Positions 1 to 27,186 of a stretch of DNA of 27,186 bases are shown piece after piece. Both the position numbers and the translations under genes were made by a program. Under the pieces are notes generated by a model. The model made no database searches. It was not told the DNA's origin and saw only the letters and a list, made by a program, of their open reading frames with translations. The stretch covers positions 1 to 27,186 of the IMG/VR virus record IMGVR_UViG_3300032288_005686; one strand, given 5' to 3'. Numbering within the stretch: position 1 is the first letter of the stretch; each line of letters starts with the position of its first letter. The stretch comes from a virus.

Positions 1-770
1 GTTATATAAGGTTTAAAAACGCCTATATTCCTTTCTATTTTAAGGTTACCAATTCCCATTACATAAGGAATAGCAGATGCAAGACAAGGAGTACTTGTAC
101 AGTAAGGATAAGTACCATGATTTATATCTAACATAGTACCTTGAGCGCCTTCAAATATTACATTTTTAGCATTTTTAATTATATCGAGTATTAATTCACG
201 TTTTAATAAAACTACGTTTTTAAATTCCATTAATGATATTAATTTTTTAGTTTCATTTATATTTTCTTCAAGGTACTGTTCGTCTATATGATGTAATTTA
301 AAATAAGTTTGTATTTTGGTTTTTTCATCATGATCCATGATATCTTTAATAGTAATTGCAGTTCTACTTACAAACGATGCTGTTGCTGGTCCAATACCAC
401 TTTTGGTAGTACCAATATTTAGAATTGCATCATTTAATTGGTCTTGCATTTTATGCATAGGTAAGATTACAGAACAATTTGTATCTACAATAATAGTAGG
501 AGTGAATGCTTCTTGCTTTAGATAATTGATTTCTTCAATTAATTTACCTAAATCAATTAAACAGTTTCCTGTAATTACAACTTCTTTTGAGCGTAATGCA
601 CCAGAAGGAATAAGTTTTAATTTGTATTGTTTTTTATTTACTTGAATTGTATGTCCTGCATTTGGACCACCAGACCATCTGATAACTAATGATTCTTCAT
701 CAGAGTAAAAGTCTGTTATTTTTCCTTTACCTTCGTCACCAAATTGAGCACCTGTAATTGCAGTAATCAT
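1..770 (-). CDS. purA: Adenylosuccinate synthetase (PurA family), 3' end outside window
   Basis: PurA-family enzymes join IMP and aspartate using GTP to make adenylosuccinate, the committed step to AMP. I translated the minus strand from the ATG at 770. The product opens MITAITGAQFGDEGKGKI, the GTP-binding glycine loop of the family, followed by GGPNAGHT, IGTTKSGIGPA and FEGAQGTMLDINHGTYPY, all in the family order. The frame is open to base 1, giving about 256 residues of a usual 420-430, so the C-terminus lies outside the window. The Asp of GDEGKGK, the catalytic base of canonical PurA, is present; as I recall, the 2-aminoadenine-forming PurZ enzymes replace it, so this looks like a PurA-type enzyme rather than a proven PurZ. 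The start lies 3 bases after the stop of the upstream gene, implying cotranscription. A phage copy suggests boosted adenine nucleotide supply. Confidence 0.93.
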   Translation of the reverse strand, partial: MITAITGAQFGDEGKGKITDFYSDEESLVIRWSGGPNAGHTIQVNKKQYKLKLIPSGALRSKEVVITGNCLIDLGKLIEEINYLKQEAFTPTIIVDTNCSVILPMHKMQDQLNDAILNIGTTKSGIGPATASFVSRTAITIKDIMDHDEKTKIQTYFKLHHIDEQYLEENINETKKLISLMEFKNVVLLKRELILDIIKNAKNVIFEGAQGTMLDINHGTYPYCTSTPCLASAIPYVMGIGNLKIERNIGVFKPYI

Positions 771-773
771 ATA

Positions 774-1133
774 TTATTCTATTTCCATTTCTTCTTTTTT
801 ATCAGTTACAATATCTAAAAGCTCATACATATCAACAGGTTCAAGAAAATCATCTATTACATAATTTTCTCTAAATCTGTCTGTTCTAATTATAGCTGAT
901 TTCTTAAAAGCTATAGTAGGGTCAAATAAATAAGAGGTAATTACATTAGAAGACAAATCATTTAGAACGATACAAGGCTCTTGTGAATTAAGTTCTAATT
1001 CGATTGAGATGTTATTGTTAATAAACTTTGTTTGAGATAGTTTTTTATAGTTTAATGAGGAAAAATGTTCTTCAAAGCACATAGTTAGTAACTTTAAAGG
1101 TGTAGTTGTTTTTAAATATTCTTTGAAGTTCAT
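774..1133 (-). CDS. Hypothetical protein, 119 aa
   Basis: Not recognised. The ATG at 1133 follows AAGGA about 7 bases upstream. The product is acidic at its C-terminus (DKKEEMEIE), has no membrane segment or Cys cluster, and looks like a small soluble protein. It sits in a tight leftward operon: 9 bases separate it from the upstream Cys-cluster gene and 3 bases from the downstream purA. Confidence 0.8.
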   Translation of the reverse strand: MNFKEYLKTTTPLKLLTMCFEEHFSSLNYKKLSQTKFINNNISIELELNSQEPCIVLNDLSSNVITSYLFDPTIAFKKSAIIRTDRFRENYVIDDFLEPVDMYELLDIVTDKKEEMEIE

Positions 1134-1142
1134 ATTTGTTCC

Positions 1143-1316
1143 TTATTTTGGCCATTTTTTTAATGGGCAGTCTGCTATTTTTATAAAAGCTTTTAATAAT
1201 AATAAACATCCGCATTCTTTACATTGATGCAAAGTAGCATTGTAGCTTGGACAATCAGTACAGATTTTTATTCTTTCTTTGTATGTTTCTTTTGATACTG
1301 GTAGATTTTCAAGCAT
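1143..1316 (-). CDS. Small Cys-cluster (zinc-ribbon-like) protein, 57 aa
   Basis: A short gene found by translating the minus strand from the ATG at 1316. The product has CTDCPSY near residue 19, CKECGC at 32-37 and CPLKKW at 50-55: two CxxC pairs plus two extra Cys, which suggests a bound zinc or Fe-S ion. Mini-proteins with this CxxC / CxxCGC / CPxxKW layout are common in large phages; none has a role that I know. The stop is followed after 9 bases by the next gene, and the start lies 3 bases after the upstream stop, so it belongs to the same operon. Metal binding is inferred from spacing only. Confidence 0.8.
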   Translation of the reverse strand: MLENLPVSKETYKERIKICTDCPSYNATLHQCKECGCLLLLKAFIKIADCPLKKWPK

Positions 1317-1319
1317 GGT

Positions 1320-1499
1320 TTATTTTGTTAGAGGTTTTGATAATTCAGATTTATAAACTAAAGTTTCAGCTAAATCACAAATTTGATTAAGAGCTTCACT
1401 AGCCTTTCTTCTTTTTCTAAAAGAACCAGGACTTTTTTGTTTAGTTTTTTGAATAAACAATTCTTCTGTTTGCGAATCATAACGGATTTCGTATCTCAT
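1320..1499 (-). CDS. Hypothetical basic protein, 59 aa
   Basis: A short gene translated from the ATG at 1499, preceded by AAGGATATATC. The product begins MRYEIRYDSQTEELF and has a basic patch (SFRKRRK) near residue 26. It is likely a small soluble protein; I recognise no family. A 108-base spacer with a hairpin separates it from the upstream membrane-protein gene, so it is probably the first gene of the sub-operon leading to purA. Confidence 0.72.
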   Translation of the reverse strand: MRYEIRYDSQTEELFIQKTKQKSPGSFRKRRKASEALNQICDLAETLVYKSELSKPLTK

Positions 1500-1568
1500 G
1501 ATATATCCTTTGGTAAAATATGTTAATATTTGGTTAAAAAAAAGTGTTAATTTTTACATTAATTTTCG

Positions 1569-1606
1569 TGTCATTTTTAACATTAATTTTTAACTAAAAA
1601 ATGACA
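1569..1606 (-). terminator. Hairpin after the 1608-1916 gene, possible terminator
   Basis: TGTCATTTTT (1569-1578) and AAAAATGACA (1597-1606) form a 10-bp stem directly after the stop at 1608. On the minus strand a run of eight T follows about 20 bases later rather than immediately, so it may be a weak terminator or an mRNA 3'-protecting hairpin. Confidence 0.45.
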
Positions 1607-1607
1607 T

Positions 1608-1916
1608 TTATTCTTCTGAATTTAAATCTATAATCAATGAAGTCAAACCTGAGACAGCAAATGGCAAGAATGTATACATTATTGAATGTTCATAATTGAA
1701 TACTGTCTGAGGGAATCCAGTAAACAAAGTAAATAATGCAATCCACCAAGAAGTACATACTGGACATTTTGTTAACTCATAAAGAAAAAACATAAAAGGA
1801 TTTTCTTTATTATCGTAGAAGTACTGTCTAATAGGTAAAGTTATTTTTCCATATGTTACAATCCAAGCGCACCCATAACATGCTAAGAAGAATACAAATG
1901 CATCTATTTCTTTCAT
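1608..1916 (-). CDS. Small membrane protein with CPVC motif (DUF1360-like)
   Basis: A 102-residue protein with an N-terminal hydrophobic segment (about residues 6-24), a central hydrophobic stretch (about 52-68) and a third near 80-96. KCPVCTSWW at about residue 50 precedes the second segment. This C-x2-C-x3-W arrangement at a membrane boundary resembles DUF1360-type proteins of phages and Firmicutes; function unknown. ATG and the upstream TGA overlap as ATGA, a sign of translational coupling. Confidence 0.72.
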   Translation of the reverse strand: MKEIDAFVFFLACYGCAWIVTYGKITLPIRQYFYDNKENPFMFFLYELTKCPVCTSWWIALFTLFTGFPQTVFNYEHSIMYTFLPFAVSGLTSLIIDLNSEE

Positions 1917-2425
1917 TGATATCTCTTTTTACTTTTAGGGTCAATCTCTTCTTCTTCATCTTCTTGATCAGATGTAGTAGTTACATAATCTTCTATACTA
2001 CTTAGTACTAAGTATTCTAAGAATTCATTTTTTAAATCTTGAGTATATTTCATATGCAATTCATTTAAATATTTAAAAATTTCTGATTCATATACTACAT
2101 AAAGTTCAGTAAACCAATCGATCTCTTCATCAGGTAATAATGCTAGATATTCTCTTAAATGAAATAGTTCTCTCATTACTTTTACTTCATATTCTTTTTG
2201 AGTATTCCAGAAGAAATCTTCAAATCTTTCTTGAATAGCTTTGATATCTGGTTCATTCTCAAATAAACTTTTATTTTCTTTAAAAAATCTTTTTGAATAG
2301 TTTTCATCATAAACAATCTTTTCTTTTAAAGATGCAGATAAATTATGAAAGATTTTCATGATGTTTTCTTTTGGTTTAGTTTTAAATAAATTTCGCGCAT
2401 AATTGAAATATTTTTTAAGGTTCAT
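1913..2425 (-). CDS. Hypothetical acidic protein, 170 aa
   Basis: Not recognised. It is rich in Glu, Phe, Leu and Tyr, probably helical, and ends in an acidic tail (SDQEDEEEEIDPKSKKRYQ). The start overlaps the end of the upstream gene by 11 bases and its stop overlaps the next ATG by 4, so it is the middle gene of a coupled trio. No membrane segment or catalytic motif is visible. Confidence 0.78.
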   Translation of the reverse strand: MNLKKYFNYARNLFKTKPKENIMKIFHNLSASLKEKIVYDENYSKRFFKENKSLFENEPDIKAIQERFEDFFWNTQKEYEVKVMRELFHLREYLALLPDEEIDWFTELYVVYESEIFKYLNELHMKYTQDLKNEFLEYLVLSSIEDYVTTTSDQEDEEEEIDPKSKKRYQ

Positions 2426-2741
2426 TCTTTTTCTTTTTTGCCTTTAAGTTTTCTGTTTGAGCAAGTATTGAATATCCACAAATATCTTTCCATGGGTCTT
2501 CACCTAATGGGTCATTATTTTGTGCAATTCTAGACAATTTATCTAATACTCTAACAATAACGTGTACATCTTTATATGATTCTAGAGGAATTCCTTTAGG
2601 ATATAATTGTTCTAAAATATGCGTAGTCTTTTCAAATGCCGAACCATAAGCAGCATTTTTAATTTGTAACAAAGATGCAATTTCCATTGCAATCTTTTGA
2701 TAGGTAGCCATTTCTGGAAATGGAGGTTCTTGTTTTGCCAT
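2415..2741 (-). CDS. DUF1599/Nmad1-like protein
   Basis: I place the start at the ATG at 2741 (MAKQEPPF), 9 bases after AAGG, rather than at an upstream TTG. The pattern NAAYGSAF, then IVRVLDKLSRI, then DPLGEDPWKDICGYSIL matches the K/N-xxYG...DKxxRl...E...D..gYxxL layout of DUF1599, also called nucleotide-modification-associated domain 1, which is often found near phage nucleotide-metabolism genes and is thought to be related to MazG-type all-alpha nucleotide hydrolases. This would fit the purA gene nearby. The role is inferred from motif order only. Confidence 0.62.
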   Translation of the reverse strand: MAKQEPPFPEMATYQKIAMEIASLLQIKNAAYGSAFEKTTHILEQLYPKGIPLESYKDVHVIVRVLDKLSRIAQNNDPLGEDPWKDICGYSILAQTENLKAKKKKNEP

Positions 2742-2750
2742 TATCAATCC

Positions 2751-3113
2751 TTAAATTAAGTCTTTAATTTCTACTTTATGAAGTCTATGAGCTTCTACTT
2801 TTTGAAATACTAAGTCTTCTAACATATCTTCGTTAGTATATCTTCTATGCCAGATAGGATATAATAATTCATAAGAGATAGGTTCACCTAGTTCTTTCAT
2901 AATACTAGCTGTATAAAAATTGTAAATAATATACAAGTTTTTAGTATCAGTAGTATTCAAATCTTTTAAGATTTTTTCTTGAATGAATTCGTGTAATGTA
3001 TTGAGTGTAAATGGCAAAGGTTTTACAAAGTATTGTATTGATGTAAGTCCGGCCAAATACATTCTATAACAATCATATTCACTTAATTTACTAGTAAATT
3101 GTTTATATTGCAT
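2751..3113 (-). CDS. Hypothetical protein, 120 aa
   Basis: Not recognised. The product (MQYKQFTSKLSEYD...) is soluble, rich in Leu, Tyr and Ile and probably helical. The ATG at 3113 lacks a clear ribosome-binding site; it lies 9 bases past the upstream stop, so it may be translated by coupling. Nine bases separate its stop from the next ATG. Confidence 0.75.
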   Translation of the reverse strand: MQYKQFTSKLSEYDCYRMYLAGLTSIQYFVKPLPFTLNTLHEFIQEKILKDLNTTDTKNLYIIYNFYTASIMKELGEPISYELLYPIWHRRYTNEDMLEDLVFQKVEAHRLHKVEIKDLI

Positions 3114-3122
3114 TTAGTATAA

Positions 3123-3464
3123 TCACTTAATAATAGGTAATCCATTTTCTTGATATAATGAAACGATAGAAGCTAGTACTAAATCCGCGACATTATAAAA
3201 ACTTTCTTTATCATTTACAACATATTTATTAACAGGTTTACAACTAACTAAACTTAAAGGTACTAGACATAATTCAATATAATCTTTATTAATAAAGAGA
3301 TTAATTCTATGAATTACTTCATTTCTATAAGTAACTGCATAACTATGAAAGTCTTCTAATTCTTCTCTTCCAATACCTTCATAACTCATTTTAAAATCAG
3401 ATTTGTAATAATCATTTAAATACCAAGGTAACATACTTGGAGAATAGGTATAATTAAAGTTCAT
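3123..3464 (-). CDS. Hypothetical protein, 113 aa
   Basis: Not recognised. I chose the ATG at 3464 (MNFNYTYSPS), which lies 10 bases after the upstream stop; a longer version from a TTG at 3497 would run into the upstream gene and only adds a lysine-rich stretch. The product is soluble with an aromatic-rich N-terminus (MLPWYLNDYYKSDF) and shows no catalytic motif. Confidence 0.7.
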   Translation of the reverse strand: MNFNYTYSPSMLPWYLNDYYKSDFKMSYEGIGREELEDFHSYAVTYRNEVIHRINLFINKDYIELCLVPLSLVSCKPVNKYVVNDKESFYNVADLVLASIVSLYQENGLPIIK

Positions 3465-3474
3465 ATAGAGTACT

Positions 3475-3810
3475 TTATTCACTTTCTTTTTTTTCAAAAC
3501 TAAGGTCTTGTGGAGTGTAATTTTCTTTTGTATGTAAAATAGAATCTGTTATTGATTCAAATTCATCACAATACAAAACAGTTAAGTATACCGAATATCT
3601 TTCTTGAAAGAAAGATATGAAATCCATTGGATCTGTTGGGATTTTTTCTTCTGAGTTTGCTACGAAATTTAATTCTGCATCATAATGAGAAATTATTTTT
3701 TCCGCGCGCAATAATTCTTTTCTATCAGCACTAAAATCTTTTCTACATAATAATGTAGAATATCTAATACCATTTAATTCTAATACAAAATAAGAGAACA
3801 TAGAATACAT
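3475..3810 (-). CDS. Hypothetical protein, paralogue of its upstream neighbour
   Basis: I chose the ATG at 3810 (MYSMFSYFV), 8 bases after GGAAG and 1 base past the upstream stop, over a GTG at 3834. Its core MDFISFFQERYSVYLTVLYC followed by DEF matches DFGRYLRERYPTLDISIFYC plus DSF in the adjacent upstream product: both share DF-x4-[FL]-x-ERY ... YCD-x-F. I infer a tandem duplication. No function is known. Confidence 0.72.
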   Translation of the reverse strand: MYSMFSYFVLELNGIRYSTLLCRKDFSADRKELLRAEKIISHYDAELNFVANSEEKIPTDPMDFISFFQERYSVYLTVLYCDEFESITDSILHTKENYTPQDLSFEKKESE

Positions 3811-3811
3811 A

Positions 3812-4063
3812 TTATTCACTTCCAAATGAATCACAATAAAATATAGAAATATCTAAGGTCGGATATCTTTCTCTAAGATATCGACCAAAATCTTCAGGAA
3901 CAAAATCAAATACTTCATTAACTACAGGAGTACATAATGAATCTAATTGATTTAAAATCTTATCAACTCTAAACTTAAGTAAGTAAAGAGCTAAGTCGTA
4001 ATCGTCTACATTAAAGTAGAATTGATGTGTTGAATTAACACTGATATGTGAGATTAATCTCAT
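3812..4063 (-). CDS. Hypothetical protein, 83 aa, tandem paralogue
   Basis: First gene of the small operon after the 4064-4446 spacer. The product ends RERYPTLDISIFYCDSFGSE, closely similar to the middle of the next gene's product, and begins MRLISHISVNSTHQFYFNVD. No membrane segment or catalytic motif is visible. The promoter-like GACGAGACG motif lies about 160 bases upstream, which makes this the likely first gene of that transcript. Confidence 0.75.
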   Translation of the reverse strand: MRLISHISVNSTHQFYFNVDDYDLALYLLKFRVDKILNQLDSLCTPVVNEVFDFVPEDFGRYLRERYPTLDISIFYCDSFGSE

Positions 4064-4446
4064 GTGTATTAAGATTTCTTTCTGGAAAGCGTTTGTGATG
4101 AAGATAAATATAAATAAAACGCTACGATCGGGGTTTGCGAGGAAATGGGAAAAAGGAACAACGAAGAAAACAAAAGCATTGGGAATAAGGATATGCGATT
4201 TGGCACTGAAATGGTAAGTGCCGTCTCGTCATATAAGCTTTCTCTCCCCTTTTTAAAAAGCTCTGATTCTGTCGGGTGTTGCCCCCTGTCGGGGGCTGTT
4301 CCCTGGCCAGTTTGACTAGCCATTTTTTCAATCTTAAACCGCTGTTATAGGAACAACGGAATAAGACTGCAACTAACACAACCAAGGTCTCTCAAAACCC
4401 ACAATAATAGATATAAAATAAAATAAAATATAAGTCAATAAAAAAA
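4064..4446. other. 383-base structured spacer, no convincing gene
   Basis: This spacer is locally much richer in G and C than its surroundings. On the minus strand it holds, in order: an 8-bp hairpin (arms 4339-4346 and 4352-4359, CCGTTGTT/AACAGCGG); a TGGC/GCCA hairpin near 4302-4322; a very stable GCCCCC-GACA-GGGGGC hairpin near 4275-4290; the GACGAGACG motif; and a 7-bp inverted repeat AGCGTTT/AAACGCT near 4087-4122. Two overlapping minus-strand open frames cross it, but neither has a ribosome-binding site. It looks like a terminator and leader region separating two operons. Confidence 0.6.
4222..4232 (-). promoter_or_regulatory. GACGAGACG motif, putative phage promoter (copy 1)
   Basis: The minus strand reads TATATGACGAGACGGCAC. 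It is one of six exact copies of GACGAGACG, all on the minus strand upstream of leftward genes. This one lies about 160 bases before the 4063 start and some 40 bases past a GC-rich hairpin. Confidence 0.5.
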
Positions 4447-5037
4447 TTAAATCTCTGCATTTTTATTTACGAATTTACTATTTGCTAGACTAATAGCTTT
4501 TAATCTAGTTTCTAATGCAGCGATTCTTGCATCATTATCTGCATTAAAATTTCTTTTAGCATAGTCTTCTTTCTCTAATAATTCGCAAACTTCATCTCTA
4601 AACTTGCTCAATTGTAATTCAGAAGCAAATTCATATTCAGATAATACAAAATTAATATCAAACTGTCTCATGTTTTCCTCGATTCTACTTACTAGTAATT
4701 CAGAACTTGGGTCAACCTCTTCTACTACTCGTTTTGCTCTTGCAATAGAAATTACTACATTAGAATCATGATAAGTACGTAAATCTTTCTTATGTTCTTC
4801 TAATCTCTCTTCTAATAAACCAATAGTCTCTTGAATCAACTTTAAACTCTTAATGACTCTACTCTTATCATGTAATAAAGCACCATATACTTCTGCAAAG
4901 GCTAAGGTATTCTTGATTGAATTCCTTCTAATAGCTTCTACTAATTCATATTTTAATGATGGATTAAGAGAAAGTGCATTAAAAAACATGATTGAAGAAT
5001 CAATTTTGCTATTTAGTTTAGTTAATAAAGTATTCAT
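4447..5037 (-). CDS. Predicted coiled-coil protein, 196 aa
   Basis: Not recognised. The product is almost wholly alpha-helical by composition, with long charged heptad-like stretches: around residues 62-95 (VIKSLKLIQETIGLLEERLE) and again near 165-185 (NDARIAALETRLKAISLANS). It could be a structural or scaffolding-type protein, but nothing in the neighbourhood confirms that. The ATG at 5037 follows AAGGA at a long distance of about 14 bases. It is bounded by two noncoding spacers, so it may be its own transcription unit. Confidence 0.8.
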   Translation of the reverse strand: MNTLLTKLNSKIDSSIMFFNALSLNPSLKYELVEAIRRNSIKNTLAFAEVYGALLHDKSRVIKSLKLIQETIGLLEERLEEHKKDLRTYHDSNVVISIARAKRVVEEVDPSSELLVSRIEENMRQFDINFVLSEYEFASELQLSKFRDEVCELLEKEDYAKRNFNADNDARIAALETRLKAISLANSKFVNKNAEI

Positions 5038-5161
5038 ATGTTCAGCTTTTTCCTTTGTGTTGTTAAAAGTTCATTACCATTTGCCTAAGTAAAAGAGTGA
5101 AATTCCGTTCAGTGGGTTTCTTATAAGTGTTTCTGGTGAGTTTCCACTGTTCAGTATTTTC

Positions 5162-5578
5162 TTAAATCAACTCTTTATAAATAGTGCATGCAAGATTGTA
5201 ATTTTCCGCGCCACATTTAATATATGCAGGTTCGTAAGTATTGGTATCAATTCTTAAAGGTTTACCTCTATAGAACTCAACACCTTTTAATACTTCATTA
5301 CCATCCTCAAGTGTAATTATTAATCTACTAGTATGCATATCATTGCAATCGTTAAAGACGAATTGCAATAACAGACTCTCTATTGTTCCAGAATAATTAT
5401 ATTTACGTTGAGCGCACATTTTATAGTATTCACAGATAACTCTATCTAATACTAAGAGATTAGGATAATTCCTATATACAATGTCTATATTAGTGTTATC
5501 ACTAACTGAACATGTAATAGAAGAATCATAACTAATCTCAACCTTTGTCTTATTGTTGTGCGTTTTGATTACTATCAT
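5162..5578 (-). CDS. Hypothetical protein, 138 aa
   Basis: I place the start at the ATG at 5578 (MIVIKTHNNKTKVEISYD); a longer frame reaching 5647 would overlap the upstream gene by nearly 100 bases with a lysine-rich, non-protein-like start. The remaining 29-base overlap with the upstream gene is typical here. The product has beta-strand-like alternation (VIKTHNNKTKVEISYD, RLIITLEDGNEVLKGVEFYR) and several scattered Cys. No family recognised. Confidence 0.72.
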   Translation of the reverse strand: MIVIKTHNNKTKVEISYDSSITCSVSDNTNIDIVYRNYPNLLVLDRVICEYYKMCAQRKYNYSGTIESLLLQFVFNDCNDMHTSRLIITLEDGNEVLKGVEFYRGKPLRIDTNTYEPAYIKCGAENYNLACTIYKELI

Positions 5579-5882
5579 CTGTTTGTTTCTCTTCTGATTG
5601 TGTATCTTTTGATTTGTTTTCTTCAGCCATCTTTTGTTTAACGGCATCTTTTAGGTTTGCCATACCTTCACATATAGAATCATATGTTTCGGTACTAATA
5701 ACACCTAATAAGAATAAGAAAACAATTGGTACTAAAGTAGCCCAAAAGAACAAAGTTAGAATTTCAACAATAGGAACGAACTTATAAATAGCAGTTGCAA
5801 CAATAATAGCTAGTAATATTCTAGCCCACCTTGGTAAAGTGTCATAGACATCTTTGAAATTTTTCTTTTTATCGGTCGCCAT
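5550..5882 (-). CDS. Small membrane protein with charged C-terminal tail
   Basis: A 110-residue protein. After a basic N-terminus (MATDKKKNFKDVYDTLPRWA) come two hydrophobic segments (about residues 20-38 and 40-62), then a strongly charged, Gln/Glu/Lys-rich tail (KQKMAEENKSKDTQSEEKQ). This predicts a two-pass inner-membrane protein with a soluble tail. AAAGGAAAG precedes the ATG. It overlaps the genes on both sides, within a run of small membrane proteins at 5550-6908. Confidence 0.75.
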   Translation of the reverse strand: MATDKKKNFKDVYDTLPRWARILLAIIVATAIYKFVPIVEILTLFFWATLVPIVFLFLLGVISTETYDSICEGMANLKDAVKQKMAEENKSKDTQSEEKQTDDSNQNAQQ

Positions 5883-6117
5883 AATTACTTTCCTTTATGG
5901 TTTTTACAATTTGTTGTTTGAATTCTACAGGGTCAGATATAAGTAAAAGTGTTAATATATGCCACGTAAAGAATGATAAGAAATAGAATGAAATAACTTC
6001 AGTGAGGAAACCAACACTAAAGTCATAAGACTTCTTTTTCTCATATTCCAGCGCGAAAAAATAATATAACAAACTTATACTAAATACCATCCAGCAAATA
6101 ACATATAGCTCTAACAA
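5869..6117 (-). CDS. Small membrane protein, 82 aa
   Basis: Two hydrophobic segments (about residues 3-22, LELYVICWMVFSISLLYYFF, and 38-60) predict a two-pass membrane protein. The longest frame begins with a TTG that overlaps the upstream stop; an ATG at 6087 is possible but would cut into the first segment and lacks a ribosome-binding site. The start is therefore uncertain. Confidence 0.6.
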   Translation of the reverse strand: MLELYVICWMVFSISLLYYFFALEYEKKKSYDFSVGFLTEVISFYFLSFFTWHILTLLLISDPVEFKQQIVKTIKESNYGDR

Positions 6118-6440
6118 TTTACTTCTACTTCTTCAACAAGGTCTAAATGACATACATATAAATCTGGATGTCTTTTATCTTTCTTAAATTTAATAGAATA
6201 ACCATTGTCTTTAGCAAAACGAATTTGCTCTGCATATACCAATACTCTATCTTCAAATACTGGGATATTTGAAGGATTAAACATAACTAAGAAATTACTC
6301 TTCTCTTTGTAATATCTTTCGATATACTCAACAGGTTTTTCATTAATAGACTTGCTCAAAAAGATATTGGTCTGCATAAATTGATCATTGTCGATTGTAA
6401 TGACCTTAGAATCCACATTATAAACTTCTTCTAAAAACAT
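6111..6440 (-). CDS. Hypothetical protein, 109 aa
   Basis: Not recognised. A soluble, charged protein (KFKKDKRHPDLYVCHLDLVE near the C-terminus) without membrane segments, lying between membrane-protein genes. The ATG at 6440 has a good AAAGGA site 8 bases upstream. Confidence 0.77.
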   Translation of the reverse strand: MFLEEVYNVDSKVITIDNDQFMQTNIFLSKSINEKPVEYIERYYKEKSNFLVMFNPSNIPVFEDRVLVYAEQIRFAKDNGYSIKFKKDKRHPDLYVCHLDLVEEVEVNC

Positions 6441-6445
6441 GATTA

Positions 6446-6673
6446 TTATCCTTTGTAAATAATAAGTGCAATGAGTGCGATTATTCCTAAAAAGGAATAT
6501 CTTTCAACAGGTAATGCTAACATCAAGTTTGCGTTAGCAGTGATAAGGAATAACATCCCAGTGTAAATGAGCCACTTAATCTCTGTTTTGTAATTAAACA
6601 GAGAATTTAAGTAATTCACTTCATCTAAAGCCAAATAAGAAATCAATATACATAATGCAATATTAAATCCCAT
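6446..6673 (-). CDS. Small membrane protein, 75 aa
   Basis: Three hydrophobic stretches cover most of the product (about residues 1-17, 34-52 and 57-73), with few charged residues. The ATG at 6673 follows GAGGT and overlaps the upstream gene's last codons by 11 bases. A multi-pass membrane protein; no family recognised. Confidence 0.72.
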   Translation of the reverse strand: MGFNIALCILISYLALDEVNYLNSLFNYKTEIKWLIYTGMLFLITANANLMLALPVERYSFLGIIALIALIIYKG

Positions 6674-6908
6674 TTGCTTGTACCTCTTCTGTTATTAAAA
6701 AAAGACTAAATAGAACATAATAAATAGCTAAAAATAAGTACATATTAGGAAAAGCCCAAATAGTAATTAAATTTAGTAATATTGAAATTCCAAAAGCCTT
6801 TACATTAACAACCTCTTCTGGAAATGGTTCAGTCAAGAACAAATATACAGAGGAGATCGCGAGACATACAGAGAACAAGATAAGATTGATTGATAATAAG
6901 ATTTCCAT
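6663..6908 (-). CDS. Small membrane protein, 81 aa
   Basis: I chose the ATG at 6908 (MEILLSINLILFSVCLAISS), which follows AAGGTG at normal spacing, over a GTG three codons earlier. Hydrophobic segments lie at about residues 2-24, 40-55 and 58-73. It resembles the next gene's product in size and layout, so the two may be related or act together; sequence identity is too low to claim homology by eye. Confidence 0.72.
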   Translation of the reverse strand: MEILLSINLILFSVCLAISSVYLFLTEPFPEEVVNVKAFGISILLNLITIWAFPNMYLFLAIYYVLFSLFLITEEVQANGI

Positions 6909-6909
6909 T

Positions 6910-7176
6910 TTATTCACCTTCTTTCATAAGTGATGAGAGTTGAGTTTGAAGATTTTCTTCGTTAAATGTTACTTTTTCCATAGTAGGCTTGATAAGTGTT
7001 AAAACACCATCATCGCTATAATGAAATATACCTACGCCAGTCATAAGAGAATCCTTAACTCGTTCATTGTAAATGTCAAAGTTGTTAAGTTTTCTCTCTA
7101 CTAATCTATAAGTATAGTGTCTTCTTACGTTCAGACTATCTTGTCTCGTCTCGCTATTTTTAGTAGTTGTTATCAT
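6910..7176 (-). CDS. Hypothetical protein, 88 aa
   Basis: Not recognised. Basic in the N-terminal half (RQDSLNVRRHYTYRLVERKL), acidic at the C-terminus. The ATG at 7176 has AAAGGAAAA upstream. It is the first gene downstream of the type I hammerhead candidate at 7243-7303, so the ribozyme would define the 5' end of its processed mRNA, about 70 bases ahead of the start codon. Confidence 0.78.
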   Translation of the reverse strand: MITTTKNSETRQDSLNVRRHYTYRLVERKLNNFDIYNERVKDSLMTGVGIFHYSDDGVLTLIKPTMEKVTFNEENLQTQLSSLMKEGE

Positions 7177-7242
7177 TTGATTTTCCTTTCTACGATACAG
7201 ATACCAACGATTAGTGCAGAATTACACTAACCATTGGAAGCT

Positions 7243-7303
7243 ACCAAGACCATTGAGATTACTCTCTAGGTTTCGGCCTTGCTTAAGGGCCTCATCAGTT
7301 GGT
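7243..7303 (-). ncRNA. Type I hammerhead ribozyme candidate (A)
   Basis: Minus-strand RNA. CUGAUGA lies at 7298-7292, stem II GGCC/GGCC at 7291-7288 and 7278-7275, then GAA at 7274-7272. Stem III closes with ACC (7271-7269) against GGU (7251-7249), with an inner GAGA-GUAA-UCUC hairpin. Cleavage is predicted after GUC, between 7248 and 7247. Open stem I pairs UUGGU (7247-7243) with ACCAA (7303-7299). All canonical core bases are present. The 5' strand of stem I overlaps the stop codon of the gene at 7303-7515. Confidence 0.85.
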
Positions 7304-7515
7304 TACCAATTAATATGATGTGTTGAGCCATCTTTGAAAATAACTTCTTCTATGTTATTTTCAATTACAATGCCATCAATGTCAAACGCCTTATTTTTTA
7401 CCAATTCAATTGTTTCTGGGGAAACAAACAATCCTTCGCTTACTACACCAAAACTATTAACAAAACCAATTAGATTTAAATCTTTATAAACTTCAACTTG
7501 TACAAATGCTTTCAT
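7303..7515 (-). CDS. Hypothetical protein, 70 aa
   Basis: Not recognised. A small soluble protein with beta-like alternation (KAFVQVEVYKDLNLIGFVNS, FDIDGIVIENNIEEVIFKDG). AGGAG lies 8 bases before the ATG at 7515. Its mRNA would be bounded by the tRNA-like element (7631-7675) at the 5' side and hammerhead A at the 3' side; the stop codon's last base is part of stem I of that ribozyme. Confidence 0.77.
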   Translation of the reverse strand: MKAFVQVEVYKDLNLIGFVNSFGVVSEGLFVSPETIELVKNKAFDIDGIVIENNIEEVIFKDGSTHHINW

Positions 7516-7549
7516 TTTAAATCTCCTTTTTTGAAAAATCTTATGCAGA

Positions 7550-7573
7550 TGTATAAACGGAATTGTCTATACA
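7550..7573 (-). other. Leader hairpin, 9-bp stem
   Basis: UGUAUAGAC pairs fully (one G-U) with GUUUAUACA around the loop AAUUCC. It lies about 35 bases upstream of the 7515 start, and a second AT-rich inverted repeat (CTTTAAAA/TTTTAAAG, near 7577-7613) lies behind it. There is no U-tract, so a leader or protective structure is more likely than a terminator. Confidence 0.5.
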
Positions 7574-7630
7574 CCCTTTAAAACGAAAAACACCACCATT
7601 CTATTTTTAAAGTAGTTCGTTCTACTATAA

Positions 7631-7675
7631 ATCCTAATTAAGGAATCGAACCTTAACAAACCACCTGGTTAGGAT
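7631..7675 (-). ncRNA. Truncated tRNA-like element (copy 1)
   Basis: The minus strand folds into an acceptor-like stem AUCCUAA/UUAGGAU (7675-7669 with 7637-7631) stacked on a T-arm UUAAGG-UUCGAUU-CCUUAA with a canonical T-loop. A 12-base linker (7668-7657) containing GGUGG replaces the D and anticodon arms. There is no anticodon arm, so it is not a decoding tRNA. A second copy with the same 12-base linker length lies at 15871-15913. It overlaps the last three codons and stop of the upstream gene. The acceptor/T minihelix is the minimal substrate type for RNase P and CCA-adding enzymes. Confidence 0.7.
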
Positions 7676-8325
7676 ACTACCTCATATTCCCACTCAAAAT
7701 TACCCTTTACATATGAATATCGCGCGAAAAATACATCCTCCCTTAAACGCACATAAAATGCGTTTGTTTGATATTCTTCCTTGTCCTCATTTACCTGTAA
7801 TAGAATTTCATCTTCAATATGAGGAATCACATCCTTCATAGTCTCAAATTCCGTAAATTGTAATTCCATGAAAGGATTAGATTGGGATCCATTCATTGCA
7901 TCAAACAAGCCATCAAATACTTCCTTCTCCTTCTCATAGATTCCCAATTGATTTTGTTCATAGAGGATATCCATGTACTCGATATCGTTAATTAGGTCTT
8001 CAAATATTTGCGCATCATAAACTCCATAATTCTCTCCATCTTTACTTACTAATACTTTATCTTTTACATATGAACATCTAAATCCATTTTCATTTCCGAC
8101 CTCACATAAATAATATAACAATTCCTTATCTTCAAAAGACAATTTAGTTACCAAATGAGGATGACATTCCAAATATACTTCCATCTTCTTCCATACCTTT
8201 ATGTCTCTATTAAATATATTCAAAGGTAATTGTTTACTATATGCTAATACGCCATTAATATTAATTATTACTTCTACAATTGCTGGACTGTTTAAATTAG
8301 TCTCTAATAAAGTAAGATTAATCAT
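7669..8325 (-). CDS. Hypothetical protein, 218 aa
   Basis: Not recognised. A large soluble acidic protein rich in Glu, Tyr and Val; it opens MINLTLLETNLNSPAIVEVI and ends FEWEYEVVS. AAGGAG lies 10 bases before the ATG at 8325. The message would be released by hammerhead candidate B upstream. Its stop codon lies inside the acceptor stem of the tRNA-like element at 7631-7675, so 5' cleavage of that element would leave the mRNA without its stop codon. Confidence 0.8.
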   Translation of the reverse strand: MINLTLLETNLNSPAIVEVIININGVLAYSKQLPLNIFNRDIKVWKKMEVYLECHPHLVTKLSFEDKELLYYLCEVGNENGFRCSYVKDKVLVSKDGENYGVYDAQIFEDLINDIEYMDILYEQNQLGIYEKEKEVFDGLFDAMNGSQSNPFMELQFTEFETMKDVIPHIEDEILLQVNEDKEEYQTNAFYVRLREDVFFARYSYVKGNFEWEYEVVS

Positions 8326-8352
8326 AATCTTTTTCTCCTTCTACATAGGGGG

Positions 8353-8434
8353 TTGGTTTCGATACCCGCAACGGTACCCATATTGCCGGAATTGACAATA
8401 CTTTCTTCAGCTGACTAACGCATCCCAGGACCAA
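8353..8434 (-). ncRNA. Variant type III hammerhead candidate (B) with inserted hairpin
   Basis: Minus strand. Stem III pairs UUGGU (8434-8430) with ACCAA (8357-8353). Cleavage is predicted after GUC at 8429. Stem I pairs CUGG (8428-8425) with UCAG (8414-8411); the core CUGAAGA (8410-8404) fits CUGANGA. Stem II is GGUACC/GGUAUC (8378-8373 with 8366-8361), then GAA (8360-8358). The oddity is a complete extra hairpin (arms 8401-8396 and 8385-8380) inserted between the core A9 and stem II, exactly where candidates D-G carry a single extra U. Confidence 0.5.
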
Positions 8435-8506
8435 GGGATATTAAGCATCCCAAGCTTTGATTTTTATACAGAGTTTTCTCTCTGGATGACATTGTAATAT
8501 TATTAG

Positions 8507-8650
8507 TTAGATTTGCTGTTCACTTAAAACAGCTACGATGAAAAGTTCACCACCAGTATTTTCACTGATGATACCAGCTAATTGGCTTAAAGTTTGAGCC
8601 TTGATAGACTCAACCTGGCCGTTATTTAATAAACAAGTAAATAATCTCAT
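8507..8650 (-). CDS. Small hypothetical protein, 47 aa
   Basis: Translated from the ATG at 8650, which has a strong AGGAAGG site 7 bases upstream. The product begins MRLFTCLLNNGQVESIKAQT and ends FIVAVLSEQQI. It is soluble and not recognised. The gene stands alone: terminator (8767-8787), GACGAGACG motif (8738-8748) and a 90-base leader lie upstream, and hammerhead candidate B lies downstream. Confidence 0.72.
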   Translation of the reverse strand: MRLFTCLLNNGQVESIKAQTLSQLAGIISENTGGELFIVAVLSEQQI

Positions 8651-8737
8651 GAATCACCTTCCTTTCAAAGTGTGAGATCTGTTAAATCCCGAATACCAAG
8701 AAAACCTTGATACCGAGAACCTTATACAATTTTTGGC

Positions 8738-8748
8738 CGTCTCGTCTT
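8738..8748 (-). promoter_or_regulatory. GACGAGACG motif, putative phage promoter (copy 2)
   Basis: The minus strand reads GTTAAGACGAGACGGCC. It starts about 20 bases past the terminator U-tract and 90 bases before the 8650 start, the order expected for a promoter. It is the only copy preceded by AA rather than AT. Confidence 0.55.
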
Positions 8749-8766
8749 AACGCCGTACTTGAGTGT

Positions 8767-8787
8767 AAAAAAACCCCCTTACGGGAG
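8767..8787 (-). terminator. Rho-independent terminator
   Basis: CUCCC-GUAA-GGGGG (8787-8774, one U-G pair) is followed by seven U, 9 bases past the stop of the 8796-9146 gene. It has the textbook shape: stable stem, GNRA tetraloop, U-tract. Confidence 0.88.
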
Positions 8788-8795
8788 CAAAAACC

Positions 8796-9146
8796 TTAAC
8801 TGACGATAGCTTTATAATTCACAATCGCGGGTAACTTTGATTGTGTAAAACTATTGCTAGCAGATACACCAGTGTACATACGTACGGAACCGCCCAAACT
8901 GACGATATCTTTGGCCAATTTACAAAAGGCATCGATTTCATCTGCCGAGTTTAGGGGATTACTCCCCAGTACGATGTTTTCACCACCAGTAGGACCAGTT
9001 AACTTTTGACCCAAAAGTAGCCTTTCGGTTACTTGAGCCTTTAGTTTCTCCCTGTCGGCGTTAACTAATAGTAGTTTTACGTCTTCAGGAAGACTATCCC
9101 ATACAGTGGCTTGTACGCTTGCAGGTTTTTCTAATACAGTAGACAT
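8796..9146 (-). CDS. Hypothetical protein, 116 aa
   Basis: Not recognised. Soluble, Ala/Leu/Val-rich (MSTVLEKPASVQATVWDSLP..., then LLLVNADREKLKAQVTERLL) with a Gly/Ser-rich middle (GPTGGENIVLGSNPL). Base and codon use is closer to even than in the AT-rich operon to the left. AAAGGAAA precedes the ATG at 9146. Its message is bounded by hammerhead candidate C upstream and a strong terminator downstream. Confidence 0.8.
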   Translation of the reverse strand: MSTVLEKPASVQATVWDSLPEDVKLLLVNADREKLKAQVTERLLLGQKLTGPTGGENIVLGSNPLNSADEIDAFCKLAKDIVSLGGSVRMYTGVSASNSFTQSKLPAIVNYKAIVS

Positions 9147-9253
9147 ATAAATTTCCTTTCGATAAATAAATATATTACAATGTCACCTGCTATCTGGAGG
9201 AGATAATCTTTAGGCGGAGTCTTATAATAAGCGTATACACCTAAATACAGGTA

Positions 9254-9282
9254 TGAATTATAATTTCCACAATTATAATTCA
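9254..9282 (-). other. Perfect 12-bp leader hairpin
   Basis: UGAAUUAUAAUU pairs without mismatch with AAUUAUAAUUCA around a 5-base loop GUGGA. It lies about 23 bases downstream of hammerhead C's cleavage site, so it would sit close to the 5' end of the processed mRNA for the 9146 gene, where it could protect against 5'-end-dependent decay. Confidence 0.55.
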
Positions 9283-9304
9283 ATTAAGTTAATCCAAAAT
9301 GGGT

Positions 9305-9362
9305 GGAAGACCATCGGGTTACCCCTAGGTTTCGTCTGGCCCCCGCCAGACTCATCAGTCCC
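9305..9362 (-). ncRNA. Type I hammerhead ribozyme candidate (C)
   Basis: Minus strand. CUGAUGA (9358-9352), perfect 7-bp stem II GUCUGGC/GCCAGAC with GGGG loop (9351-9334), GAA (9333-9331). Stem III closes ACC/GGU with inner GGG-GUAA-CCC, mirroring candidate A. Cleavage is predicted after GUC, between 9309 and 9308. Stem I pairs UUCC (9308-9305) with GGGA (9362-9359). The element begins immediately after the stop codon (9363-9365). Core bases are all canonical. Confidence 0.87.
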
Positions 9363-9752
9363 TTATTGGTAATAATCATCATCATTATCGTCTAAAGCAT
9401 AGTTTGATTTTGATTCTGATTCTGGTTTCTCCTCTACTACTAATTGCTTAGTACTAGAGAGTAAAGGAGTAGGTTTTTTAGTTTCTATTTCCGCTACATT
9501 TTTCTCCTTTGGCATTGAGCCATAGAAGTTGTAAGTGTTGTGGATAATTGTTGTAGGGTGATGAGGTAGTATAATGGCTTTCATTTCCATTGCTATCTCA
9601 TTTCTTTTTTGAGCAGTGCAGGATTTTTTTAATTCCGCATTAGTGATTAATACGGTAATTGAAAAATCCTTTTCTATCATGAAGGCTGCGATTACTCGTG
9701 GGCCTTCATTTTCTCTGAGTAGTTCTTTCAAGATTTCTTCATCTTCACTCAT
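9363..9752 (-). CDS. Hypothetical acidic protein, 129 aa
   Basis: Not recognised. An N-terminal globular part (about residues 1-70) is followed by a low-complexity, Lys/Glu/Ser-rich tail ending LDDNDDDYYQ, which looks disordered and strongly acidic. AAAGGA precedes the ATG at 9752. It is the first gene after the polymerase-like gene, separated from it by a terminator-like hairpin; the type I hammerhead C starts at its stop codon. Confidence 0.78.
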   Translation of the reverse strand: MSEDEEILKELLRENEGPRVIAAFMIEKDFSITVLITNAELKKSCTAQKRNEIAMEMKAIILPHHPTTIIHNTYNFYGSMPKEKNVAEIETKKPTPLLSSTKQLVVEEKPESESKSNYALDDNDDDYYQ

Positions 9753-9784
9753 ATATATCCTTTCTTTTTGATTGAGTGATTTTT

Positions 9785-9853
9785 AAAAACATACATAGGG
9801 GGCAACTAAAATACTTAAAAATAAATTTAAATACTTTAACAGCCCCCGATGTA
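9785..9853 (-). terminator. Terminator-like hairpin after the 1702-codon gene
   Basis: UACAU-C-GGGGGC (9853-9842) pairs with GCCCCC-U-AUGUA (9803-9792), 11 bp with one mismatch and a 38-base AT-rich loop, followed by UGUUUUU. The long loop makes it less typical, and no promoter motif follows it, so read-through into the 9752 gene is likely. Confidence 0.6.
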
Positions 9854-9871
9854 CAGGGGAAGACAAAAAGA

Positions 9872-12800
9872 CTATAGACTGCCTTCTTCAGTAAACTCTA
9901 ACTTCAATGAAGGTCGGGTAAAGTAGAACGCAAAAGGAGAATTAACCAATGATTCATTACCGTATTTCTTGTAATGAATTAGACTCAGACAAGCTCTTAG
10001 TTCTTTAGAACCGGATTTGTTGATTAAGCCTTTCATACAATTATCTACGATAGCTGGATCCATTCCGTTCCACTTCTTAATCCCTAGGCCTATTTCTAAA
10101 TTCGTTAAGAATCTGGAATTCAAACCTAAGAAATTCAAAATATAAATTCCCGCTTCTAGACCTGCAAGATCTATCGCAGTTGTATACATTTGTGCCATAG
10201 AGACACTCTTGTGATACACGATAGATTGTTCAAAAGGAGAATATGCTGTAGAAGCTTTGAATTTCTGATATTCAGTTACTTTTTCTGCTTTCTTGTAGGT
10301 TTGACTATAGCCTGAATCAGGTCTATAATTGTCATTTCTACCAAAAGCGATAGGTTGACCGAATATTTGGGCTGCCAAAAGTTGAACAGAATGTGGATAG
10401 AGATTATTTAAAATTTCATCAAAATTGTCAGAACCTTGCAATGGCGCATTCATAGGTATACCTAATGAATCATGCGCAGCTTTTCTGAATAATTGAACCA
10501 TGTTGAAACCTTTATTCTCTCTTCTCTTTTTCTCAAACATGTTTTCCAAAAGAAAACAATAAGGGACGAATACGGCTCTGTCATATTCCATATCTTCCCC
10601 TCTGTATTTCTTTGTACTTTTTGTTTTGAGTTCAAAAGAGACTGAATGGATCAAGTCTAATGCTCTTAATAAATCACTACCTTTCAGTAGTTCATAAGAG
10701 GCATAATCTTGATTCTTCATATCCACACAAGACAACTTGAACATTCTCTTCTTGCTAGTCACCTCTTTATCTCCATATTCTATAAATACACCGTCATCTG
10801 GCGTACCTACAACCTTATTAATCTGGTTGAGGGAGATGATTTGACCAAAACCGAAATTAAGATCAAGTGCGATGTATTTTTGTATTTCTATTCCTTGTCT
10901 TTGCAGATGCTTGGTCATGAGACTAAAGTACTGCACCCATTCCTCGGACCTTTTAATTCTTCCTTCTACCGCGCTTACAACTTTCTCTAGTTTGATAGAT
11001 AAGTTGGTACCACAAAGTAGTAAGCCACCAATTATCTCCGCCCAAAATTCCCAAGCAAAATTAAAATTAGCTCTTGGATTTAGAGCTTTCTCAGAGATCC
11101 ACTCTCTGCCTCCCCAAACTTTAATTTCCTTAATTACCAATCCCTTGTTTTTCTCTACTTGCTCTTTACCAAAGAACTTCATCCCCATTTCTAAGCGGTC
11201 GATAAAGGTTAGACAAGATTCGACATCAGACCATCTTTCATCTTTTTGAGCTTTTAACTCATGAGAAAGATTTGCATTTTTGTCATCGAGGAGAAGTTGA
11301 ATCATTGATAGCTTGAATTCATTCCTCCAGCCAGCGATTACTTCTTCGCTAAAAGCATTCTTTACATCATTGAATTTCTCAATAATGAAAGGTAAGAAGT
11401 ATTCATTTTGGAAATCTACTCTTTCAGAGTTCTTTGCAGACTCCGAAATAGCTTCTAAACAATCCGCTAAGAATTCTACAAAGAGGTCTTTTTTATCTTC
11501 CTCAATAACTATCTTGTTTTGATAGTATTTCGCCGCAGCAAATTTTACTGCATTCTCGAATTGATTCAGATATAAAGCTCTTCTTTCTTGATTGACTTGA
11601 CTGTTTAGAAGGCCTTTCCAAACCCTATTGGCAAAGGCTTCTTCCCAATTCGCTAATTCACCTTCACCCTCGAACTCTTTGAAGACTGATGCAACATGTG
11701 CAATTTTTTCTCTTGCGCTCTCAACACTTGCTTGTCTAGAGGACTGTGCAGTGTTTTCTTTTGCTCTTGCCTTTAGGGCTTGAGAAATCAAGAAAGCATC
11801 AGAGAATAATCTACAATGAGAATCTGGAGTTAATTCTTTATTATCATCCAAACGGATAAGGAATTCAGAAGATTCATAAGAGTTTAAAATGTTATCTTTG
11901 ACAACTTCTCTTACCTCTCTCAAAGAAGAGATATTAGTAGAGAATTTAGTGTTGAACAAAGAGTTAAACTCCGCATCTATATGAGTTTTAACCAAACTCA
12001 TATGAGTAGGTCTCTTACAATCATCAGAAGCAGATTTCAACCATTTTAAGAGATTCTTTCTGTCCACCAGAAAATAAGAATCCATCTTATCACAAGAAGA
12101 AGACGACCAAGTTGCAATTCCTCTAACCCACTCCTTGCCATCCCTTTCCTCTCCCCCACCTTCCACCATTTTAATATTTCCATTAATCAGTTCCTCATAA
12201 ATCTCCTGCCAATCTCCCTCCGCTTTCCCTGTCCATTGTGCTAATTTGAATGCAAATAGCACAGTTTGAGACCACACCAAGGCCCCTTTTACTGTATACC
12301 CCTGATTCTCATCAGTGATTTTAACCATCATGCCAGATTCCATATCTAGCATTTCCTCTTCCTTATCCATAAAGTTCTCCTGTTCAAACCAAGTAACAAC
12401 TTCTTCTTCAGAGCTAAATTTAATCTTGTCACTTCTGAATTTATCCTCCCCCATTACGATATAGGAGATACCAGGCACAATCATCATCTTATTACCCACA
12501 CTAATAGGCCCCCTAGATAAATGCCAATATTTTAGAGATGGAATCACATAAGCGTACTTTTGCCTATCGATGAACGCTTGTTGCACATCGAAGCAAGTAT
12601 AGAAGTATCTTCTAACCCATTCTAACATCCTTACTCCACCATTAGTTCTTTCTGCCTCAAAGTAGGTGGTTGCCATGGCAGCAACGTTGGTAATACCGCC
12701 AACGTTTAATTGACCGCCATTTTTGACAGTGAGAAACATAGATAAATCCTCAATACTGTCATTGTCGTCTTGTTCCATAAATTCCAGAGCTTTCTTCATT

Positions 12801-14980
12801 TCCTTTTCTTGTTTTACCCCACTAAAAACAGAACTTTTAATTACCAACTTTTTACTCTGCTCTTTGGTTGGTCTTTCATCCCTTACGAAACCAATTAATT
12901 TAGCTATACACACCCATAGCCTATTGGTTGTAAGGATATTTCTATCACCATCATTATCCCCTGTAACGATGGCTTGCAATTCAGTGCTTACCCAAATGAT
13001 ATCATCTATCAATTGGGGAGCAATAACTGCACGATAGAAAGACTTGAAAGAGGCTATTTCGTTATCATTCATGGCCCCAAATATTACATTCCTGATTTCT
13101 TGATACTTATTCTCCAGTTTACCCTCTATTACCGCATCCCATGCATCGCGGTAATCAATGAGATGCACCAATTGGACTGAGCTTGCATCCTGATTTGGAG
13201 TACGAGTGAGACAAGCTTCTAACCATGGCTTGTCTCCAAAGTTTCTTCTCTCTTCGGGACTCCATTTTCCCAATACGACATCTCCCGCACCAAAACTCAT
13301 CATGTTTACGTATTTACTTGCACCTTTTATTTCAAAGGTGTTCACAAGATGCGCATATTTCTCCCCCTCAAGAGAGTTCATGATACCCAATAGATTAGGA
13401 CTCTCATCCAAATGGTTTTGATTTAAAATCTTAGCCAATTTAGATTCAATCCCCTTGCTCAATAAGGAGAAGAATTCATCTTTAAGAGCGTCTATTGTGT
13501 CATCGCCAGTGACATTTAAAGCTAATAACAATTGGCTAATTTGCCAGTTATTACTAGTCTTTAAATTTTGTTTGTCTTTTGCAATGATTGTGAACAACCC
13601 TTCTCTTTTGAGAATACCATCAGCTCCCAAATCTACCTTCTTTCCTTTACCCTTTAAGGTAGAAGGAGTAACCAATGCGCCTTTCCAATATTTGACGCCA
13701 TTTAATTCGATACTATAACCTCTTGAATACCTGAGGTCATTAATAAATTCCTCCAATTCCCTTTTATCTTTTTCCCCTAAATTCAAGTCCTTATAATTAA
13801 CCAAGGACAATACCCCATTTTCTTCCTTAACTAGATATGCCGATCTAGCAAGAAAACCTTTTGCAAATACACCTCTATCGATGTATCTAAACTGGTGTCC
13901 CACCTTATCTAAGACACCAACAGTTGCCAATGCCGCACCATCATTGCCTTCCCAAGGCAAGACCGCATCAGATACCAGGAATACTGGCAAATCATTCATA
14001 TATTCACAGCTCTTTAAAGCAGGAGTAGTGATGAATGACTTGAGATACCCTCTTTGTTCTGTAAAGTTATTGAAAACCTCACCAGACAAAGTTATGATAT
14101 TCTTCCATAATTCAGTAGACACATAAATTCCCTCAGCTACTGGGTGATAGCCAATCCTTGCCATAGCCTTGATGAAACCACGGCGGGTTGAAGAAGATAG
14201 ATCCATTGACACTTTTACGATGTCTTCTGGACTATAACTGATTCCAAATTTTTCCAATAGGGTAAACAAACTGGAATTCCAATCTGTTGTCCCCTTTAGA
14301 ATCACATTGAAATCATTTATTTCCTCTGTATCAAATGCCATCGCCTTTGCACTGGTCACTGATTTTGCTTTGGCTTCGGAAACCACAGCAATTTCAGCGA
14401 CAATTCTCATTCCTTTTTTATTGGATAGAGAATCTTTCAACTCATTTTTTAGTTTATTTACGAAGCTGGATCTCTTCGTTAAACCATTATGAGTCTCAAT
14501 AGTACCATTACCAGCAGAAGAAAGAGATTTTCCAACTTTTGCACCTAAAGAAAGTGCTAAGTTTAAAAACAAAGGAGAAACTCTACCAATCAATAGAGAG
14601 GTAAAGAAACTCAATCCTTTTTCTTTTCGAGCTTCAACAAAAATCTCAAGGTCACGATAGAAAAGAACCAAGCCACGAGACCACGAAGAGGTTTTGGCTC
14701 TATCTTTGCGCGCTACCAATTTGGCTTTGCGTTCAACTTTAGCTTTTGCTTTACGTTGCTTTTCAGCTTCGTAAATCGCTGTGGTTCTGGCTTTAGCTTC
14801 GATCTCTGCTCTTACTCTTGCTTCTTCATCAGCTTTGGCTTTCTTTGCTCCCTCTGCGAGTGCATTGAAAACAGCCAATTTAACCAATGCATTGTTTAAT
14901 GCACAAAAGTGGTCACTTGTACCACATCCGCTAGAAATCACTGATTTTAAATCAGCAATTAAATTTAATAAACTTTCCAT
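9872..14980 (-). CDS. Putative single-chain double-psi-beta-barrel RNA polymerase
   Basis: A 1702-residue protein, the largest in the window. Residues 675-679 read DNDGD inside VTGDNDGDRNI, matching the DxDGD metal-binding signature of two-barrel RNA polymerases (bacterial beta', QDE-1/cellular RdRP, YonO, crAss-phage polymerases). About 80 residues earlier, TRTPNQ (592-597) fits the RxP motif that precedes DxDGD in that superfamily. Residues about 44-96 are a charged Ala/Lys/Glu helix, unusual for such enzymes. I could not place the second-barrel lysines, so assignment rests on one strong and one weak motif. The ATG at 14980 follows GGAG. Two tandem GACGAGACG motifs and a 12-bp leader hairpin lie upstream. 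It could transcribe phage genes; RNA-templated activity cannot be excluded. Confidence 0.6.
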   Translation of the reverse strand: MESLLNLIADLKSVISSGCGTSDHFCALNNALVKLAVFNALAEGAKKAKADEEARVRAEIEAKARTTAIYEAEKQRKAKAKVERKAKLVARKDRAKTSSWSRGLVLFYRDLEIFVEARKEKGLSFFTSLLIGRVSPLFLNLALSLGAKVGKSLSSAGNGTIETHNGLTKRSSFVNKLKNELKDSLSNKKGMRIVAEIAVVSEAKAKSVTSAKAMAFDTEEINDFNVILKGTTDWNSSLFTLLEKFGISYSPEDIVKVSMDLSSSTRRGFIKAMARIGYHPVAEGIYVSTELWKNIITLSGEVFNNFTEQRGYLKSFITTPALKSCEYMNDLPVFLVSDAVLPWEGNDGAALATVGVLDKVGHQFRYIDRGVFAKGFLARSAYLVKEENGVLSLVNYKDLNLGEKDKRELEEFINDLRYSRGYSIELNGVKYWKGALVTPSTLKGKGKKVDLGADGILKREGLFTIIAKDKQNLKTSNNWQISQLLLALNVTGDDTIDALKDEFFSLLSKGIESKLAKILNQNHLDESPNLLGIMNSLEGEKYAHLVNTFEIKGASKYVNMMSFGAGDVVLGKWSPEERRNFGDKPWLEACLTRTPNQDASSVQLVHLIDYRDAWDAVIEGKLENKYQEIRNVIFGAMNDNEIASFKSFYRAVIAPQLIDDIIWVSTELQAIVTGDNDGDRNILTTNRLWVCIAKLIGFVRDERPTKEQSKKLVIKSSVFSGVKQEKEMKKALEFMEQDDNDSIEDLSMFLTVKNGGQLNVGGITNVAAMATTYFEAERTNGGVRMLEWVRRYFYTCFDVQQAFIDRQKYAYVIPSLKYWHLSRGPISVGNKMMIVPGISYIVMGEDKFRSDKIKFSSEEEVVTWFEQENFMDKEEEMLDMESGMMVKITDENQGYTVKGALVWSQTVLFAFKLAQWTGKAEGDWQEIYEELINGNIKMVEGGGEERDGKEWVRGIATWSSSSCDKMDSYFLVDRKNLLKWLKSASDDCKRPTHMSLVKTHIDAEFNSLFNTKFSTNISSLREVREVVKDNILNSYESSEFLIRLDDNKELTPDSHCRLFSDAFLISQALKARAKENTAQSSRQASVESAREKIAHVASVFKEFEGEGELANWEEAFANRVWKGLLNSQVNQERRALYLNQFENAVKFAAAKYYQNKIVIEEDKKDLFVEFLADCLEAISESAKNSERVDFQNEYFLPFIIEKFNDVKNAFSEEVIAGWRNEFKLSMIQLLLDDKNANLSHELKAQKDERWSDVESCLTFIDRLEMGMKFFGKEQVEKNKGLVIKEIKVWGGREWISEKALNPRANFNFAWEFWAEIIGGLLLCGTNLSIKLEKVVSAVEGRIKRSEEWVQYFSLMTKHLQRQGIEIQKYIALDLNFGFGQIISLNQINKVVGTPDDGVFIEYGDKEVTSKKRMFKLSCVDMKNQDYASYELLKGSDLLRALDLIHSVSFELKTKSTKKYRGEDMEYDRAVFVPYCFLLENMFEKKRRENKGFNMVQLFRKAAHDSLGIPMNAPLQGSDNFDEILNNLYPHSVQLLAAQIFGQPIAFGRNDNYRPDSGYSQTYKKAEKVTEYQKFKASTAYSPFEQSIVYHKSVSMAQMYTTAIDLAGLEAGIYILNFLGLNSRFLTNLEIGLGIKKWNGMDPAIVDNCMKGLINKSGSKELRACLSLIHYKKYGNESLVNSPFAFYFTRPSLKLEFTEEGSL

Positions 14981-15000
14981 TTGTTACTCCATGGAAAAAG

Positions 15001-15053
15001 GGTAGGGTTCTTACTGTATGTAAGGAACGAAAAGGGTGATGAAGAACCCTACC
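15001..15053 (-). promoter_or_regulatory. 12-bp leader hairpin before polymerase gene, possible attenuator
   Basis: GGTAGGGTTCTT and AAGAACCCTACC (15053-15042 and 15012-15001) pair perfectly; the minus strand continues CTTTTTCC, then the GGAG site and ATG at 14980. Hairpin plus short U-tract between promoter motifs and start codon is the shape of an attenuator. Confidence 0.55.
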
Positions 15054-15081
15054 TGTTACAGATTTTTACAAGAAACCAAGT

Positions 15082-15093
15082 CGTCTCGTCATT
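15082..15093 (-). promoter_or_regulatory. GACGAGACG motif, putative phage promoter (copy 3)
   Basis: The minus strand reads AAAAATGACGAGACGACTT, about 100 bases before the polymerase-like gene. It is the downstream member of a tandem pair spaced exactly 15 bases. Confidence 0.55.
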
Positions 15094-15096
15094 TTT

Positions 15097-15108
15097 CGTC
15101 TCGTCATT
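15097..15108 (-). promoter_or_regulatory. GACGAGACG motif, putative phage promoter (copy 4)
   Basis: The minus strand reads GGTAATGACGAGACGAAAAA. Upstream member of the tandem pair, lying about 25 bases past the UUCG hairpin and T-run at 15133-15163. The TAATGACGAGACGAA form is shared with copies 5 and 6. Confidence 0.55.
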
Positions 15109-15132
15109 ACCAGCCAAAAAATATGTACCTGG

Positions 15133-15163
15133 AAAAAATAACACAACGGACACCGAAGCATCC
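15133..15163 (-). terminator. UUCG hairpin with T-run, possible terminator
   Basis: GGAUGC-UUCG-GUGUCC (15163-15148, a C(UUCG)G tetraloop with U-G and G-U pairs) is followed, after GUUGUGUUA, by six U. The gap before the U-tract is longer than ideal. Its position just upstream of the tandem promoter motifs fits the terminator-then-promoter order seen elsewhere. Confidence 0.5.
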
Positions 15164-15351
15164 ATGGTTACTTATTTTTTCAACATACTTGACAAATAAC
15201 TAGACGGCTAATGGTTAAGGGACAGGGCTTCAGGGTAATCACCAAGATGGTGACGGGACGATGTGCGCTTGTTAATTTCGCTAAGAGGTGTGTTATAATT
15301 AACAACTGGCACACCAATGTTGAGATTAAGATGTATTCATTTTAACTCTCT

Positions 15352-15377
15352 GGGGGTTTTGGGTTGGGGTTTTGGGG
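15352..15377 (+). repeat. G-quadruplex-forming tract (G5T4G3T2G4T4G4)
   Basis: Four runs of at least three G separated by 2-4 T on the plus strand; in leftward transcripts the RNA is the C-rich strand. The TTTTGGGG units resemble ciliate telomere repeats by composition only. Confidence 0.7.
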
Positions 15378-15475
15378 TTTTTGAATAACAGGAATTACAC
15401 CTGTACTTTGACGCTGATTTCCTATTAAGTTAGGACGAATCAATTTTGTGGCGCATAACAGCCTACCTTTCTCTG

Positions 15476-15808
15476 TTAATAACAGACGAAGCTATTAACT
15501 GATAAATAGACCCAATTAGGTCCATTCTCAGTCAAAGTAAACATGTTGATTGGAAAACCAAAGTAGCATCTTTTTGCTTTTACAATAGCGAAGAAATGCA
15601 AACAAAACAGAACCCATTGGCTTCTATTGAAGAAGCCACGATTCGCTGCGAAGACATGCTTCAGTGCATGTAGCACTTCTACATCAACACATTCAATTTC
15701 GTTCTTGTTTACCAAAGCTTTGATTGTTGCCACTAAAGCCTCTAGTTTCCCAGAAGCTTTAAGAGCACTCTTTAGTGCTCTAGGAATAGAAAAAATCCAT
15801 TTACCCAT
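15476..15808 (-). CDS. Hypothetical basic protein, 110 aa
   Basis: Not recognised. The N-terminal half is helical and Ala/Lys-rich (SIPRALKSALKASGKLEALV); the C-terminal half is aromatic and Cys-containing (RSQWVLFCLHFFAIVKAKRC). The ATG at 15808 follows AAAGGATC. Its leader carries the GACGAGACG motif and the second truncated tRNA-like element, so the transcript would begin with, or be processed at, that element. The open -1 frame after the stop is noted under findings. Confidence 0.72.
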   Translation of the reverse strand: MGKWIFSIPRALKSALKASGKLEALVATIKALVNKNEIECVDVEVLHALKHVFAANRGFFNRSQWVLFCLHFFAIVKAKRCYFGFPINMFTLTENGPNWVYLSVNSFVCY

Positions 15809-15870
15809 GATATTGATCCTTTCAATGGGAGTTGGAGGGAAGGGTTGCTATAGCTTGTTGCAACCTTAAT

Positions 15871-15913
15871 GTCTTAAATGAGAATCGAACTCATTTTAAA
15901 TCACCAGAAAGAC
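15871..15913 (-). ncRNA. Truncated tRNA-like element (copy 2)
   Basis: Minus strand: GUCUU (15913-15909) pairs with AAGAC (15875-15871); T-arm AAAUGAG-UUCGAUU-CUCAUUU (15896-15876) has the same T-loop as copy 1. The 12-base linker (15908-15897), UCUGGUGAUUUA, matches copy 1's linker at CNGGUGRUUU. Total helix is 12 bp. No anticodon arm. It sits in a gene leader, 11 bases past the promoter motif. Confidence 0.65.
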
Positions 15914-15923
15914 CGGGGTTTTT

Positions 15924-15935
15924 CGTCTCGTCATT
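15924..15935 (-). promoter_or_regulatory. GACGAGACG motif, putative phage promoter (copy 5)
   Basis: The minus strand reads TGTAATGACGAGACGAAAAA. It lies about 25 bases past the terminator at 15961-15982 and about 115 bases upstream of the 15808 start. Confidence 0.6.
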
Positions 15936-15960
15936 ACAAAAGTTCAAAAAAAACCTATAT

Positions 15961-15982
15961 AAAAAAAGACTTAAAAAGCCTT
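15961..15982 (-). terminator. Rho-independent terminator
   Basis: AAGGCUU-UUU-AAGUCUU (15982-15966, one G-U) followed by five U, between hammerhead D and promoter copy 5. It ends the nucleotidyltransferase-like gene's transcript. Confidence 0.72.
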
Positions 15983-16047
15983 ATGATATACTTATAGATT
16001 ATTGATATTGAACATATATAAAGATAGATAGGACGAAACTGACGATT

Positions 16048-16104
16048 GCTATTTCGACCCTCAATTAGGTCATCATCAGAAGAAGGAGAAACCTTCTTGA
16101 TAGC
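16048..16104 (-). ncRNA. Type III hammerhead ribozyme candidate (D)
   Basis: Minus strand. Stem III GCUAU (16104-16100) with AUAGC (16052-16048). Cleavage is predicted after AUC, between 16099 and 16098. Stem I is a closed 7-bp hairpin AAGAAGG/CCUUCUU with UUUCU loop (16098-16080); core CUGAUGA (16079-16073); one extra U (16072); stem II GACC/GGUC (16071-16056); GAA (16055-16053). The extra U before stem II is shared with E, F and G. It lies 48 bases after the stop of the nucleotidyltransferase-like gene. Confidence 0.8.
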
Positions 16105-16152
16105 TATAAATAAATAGTGGGTATAATTAAATAAGACGATAAATACAGACTT

Positions 16153-16857
16153 TTACCAGCCGTTATTTTTGTCCCAAACAACAGCTTTATCCCACCATTT
16201 TTCCCTTCTTCTTCTTTCTTTTTTTATCTCCTCTTCTATTCTCCCCCTTCCTCTCTTGTTCGTTTTTTCTTTAGACCATTCCAAGAAAGAAATCCAATCC
16301 CTTCCATCATTTTCTACCTTTTTTCTTCCTTCTCTCTTCACCCATCTTAGTATCCCTTCTTCATCCCATTCTTGGGAATAGTTAAGGGTCGTATTCCATA
16401 CCCCCATCCTGTATCCCATAATTAACGCCCTCCATCTTTCCTTCTCCTCCTTGTAGGGAGAGCAATTTTCCTTTATTAAATTTTGGTTTCCGTTCTCCCC
16501 GAGAATATCTTTTAGGTCTCCAAAAAACCATACCTTCTTTTTCCATAATAAAATACACCCTCTATTGAGAGTGCAATCTACATTCTCAAGGTGATCCATT
16601 GCCGCTTCTTTAATTGTCTTTTCTTCTTTTAGTTCCATATCCAATCCCCCCTCTCGGGCTTTTAGATAAAGATCAATTGAAGAACAGAAGCAATCGGTGT
16701 CTTGGATATTAAAATCTGAATTTTTAAATTGTTTCCAAATTAATGCGCGCATCACTCCCCCTTTTAGAAAGAGAGGAGTATCACCAGCTAATTCTAATAA
16801 AGCAGAAAGAGAAGGAGAAGAAATAAGAATATTAAGATTCAACTTTACGATATTCAT
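16153..16857 (-). CDS. Class-II nucleotidyltransferase-like protein (CCA-adding/poly(A) polymerase fold)
   Basis: A 234-residue protein. FLKGGVMRALIW (residues 30-41) matches the GGxxR nucleotide-binding turn, DTD (53-55) the two catalytic aspartates, and NVDCTLNRG (92-100) the rRDFTxNA/NRG motif of CCA-adding enzymes and bacterial poly(A) polymerases. Spacing between motifs is as expected. The protein is short for the family (usually about 400), so the C-terminal body/tail domains that position tRNA are replaced by a Trp/Lys/Arg-rich region (KKERRRREKWWDK). Such enzymes add nucleotides to RNA 3' ends. Neighbouring tRNA-like minihelices are plausible substrates. The coding strand is strikingly purine-rich. 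The start lacks a Shine-Dalgarno site but has a leader hairpin shared with the 17682-18275 gene. Confidence 0.62.
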   Translation of the reverse strand: MNIVKLNLNILISSPSLSALLELAGDTPLFLKGGVMRALIWKQFKNSDFNIQDTDCFCSSIDLYLKAREGGLDMELKEEKTIKEAAMDHLENVDCTLNRGCILLWKKKVWFFGDLKDILGENGNQNLIKENCSPYKEEKERWRALIMGYRMGVWNTTLNYSQEWDEEGILRWVKREGRKKVENDGRDWISFLEWSKEKTNKRGRGRIEEEIKKERRRREKWWDKAVVWDKNNGW

Positions 16858-16880
16858 TTTGCAAGAGCTTGTTTATTTAT

Positions 16881-16900
16881 AGACCTCAAGCGAAAGGTCT
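16881..16900 (-). promoter_or_regulatory. Leader hairpin shared by two genes
   Basis: AGACCU/AGGUCU (6 bp, 8-base loop) is followed by AUAAAUAAACAAGCUC and the ATG at 16857. The same arrangement, with AGACU/AGUCU at 18299-18318 and AUAAAUAAAUAAGCUC, precedes the gene starting at 18275. Both genes lack a Shine-Dalgarno site, so this may be an alternative translation or stability element. Confidence 0.55.
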
Positions 16901-16910
16901 AGCTACAGTT

Positions 16911-16922
16911 CGTCTCGTCATT
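16911..16922 (-). promoter_or_regulatory. GACGAGACG motif, putative phage promoter (copy 6)
   Basis: The minus strand reads TGTAATGACGAGACGAACTG, 13 bases past the U-tract of the terminator at 16935-17003 and 54 bases upstream of the 16857 start. Confidence 0.6.
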
Positions 16923-16934
16923 ACAGGAATGAAT

Positions 16935-17003
16935 AAAAAACAGATTTAAAAAAAGGAATAAATCCCTTTATCTAATTCTATTATTCTTATTTATTAAATC
17001 TGT
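16935..17003 (-). terminator. Rho-independent terminator with long AT stem
   Basis: ACAGAUUUAA (17003-16994) pairs with UUAAAUCUGU (16949-16940), with a nested AAAGG/CCUUU stem, and six U overlap the end of the stem. It follows hammerhead E and precedes promoter copy 6. Confidence 0.7.
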
Positions 17004-17034
17004 AATTAAGAGATTAGAAAAGACACTGATGTTA

Positions 17035-17097
17035 TTCTTATTTCGGCCTTAAATTCAGCCATCATCAGGGAAGAGAGAAATACTCTTCCTATAAGAA
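17035..17097 (-). ncRNA. Type III hammerhead ribozyme candidate (E)
   Basis: Minus strand. 7-bp stem III UUCUUAU (17097-17091) with AUAAGAA (17041-17035). Cleavage is predicted after AUA at 17090. Closed stem I GGAAGAG/CUCUUCC with a 7-base loop (17089-17069); CUGAUGA (17068-17062); extra U (17061); stem II GGC/GCC (17060-17045); GAA (17044-17042). All core bases are canonical apart from the extra U. Confidence 0.82.
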
Positions 17098-17116
17098 AAT
17101 ATATAGATATATATGA

Positions 17117-17141
17117 AAGGATTCTTTTATGTAGAATCCTT
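17117..17141 (-). other. 9-bp hairpin between stop codon and hammerhead E
   Basis: AAGGAUUCU pairs perfectly with AGAAUCCUU (17141-17133 with 17125-17117). No U-tract follows. After ribozyme cleavage it would sit near the 3' end of the mRNA, where it could block 3' exonucleases. Confidence 0.6.
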
Positions 17142-17171
17142 GACTATTTACTTATTTTTTATTCTTTTTCT

Positions 17172-17534
17172 TTATTTGTGAGGGAAGAGAATTGGTCCCA
17201 CCCATTCCGCAAAGGACCAGTAGTAATACGCACAAATACATACCAGAATGAAGAATAGAATGTAAAAAATACCCATTGCTAACCACTTTAAACCTAGCAT
17301 TGCTGCTTCTACTAGATGTGGCTTTACAACCTCAAATAGTGCAACAAGTAACATTTTTACCTTAGATGGTTTGGCTTCACCTTTTCTTTGTAGTTTTGGA
17401 ATCACAACAGTGTCTATGAGCACTTCTGGGTACTCGCAGGCTTGTTGCTCGATAGGCGCACGATAAGGCTCCCTGGGCAGCTCAGCGTACTTGCTTAGGA
17501 TGGGGAATGTACCCCTTTGGAATTCTTTTGCCAT
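17172..17534 (-). CDS. Membrane-anchored protein, 120 aa
   Basis: Not recognised. The N-terminal 60 residues are soluble and Pro/Glu/Lys-rich; residues about 84-108 (LKWLAMGIFYILFFILVCIC) form a strong transmembrane segment, followed by a short aromatic tail. A tail-anchored inner-membrane protein is likely. AAAGGATAAATAAA precedes the ATG at 17534. Hammerheads F (upstream) and E (downstream) would release it as a single-gene message of about 560 bases. Confidence 0.77.
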   Translation of the reverse strand: MAKEFQRGTFPILSKYAELPREPYRAPIEQQACEYPEVLIDTVVIPKLQRKGEAKPSKVKMLLVALFEVVKPHLVEAAMLGLKWLAMGIFYILFFILVCICAYYYWSFAEWVGPILFPHK

Positions 17535-17561
17535 TTTATTTATCCTTTATGTTGGCATTAA

Positions 17562-17589
17562 GAAAAATCTCAACAATAATATTATTGAG
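17562..17589 (-). terminator. Terminator-like hairpin between hammerhead F and the 17534 gene
   Basis: CUCAAUAAU-AUU-AUUGUUGAG (17589-17569, 9 bp with one U-G) is followed by AUUUUUC. The shape is that of a terminator, yet the next gene starts 28 bases on with no promoter motif, so it may instead be an attenuator or a 5' protective hairpin of the cleaved mRNA. Confidence 0.55.
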
Positions 17590-17602
17590 CACGATATCTG
17601 AT

Positions 17603-17652
17603 AGGTTTCGGCTTGAGTTCGCCATCATCAGCATGGGACTACCCATGGACCT
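17603..17652 (-). ncRNA. Type III hammerhead ribozyme candidate (F)
   Basis: Minus strand. Stem III AGGU (17652-17649) with ACCU (17606-17603). Cleavage is predicted after GUC at 17648. Stem I CAUGGG/CCCAUG with UAGU loop (17647-17632); CUGAUGA (17631-17625); extra U (17624); stem II GGC/GCC (17623-17610); GAA (17609-17607). It lies 30 bases after the stop of the 17682-18275 gene. Stem III is short (4 bp). Confidence 0.82.
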
Positions 17653-17681
17653 TATTAATAAATAATAATAAAAGCAAAGGA

Positions 17682-18275
17682 CTAATTACTAAGACATCTT
17701 AAGCTTTTACACTTAGGTCTTTCTCCTTTTCTATGATAATTAATTGCTTTCAGTACTTTACCCAAAGTTGAGTAAGAGGAAAGGAATTTAGTACCTACAA
17801 ATAAGATTTCTTCTTCTTCGTGATAGAAGTAATCATTATCTACAGGTTCATCTATTTTTCCTCCCTTCCAATTTTTCTCCTTTCTACATTGAGAAGTGAT
17901 CCAATTTGAAATCGGAGGTAAATCCTTTGTCTTTCCACTTAATAATTGGTTGGTATCATCTCTCTCTTCATCTAAAGAGCCATGACTCTTTACAATGATA
18001 TAATCGCAATGAGGACCTACAATTCCAATATCCATAATACTCAAAATCGTTTGAGCACCAAGGATTGCTCCGTTGTGATCTATCCTCTCATCATCCGCTA
18101 AGAGGCAAATCCTAAAACCTTGTTCTTCAAGGTATAGGATCTTTTCAACGTCAGAGATTTCAATTTGAGCGAGAGGTTTGGGGACATATTCTTCTTCTTT
18201 TTGCTCTTGAAAAAGAACATAAGAAACAAGAAGAATGTAGGAGAAAGCAACAAAATGTAATACATATTTAATCAT
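17682..18275 (-). CDS. Predicted exported or membrane-anchored protein, 197 aa
   Basis: Not recognised. Residues about 3-22 (KYVLHFVAFSYILLVSYVLF) form an N-terminal membrane anchor or uncleaved signal; there is no lipobox. The following domain alternates hydrophobic strands and acidic loops (ICLLADDERIDHNGAILGAQ, CDYIIVKSHGSLDEERDD), which suggests an alpha/beta fold, but no catalytic motif can be named. Four Cys are scattered (about 57, 90, 130, 189-194). The start lacks a Shine-Dalgarno site and uses the shared leader hairpin. Hammerhead G lies in its leader, F after its stop. Confidence 0.75.
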   Translation of the reverse strand: MIKYVLHFVAFSYILLVSYVLFQEQKEEEYVPKPLAQIEISDVEKILYLEEQGFRICLLADDERIDHNGAILGAQTILSIMDIGIVGPHCDYIIVKSHGSLDEERDDTNQLLSGKTKDLPPISNWITSQCRKEKNWKGGKIDEPVDNDYFYHEEEEILFVGTKFLSSYSTLGKVLKAINYHRKGERPKCKSLRCLSN

Positions 18276-18329
18276 TTTATTTGAGCTTATTTATTTATAG
18301 ACTCTAAGCTTAAAGTCTAAAGACAGTTT

Positions 18330-18382
18330 CTGGTTTCGGCTTCAATTTGCCATCATCAGTACAGGAGAAACCTGTAGACCAA
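18330..18382 (-). ncRNA. Type III hammerhead ribozyme candidate (G)
   Basis: Minus strand. Stem III UUGGU (18382-18378) with ACCAG (18334-18330, last pair G-U). Cleavage is predicted after GUC at 18377. Stem I UACAGG/CCUGUA with UUUCU loop (18376-18360), the same loop as D; CUGAUGA (18359-18353); extra U (18352); stem II GGC/GCC (18351-18338); GAA (18337-18335). Confidence 0.85.
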
Positions 18383-18428
18383 GTGTTGCTTAAAGGGACA
18401 CCAACCCTACATACACGGTTCAGCTATT

Positions 18429-18455
18429 GTTTAGATATACGTGCGTAATCTAAAC
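18429..18455 (-). other. Strong hairpin upstream of hammerhead G
   Basis: GUUUAGAU-UACG-CA-CGUA-U-AUCUAAAC: about 12 bp with one bulged U and a 2-base loop, flanked by GCU/AGC. No U-tract. It lies between the terminator at 18461-18501 and hammerhead G. A protective hairpin or a hairpin promoter element is possible. Confidence 0.6.
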
Positions 18456-18460
18456 AGCCA

Positions 18461-18501
18461 AAAACAATTACAAAATCGGATTAACCGATTGTAATTGTTT
18501 T
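18461..18501 (-). terminator. Rho-independent terminator overlapping a stop codon
   Basis: A 17-bp stem (18501-18485 with 18479-18461, a two-U bulge) with a 5-base loop containing the TAA stop. The U-run is partly inside the 3' arm (GUUUUU). The last five codons of the 18481-18702 gene form the 5' arm. Confidence 0.7.
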
Positions 18502-18702
18502 ATTAAACATCCCCCATACAAAGGAGATAGAAGCATCTCCTTCTAGCGCCAATTTCCATTGGCTTAGGTCAAAGAATAGTTCTGGGTTTCCGCAAGCTTT
18601 ACTTTGGGCATTGATGACAGCATTGATAAGCTCTTCTTTGCTATTGGTTAAAGCATTTTCTACGATAAGGGTACAACCCTCTAATTGAATTTCTGCGCGC
18701 AT
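18481..18702 (-). CDS. Hypothetical protein, 73 aa
   Basis: Not recognised. A small soluble protein (MRAEIQLEGCTLIVENALTN... ending ISFVWGMFNKTITIG) with a good AAGGAG site before the ATG at 18702. It is the first leftward gene after the divergent control region, so it is probably expressed early or at high level. A terminator stem overlaps its end, yet hammerhead G lies beyond it, implying some read-through. Confidence 0.75.
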   Translation of the reverse strand: MRAEIQLEGCTLIVENALTNSKEELINAVINAQSKACGNPELFFDLSQWKLALEGDASISFVWGMFNKTITIG

Positions 18703-19083
18703 AATAAACTCCTTAAGTGTTTAGTTGTTGCGAACCTCTATTAATCGAAATTGATTAGTAAAGGTTGGGGAAAAGCATTTGATGAGTAGCGCTTACTACT
18801 CTCTGTTTTTTAGGCTATAACAGTAACCTCCATGTATACCGGGGTGGGCTCAAAAGAACCGAAAATCCCATGGCAACACTTATATAAACCTCCCCCATAT
18901 TTAAACTATATATTTTCGAGCCTTAATACATTTAAACTATATATTTCTCCCCTATATCCAATTTGCGCACATTCAAACTATACTTAGACCGGGGTGGGTG
19001 TTTTATTTCGCTTTTCCTTTTTGCTTTTTTTTGTTATTTTAAAATTTATAATTTTATATATTTTTCCCTATATAGGAGTTTTT
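18703..19083. promoter_or_regulatory. Divergent control region with direct repeats
   Basis: This region separates leftward and rightward genes. It holds ACCGGGGTGGG twice (18838-18848 and 18988-18998, exactly 150 bases apart). Between these are three copies of an AT-rich box, two of them ATTTAAACTATATATTT (about 18898 and 18930) and one looser ATTCAAACTATACTTAG (18971), with their AAACTA cores 31 and 41 bases apart, close to whole helical turns. These look like promoters or operator sites for the rightward virion operon. Toward 18703 there are hairpins GAGTAG/CTACTC (18784-18801) and AACCT..TAATC/GATTA..AGGTT (18730-18763). Confidence 0.55.
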
Positions 19084-19815
19084 ATGTCTAAAGAAGAGAG
19101 ACAATTGCAATATTTTCAAAAAGTTAGCACCGATGAAAGATATGAAAAATATCTTTCAAAAATCCCAACACATAAATTAACTCATATTAAGAATAAAGTA
19201 GCTACTCAAGGGGTCTACACTATTTCTCCTATTATCTGTCAAGGTCCAGATAAATGTCCTTTTCTTTCTAGATGTCCTATTCCTGAAGTTGATGATAATG
19301 GCAAATTAAATAAGTTAAGTTTAGATATGTATCCTGTTAATCAAGCTTGTATTGTAGAAAAATATTTTGTTGAGCAGAAGACTATCGAATATATGCAACA
19401 TTTAGATGTAGATCCTTCCAATCCAGTAGAGATGTCTATTGTAGAAGAATTAGCTTTAATTGATTTATATAAGAATAGAGCTTTAACTGTTTTATCTAAT
19501 GGCGATAAGAATGGTTTTGGTAAGGATTTTTTACTTACTGAGATTACTGGGTTTAATGAAAATGGTGATGTTGCTACTCAAACTAAATTACACCCTTTAT
19601 TAGAGCTAATAGATAGATTAGAGAGAAGACGCGAGAGATGGTTGGAGAAGTTAATGGAGACTAGAACCTCTAAAGCTGCATTTATTAGCAAGCTAGGTTC
19701 CGAGCAAACTAATTCTAAAGTTTTAGGAGAGATACAAAAGCTTAGGGAAGCTTTATTAATTCAACAAGATTCTGTTACTATTGTTGGAGATGAGATTTTA
19801 CTGGATGAAAAATGA
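19084..19815 (+). CDS. Cys-motif phage protein at head of packaging operon
   Basis: I chose the ATG at 19084 (MSKEERQLQYFQKVS), which follows TAGGAG at 7 bases, over a GTG at 18994 that would add a 30-residue hydrophobic stretch translated from the promoter region. The 243-residue product has C52-x5-C58-x5-C64-x24-C89 (CQGPDKCPFLSRCP), which suggests a metal or Fe-S site, then a helical charged C-terminal half (LIDRLERRRERWLEKLMETR). Its place at the head of the operon ending in terminase raises the possibility of a small terminase subunit, but that is positional inference only. The stop overlaps the next ATG by 4 bases. Confidence 0.78.
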   Translation: MSKEERQLQYFQKVSTDERYEKYLSKIPTHKLTHIKNKVATQGVYTISPIICQGPDKCPFLSRCPIPEVDDNGKLNKLSLDMYPVNQACIVEKYFVEQKTIEYMQHLDVDPSNPVEMSIVEELALIDLYKNRALTVLSNGDKNGFGKDFLLTEITGFNENGDVATQTKLHPLLELIDRLERRRERWLEKLMETRTSKAAFISKLGSEQTNSKVLGEIQKLREALLIQQDSVTIVGDEILLDEK

Positions 19816-22800
19816 AAAAGAAACCTAGTTACAGTTTTGCTTCGTATAGCCAAGATAACAAGATTATTTCTAACGTATATGATAATCCTCAAGAAACTAA
19901 TTATAAATTTGGTAGTTCTCAAGAGATATTAAAAAATGCAGTAATTCTTGATATCGAAACCTTAGGTTTAAGAACTGAATCTATACATGAAGCTGCAATG
20001 TATCATTTAGGTACTAATCAACTAGATATATTCATTCCAGAAGTAAATCTAATTAGGAAAATAGAAGAAGAGAGTAATGCTGCTACCAAGGCATCTAGTG
20101 CTAGTACTATGGACGTGGATGTTTTAAAACATTTGCGTTCTAGGGAGCCTGGTAAATTTGAACCTTTAATTAAACAAATGACTTACAGGGATATTGCTTT
20201 TGCAGATTATTTAATGAATAAAAATAGATACGATGAGATATTAAAAAATATAGAAGAATTAAAAAGAAATAATAAATTTAATGGCAATACTATTCTTGAG
20301 AATAAAGTTAATGCATTAGAAGATAGGTTAAAAAGATTATCTGTTATTGATAAAATTAGTAGTATTTCACTTAAAGAAAAAGAAATTGAAAAAGCTGGAA
20401 TAATGCTTGGGGATTTATCTGCATATTCAGATGTAGAATTGTTAAAGACTGTTGGTTTTCATGATGCTTTTGCTAGGGATGAGGAATTCTTAGCTAAATA
20501 TATTTTAGAAGGCTCTAAAGGTTTTGAAGAATTTGCTAAAAAGAGTCCTCAAGAAGCTGCATACCTTAAGTATATGTATGATAATTCAGTTAAGTATGAT
20601 GCTGATTTCTTTAATAAGATGAAAGAAGCTTATGCTGAAAAGTTAAAATCATCAGGACAATACGTACAATCTATTTTTGAGAATACTAAAATAAATGTTA
20701 GAACTGGTGTATCTCAAAATGATTTGCTACGTAATATTGCCTTTTCAAGAGAAAATAAAGCTTTATTTGTAGCAAATTTATCATATGAATCTAAAAAGTT
20801 CGGTACTCAGTTAAGAGCTAGTTTAGAAGATTCTTTTAAAGTAGAGGAAGCAAAATATTTATCTGAGGTTCCTGATGCTAAACCAAAAGATGTAGCTACA
20901 GAGGTTAGACGTAGGACTTATTCTCAAAGTATTTTCTCTGTACTTGGACAACCAGTATCTGCTTCTACTGGTGAACCTTTTTATGCAACTGGCATGGAAT
21001 ATAATAAAACTTTAACTGAAGCTAAATTGTTCAAAGATTTTACTAATGTTGCTGGTTCTATTATTGCGACTGCAGACACTACATCTAACTTAGATATTCA
21101 AGATATTATTCGTTCTCAACAAAGTATTTTAATTAATTTAGGTTTATTAGATGCAAAAAAGCCTTTAGGGCTTTCTATGGAAGCGCAATCTAGACTTTAC
21201 ATGTTTACTAGTATGCTAGACGCTCCAGAAGAAGCTTTAACTGAAATACTAGCAGATTTTAAAGAAACCCACACTGCAGGTTTAGATACTTTAATACATG
21301 AAAATGTAGCTTTAAAAGAATCTATGGAGCAAGCTGAAGCTTTGACTGAATATTTAAAAGGTACTGATAAAGCTCAAGAATATATGAGAATGGGTAAGGA
21401 AAGAAAAGGCCCGCTATATAAAGCAGTTGTGTATTCCGAATTAATGAAACAATTAACTCCAGAAATAGAATCTATTAACATGGAGAAACGTTTGGCATCA
21501 GATTTAAAACAATTAACAGAGTTTGGTTATATTACTCAAGCTAAAACAATTGCTAAACCCATATATAGAGAGCAAGTAAGATATTTACCACAAAGTGATA
21601 TAGTAGAAACTACTAAAATACAAACCCCAGGGTATGATAGAGATTATTTTGTAAGTTACAGGGATTTTAGAAAAAATATATTAGAGAATGCATTTCCAGG
21701 AAAAGAAACTCAATATAAAACTTTTGAGCAAGATTTACTTGGTAGAGGATTTATTTTTCAAACATCTGCAGGAGAATATGAATTTAATCAAAGTTTACTA
21801 AATATAGAGGATCAAACTCCTGAAGCTACAGAATTAAGAAAAAATATTGCGGCATATTCTGCAGAAAGAGAAAAGACTACAGCGGATACGGTTAGGTCTT
21901 TCAGGAATTTAGCTAAAAATTTAAATAAACAAGAATTATTACAAAGAGCAGATAGGTTTTTTTATAATCAAGAGTTGGTGCCACCTAATATCATCTCTAA
22001 TGCAAAGATGAGTAAATCAGAACAAACTGCAACTGAAAATATTAGAAAACAATTAAAGATGGCGCAACAACACAAAGCCACTGCAGACAGATTAATTAAA
22101 TCAAAACAACCCGTTACATTACAAACTTTAGAAGATATAAAAAACTTAAATCTACCAGAACCTAAATTATTAGAATTAGAAGCAGCTAAACAAACATATT
22201 CTAGAGGAGAAAAAATCGGTACTCCAGAAATAGCTAGAGTTAGTTCTCAAATTCCTTATGATGAAATGGAATTTAATAAAGCATTTTTTGAAGTAGAATA
22301 TAATAAGAGTAATCAAACTAATTTAACTACTGAGCAAATTATTAGTAGAGAGCAAACTAATTACGGCGTAATTCAAAAACAAATAGTTAAGCAAGCAGCA
22401 GAAAGAAGTGAAGAATTTGGCAAAAAGGAACTTGGTTTTGAAAAACAAATCAATGAAATTCCTTTATATGGCGAAAAGACAATAGAAGATTATAAGATAG
22501 ATTTTGAAGAATATAAAAAAACAGGTAAGGTATTGACTAGTTACGGCGTTGAGCAGATAGACCCTATGTTTAATAAGAACATGAGTCTAGACGAGAAGAT
22601 AGAAAGGTATTCTCAGTTTAATTTTGAGTTAGAAGAATCTTATTTACATTCTAGAACTCCTGAAGGCAATGTTCAAATACTTACAGAACCAGAATTAAAA
22701 CAGAAATTATTTATAGATAGTACTGTTGATTTCTCAGCAAAGCCTGCAGTTACACCTGGTCATGAAAGTTTAGCTGCGTTTGATTTAAGAAATAATATAA

Positions 22801-24467
22801 ATATAGGAAATGTAACTGCTGCAGAAAAAGATGAGATTGCATCTAAATTTATAAATGAATCTTTTGATAATGGTTTAGAAAAATATTATGCACCTTTATT
22901 AGATAGTGCAGCTGGTGTCAAATTCTTTGGTATGTATGGTGTTGGTGTTGCTAGTTTAGCTTTATTAAGTATAGGCCAAGAAGAAGAAAAACCTAAATCT
23001 TTACTCTCTCCTGATTTTGATACTTGGTTTGAAAATCAATCTAAGTTTTTTGGTGGAGAAAATAATTACAAACAAAAGCTAAATGATAAATACTTTGCTG
23101 AGAATGAAGGTATGTCTGAACAAGGTATTGCTCCTTTATTACGTAAATTAACAACAGACTTTGGTTCTCCTTATCAAGGACCTGCAGGTAGTTATGCAGT
23201 TTTTGAAGACCAAAAACTTATGGCAGAAAGAGAAAAATACTCAAGGTATATTTTTACAGAAAGATATTTCTCTCCTAAGGGTGATATTTATAATTTGTTA
23301 AGAAGTTTTGTAGCTCAAAAATTTAAAGAACCTATTAGATACTTCCCTAGTGGTGGAGAAAGAGTATCTGGACAAGAAGCTATGTCTTTAAAAGGCAATA
23401 ACTTAGTTAAATTAAATTTAAAAGATGGTTATGATATTACAGTAGAAGATGCCGATACTATTACTATTCAAAAGAAAGGTGCGCCAGATAATGCTCTATC
23501 TAAATTTATGGGAAGTGGCAATTATAGTTTCCGTTTAGCTGGTATTGATGCTCCTGAAACTGCACACGATGATAGAGCTGCACAACCTTATGCAGAACAA
23601 GCCAAAGCAACATTGCAACAAATGGTTGATTCAGGACAAGATTTAAGTGTAGTATTTGACCCTTCAAATGTTACTTATGGTCGTCAAGTTGCTACTTTAT
23701 TCGCTGGAGATACTAATTTAAATTTAGAGTTATTAAAAAGAGGTGCTGTAGCTTATTTACCTTATGAAGGTAAAGGCGAAGAACAAATGTATAATGAGAA
23801 GGCTTTCTCTGCGGCACAAAAATATGCAATGGAATCACGCAGAGGAATCTTTAGTCAACCATTCTTTCAAGTGTACAATGATGTCTATAAACAAACTCAA
23901 CAATCTGTAACATTTAATACTTTTGCTAATTATGAAAAAGCTTCAAGAGATAGTAATTTAACTAATATGTTGGGAGTTATGTTATCTGCTCAAAAAGAAG
24001 GTAAAGTAAATGAACAACATAAAGAAGAAATAAGTCAAATTGTACAAGATATTCAAGCCTCTCAAAAAACATACAAGAGTAAATTGGATTTCTTACAAAC
24101 TTCAAAACTTCAAATGACATATCAACAAAAAAGCTTTGGTAAACCTTTTGAAGATGATTTTACTAGTATAGATATGCATTTAAAACCAGCTAGACATAAT
24201 GAGTTTATGTCAGAAATGCAATTTGATTTAAAAAGATTAATAGAGACGAAAGGTTCTAAAAATCTAACTAATAAATTAGAATATAGTGGCGCGATGTTAG
24301 ATAACAATCTCTCTTTATTAGAATCTTCTGCTAGACCTGTTTCTAGAAATAATTTAAAGAGAAGTAATAACACAAATAAAGCTAATAGAATCAAACAAAT
24401 GGAAGCTTTACAACATCATGCAAATCGAACTTTAAAACAAAATCCAATACAACATAATAGGATGTAA
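19812..24467 (+). CDS. 1551-aa multidomain protein with exonuclease motif and SNase domain
   Basis: Residues 43-52 (AVILDIETLG) match motif I of DEDD exonucleases (D47, E49). I did not find convincing motifs II and III, so this domain may be partial. A long helical, charged middle (about 150-1000) is followed by a hydrophobic segment (about 1035-1058). Residues about 1205-1335 are a staphylococcal-nuclease (thermonuclease) domain: RLAGIDAPE (1241-1249), YGRQVATLF (1289-1297, catalytic Arg), LLKRGAVAYL, and a closing AMESRRGIF. SNases cut DNA and RNA with calcium. The C-terminal 200 residues are Gln/Asn/Lys-rich. Position next to terminase and great length suggest a virion protein, possibly injected with DNA. 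The stop is 2 bases before the next ATG. Confidence 0.82.
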   Translation: MKKKPSYSFASYSQDNKIISNVYDNPQETNYKFGSSQEILKNAVILDIETLGLRTESIHEAAMYHLGTNQLDIFIPEVNLIRKIEEESNAATKASSASTMDVDVLKHLRSREPGKFEPLIKQMTYRDIAFADYLMNKNRYDEILKNIEELKRNNKFNGNTILENKVNALEDRLKRLSVIDKISSISLKEKEIEKAGIMLGDLSAYSDVELLKTVGFHDAFARDEEFLAKYILEGSKGFEEFAKKSPQEAAYLKYMYDNSVKYDADFFNKMKEAYAEKLKSSGQYVQSIFENTKINVRTGVSQNDLLRNIAFSRENKALFVANLSYESKKFGTQLRASLEDSFKVEEAKYLSEVPDAKPKDVATEVRRRTYSQSIFSVLGQPVSASTGEPFYATGMEYNKTLTEAKLFKDFTNVAGSIIATADTTSNLDIQDIIRSQQSILINLGLLDAKKPLGLSMEAQSRLYMFTSMLDAPEEALTEILADFKETHTAGLDTLIHENVALKESMEQAEALTEYLKGTDKAQEYMRMGKERKGPLYKAVVYSELMKQLTPEIESINMEKRLASDLKQLTEFGYITQAKTIAKPIYREQVRYLPQSDIVETTKIQTPGYDRDYFVSYRDFRKNILENAFPGKETQYKTFEQDLLGRGFIFQTSAGEYEFNQSLLNIEDQTPEATELRKNIAAYSAEREKTTADTVRSFRNLAKNLNKQELLQRADRFFYNQELVPPNIISNAKMSKSEQTATENIRKQLKMAQQHKATADRLIKSKQPVTLQTLEDIKNLNLPEPKLLELEAAKQTYSRGEKIGTPEIARVSSQIPYDEMEFNKAFFEVEYNKSNQTNLTTEQIISREQTNYGVIQKQIVKQAAERSEEFGKKELGFEKQINEIPLYGEKTIEDYKIDFEEYKKTGKVLTSYGVEQIDPMFNKNMSLDEKIERYSQFNFELEESYLHSRTPEGNVQILTEPELKQKLFIDSTVDFSAKPAVTPGHESLAAFDLRNNINIGNVTAAEKDEIASKFINESFDNGLEKYYAPLLDSAAGVKFFGMYGVGVASLALLSIGQEEEKPKSLLSPDFDTWFENQSKFFGGENNYKQKLNDKYFAENEGMSEQGIAPLLRKLTTDFGSPYQGPAGSYAVFEDQKLMAEREKYSRYIFTERYFSPKGDIYNLLRSFVAQKFKEPIRYFPSGGERVSGQEAMSLKGNNLVKLNLKDGYDITVEDADTITIQKKGAPDNALSKFMGSGNYSFRLAGIDAPETAHDDRAAQPYAEQAKATLQQMVDSGQDLSVVFDPSNVTYGRQVATLFAGDTNLNLELLKRGAVAYLPYEGKGEEQMYNEKAFSAAQKYAMESRRGIFSQPFFQVYNDVYKQTQQSVTFNTFANYEKASRDSNLTNMLGVMLSAQKEGKVNEQHKEEISQIVQDIQASQKTYKSKLDFLQTSKLQMTYQQKSFGKPFEDDFTSIDMHLKPARHNEFMSEMQFDLKRLIETKGSKNLTNKLEYSGAMLDNNLSLLESSARPVSRNNLKRSNNTNKANRIKQMEALQHHANRTLKQNPIQHNRM

Positions 24468-24469
24468 TT

Positions 24470-25642
24470 ATGGAAGACAATAAAAAATTCAGTACTGCAG
24501 ATTACGTCAGTAATACTTTAGGTGTAATGGGACTTGGAGCAACTGTAGCTGCTAACTACAAAGCTTTGCAAAGTGCATTTTTTTCAACAACTATGGCTAG
24601 TATGCCATTAGTTGGAAACGCTACAAATAGTGTTTCTTTAATGCCTTTAATTTATAATGAAAGAACTGCTGGTGTTCCATTAAGAGATCTTAGAATCTTG
24701 CCTAATTTATCTGGTAGCGAGGGTAGAGTGGTAAATTTAGCTGATAATATGAAATCTGCTGAAAATACAAATAAGTATATTATGAATAGCACTCAAAATA
24801 TAGGAGCAAGAGGACATACTATTTTAAATGTAGGTAAAATAGGTTTAGGTTTAGGTGCTGCTATGGGGCTTTATTCTGCTTATAGTTATTATCAAGAAGA
24901 AGGTGCTTCTGGTTTATTTAAAGGTATGGCTACTTATGCTATTGGTACTCATTTTGGTTTGGAAAATTCTTATCAAGTAAAAGAATTAGGTGCATATAGT
25001 AAAGGACAACAAACTTTGTTATTAAGACAAGCTGGATTTGATTCCAGTCAAATAGATAATGCTATAAAAACTCAAAATATGGCTAAGCATAAAGTTTCTA
25101 ATCCTAATTCTTTTTTTAGAATAGGTTCTTTAGGCCAAGTAAAAGCTATACCATTTGTCGATCGTATGCTAGGTGTGATGGCGCCTATGATTGGTGCTAG
25201 TATTGGTGCTAGTGTTGGTTATAGCCTAGGTTCTGGTATGGCAGAAGGTATCTCTGCTATGATGGGCGCTGAAAACTCAACTATGATGGGTGCTGCTGGT
25301 GGTATTTTTGGTGCGATTGGTGGTGCAGCACTTGGTGGTGCTGCACTCTCTAGTATAGGTTCTGCTGCAGTTACTGCAGGTTTATTTGGTGCAGCTACAA
25401 TTATAGGTTCTGTCTCTTCTCAAATGTTTTCTGAGACTATGCGTAGAGCAAGTCAAACTAGACCTAGACTAGATTTCGCAAATGATGTACAACCTTATTT
25501 CAGTAGAAACGCAGTTACTATGCGACAAAGAGCATTACAAGCAATGAACAACTCTCATATTAATGCTAGGTCTGCTTTAGGTAATGAAGCGGCAATACTA
25601 CATTCAAATAGAGATTATTTTTCAAATCTAGGAAGACTATGA
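24470..25642 (+). CDS. Glycine/alanine-rich membrane-active virion protein (putative)
   Basis: A 390-residue protein not assigned to a named family. It has a Gly-rich hydrophobic segment near 124-142 (GKIGLGLGAAMGLYSAYSYY) and a long Gly/Ala/Met-rich region near 233-320 (GASIGASVGYSLGSGM, GGIFGAIGGAALGGAALSS) with GxxxG spacing typical of helix-packing membrane or pore segments. The termini are polar and Asn/Arg-rich. Between the large SNase protein and terminase, this layout fits an internal virion protein that enters or crosses the host membrane during DNA delivery. This role is inferred from composition and context. Its stop overlaps the terminase start (ATGA). Confidence 0.75.
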   Translation: MEDNKKFSTADYVSNTLGVMGLGATVAANYKALQSAFFSTTMASMPLVGNATNSVSLMPLIYNERTAGVPLRDLRILPNLSGSEGRVVNLADNMKSAENTNKYIMNSTQNIGARGHTILNVGKIGLGLGAAMGLYSAYSYYQEEGASGLFKGMATYAIGTHFGLENSYQVKELGAYSKGQQTLLLRQAGFDSSQIDNAIKTQNMAKHKVSNPNSFFRIGSLGQVKAIPFVDRMLGVMAPMIGASIGASVGYSLGSGMAEGISAMMGAENSTMMGAAGGIFGAIGGAALGGAALSSIGSAAVTAGLFGAATIIGSVSSQMFSETMRRASQTRPRLDFANDVQPYFSRNAVTMRQRALQAMNNSHINARSALGNEAAILHSNRDYFSNLGRL

Positions 25643-27186
25643 AAAAACCAGATACCTCATTTTTATATGAAATAAATGAATACGGAATACAACATCATAA
25701 AGTAAATGTAGAGATTCCAGATGATGTAATTGAATATTACAAAGAGAATTATAATATCAAGACAGATGTGCACAAAACATGTATTAGCTGTCAAATAAGA
25801 CAATTAGATAAATACCCAGACCAAAAAGATTTTATTATTCCTTGCAAAGGAATTCCTAGAGGATTACCACCAGGAAGTGCAAGTAAATTAGATGAAATGG
25901 TAGCAGTTACTAAGATACCAAAAGAACAAGCTAGAAAGATTCTATTAGCTACTATTGACCCTGCTGCTTGGGCTGAATTAATGTTTGGTTTTAATGACGA
26001 TGACCCTAAATGGAAATTGAGAGCCTATCAAAAAGAACAATTAAGATGTAGCTCTAAACGTATTGCAATTAGAGAAGGACGTCGTTCTGGTAAAACATTC
26101 ATGAGTGCGCTTAAATTATTATATTATGCATTCAATTTAAAAGTTAACAAAGGTAGAGATTTGCAAGGAAACGAAGTCATGCTAGGTCCTAGTATAATGA
26201 TTGTTACTCCTTATCAAGCTCAATTAACTACTATCTTTGAAGAGATGGAAAAACTAATTAAAAGAAATTATGAATTGCGCTCGGAAGTGACAAGCGGTAC
26301 TGGAGATAACCTTTATGTAAAGACTCCTACATTTAAAATGGAATTTAAAAATCAAGCCACAATACAAGGCTTTGTTTCTGGTATCGGTATGCGTCAAGAT
26401 GGTTCTGGTGGTGGTACTATGCGTGGTCAATCTGCAGATATAGTTTATCTAGACGAAATGGATATGATTCCAAAAGATGTTTTGGATAAAGTTATTAATC
26501 CTATTTTAGCTACAACGCCAGATACTATGTTAATTGCAACCTCTACTCCCATTGGTAAGAAATCTAAATTTTATGAATGGTGTTTAGAGCGTCCAGATTT
26601 TAAAGAAGATTTTCACCCTTCAAGTGTAATTCCTCACTGGGAACAAATTAAAGAAGAAATATTAAGAGATTCTACTAAAGAATCTTTTATGGCAGAATAC
26701 ATGGCTGTATTTATTGATTCAGAAGATGGTGTATTCAAAGCAGATTGGATTCAAAAAGCTAGAGTAGATTATTCTTATTTAGATACTACTAGCTCTGGAT
26801 TCTTAGCAAATAAACTAGGTATCGCTGGAGCAAATAATAAATCAGTTGCTATAGGTATCGACTGGAATAAAAACGCAGGTACAGAATTTTTTGTAGTAGG
26901 TTATTTTCCAATGTCTCAAATGTGGGTAGCTTTAGATGCAGTTAATATTCCACACGAAGAGTATTCTGCTAGAAAATGGATTAGCGAATTAATTAAATTA
27001 AATTATAAATGGAAACCTAATTATATATATGCAGATGAAGGTTACGGACATACTATTATTGAAGACTTAAGATATGAAGCTTACAAATTAAGACAAAAAC
27101 CAAATAAGAGTGCGATAGATTTAGAAACCGTTTTAATTACAGATAGACTAACTGCATTTAATTTTTCTAAAATGGTAGAATTAAAA
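25639..27186 (+). CDS. terL: Terminase large subunit, 3' end outside window
   Basis: The motor that cuts and pumps phage DNA into the procapsid. I translated from the ATG at 25639; 516 codons are open to the window edge. Walker A is GRRSGKT (147-153), Walker B IVYLDEMD (268-275, D272/E273), and an ATSTPIG coupling motif (about 297-303) follows. The nuclease domain opens with GIDWNKNAGTE (first catalytic Asp, D408), with a second acidic site in YADEGYGHT (D466). The N-terminus carries CISCQ and PCKG, a possible extra metal site ahead of the ATPase domain. Translational coupling to the preceding gene by a 4-base overlap. Confidence 0.97.
   Translation, partial: MKKPDTSFLYEINEYGIQHHKVNVEIPDDVIEYYKENYNIKTDVHKTCISCQIRQLDKYPDQKDFIIPCKGIPRGLPPGSASKLDEMVAVTKIPKEQARKILLATIDPAAWAELMFGFNDDDPKWKLRAYQKEQLRCSSKRIAIREGRRSGKTFMSALKLLYYAFNLKVNKGRDLQGNEVMLGPSIMIVTPYQAQLTTIFEEMEKLIKRNYELRSEVTSGTGDNLYVKTPTFKMEFKNQATIQGFVSGIGMRQDGSGGGTMRGQSADIVYLDEMDMIPKDVLDKVINPILATTPDTMLIATSTPIGKKSKFYEWCLERPDFKEDFHPSSVIPHWEQIKEEILRDSTKESFMAEYMAVFIDSEDGVFKADWIQKARVDYSYLDTTSSGFLANKLGIAGANNKSVAIGIDWNKNAGTEFFVVGYFPMSQMWVALDAVNIPHEEYSARKWISELIKLNYKWKPNYIYADEGYGHTIIEDLRYEAYKLRQKPNKSAIDLETVLITDRLTAFNFSKMVELK

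Follow-up and report, generated by a model that had tools for sequence, protein, structure and literature searches.

At least six hammerhead ribozymes, four of type III and two of type I, punctuate the leftward genes of a phage, and most likely they cut their own transcripts at the gene borders. They are found in a stretch of 27,186 nucleotides, here called the window, from the IMG/VR virus record IMGVR_UViG_3300032288_005686. As a gene for a large terminase subunit is present at its right end (25639-27186), the window is, judged by its gene content, part of a tailed phage genome. A preliminary description of this DNA had counted seven hammerhead candidates, all on the coding strand and each between a stop codon and the next gene. 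Six were recovered by a descriptor and by covariance models, and for these six the strand (minus) and the placement were confirmed; the seventh, at 8353-8434, proved irregular.

Identification of the hammerheads

The descriptor comprised the core CTGANGA, an optional one-nucleotide insert, stem II, GAA and A15.1-U16.1, with stems I, II and III of at least 4, 3 and 3 bp, and covered types I and III. In the window it matched six elements and no others, compared with a mean of 0.035 matches per window in 200 dinucleotide shuffles. Two extra matches obtained with relaxed stems were discarded, being weak and inside genes, and no type II hammerhead was found by descriptor in the window or its relatives.

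Two covariance models, R1 for type III and R2 for type I, were then trained on related phages only, with no sequence from the window. R1 recovered the four type III elements (37.9-55.9 bits; next match E 0.06) and R2 the two of type I (76.6 and 38.3 bits; next match E 0.35).

18330-18382, minus strand: hammerhead 1, type III (R1 49.8 bits, E 1.3e-14)
17603-17652, minus strand: hammerhead 2, type III (R1 39.8 bits, E 3.2e-11)
17035-17097, minus strand: hammerhead 3, type III (R1 37.9 bits, E 1.5e-10; fold z -2.4)
16048-16104, minus strand: hammerhead 4, type III (R1 55.9 bits, E 1.1e-16)
9298-9362, minus strand: hammerhead 5, type I (fold 9305-9362 plus 3' flank; R2 38.3 bits, E 4.8e-10)
7237-7303, minus strand: hammerhead 6, type I (fold 7243-7303 plus 3' flank; R2 76.6 bits, E 2.1e-22)
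8353-8434, minus strand: candidate 7, type III-like (CUGAAGA core; possible cut GUC^C, 8429/8428)

The register given for hammerhead 1 is that of the covariance model and the fold; the scanner's top pairing (18324-18381) took the wrong downstream GAA.

None of the Rfam hammerhead models matched the window at its gathering cut-off (the best, HH9, gave 20.4 bits against 52), and a relaxed Rfam search of the window gave nothing usable. As models built from the relatives detect all six elements, this result reflects the coverage of the Rfam models and not an absence of hammerheads. The Rfam search that the preliminary description had suggested as a check would thus have led to a wrong rejection.

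All six elements have the core CUGANGA ... GAA with A15.1-U16.1 and an NUH cleavage site between stems III and I (GUC in four, AUC and AUA in the others), and in every type III one additional U separates A9 from stem II. Hammerheads 1 and 2, with stem III formed by UGGU/ACCA and AGGU/ACCU respectively, are the minimum-energy folds of their sequences and are predicted to cut at GUC^U (18377/18376) and GUC^C (17648/17647). In hammerhead 3 stems I and III are 7 bp each, the predicted cut is AUA^G (17090/17089) and the core can also pair with the 3' flank ACAUCAG. Hammerhead 4, with a predicted cut at AUC^A (16099/16098), has positional homologues at L122:7686-7743 and L123:7485-7538 in the relatives. 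For the type I elements a cut is predicted at GUC^U, at 9309/9308 in hammerhead 5 and 7248/7247 in hammerhead 6. When 15-60 nt of 3' flank were included, alternative folds were more stable by 1.5-4 kcal/mol in five of the six, so activity may be partial or dependent on timing.

Candidate 7 fits only if A9 and stem II are separated by an inserted hairpin of 25 nt. It was matched only when long insertions were permitted, and such a match was seen in one of 60 shuffles. Neither R1 nor R2 matched it, and its hammerhead fold is less stable than the minimum-energy one by 1.1 kcal/mol. An ordinary hammerhead is ruled out here, as stem II does not follow A9 directly and no covariance model matches. 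The equivalent junction in a relative carries an ordinary type I hammerhead (L131:724-777), and an irregular hammerhead variant is a plausible reading of the sequence at 8353-8434.

Conservation in related phages

Relatives were located via a 273-aa protein and the terminase; the first tblastn and pattern searches, made with the 1702-aa protein of the window, had found none.

9872-14980, minus strand: gene for the 1702-aa protein, with an invariant GDNDGD motif

Homologues of this protein were found only in phages bearing hammerhead series. Pfam, PHROGs and the PDB gave no sequence matching it, and its identification as an RNA polymerase was put aside for that reason; it is possibly RNA polymerase-like. 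The AlphaFold model around GDNDGD was unusable (mean pLDDT 36).

Seven hammerheads were found in relative G001, six in G002 and one in the fragment G003, partly at the same gene junctions as in the window and with different arms. One junction holds a type III ribozyme in G002 but a type I ribozyme in both G001 and the window. Twenty copies retain an intact core and pairing in phages whose 1702-aa-family proteins are 23-37% identical to that of the window, and helix positions alternate between GC, CG, AU and UA from copy to copy. Both-sided pair changes were seen in stems I, II and III of the 12 type III copies. The covariation of the arms that had been proposed from this one genome is thus borne out for the six elements by pair changes and by models built from relatives; this support does not extend to 8353-8434.

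Natural hammerheads use tertiary contacts between the regions of stem I and loop II. In the type I copies loop II can pair with the 3' flank while the sequence varies (AAGC/GCUU, GAAC/GUUU, GGAG/CUCC, GGG/CCC; permutation P 0.001), which lends support to a contact of this kind in type I. Hammerhead 6 has the first of these combinations, with the flank GCUU, and hammerhead 5 the last, with the flank CCC. No such ribozyme was found in 27 whole records of relatives with less similar terminases, some of more than 100 kb, which implies that the ribozymes are not essential to such phages.

Position relative to stop codons and proposed role

Hammerhead 5 starts directly after a TAA stop codon (9363-9365), and hammerhead 6 begins on the last base of another (7303-7305). 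The rule drawn from such positions is that the stop lies 0-10 nt from the core of a type I ribozyme, or that the core's own UGA is the stop. It shows in two pattern samples of unrelated viral contigs: among the matches listed, 59 of 164 non-redundant type I elements were placed in this way, compared with 17 of 1009 control sites and one of 39 type III elements. In the clade of the window six of eight type I elements adjoin a stop codon. One dense unrelated series led to a phage of the Ca. Heliusvirales, in which the core UGA of two type I elements is the annotated stop; two other dense unrelated series gave no match to annotated phages. The link between type I and the stop codon is apparently new to the literature, and the rule is absent from the text of PMC3088659.

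While the placement was observed in both samples, the mechanism proposed for it is tentative: type I ribozymes, on the stop codon, would be gated by a terminating ribosome and would then cap the 3' end of the message, and type III ribozymes, away from it, would cap the next 5' end.

From the folds, their conservation in relatives, their positions and the stop-codon rule, all of which are observed, we infer that cleavage would take place in the cell and would affect message stability. Each ribozyme would cleave its own transcript soon after synthesis. A type I fold, directly behind the upstream stop, would remain on the 3' end of the upstream message, leaving it with a 2',3'-cyclic phosphate. 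A type III fold, farther from the stop, would stay with the downstream RNA as its 5' end, so that this RNA would start with a 5'-OH and the hairpin of stem I. Messages of gene size, their ends capped and resistant to nucleases, would result, along with trimming of the 3' end where a terminator-like hairpin comes next. The following features, the hairpins being read from the sequence, bear on this last case:

16952-16969, minus strand: terminator-like hairpin AAAGGGA-UUUA-UUCCUUU plus U run, downstream of hammerhead 3
16909-16923, minus strand: TAATGACGAGACGAA box, candidate phage promoter or regulatory site
15966-15982, minus strand: terminator-like hairpin AAGGCUU-UUU-AAGUCUU plus U run, downstream of hammerhead 4
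15922-15936, minus strand: TAATGACGAGACGAA box
15080-15109, minus strand: double TGACGAGACG box, spaced by 15 nt, upstream of the gene for the 1702-aa protein

Neither hairpin was listed by a terminator scan. The first lies within the repeat D2 (75% identical), and hairpins resembling the second occur at the equivalent place in G001 and G002. In G001 the same double TGACGAGACG box precedes the homologue of the 1702-aa gene. A stem II-less hammerhead was ruled out for the TGACGAGACG box, which reads AUGACGA, lacks C3 and leaves no space for stem II. The genes do run leftward, as first described, but what had been taken as one block is interrupted by the terminator-like hairpins and repeated TGACGAGACG boxes, and it is therefore probably several transcription units. 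Release of single-gene units, also part of that description, fits the positions of 18330, 17603, 9305 and 7243 but not those of 17035 and 16048; there a hairpin and a TGACGAGACG box come before the next gene, and cleavage would shorten a 3' end.

It is rather unlikely, but worth weighing, that the ribozymes are regulated switches and not constant cutters, cleaving only when the core is free. The core of a type I element would be covered by a ribosome terminating on the adjacent stop codon, as the stop-codon rule would suggest, although that position could merely economise space. In some type III elements a flanking CAUCAG would pair with the core CUGAUG, either shutting off cleavage or locking the product afterwards. 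Core antisense of 6-7 bp, 1-3 nt from stem III, is present at W17035, W16048, L122:7686 and L123:371 (chance about 0.054 per site), and the minimum fold of 17000-17097, flank included, sequesters the core. However, two of these four copies share one junction, which makes the statistics modest, and most type III copies have no antisense; with only four of 12 carrying it, the flank was rejected as a general off-switch and retained within this rival.

Relics of past insertions, drifting without function, are very unlikely. Mobile DNA often carries hammerheads, and relatives differ in the type found at one junction, as noted above, but relics would lose their pairing, whereas cores and pairing are kept in the 20 copies despite the divergence of the 1702-aa-family proteins. 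Excision of the intervening RNA by paired ribozymes to give circles, as with retrozymes and viroids, is the most improbable reading. Single genes are indeed flanked by successive hammerheads, and hammerhead circular RNAs are described for other systems (PMC4918200, PMC7761336); the spacers here are ordinary genes, however, and circular or spliced products of phage series were sought in 2011 and none were found (PMC3088659). Self-cutting at gene borders remains the preferred reading.

With six to seven ribozymes per genome, the clade is a compact natural system for the purpose of phage hammerheads, a question since 2011, and it offers orthologous junctions with swapped ribozyme types as well as the link between type I and the stop codon. 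It makes testable whether phages use ribozymes to obtain stable gene-sized messages and whether the cut is controlled by translation termination.

Comparison with known systems

The dense phage series, first described as striking, has a precedent. Perreault et al. (2011) described multiple hammerheads flanking prophage genes and already proposed a role in processing; of 18 consensus hammerheads tested, 14 cleaved in vitro, and cleavage in E. coli is documented for one triple prophage series (PMC3088659). Series of three to seven are also found in many unrelated IMG/VR contigs. The window, with several same-strand hammerheads at phage gene borders, is another case of a series of the kind known since 2011.

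In haloviruses HF1 and HF2 a hammerhead variant lies in an operon leader, with a mapped 5' end at most 3 nt from the cut (PMC3088659). It is a single copy with a variant core, whereas the window has canonical cores in series; the closest parallel is the G003 copy, just behind a divergent intergenic region. An extra core nucleotide is attributed to the hammerhead of the viroid CChMVd in a citation of De la Pena and Flores (2001) within PMC6155905. Similarly, A9 is separated from stem II by one additional residue in all four type III elements of the window and in L122:8850 and L123:7950. The residue is A in CChMVd, but mostly U in the clade of the window, where it occurs within a series of phage genes.

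The prophage clusters of PMC3088659 are the nearest known counterparts of the present series, as both have several hammerheads of different types around single genes or short gene blocks. The present phage differs from those clusters in its divergent clade, which has a 1702-aa DxDGD protein, in its ribozyme set (four of type III, two of type I), in the conservation across relatives, and in the terminator-like hairpins and TGACGAGACG boxes that follow some of the ribozymes.

Detection of the hammerheads

The preliminary description had named seven hammerhead candidates in the window, which comprises a complete IMG/VR viral record (27186 bases). Six are supported by a descriptor and by covariance models (CMs) built from relatives only, and the seventh, at 8353-8434 (-), gave no CM match. 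Reading the minus strand with the ORF listing showed that, as had been proposed, each lies after a stop codon and before the next gene. The descriptor, for types I and III, gave exactly six matches in the window, all on the minus strand and all among the seven, against a mean of 0.035 in 200 dinucleotide-preserving shuffles (both strands). The Rfam hammerhead models, suggested earlier as a check, gave none at their cut-offs; in a relaxed search the sole match was HH9, which scored 20.4 bits against a cut-off of 52.

Two proteins encoded on the plus strand, one of 273 aa (18994-19815) and the other the large terminase (25639-27186), led to the relatives G001 (56.5 kb), G002 (27.0 kb) and G003 (27.9 kb). 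The type III CM was built from two elements and the type I CM from four, taken from G001 and G002 only with window sequence excluded, and the window was searched with filters off.

CM matches in the window
18330-18382, minus strand, hammerhead 1, type III, E 1e-14
17602-17653, minus strand, hammerhead 2, type III, E 3e-11
17037-17095, minus strand, hammerhead 3, type III, E 1.5e-10
16048-16104, minus strand, hammerhead 4, type III, E 1e-16
9298-9362, minus strand, hammerhead 5, type I, E 5e-10
7237-7303, minus strand, hammerhead 6, type I, E 2e-22

The tool itself warns that such E-values are approximate, yet the gap is wide: the next type III match has E 0.06 and the next type I match E 0.35. 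As the models held no window sequence, six of the seven candidates are confirmed. In all four type III copies of the window, A9 and stem II are separated by an additional U; a nucleotide is also inserted there in one G001 copy (U) and in one G002 copy (A). At this point, which a single additional nucleotide occupies in other copies, a G001 type I hammerhead (locus L131:1311-1383) has a 14-nt insertion.

The core of 8353-8434 is CUGAAGA. With an insertion allowed after A9, stems III (UUGGU/ACCAA), I (CUGG/UCAG) and II (GGUACC/GGUAUC) can form, the 25-nt insert between A9 and stem II containing an 8-bp hairpin. A comparable match was found in one of 60 shuffles, and the minimum-energy fold is more stable than the hammerhead by 1.1 kcal/mol. 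At the same junction in G001, after the homologue of the 47-aa gene, there is a regular type I hammerhead (L131:724-777). The element is an unproven candidate for a hammerhead variant.

Conservation in relatives

Seven hammerheads were found in G001 (three type III, four type I), six in G002 (four type III, two type I) and one in G003. The gene junctions are partly common to the window and its relatives; the ribozyme arms differ. Upstream of the 110-aa gene homologues, elements lie at 16048 in the window, L122:7686 in G001 and L123:7485 in G002. Behind the gene following the 1702-aa gene (9872-14980, -), the element is type I in the window (9305) and G001 (L122:480) and type III in G002 (L123:371), which means that one type has replaced the other at this junction. 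The covariation of the arms noted earlier is supported: in the stems of 12 type III copies a single position can be filled by as many as four kinds of base pair. Pairing was a selection criterion here, so pair diversity, not percentage paired, counts as evidence. Loop II of type I is complementary to the 3' flank, with sequences changing between copies (permutation P 0.001).

Among 32 whole records with related terminases, only G001, G002 and G003 gave CM matches, and a profile of the 1702-aa protein matched none of the 27 more distant ones among them. The ribozyme series and the 1702-aa gene therefore seem to travel together. Many of the records surveyed are fragments, which leaves absence from any single one provisional.

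A hairpin, GYGU-CCCUUUAAGC..-ACRC, immediately precedes a type III hammerhead both in the window (18383-18410, -) and in G001 (L122 8906-8935, -); its stem covaries (GUGU/ACAC to GCGU/ACGC) and its loop is almost identical. The terminase's only GTDB relative (64% identity) is on a 67.6 kb contig of a Gammaproteobacteria MAG (PBNR01000029.1), a weak hint at the host group, the contig possibly being a co-binned phage.

Type I hammerheads and stop codons

Two IMG/VR pattern scans, with and without the extra U, gave at least 120 matches each; among the matches listed, most loci retrieved contained complete hammerheads, many of them arranged in series of 3 to 7. After redundancy was removed, ORFs of at least 80 aa ending 0-10 nt before the core (type III: before the 5' end) were counted. 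Among the matches listed, this was seen for 31/81 and 28/83 type I elements, compared with 9/521 and 8/488 control non-hammerhead CTGANGA sites (Fisher 3e-22 and 5e-19), and for 0/20 and 1/19 type III elements. The core's own UGA was the stop in 10/81 and 9/83 type I elements among those listed, an enrichment (P 0.016 and 0.005) in a count that is partly mechanical. For both window type I elements the distance from the end of the stop codon to the core is 4 nt, and in the clade it is 0-9 nt in six of eight. The Ca. Heliusvirales phage PV036454.1 has two genes whose annotated stops are core UGAs.

Type I hammerheads of PV036454.1 (L305)
13499-13553, minus strand, core UGA is the upstream gene's annotated stop
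12931-12985, minus strand, core UGA is the upstream gene's annotated stop

Neighbouring elements

The minus strand of the window has three exact copies of a box, TAATGACGAGACGAA, and, for TGACGAGACG, five exact copies plus two with one mismatch (chance expectation 0.22).

Copies of the TGACGAGACG box
16909-16923, minus strand
15922-15936, minus strand
15080-15109, minus strand, double box
8738-8747, minus strand
4222-4231, minus strand

These positions are kept in G001 and partly in G002, and a double box with 15-nt spacing precedes the 1702-aa gene in both the window and G001. The box is likely a phage promoter or control site, and a candidate for a promoter specific to the clade. Hammerheads 3 and 4 are each followed, before the next box is reached, by a hairpin with U residues behind it, likewise in relatives; a mechanical terminator scan of the window did not list either hairpin, so both rest on reading. 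If the box is such a site, hammerheads 3 and 4 would belong to 3' untranslated regions, with a terminator downstream of each. Hammerheads 1, 2, 5 and 6 are located between genes.

Ahead of the rightward genes ACCGGGGTGGG occurs twice (about 18840-18850 and 18991-19001, +), and one copy recurs at the corresponding position in G002, in G003 and in more distant relatives; it is a candidate second, different promoter box. In the 1702-aa protein GDNDGD (DxDGD) is invariant in three phages (23-37% identical); it resembles the double-psi beta-barrel RNA polymerase catalytic motif, and searches of Pfam, PHROGs and PDB gave no match for the protein. The 197-aa and 234-aa genes have no obvious Shine-Dalgarno; immediately ahead of their start codons lie two hairpins with an A-rich tail, 75% alike (18270-18328 and 16852-16910, -). 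These hairpins could fold into an H-type pseudoknot, for example AGACCUUUCGCUUGAGGUCU-AUAAAUAAA-CAAGC, a layout recalling preQ1-type pseudoknots; Rfam gave no match for either.

Proposed mechanism and comparison with known series

By the established chemistry of hammerheads, a type I element that cleaves remains attached to the upstream RNA, whose end is a 2',3'-cyclic phosphate, and a type III element to the downstream RNA, which begins with a 5'-OH. Both kinds of end hinder common decay routes in bacteria: RNase E and RppH act via 5' phosphate ends, and 3' exonucleases make slower progress on structured RNA and blocked ends. The placement of the two types makes sense in this light, as type I directly behind a stop would leave a short, capped 3' end and type III a 5' end capped by a hairpin. 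Where the stop codon touches stem I, the core would be covered by a ribosome that terminates there, and cutting may be delayed until that ribosome is released. CAUCAG, antisense to the core, lies just behind four type III elements and may add an off-switch.

The dense series had been described as striking; the window belongs to a known kind, since Perreault et al. 2011 (PMC3088659) described both hammerhead series at the flanks of phage genes and the idea that they process messages. There, 14 of 18 consensus hammerheads tested were active and a triple series was seen to cleave in E. coli. No mention of the link between type I and stop codons was found in that paper or in the literature searched, which took in few subscription papers or preprints; of the findings, the stop-codon rule has the best chance of being new. 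The window's series adds to those of 2011 a member from a new clade, with conserved junctions.

Follow-up and report, generated by a model that had tools for sequence, protein, structure and literature searches.

Between the genes of mitochondrial transcripts, and in the t-elements of plant mitochondria, tRNAs or tRNA-like structures mark the sites of cleavage. These marks are whole tRNAs or longer and are organellar, whereas the element described here is minimal and occurs in phages. Among plant RNA viruses, tRNA-like structures of the TYMV type are found at the 3' ends of genomes, have a pseudoknotted acceptor and are aminoacylated; they share viral mimicry of tRNA with the phage element, but do not lie between the genes of a DNA phage. 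Bacterial RNase P is aided by an RCCA end on its substrates. To our knowledge a minimal tRNA mimic of minihelix form was known only as a laboratory construct and not as a natural RNA, and no description of such an element was found in a search of the open-access literature, outside of which most subscription papers and preprints lay.

Model substrates made of an acceptor stem and a T-arm are cut by bacterial RNase P, which measures 12 bp from the T-loop (PMC11143913), and according to work cited in the same source the TYMV tRNA-like structure is cut by RNase P in vitro. The phage minihelix has the same two helices, the T-loop and a distance of about 12 bp, but the model substrates are laboratory constructs with RCCA, whereas the minihelix is natural, has a D-loop-like linker and lacks RCCA. 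A second close system is mascRNA, which is produced by RNase P and RNase Z with addition of CCA and in which a pair of Gs docked in the T-loop maintains the shape (PMC11693755). Like mascRNA and menRNA, the minihelix has an acceptor stem, a T-arm and a GG opposite the T-loop, with docking predicted, and lies in a longer transcript; unlike it, these are vertebrate long non-coding RNAs with small D-like and anticodon-like arms, and the phage copies, most without any third arm, fall below the cut-off of the family (RF01684). The tRNA-like domain of tmRNA matches the T-arm of the minihelix locally, but the minihelix has neither a tag reading frame nor pseudoknots and measures 45 nt overall. The hammerheads of the same phage likewise follow stop codons within a polycistronic stretch, but cut themselves, whereas the minihelix would need host enzymes.

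The minihelix and its surroundings

The window, meaning the whole stretch of DNA that was analysed, is the IMG/VR virus record IMGVR_UViG_3300032288_005686 of 27,186 bases. Between two of its genes lies a 45-base RNA with the shape of a tRNA minus the D and anticodon arms (copy 1; Table 1). An earlier note, made from the sequence alone, had described a tRNA-like element over a stop codon, and the 7-bp stem, the GGUGG linker and the UUCGAUU T-arm were all found as described at 7675-7631 (-). The T-stem can be 6 bp, which brings the stack of acceptor and T-stem to 13 bp. In the linker an A replaces the U before the GG, a departure from the [C/A]-U-G-G-[U/C] motif of other members. The stop codon of the 218-aa ORF (TAA, 7671-7669) sits within the 5' acceptor strand, and the remark of the earlier note that a 5' cut would take away this upstream stop is borne out by the coordinates.

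The folding energy of copy 1 by itself was not significant (-12.2 kcal/mol, z -1.49, equalled by 18 of 200 shuffles). A full descriptor comprising acceptor stem, linker and T-arm matched twice in the window (27 kb) and once in a relative, against a single match in 8.3 Mb of mononucleotide-shuffled sequence. Copy 1 scored 54.5 bits with covariance model R1, of which it is one of the nine training sequences. ARAGORN found no tRNA in the window and RF00005 had no match at 7600-7700; rli43, which copy 1 matched weakly in Rfam (18.3 bits against a cut-off of 100), was dismissed as a chance match.

A second copy in the window had also been proposed, and proved genuine by both the descriptor and the covariance model, with which it scored 31.1 bits from outside the training set. 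Copy 2 (15913-15871, -) consists of GUCUU, the linker UCUGGUGAUUUA, the T-arm AAAUGAG-UUCGAUU-CUCAUUU and AAGAC. Relatives were found by terminase searches, one being IMGVR_UViG_3300021376_000069 (loci L010-L012), whose minihelix (L010, 16606-16651) occupies the position of copy 2. There it is preceded by a hammerhead and the motif TGTAATGACGAGACGA, and precedes a gene for a 110-aa protein homologous to that of the window (36% identity, E 8e-14) and the gene for a 1702-aa protein. The linker motif and loop of the two copies are alike, whereas the stem sequences are different yet pair. Searches with the 1702-aa protein, singly or as an alignment, yielded two related contigs only, and an alignment of a small protein returned the same two. 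A search by terminase alignment found 33 contigs, of which the more distant were without hammerheads, promoter-like motif or minihelix.

Several other features of this region were recorded. The motif GACGAGACG, which also precedes the relative's copy, recurs on the coding strand of the window at 16919, 15932, 15105, 15090, 8746 and 4230 (-), mostly between genes, and occurs in the related contigs G001 and G004 too; it is probably a phage promoter, and a scan with it led to no additional phages carrying the minihelix. The 1702-aa protein (window 9872-14980, -) contains TGDNDGD, has no match in Pfam or PHROGs and may be a two-barrel RNA polymerase. A non-coding stretch conserved between both phages (window 15200-15440, -; L010 17130-17330), with the T-arm-like ACAGGUGUAAUUCCUGU inside, may be another structured RNA. 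An adenylosuccinate synthetase-like gene, of the PurA/PurZ type by eye, is cut by the end of the window (3-770, -).

Hammerheads were identified through their conserved core and stems, and there are six in the 27 kb of the window, with several more in G001 and G004. Rfam supports those of the window weakly (HH9, 20.4 bits, E 0.93) and had nothing for the core at 9358. The hammerhead core CUGANGA...GAAA is absent from 7631-7675 and present in other gaps of the window. The earlier suggestion that the minihelix occupies the place of the hammerheads holds for two gaps, in which cores with an open stem I (7298-7271 and 9358-9330) lie 4 nt past their stop codons; the other four cores (18359, 17631, 17068 and 16079, all on the - coding strand) have a closed stem I and are located before genes. 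Since stem I of the two open hammerheads starts right after a stop, minihelix and hammerhead occupy the same kind of place. Comparison of the related phages revealed no gap with a hammerhead in one relative and a minihelix in another.

Table 1. Coordinates of the minihelices and adjoining features in the window
Feature	Position	Strand	Basis
Minihelix, copy 1	7631..7675	-	sequence, descriptor scan with shuffled control, covariance model
Copy 1, 5' acceptor strand ATCCTAA (AUCCUAA)	7675-7669	-	sequence
Copy 1, linker CCAGGTGGTTTG (RNA form CCAGGUGGUUUG), 12 nt, containing GGUGG, D-loop-like GG	7668-7657	-	sequence
Copy 1, 5' T-stem strand TTAAGG	7656-7651	-	sequence
Copy 1, T-loop TTCGATT (UUCGAUU), 7 nt	7650-7644	-	sequence
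Copy 1, 3' T-stem strand CCTTAA	7643-7638	-	sequence
Copy 1, whole T-arm UUAAGG-UUCGAUU-CCUUAA	7638..7656	-	sequence
Copy 1, 3' acceptor strand TTAGGAT (UUAGGAU), no CCA encoded behind	7637-7631	-	sequence
Small hairpin AGUAG-AACGAA-CUACU directly 3' of copy 1	7611..7626	-	sequence
Upstream gene, 218-aa ORF, no known family	7669..8325	-	ORF list
Downstream gene (70 aa) with a hammerhead behind it	7303..7515	-	ORF list
Hammerhead core, stem I beginning directly after stop codon 7305-7303	7271..7298	-	core and stems
Hammerhead core, stem I beginning directly after stop codon 9365-9363	9330..9358	-	core and stems
Minihelix, copy 2	15871..15913	-	descriptor scan, covariance model
Hairpin GGUUGC...GCAACC, a few nt beyond the 3' end of copy 2	15843..15865	-	sequence
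Promoter-like motif GACGAGACG about 10 nt before copy 2	15924..15932	-	motif

Recurrence and conserved pairing among phages

IMG/VR was scanned with a pattern in which the linker core and the T-loop were fixed and the stems were free; a U before the GG was demanded, so copy 1 itself could not match. The 48 unique sites, including the window's own, fell into two classes, 29 with a T-stem and the others without, the latter being chance matches. An acceptor stem, for which the pattern had not asked, was present with 5 bp or more at 28 of the 29 T-stem sites (3 of them known beforehand), against 16% in a control in which the 5' and 3' flanks were exchanged between sites. A second linker pattern, ATGGTACAT, added eight new contigs, five of which had matches in the whole-record search.

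The homologue search that had been recommended was carried out with a covariance model trained on nine sequences, with the contigs from the terminase search as negative background. Copies were found across some 25-30 phage contigs, at 1-4 per whole contig and in nearly all of the structured contigs, and there was no match at E up to 1, on the model's rough scale of E-values, in the terminase-relative contigs L022-L048. On the alignment 95.9% of cells were paired and 249 were changed on both sides, as against a shuffled mean of 76, in a set where members of one lineage are not independent. As an alignment fitted to the model leans towards structure, the flank-swap on the acceptor stems is the cleaner test. 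A lack of conserved pairing had been named in advance as the outcome that would speak against the element; the pairing is instead conserved, in related and unrelated phages alike, through two-sided changes. The same tRNA-like shape recurs between the genes of many unrelated phages, and copies may stand in successive gaps between small genes, with four in L117, five in L177 and at least three in L114. In the last of these contigs a tRNA-Leu-like gene (9838-10234) is seemingly interrupted by an insert, probably an intron, that carries an HNH-like reading frame.

Anatomy was compared across 45 parsed members. The linker is mostly 12-14 nt long and carries the motif [C/A]-U-G-G-[U/C], of which the C/A position lay outside the search pattern; UUCGAUU is the T-loop in 41 of 45 and is largely fixed by the search patterns. 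GG and T-loop are present in all members, GG having been demanded by both pattern and parser. Linker and loop being partly set in this way, the conservation of both is overstated. GG was also found where it had not been demanded, in the first three copies from the descriptor scan and in seven extra copies (L114, L117 and L098). The linker GG, which the earlier note had likened to G18-G19 of tRNA, has a D-loop-like setting in this motif. No member has a CCA encoded after the acceptor, the 3' RCCA of RNase P substrates being absent, and there is no constant first pair or discriminator base across the parsed members, although the base behind the acceptor is most often A.

No Rfam family covers the minihelix. 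The nearest is mascRNA-menRNA, to which the copy of phage Syn5 scored 23.4 bits (E 0.012) where the gathering cut-off is 42.5 bits, and to which copy 1 of the window had no match. Matches to tmRNA (RF00023) were below the cut-off and either concerned the T-arm or skipped most of the model; no full match with a tag frame was found. As in minimal substrates of RNase P, a stack near 12 bp is capped by a T-loop: acceptor and T-stem together make 11-13 bp in 41 of the 45 members, near the 12-bp ruler of tRNA.

Gene ends, capsid genes and rRNA spacers

With gene ends defined by the plain ORFs of metagenomic contigs, 19 of the 42 copies from phages lay between -13 and +7 nt from an upstream stop on the same strand, where random placing would give 2.1. 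In copy 1, L063, L197, L201 and nine cyanophage sequences the 5' strand contains or overlaps a stop codon. Behind the element, hairpins within 35 nt on the 3' side were enriched over shuffles, with 38% of members at p<=0.05, compared to 13% for the next 35 nt.

Among isolates, the minihelix stands just before the major capsid gene in Synechococcus phage S-TIP37 (L091), Syn5 and S-TIP28. At the same capsid position an acceptor stem and T-arm are present in S-RIP1, P-SSP7, S-CBP3, S-SBP1 and an uncultured relative, where a further hairpin is added or the linker differs. In all nine T7-like cyanophage sequences that have a small ORF with YRGxxY near its end, the stop of this ORF is inside the element, in seven of them at acceptor base 3-4; a stop at this cyanophage-type position is less strongly enriched over all parsed phage members, with 8 of 42 against 1.9 expected. 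Where the UGGY linker is missing (P-SSP7, S-CBP3, S-SBP1 and AP013538) the T-loop starts with UGC, not UUC, which would fit a linker that contacts the T-loop, in cases that are few and related. In the capsid leaders (L213-L224) the small conserved ORF, which ends near YRGxxYKK, is followed by a second conserved stretch before the capsid gene, and a Glutamine-II riboswitch aptamer (48.1 bits; L221, 20522-20575) lies before the capsid gene of P-SSP7.

Cellular copies were few. Scanned with the pattern, 84,980 genomes of bacteria and archaea gave 34 sites, most of them unstructured, the clear ones being in one phage-like contig (L177) and a Maribellus rRNA spacer. In the rRNA operons of a few members of one Bacteroidota family (L184, L190-L196) the minihelix lies between tRNA-Ala and 23S with a hairpin behind it. 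The covariance model yielded almost no further matches in about 690 genomes of two phyla, with limited candidates from each.

The minihelix as a candidate processing mark

With a probability of about 0.58, the minihelix is a natural minimal substrate of RNase P and/or RNase Z and serves as punctuation in the polycistronic transcripts of phages. Lying between phage genes, often over or behind a stop, it would be recognised in the polycistronic transcript by the tRNA-maturation nucleases of the host, and the UGGU of the linker would imitate a D-loop and dock into the T-loop of the 11-13 bp stack. RNase P at the 5' side, RNase Z at the 3' side, or both, would then cut, in parallel to the self-cleaving hammerheads in neighbouring gaps of the same phage, and the cut may serve to separate mRNAs with structured ends. 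The minihelix is taken as a cutting mark for tRNA nucleases because bacterial RNase P cuts model substrates of this build and because mascRNA, itself a product of RNase P and RNase Z, is the family nearest to the Syn5 copy. The rRNA-spacer copies count for this reading too, since tRNA nucleases act there. Against it count the lack of an encoded RCCA and of a constant first pair or discriminator, the close relative G004, which has no minihelix at the place of copy 2, and the roughly half of all copies that are not beside a recognised stop codon. That cleavage at the 5' side would remove the upstream stop, as in copy 1 and the copies of several other phages, counts against it as well; a stop within the 5' strand speaks for a cut at the 3' side, by RNase Z, or for one delayed until the ribosomes have left. 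More tentatively, the minihelix may represent an unnamed class of RNAs that borrows the tRNA-processing enzymes of the host for a ribozyme-like role, with the stop in the acceptor meaning that translation would keep the element unfolded and so time the cut.

The same stops bear on the possibility that transcripts are ended otherwise, by termination, exonuclease trimming or other nucleases, and that the minihelix is an exonuclease-resistant tRNA-like 3' end which may receive CCA. Stops that overlap or fall within the 5' strand, and would be lost through cleavage on that side, would then be left intact, just as the type-I hammerheads of the window remain on the upstream RNA; the explanation is nonetheless unlikely, as copy 2 and the L010 copy stand just past a promoter-like motif and far from any upstream gene end, and the rRNA spacer copies are no mRNA ends. 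Those spacer copies are equally hard to reconcile with a cis-acting structure at gene borders that is no substrate of a nuclease and would control translation termination or reinitiation or insulate the next ribosome-binding site. Copies close behind stops and a stable helix would suit such a structure, and any hairpin could partly serve, but it would leave unexplained why the element has a T-loop and a GG motif and why its stack has a tRNA-like length, and we regard it as rather improbable. A released 45-nt decoy, with a protein that binds tRNA or a defence nuclease that cuts it as its target, would fit the nearly phage-specific spread and the proximity of some copies to phage tRNA genes (L064, L087 and L106). 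It agrees poorly with the placing behind stops, with several copies per genome that each have different stems and again with the rRNA spacers, and seems very improbable. Scarcely any credit can be given to the idea of a phage attachment site or of a tRNA gene in decay: tRNAs commonly contain the T-arm sequence GGUUCGAUUCC, but the linker motif recurs and the copies adjoin genes of all kinds, and both ideas were rejected because the stems differ between copies and yet pair, with two-sided changes.

If the minihelix is indeed a substrate of the host's tRNA nucleases, phages would own a general 45-nt mark for the cutting of messages that requires no viral enzyme, and two unrelated RNA devices, the hammerhead and the tRNA minihelix, would be found in the same kind of place in one genome. 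As the minihelix stands before the capsid gene of cultivable cyanophages, this is directly testable.

Follow-up and report, generated by a model that had tools for sequence, protein, structure and literature searches.

A putative single-chain two-barrel RNA polymerase of an uncultured tailed phage, from a probable unrecognised branch of the YonO/QDE-1-like clade

The DNA analysed here (the window) is a fragment 27.2 kb in length from an IMG/VR record of an uncultured phage. On its minus strand lies a gene for a large protein in which a preliminary description had seen a putative single-chain RNA polymerase. The features of this gene, together with the terminase gene through which its relatives were found, are as follows:

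9872..14980, minus: putative single-chain two-barrel RNA polymerase gene, 1702 aa from the ATG, homologues found
14693..14842, minus: charged helix rich in Ala/Lys/Arg/Glu in the N-terminal extension, residues 47-96
13856..13948, minus: GNDG...QFR...FAKG, residues 345-375, barrel-B motif that includes K374; aligned counterpart in YonO TDGCG...R..WVKG
13649..13663, minus: STLKG, residues 440-444, carrying K443, the other barrel-B lysine; aligned counterpart in YonO SQFKM
13196..13204, minus: RTP motif, residues 593-595, P595 invariant and R593 present in nearly all members
12944..12958, minus: DNDGD, residues 675-679, metal-binding aspartate triad (barrel A, by homology)
12686..12715, minus: GQLNVGGITN, residues 756-765, G761 invariant, IGEYSN in YonO
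12557..12580, minus: QAFIDRQK, residues 801-808, Q801, D805 and K808 invariant, matching QVAVDRQK of P23-45 gp64
25639..27186, plus: terminase large subunit, running off the window and divergent from the polymerase, the route to the family

The motifs of both barrels all lie within one ORF. DNDGD stands exactly at the residues given in the preliminary description, and the RTP that had been placed about 80 residues before it begins 82 residues earlier. The charged N-terminal helix pointed out there is likewise present, with 76% Ala/Lys/Arg/Glu across the 50 residues starting at residue 47, and similar charged N-terminal segments occur in other long members of the family described below, most clearly in G007 and G018. 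The window encodes neither beta nor beta', in agreement with the reported absence of a separate beta subunit; the protein matches neither the beta' active-site domain (PF00623) nor the T7-like single-subunit RNA polymerases (PF00940), and PF00623 was not found in nine longer related contigs of unstated completeness, the control genomes being positive in 14 of 14 cases. In a like search of the related contigs for PF00940 none of the controls was positive. That the remainder of the protein resembles nothing recognised also holds for searches with the window protein alone, which returned nothing in Pfam (best E = 0.28), PHROGs or the PDB sequences and, by tblastn against 50,697 phage records, a single chance match (E = 9), while scans of viral contigs with this protein and of cellular genomes were empty. 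The Pfam RdRP family (PF05183) matches neither the window protein nor four of its relatives.

The aspartate motif by itself is a poor guide, as D.DGD arises in 304 of 20,000 shuffles of the window protein, and its use as a sole criterion for a polymerase was dropped because unrelated structural proteins also carry it. The ordered set DG..KG..RxP..DxDGD..G..[IV]DxxK arises in 3 of 20,000 shuffles, and among 571 ORFs of at least 300 aa from the fetched loci it is matched only by the family, by known two-barrel polymerases (the YonO group, gp64 and gp96) and by one further member. A trap for searches that rely on the motif is GDFDGD/GDTDGD in an unrelated protein of about 605 aa (L007:16873-18684 and L052:17884-19698).

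Related viral contigs were fetched via the terminase, whose gene is sufficiently conserved for this, and the whole contigs were then searched with the polymerase and later with growing alignments. This gave polymerase homologues of about 970-2175 aa on 20 phage contigs besides the window, one of which (G032) was recognised by its motifs. They comprise long forms of 1702-2175 aa (G001, G004, G007-G010, G013, G018 and G020) and forms of intermediate or short length, 973-1445 aa (G022, G032, G033, G035, G038, G040, G041 and G043-G046), the short ones (about 970-1140 aa) being without the extensions of the long ones. Identity to the window protein in the core ranges from 41% down to 13%. Both genes could be placed on 19 contigs, counting the window, and on every one they diverge, with the polymerase starting 6.4-12.3 kb upstream of the terminase. 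This count leaves out G008 (a duplicate of G009) and G041 (where the contig ends within the terminase). Since the sample was chosen by terminase, it shows co-inheritance inside that phage group and is silent on other groups. In the cultured phages MTATph1, KLEB27-3 and ME3, whose terminases are distantly related, no homologue was found by profile or by motif near the expected place; KLEB27-3 gp277 and ME3_309, considered as candidates, scored at background.

Some of the neighbouring genes deserve mention in their own right. Adjoining the terminase, a protein of 1551 aa (19812-24467, plus) carries a C-terminal staphylococcal-nuclease domain (PF00565, 4e-15) and an N-terminal DIETLGL that resembles a DEDD exonuclease motif, so that it may possibly be a virion or ejected nuclease. 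At the other end of the window lies a phage adenylosuccinate synthetase (3-770, minus; PF00709, 5e-68); in G001 (L012:12585-14925) a full-length adenylosuccinate synthetase is followed by a 387-aa ORF, which by eye looks like adenylosuccinate lyase, and then by nucleotide-metabolism genes.

Conservation was read from an alignment of 18 rows, in which window numbering equals core numbering plus 199. Invariant in all rows are G348, Q363, K374, G375, K443, P595, D675, D677, G678 and D679, and further downstream E707, G761, Q801, D805, K808 and G824. When the YonO group is added, G348, P595, D675/D677/D679, G761, D805 and K808 remain invariant and D347, K374, G375, G444, Q480 and G678 nearly so. 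In the YonO group, the invariant lysines K270 and K315 align with K374 and K443 of the window protein. The RxP motif is altered to GQP and KNP in two long members. The barrel-B motif also has a counterpart in QDE-1 (NDGVG...R...KG). In the two-barrel superfamily a metal-binding triad resides in one barrel and two basic residues in the other (PMC7824862, PMC10770324), and the residues conserved in the family are the set expected of a two-barrel polymerase. The segment from Q801 to K808 would correspond to the bridge-helix/trigger-loop region, which is reported to be conserved among such enzymes (PMC10770324). Furthermore, helix-hairpin-helix-like segments (for example VAGIGPKTAEKIVEARN), absent from the window protein, are found in or before barrel B in G007, G009, G010 and G032 (genes L111:3978-10502, minus; L112:2594-9115, plus; L113:3135-9659, plus; and L059:272-3613, minus), which points to nucleic-acid handling.

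The link to a polymerase of established activity comes from profile comparison. With hhalign, the profile of 19 family sequences matches the YonO family with a probability of 97.0% (score 98.8, 360 columns), in an alignment that runs from barrel B to Q..ID..K and keeps the order DG..KG, SxxK, RxP, DNDGD, IGxxSN, Q..ID..K. Leave-one-out profiles of the family give 96.0-97.2%, whereas the controls stay low, at 0.1% for the reversed family and at most 0.0% for 20 column-shuffled ones. The best of 150 decoy proteins against an 11-member profile reached 1.7%. In a set of 120 decoys compared with the full family profile one entry scored 99.5% and the next 0.9%, the former being taken for a leftover fragment (L011:17536-18999) from the N-terminal part of the G001 polymerase; the same fragment is taken to account for the one decoy that scored 32.9% with the short-form profile, the next giving 2.8%. 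The window protein alone gives 0.3% against YonO and its three-member clade 2.6%, while against the short forms they reach 80% and 95%, respectively; the link between the window protein and YonO is thus transitive, passing through the shorter members. A core alignment of just eight members gives 0.9% against YonO, so the sensitivity of the comparison depends on including divergent members. Since a HMMER search with the YonO-group profile found no match in the 20 contigs, the family is named a separate branch and not a member of the YonO family.

Against gp64 of Thermus phage P23-45 the family profile reaches 61.8%, weaker than the link to YonO, and among 177,635 PDB sequences the top two hits of the family-only profile are gp64 (8f72) and its close homologue 8f5m, with E-values of 0.029 and 0.062 that are not significant alone and alignments at Q..(V/I)DRQK. 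A joint profile of the family and YonO finds QDE-1 (2j7n) as its best PDB match with E = 0.002, compared with 0.011 for YonO alone. Kinship with crAss-phage gp66 is tempting by eye (RIPNQ, GGKSGVGITAN) and receives no support from the profiles, the hhalign probabilities being at background (the full family gives 0.2%, and no sub-clade exceeds 7%). As a side observation, PHROGs labels gp64 (L136:5291-7141, minus) as 'head protein' (phrog_25317) and YonO (L128:31357-33876, minus) as 'unknown function' (phrog_8308), a misannotation that hides the enzyme class.

The intergenic regions around the polymerase gene contain a repeated element, GACGAGACG, of which the window has six copies against 0.01 expected, all on the polymerase strand; five are intergenic, and the sixth falls among short, doubtful ORFs:

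15082..15090, minus: GACGAGACG, proximal copy upstream of the polymerase gene
15097..15105, minus: GACGAGACG, distal copy, 15 bp from the proximal one
15924..15932, minus: GACGAGACG upstream of a 110-aa ORF
16911..16919, minus: GACGAGACG upstream of a 234-aa ORF
8738..8746, minus: GACGAGACG within the intergenic stretch 8326-8795
4222..4230, minus: GACGAGACG within the stretch 4064-4446, which has only short, doubtful overlapping ORFs

The tandem before the polymerase gene, with a spacing of exactly 15 bp, recurs in the two nearest relatives, G001 and G004, whose polymerases are just 37% and 23% identical overall to that of the window; its distance upstream from the polymerase start is 110-125 bp in the window, 56-71 bp in G001 and 49-64 bp in G004. 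In eight long-form phages the scanned stretches together contain 29 copies, overlapping ones included, and every copy lies on the polymerase strand. Copies inside genes are one in an opposite-strand gene of G004 (L014:9569) and two in an 84-aa ORF of G018. Scanned stretches from G013, from three cultured phages and from the phages with short or intermediate forms have none. The natural reading is a candidate promoter read by the polymerase or a candidate operator controlling it, though the phages are related to one another. If GACGAGACG were the polymerase's own promoter, the first transcripts would need the host polymerase or a packaged enzyme.

Gaps between the leftward genes also hold hammerhead-ribozyme-like cores (CTGATGA..CGAAA with closed stems and a GTC cleavage triplet), on the polymerase strand only, for example ACCAA-CTGATGAGGCCC..GGCCGAAACC..GGTC-TTGGT. 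The regions concerned in the window, all minus, are 7224-7313, 9147-9362, 15809-16152, 16858-17171, 17535-17681 and 18276-18480; of the six cores, three pass a three-stem test against 0.005 expected, and of these the ones at 7298 and 9358 are convincing. Three further cores were found in G001 (L012 at 4627, 5628 and 6667) and two in G004 (L015 at 8128 and 8641), and Rfam HH9 matches such cores weakly (20.4 bits, below gathering). A more elaborate picture, in which a deep polymerase branch reads its own promoter TGACGAGACG, often as a 15-bp tandem, and its transcripts are cut by intergenic hammerhead ribozymes, may be entertained as a tentative proposal that we would not yet expect to hold in full.

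Several other explanations have to be weighed against a non-virion, DNA-dependent polymerase. A protein of the same kind might be packaged in the virion and injected to transcribe early genes, like crAss gp66 or P23-45 gp96, and the long forms of up to 2175 aa, with extra N- and C-terminal regions, do approach gp66 in size (2180 aa). Against this, the gene sits in a divergent non-structural operon outside the structural cluster on 19 of 19 contigs, the extensions are missing from the short forms, and hhalign to both gp66 and gp96 stays at background, so that we regard packaging as a rather unlikely alternative, though one to be taken seriously. A two-barrel polymerase with another substrate, for example one that is RNA-dependent or makes primers for replication or repair, comparable to QDE-1 or PolD, seems less probable still: one YonO-group protein does match Pfam RdRP and QDE-1 is the nearest solved structure for the joint profile, but the nearest profile relatives, YonO and gp64, are DNA-dependent RNA polymerases (PMC5467207, PMC10770324), every detected member keeps its genome position in dsDNA phage, and the elements repeated between the genes suggest an enzyme with promoter specificity.

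The two remaining explanations deny polymerase activity altogether. Core identity as low as 13-41% and the change of RxP in two members would suit a degenerate two-barrel protein repurposed for, e.g., a structural or regulatory role, but the three aspartates and two lysines are invariant in the 18 aligned members despite this extreme divergence, which argues for selection on catalysis and makes such a degenerate protein very improbable. That DNDGD is a chance occurrence, or an unrelated Asp-rich loop of a structural protein, can hardly be maintained: although GDxDGD does turn up in unrelated phage proteins (those of about 605 aa in L007 and L052), these are without the ordered motif set, which so few shuffles reproduce, and the profile homology to YonO with its controls contradicts the idea directly.

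The reading we prefer, with a probability of roughly 0.9, is that a large tailed phage here encodes, in a single chain, a two-barrel DNA-dependent RNA polymerase from a hitherto unrecognised branch of the YonO/QDE-1-like clade. The profile homology to YonO over both barrel regions and the complete conserved catalytic set support the two-barrel, single-chain interpretation of the preliminary description, and the YonO and QDE-1 profile matches sustain its suggestion of a new branch. On every testable feature the protein appears to belong to the two-barrel superfamily and would work like YonO and gp64. YonO is a processive DNA-dependent RNA polymerase whose triad mutant is inactive (PMC5467207), and the same activity is therefore the likeliest for the window protein; gp64 is an experimentally shown DNA-dependent polymerase as well (PMC10770324). 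By homology, barrel A (about residues 650-700) would hold two Mg2+ ions via D675, D677 and D679, barrel B (about 340-450) would offer K374 and K443 to the incoming NTP, and R593 and the Q801-K808 segment would complete the active site. Because the gene lies in a leftward module diverging from the head and packaging genes, the enzyme is most likely a non-virion polymerase that would transcribe the leftward genes, its own included, from promoters containing GACGAGACG. Conservation of the motifs, the homology to YonO, the synteny and the repeated element are observations; the fold, the catalysis, the promoter role and the timing are inferences.

Among the relatives of cellular RNA polymerase, those with two barrels in a single chain are the simplest, and few have been studied. 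A family of about 970-2175 aa that standard annotation has missed, and that has been passed on together with the terminase through a widespread group of uncultured phages, would broaden what is known of the clade's diversity and reveal the indispensable parts of the active site; with the candidate promoter, the specificity of a one-chain enzyme with two barrels could be tested directly. No description of this branch was found in the literature outside subscription journals, where the 0305phi8-36 protein is known by description only, and the window protein appears to be the first recognised member of a family that escapes ordinary database searches.

Two-barrel polymerases have been grouped into 23 families (PMC10770324). 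The protein is not filed in the YonO, RdRP or crAss families, since their sequence profiles do not recover it. YonO-like enzymes have been named in the jumbo phages 0305phi8-36 and c-st (PMC7824862), known here by description only; they are single subunits with both barrels, and the terminase group of these phages is distantly related to that of the window (0305phi8-36 via ME3). The gp66 of crAss-like phages (2180 aa) is also a very large single chain but is a virion protein with DFDID instead of DxDGD. QDE-1 and the eukaryotic RdRPs (PF05183) share the NDG...R...KG, RxP and DxDGD motifs with the family, yet are eukaryotic enzymes of RNA interference whose Pfam profile does not match the window protein. 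The non-virion polymerase gp64 of P23-45 has only 616 aa and comes from an unrelated phage, although its Q..VDRQK and DxDGD regions align with the family. YonO of Bacillus phage SPbeta, with 839 aa against the twofold longer 1702 aa of the window protein, differs in phage group and gene neighbourhood and shows no similarity detectable pairwise or by HMMER; like the window protein, however, YonO and phrog_8308 carry both barrels in one chain, with the same order of motifs including DNDGD.

Follow-up and report, generated by a model that had tools for sequence, protein, structure and literature searches.

The window, i.e. the whole stretch of 27,186 nucleotides of viral DNA analysed here, possesses two tRNA-like elements on its minus strand, accompanied by a repeated leader motif and by hammerhead-like motifs. 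The relevant features are given below, with the scores of R1 and R2, the covariance models of the element family.

7243..7303, minus strand: hammerhead-like ribozyme of type I; it begins at the stop codon of ORF 7303-7515
7631..7675, minus strand: tRNA-like element 1 (stem scan; R1 28.0 bits, E 4.4e-5)
7669..8325, minus strand: 218-aa ORF preceding element 1, which encloses the stop codon of this ORF (ORF list)
9305..9362, minus strand: hammerhead-like ribozyme of type I, immediately following the stop codon of ORF 9363-9752
15476..15808, minus strand: 110-aa ORF with element 2 in its leader (ORF list)
15871..15913, minus strand: tRNA-like element 2, a t-element (stem scan; matches of R1 and R2)
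15923..15934, minus strand: leader motif ATGACGAGACGA, which may be a phage promoter and lies 9 nt before element 2
16048..16104, minus strand: type III hammerhead-like motif (GCTATC^ stem I CTGATGA stem II GAAA TAGC) in the intergenic region of element 2 (motif)
16153..16857, minus strand: 234-aa ORF preceding element 2, same strand (ORF list)
about 17097-17035, minus strand: type III hammerhead-like motif in a leader (motif)
4232-4221, 7157-7146, 8748-8737, 15092-15081, 15107-15096, 15934-15923 and 16921-16910, minus strand: sites of the repeated leader motif ATGACGAGACG(A)

Element 2, read along the minus strand, consists of the acceptor strand GTCTT (15913-15909), the 12-nt linker TCTGGTGATTTA (15908-15897) with an internal GG, a T stem of 7 bp (AAATGAG 15896-15890 paired with CTCATTT 15882-15876) around the 7-nt T-loop TTCGATT (15889-15883), and the complementary acceptor strand AAGAC (15875-15871). 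The acceptor stem of 5 bp and the T stem stack into 12 contiguous bp, and the linker takes the place of the D arm, anticodon arm and variable loop of a tRNA. On re-reading of the sequence, the coordinates, linker and pairing that a preliminary description had given for element 2 proved exact. It scores 40.6 bits with R1, of whose training set it is a member, and 44.6 bits with R2. The start codon of the 110-aa ORF follows after 62 nt, and a hammerhead-like ribozyme lies upstream of the element in the same intergenic region. When element 2 is folded together with its flanks, considering secondary structure only and no tertiary elbow contacts, other folds are favoured by 0-3.7 kcal/mol.

Element 1 reads ATCCTAA-CCAGGTGGTTTG-TTAAGG-TTCGATT-CCTTAA-TTAGGAT (7675-7631, minus strand) and comprises 13 bp, with a 7-bp acceptor stem, a 12-nt linker, a 6-bp T stem and a TTCGATT loop. 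The TAA stop codon of ORF 7669-8325 is located within its 5' acceptor strand (7671-7669). In the same kind of calculation with flanks, again limited to secondary structure without the elbow contacts, other folds are favoured by 2.1-9.2 kcal/mol. The linker, as GGTGGTTTGTT (7668-7657, minus strand), can pair with the downstream AACGAACTACTT (about 7625-7612); such pairing could compete with the tRNA-like fold, as a switch or by accident. As previously stated for the two copies, they have the linker length of 12 nt, the sequence CNGGTGRTTT and the T-loop in common, and their stems differ yet pair.

Elements 1 and 2 are the only matches in the window to a pattern of acceptor stem, 8-20-nt linker, T stem and TTCRANN. 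None of 200 dinucleotide shuffles of the window yielded a match that combined a 12-nt linker with 12 bp or more, and any looser architecture appeared at a mean of 0.115 matches. The linker and T-loop pattern has two matches in the window, against 0.03 expected. ARAGORN and Rfam, run on the window, call no tRNA at either element.

The promoter-like motif noticed earlier near element 2 is genuine as a repeated motif, with nine matches to ATGACGAGACGA at up to two mismatches in the window versus 0.79 expected. It occurs, at times in tandem, in leaders of the related contigs L003, L006, L141 and L142. Judged from its sequence and repetition, ATGACGAGACG(A) is a possible phage-specific promoter. 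Should this hold, it is plausible that element 2 forms the 5' end of an mRNA; otherwise, element 2 could be a site of intergenic processing, at 62 nt from the start codon downstream. Set against the 5'-end reading are the usual location of family members, close behind stop codons between genes of one strand, and the hammerhead-like ribozyme upstream in the intergenic region of element 2.

The four hammerhead-like motifs within 27 kb comprise two of type I at stop codons and two of type III in leaders. They are motif identifications only, since Rfam does not call them in the window and their scores stay below the cut-off (HH9 for ribozyme 7243..7303, 20.4 bits against a cut-off of 52). This ribozyme is the positional parallel to element 1. 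Type I ribozymes would cut at their own 3' side and leave a structured end on the upstream mRNA, and the hammerhead-like motifs of the window, as far as sequence can tell, support the cistron-end theme also seen in the t-elements. Further hammerhead-like motifs are present in the relatives L003, L004, L006, L141 and L142, three of them within about 2 kb in L142. Elsewhere in the window, the protein of 3-770 (minus strand) matches PHROG 1211 at E 1.8e-61, a phage family with the annotation 2-aminooxy adenylosuccinate synthetase, and this homology suggests that the DNA is modified (Z); a 1702-aa ORF (9872-14980, minus strand) has no Pfam match, and a 1551-aa ORF (19812-24467, plus strand) possesses a Staphylococcal-nuclease-like domain at 1240-1348.

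Related elements in viral genomes

Viral contigs were scanned with linker and T-loop patterns silent on the stems, and matches were filtered for pairing afterwards. The pattern TGGTGCNTT...GTTCGANTC was accompanied by both stems in 43 of 93 distinct contexts (tRNA-Gln genes account for some of these 43), GGTGRTTT...GTTCGATTC in 10 of 47 distinct contexts, and TGGTGATTT...GTTCRANTC in 6 of 90. A control pattern with reversed linker gave both stems in none of 20 distinct contexts. The covariance model R1, trained on element 2 and seven others, recovers two copies outside its training set, namely element 1 of the window (E 4.4e-5) and the element of the relative L003 (E 6.3e-5). Pattern scans, stem filtering and covariance model together yield 50 elements in 30 viral contigs. 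The proposal that the window copies represent a real RNA family is strongly supported, because R1 and R2 find dozens of elements and not merely the two sites of the window. When 36 records were searched whole with R2, 33 contained elements; these records had been picked for having matches or for belonging to the clade of the window. Within that clade itself, the element is found in the window and L003 only.

The structure-guided alignment A5 contains 52 rows, i.e. the 50 viral elements, one Haloarcula row and one tRNA-like row; the sequence-only alignments A1 and A2 had misaligned the stems and were superseded by A3 and A5. Stem pairs of A5 hold in 98.8% of cells and covariation amounts to 1.126 (0.213 after shuffling, 0.11-0.20 after sliding), pair counts that are inflated by the choice of members with structure-assuming models. 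As members were selected for pairing, most weight is given to the stem-blind patterns, the control scan and the unseen copies.

Among named viruses, the cyanophage S-TIP37 has one element (about 20517-20562), which follows gp32 and lies between psbA and the major capsid gene; a stop codon is located within the 5' acceptor strand of this element, as in element 1. The Streptococcus phages phiGBSVK-D_GBSInt6.2 and Javan7 carry two elements and one, respectively. The halovirus HF2 possesses two, both intergenic, and HGTV-1 one with a CTCGATT loop. SPO1 gave a partial match only, and at E 0.1 there was no match in Lambda, SPbeta, phiKZ, P-SSM2, HTVC008M, LfeInf, Iacchus, E3, MTATph1, S-CBS2 and ME3. 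A DNA search for the phage nearest to the window returned no match. Matches in Myrna, T4 and T5 and those of TGTTT-TTGGTGCATTTA in 15 viral contigs were discarded as fragments of ordinary tRNAs, R1 matches in L004 and G004/L006 were discarded for lack of a T-loop, and a match in Vibrio phage 501E54-1 was omitted as its acceptor stem is not clear. The phage genome G008 contains eight to nine copies. Two elements of this genome (L093 2180-2231 and L140 1501-1550) are variants with a longer linker, possible intermediates between a tRNA and the minimal element. The phage contig L080 encodes, about 1 kb from its t-element, a tRNA called as tRNA-Pyl with CTA anticodon (1205-1277), likely an amber suppressor.

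L003, whose terminase is 92% identical to that of the window, has its element at 828-785 (minus strand), about 9.2 kb from the terminase gene compared with 9.8 kb in the window. The element occupies a gene leader after TGACGAGACGA, with the motif about 6 nt upstream, and the gene downstream weakly resembles ORF 15476..15808 (tblastx, 38% over 74 aa). Its stems, AACTCTA/TAGAGTT and TCTAGG/CCTAGA, are fully paired and have almost nothing in common with those of element 2. At the equivalent place, L006 possesses the motif and a hammerhead-like ribozyme and lacks the element.

Chance resemblance, for which the weak acceptor stem of element 2 (merely 5 bp) could be quoted, has a negligible probability: the shuffles (0 of 200) and the reversed-linker control scan contradict it, and there are dozens of relatives as well as an orthologous copy in L003 with replaced stems. 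Hardly more credible are relics of tRNA genes or attP sites from integration into a host tRNA gene. Phage attP sites do often match tRNA segments, as in T7-like cyanophages (PMC8776855) and the HF1-group (PMC7230728). However, the acceptor stem has kept both halves, which covary, one genome can contain several copies with different stems, and decay would not preserve pairing while swapping nearly every stem base between the window and L003.

Likeness to tRNA and to known t-elements

In A5, the equivalents of G53, T54-T55-C56, T60 and C61 are invariant in all or nearly all rows, and the linker GG and A58 are near-invariant. The closing G-C pair of the T stem is likewise (nearly) invariant and R57-A58 is kept almost always; by their sequence, the conserved positions are read as tRNA positions 53-61. 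In tRNA, G18-G19 of the D-loop dock into the T-loop, and we infer that the linker GG is their counterpart. The acceptor/T-arm minihelix plus this GG would present an elbow-like surface, and because the GG stands in for G18-G19, such a surface could form without an anticodon arm or D stem.

Helices are 11-13 bp long in 43 of 47 elements, with a mode of 12, the filter having admitted nothing shorter than 11 bp and set no ceiling under 15 bp. How the total is divided between acceptor and T stem differs among elements (6+6, 7+6, 5+7). A ruler spanning elbow and cleavage site would favour just this, a helix of constant total length whose internal junction can shift. RNase P measures the acceptor/T-stem stack plus elbow, and the D-loop is reported dispensable (PMC4919913). 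R73-C74 follows directly after 19 of 47 elements, chiefly in the 11-12 bp class. The 13-bp class, element 1 included, is without it and element 2 (12 bp) ends in A-T, so that the copies of the window and L003 lack the ending seen in L093 and L080. The two subclasses (11-12 bp with R73-C74, 13 bp without) may reflect the need of the respective hosts for CCA contact.

The elements thus combine a stacked acceptor and T arm and a tRNA-invariant T-loop with the absence of an anticodon arm, the structure of a t-element. They are not canonical tRNAs, measuring 43-45 nt versus about 73 and lacking D and anticodon arms, with zero calls by ARAGORN and Rfam in the window; nor are they tmRNAs: ARAGORN finds none, and a linker of 12 nt connects the two halves. 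The tRNA-like structures of plant viruses differ in position, since the present element is internal in the contig of a DNA virus and not at the 3' terminus of an RNA genome.

A stem-blind scan of cellular genomes with CTGGTGATTT...GTTCGATTC hit 27 places, two of which form the full fold with GG. Both belong to Haloarcula pellucida and lie immediately before 5S rRNA, the latter recognised by sequence and not by an annotation tool. R1, built without Haloarcula, matches this pre-5S element with 24.2 bits (E 0.0016), and the fold is the minimum-energy fold. The Haloarcula copies have the layout of the phage elements, with a 5-bp acceptor stem, a 6-bp T arm and no anticodon arm, and their linker ACTGGTGATT is nearly identical to TCTGGTGATTTA of element 2. 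It is through this pre-5S element that the family resembles a previously studied t-element site: in Haloferax volcanii, tRNase Z and RNase P process the pre-5S t-element, which has also served as a processing tag (PMC4326828). The position is shared with Haloferax; the likeness in sequence is drawn from the Haloarcula copies. The haloarchaeal t-element matures chromosomal rRNA in archaea, whereas the phage elements stand between protein genes of tailed viruses, in many copies and with unrelated stems. The tRNA-like reading of the preliminary description is borne out by the invariant elbow positions, the helix length and the recovery of the Haloarcula element.

Plant mitochondrial t-elements (Hanic-Joyce 1990 and Forner 2007, as cited in PMC8003010) are intergenic tRNA-like structures that form 5' and 3' ends of mRNAs. 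They belong to organelle genomes and are likened to the phage elements by description, not by sequence. Among phage RNAs, M3 RNA and C4 antisense RNA are listed as RNase P substrates in PMC11143913; compared by description, they are single regulatory RNAs and not a multicopy gene-boundary family. The same pairing of feature types has been published for one viral genome, and HF2 has two elements in this layout; the function is left undecided in that paper, which does not describe the present family, and its partial tRNA-Thr is an attP. No bacteriophage t-element family is described in the full texts of open-access papers searched, and the family is apparently unrecognised in bacterial viruses.

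In another reading, the element uses a T-loop fold by coincidence and serves either to bind a protein of phage or host in cis or to attenuate transcription. Element 2, in a leader 62 nt before a start codon, is placed suitably for this; the diversity of downstream genes and hosts and the strict tRNA invariants, which are not the motif of a single lineage, make it very improbable.

Gene borders and possible functions

Under a simple ORF model, 33 of the 50 elements lie outside ORFs, although coding sequence makes up 86% of the contigs; of the remaining 17, most overlap nothing but short ORFs of the opposite strand. The intergenic elements are in sense orientation at gene borders, with the upstream gene on the same strand in 29 of 33 cases and the downstream gene in 28. 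Elements often start 4-12 nt after a stop codon.

We consider it fairly probable that the phage t-element is a cis-encoded tRNA mimic, which calls host tRNA-processing enzymes to gene boundaries. By analogy with the known t-elements, the phage elements probably mark sites where these enzymes cut viral messages; cleavage, the side cut and the benefit are what we infer. An element at a gene border within a long viral transcript would be recognised by the enzymes that process tRNA ends, RNase P cutting at the 5' side and RNase Z (or CCA-dependent trimming) acting at the 3' side, and these predicted cuts would part upstream from downstream mRNA. For element 2, the downstream mRNA would acquire a defined 5' end near 15870. 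After a cut at the 3' side, the upstream mRNA would end in the mimic as a stable 3' terminus; with the stop codon inside the 5' acceptor strand, such a cut may be what chiefly happens at element 1 and in S-TIP37. Cutting at the 5' side would remove the upstream stop codon in these two cases, which fits a simple separation by RNase P poorly, and we argue from the embedded stop codons that the 3' cut matters more than the 5' cut at some sites. Mitochondrial polycistronic RNA is punctuated by full tRNAs, cut out by tRNA processing enzymes. The phage elements would share this logic; unlike full tRNAs, they cannot decode.

The same placement bears on an unlikely alternative, in which the element stays uncut as a folded tRNA-like end (3' of the upstream message or 5' of a leader), shielding it against exonucleases and possibly CCA-tailed, as in plant-virus structures. 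Positions right after stop codons, the stop codon inside the acceptor strand of element 1 and S-TIP37, and the repeated leader motif 9 nt upstream of element 2 all agree with it. Helix length and elbow, however, are those of a processing substrate, and elements are found within long same-strand gene runs, so that an end there still needs cleavage or termination. Quite improbable is an action in trans of the excised element, as a small decoy occupying tRNA enzymes of the host or defences aimed at tRNA. RNA mimicry by phages has precedents in other systems, and several copies per genome (8-9 in G008) would suit a decoy, but anticodon nucleases would not see the element since it has no anticodon arm, and placement follows gene boundaries and not one strong transcription unit.

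Processing by host enzymes in cis remains the preferred reading. In a wider and more tentative form, multicopy t-elements of tailed viruses of bacteria and archaea might turn host tRNA-processing enzymes into general mRNA cutters, and in the lineage of the window they might be interchangeable with hammerheads at the stop codon, two unrelated RNA-cleaving devices thereby serving to separate cistrons.

Plant mitochondria and haloarchaeal rRNA are the known settings of t-elements. Their widespread occurrence in phages, if true, would mean that viruses punctuate their transcripts via host RNase P and RNase Z. It would explain the recurrent intergenic 'tRNA fragments' of phage genomes, and would give a new Rfam-type family as well as natural 43-nt processing tags.
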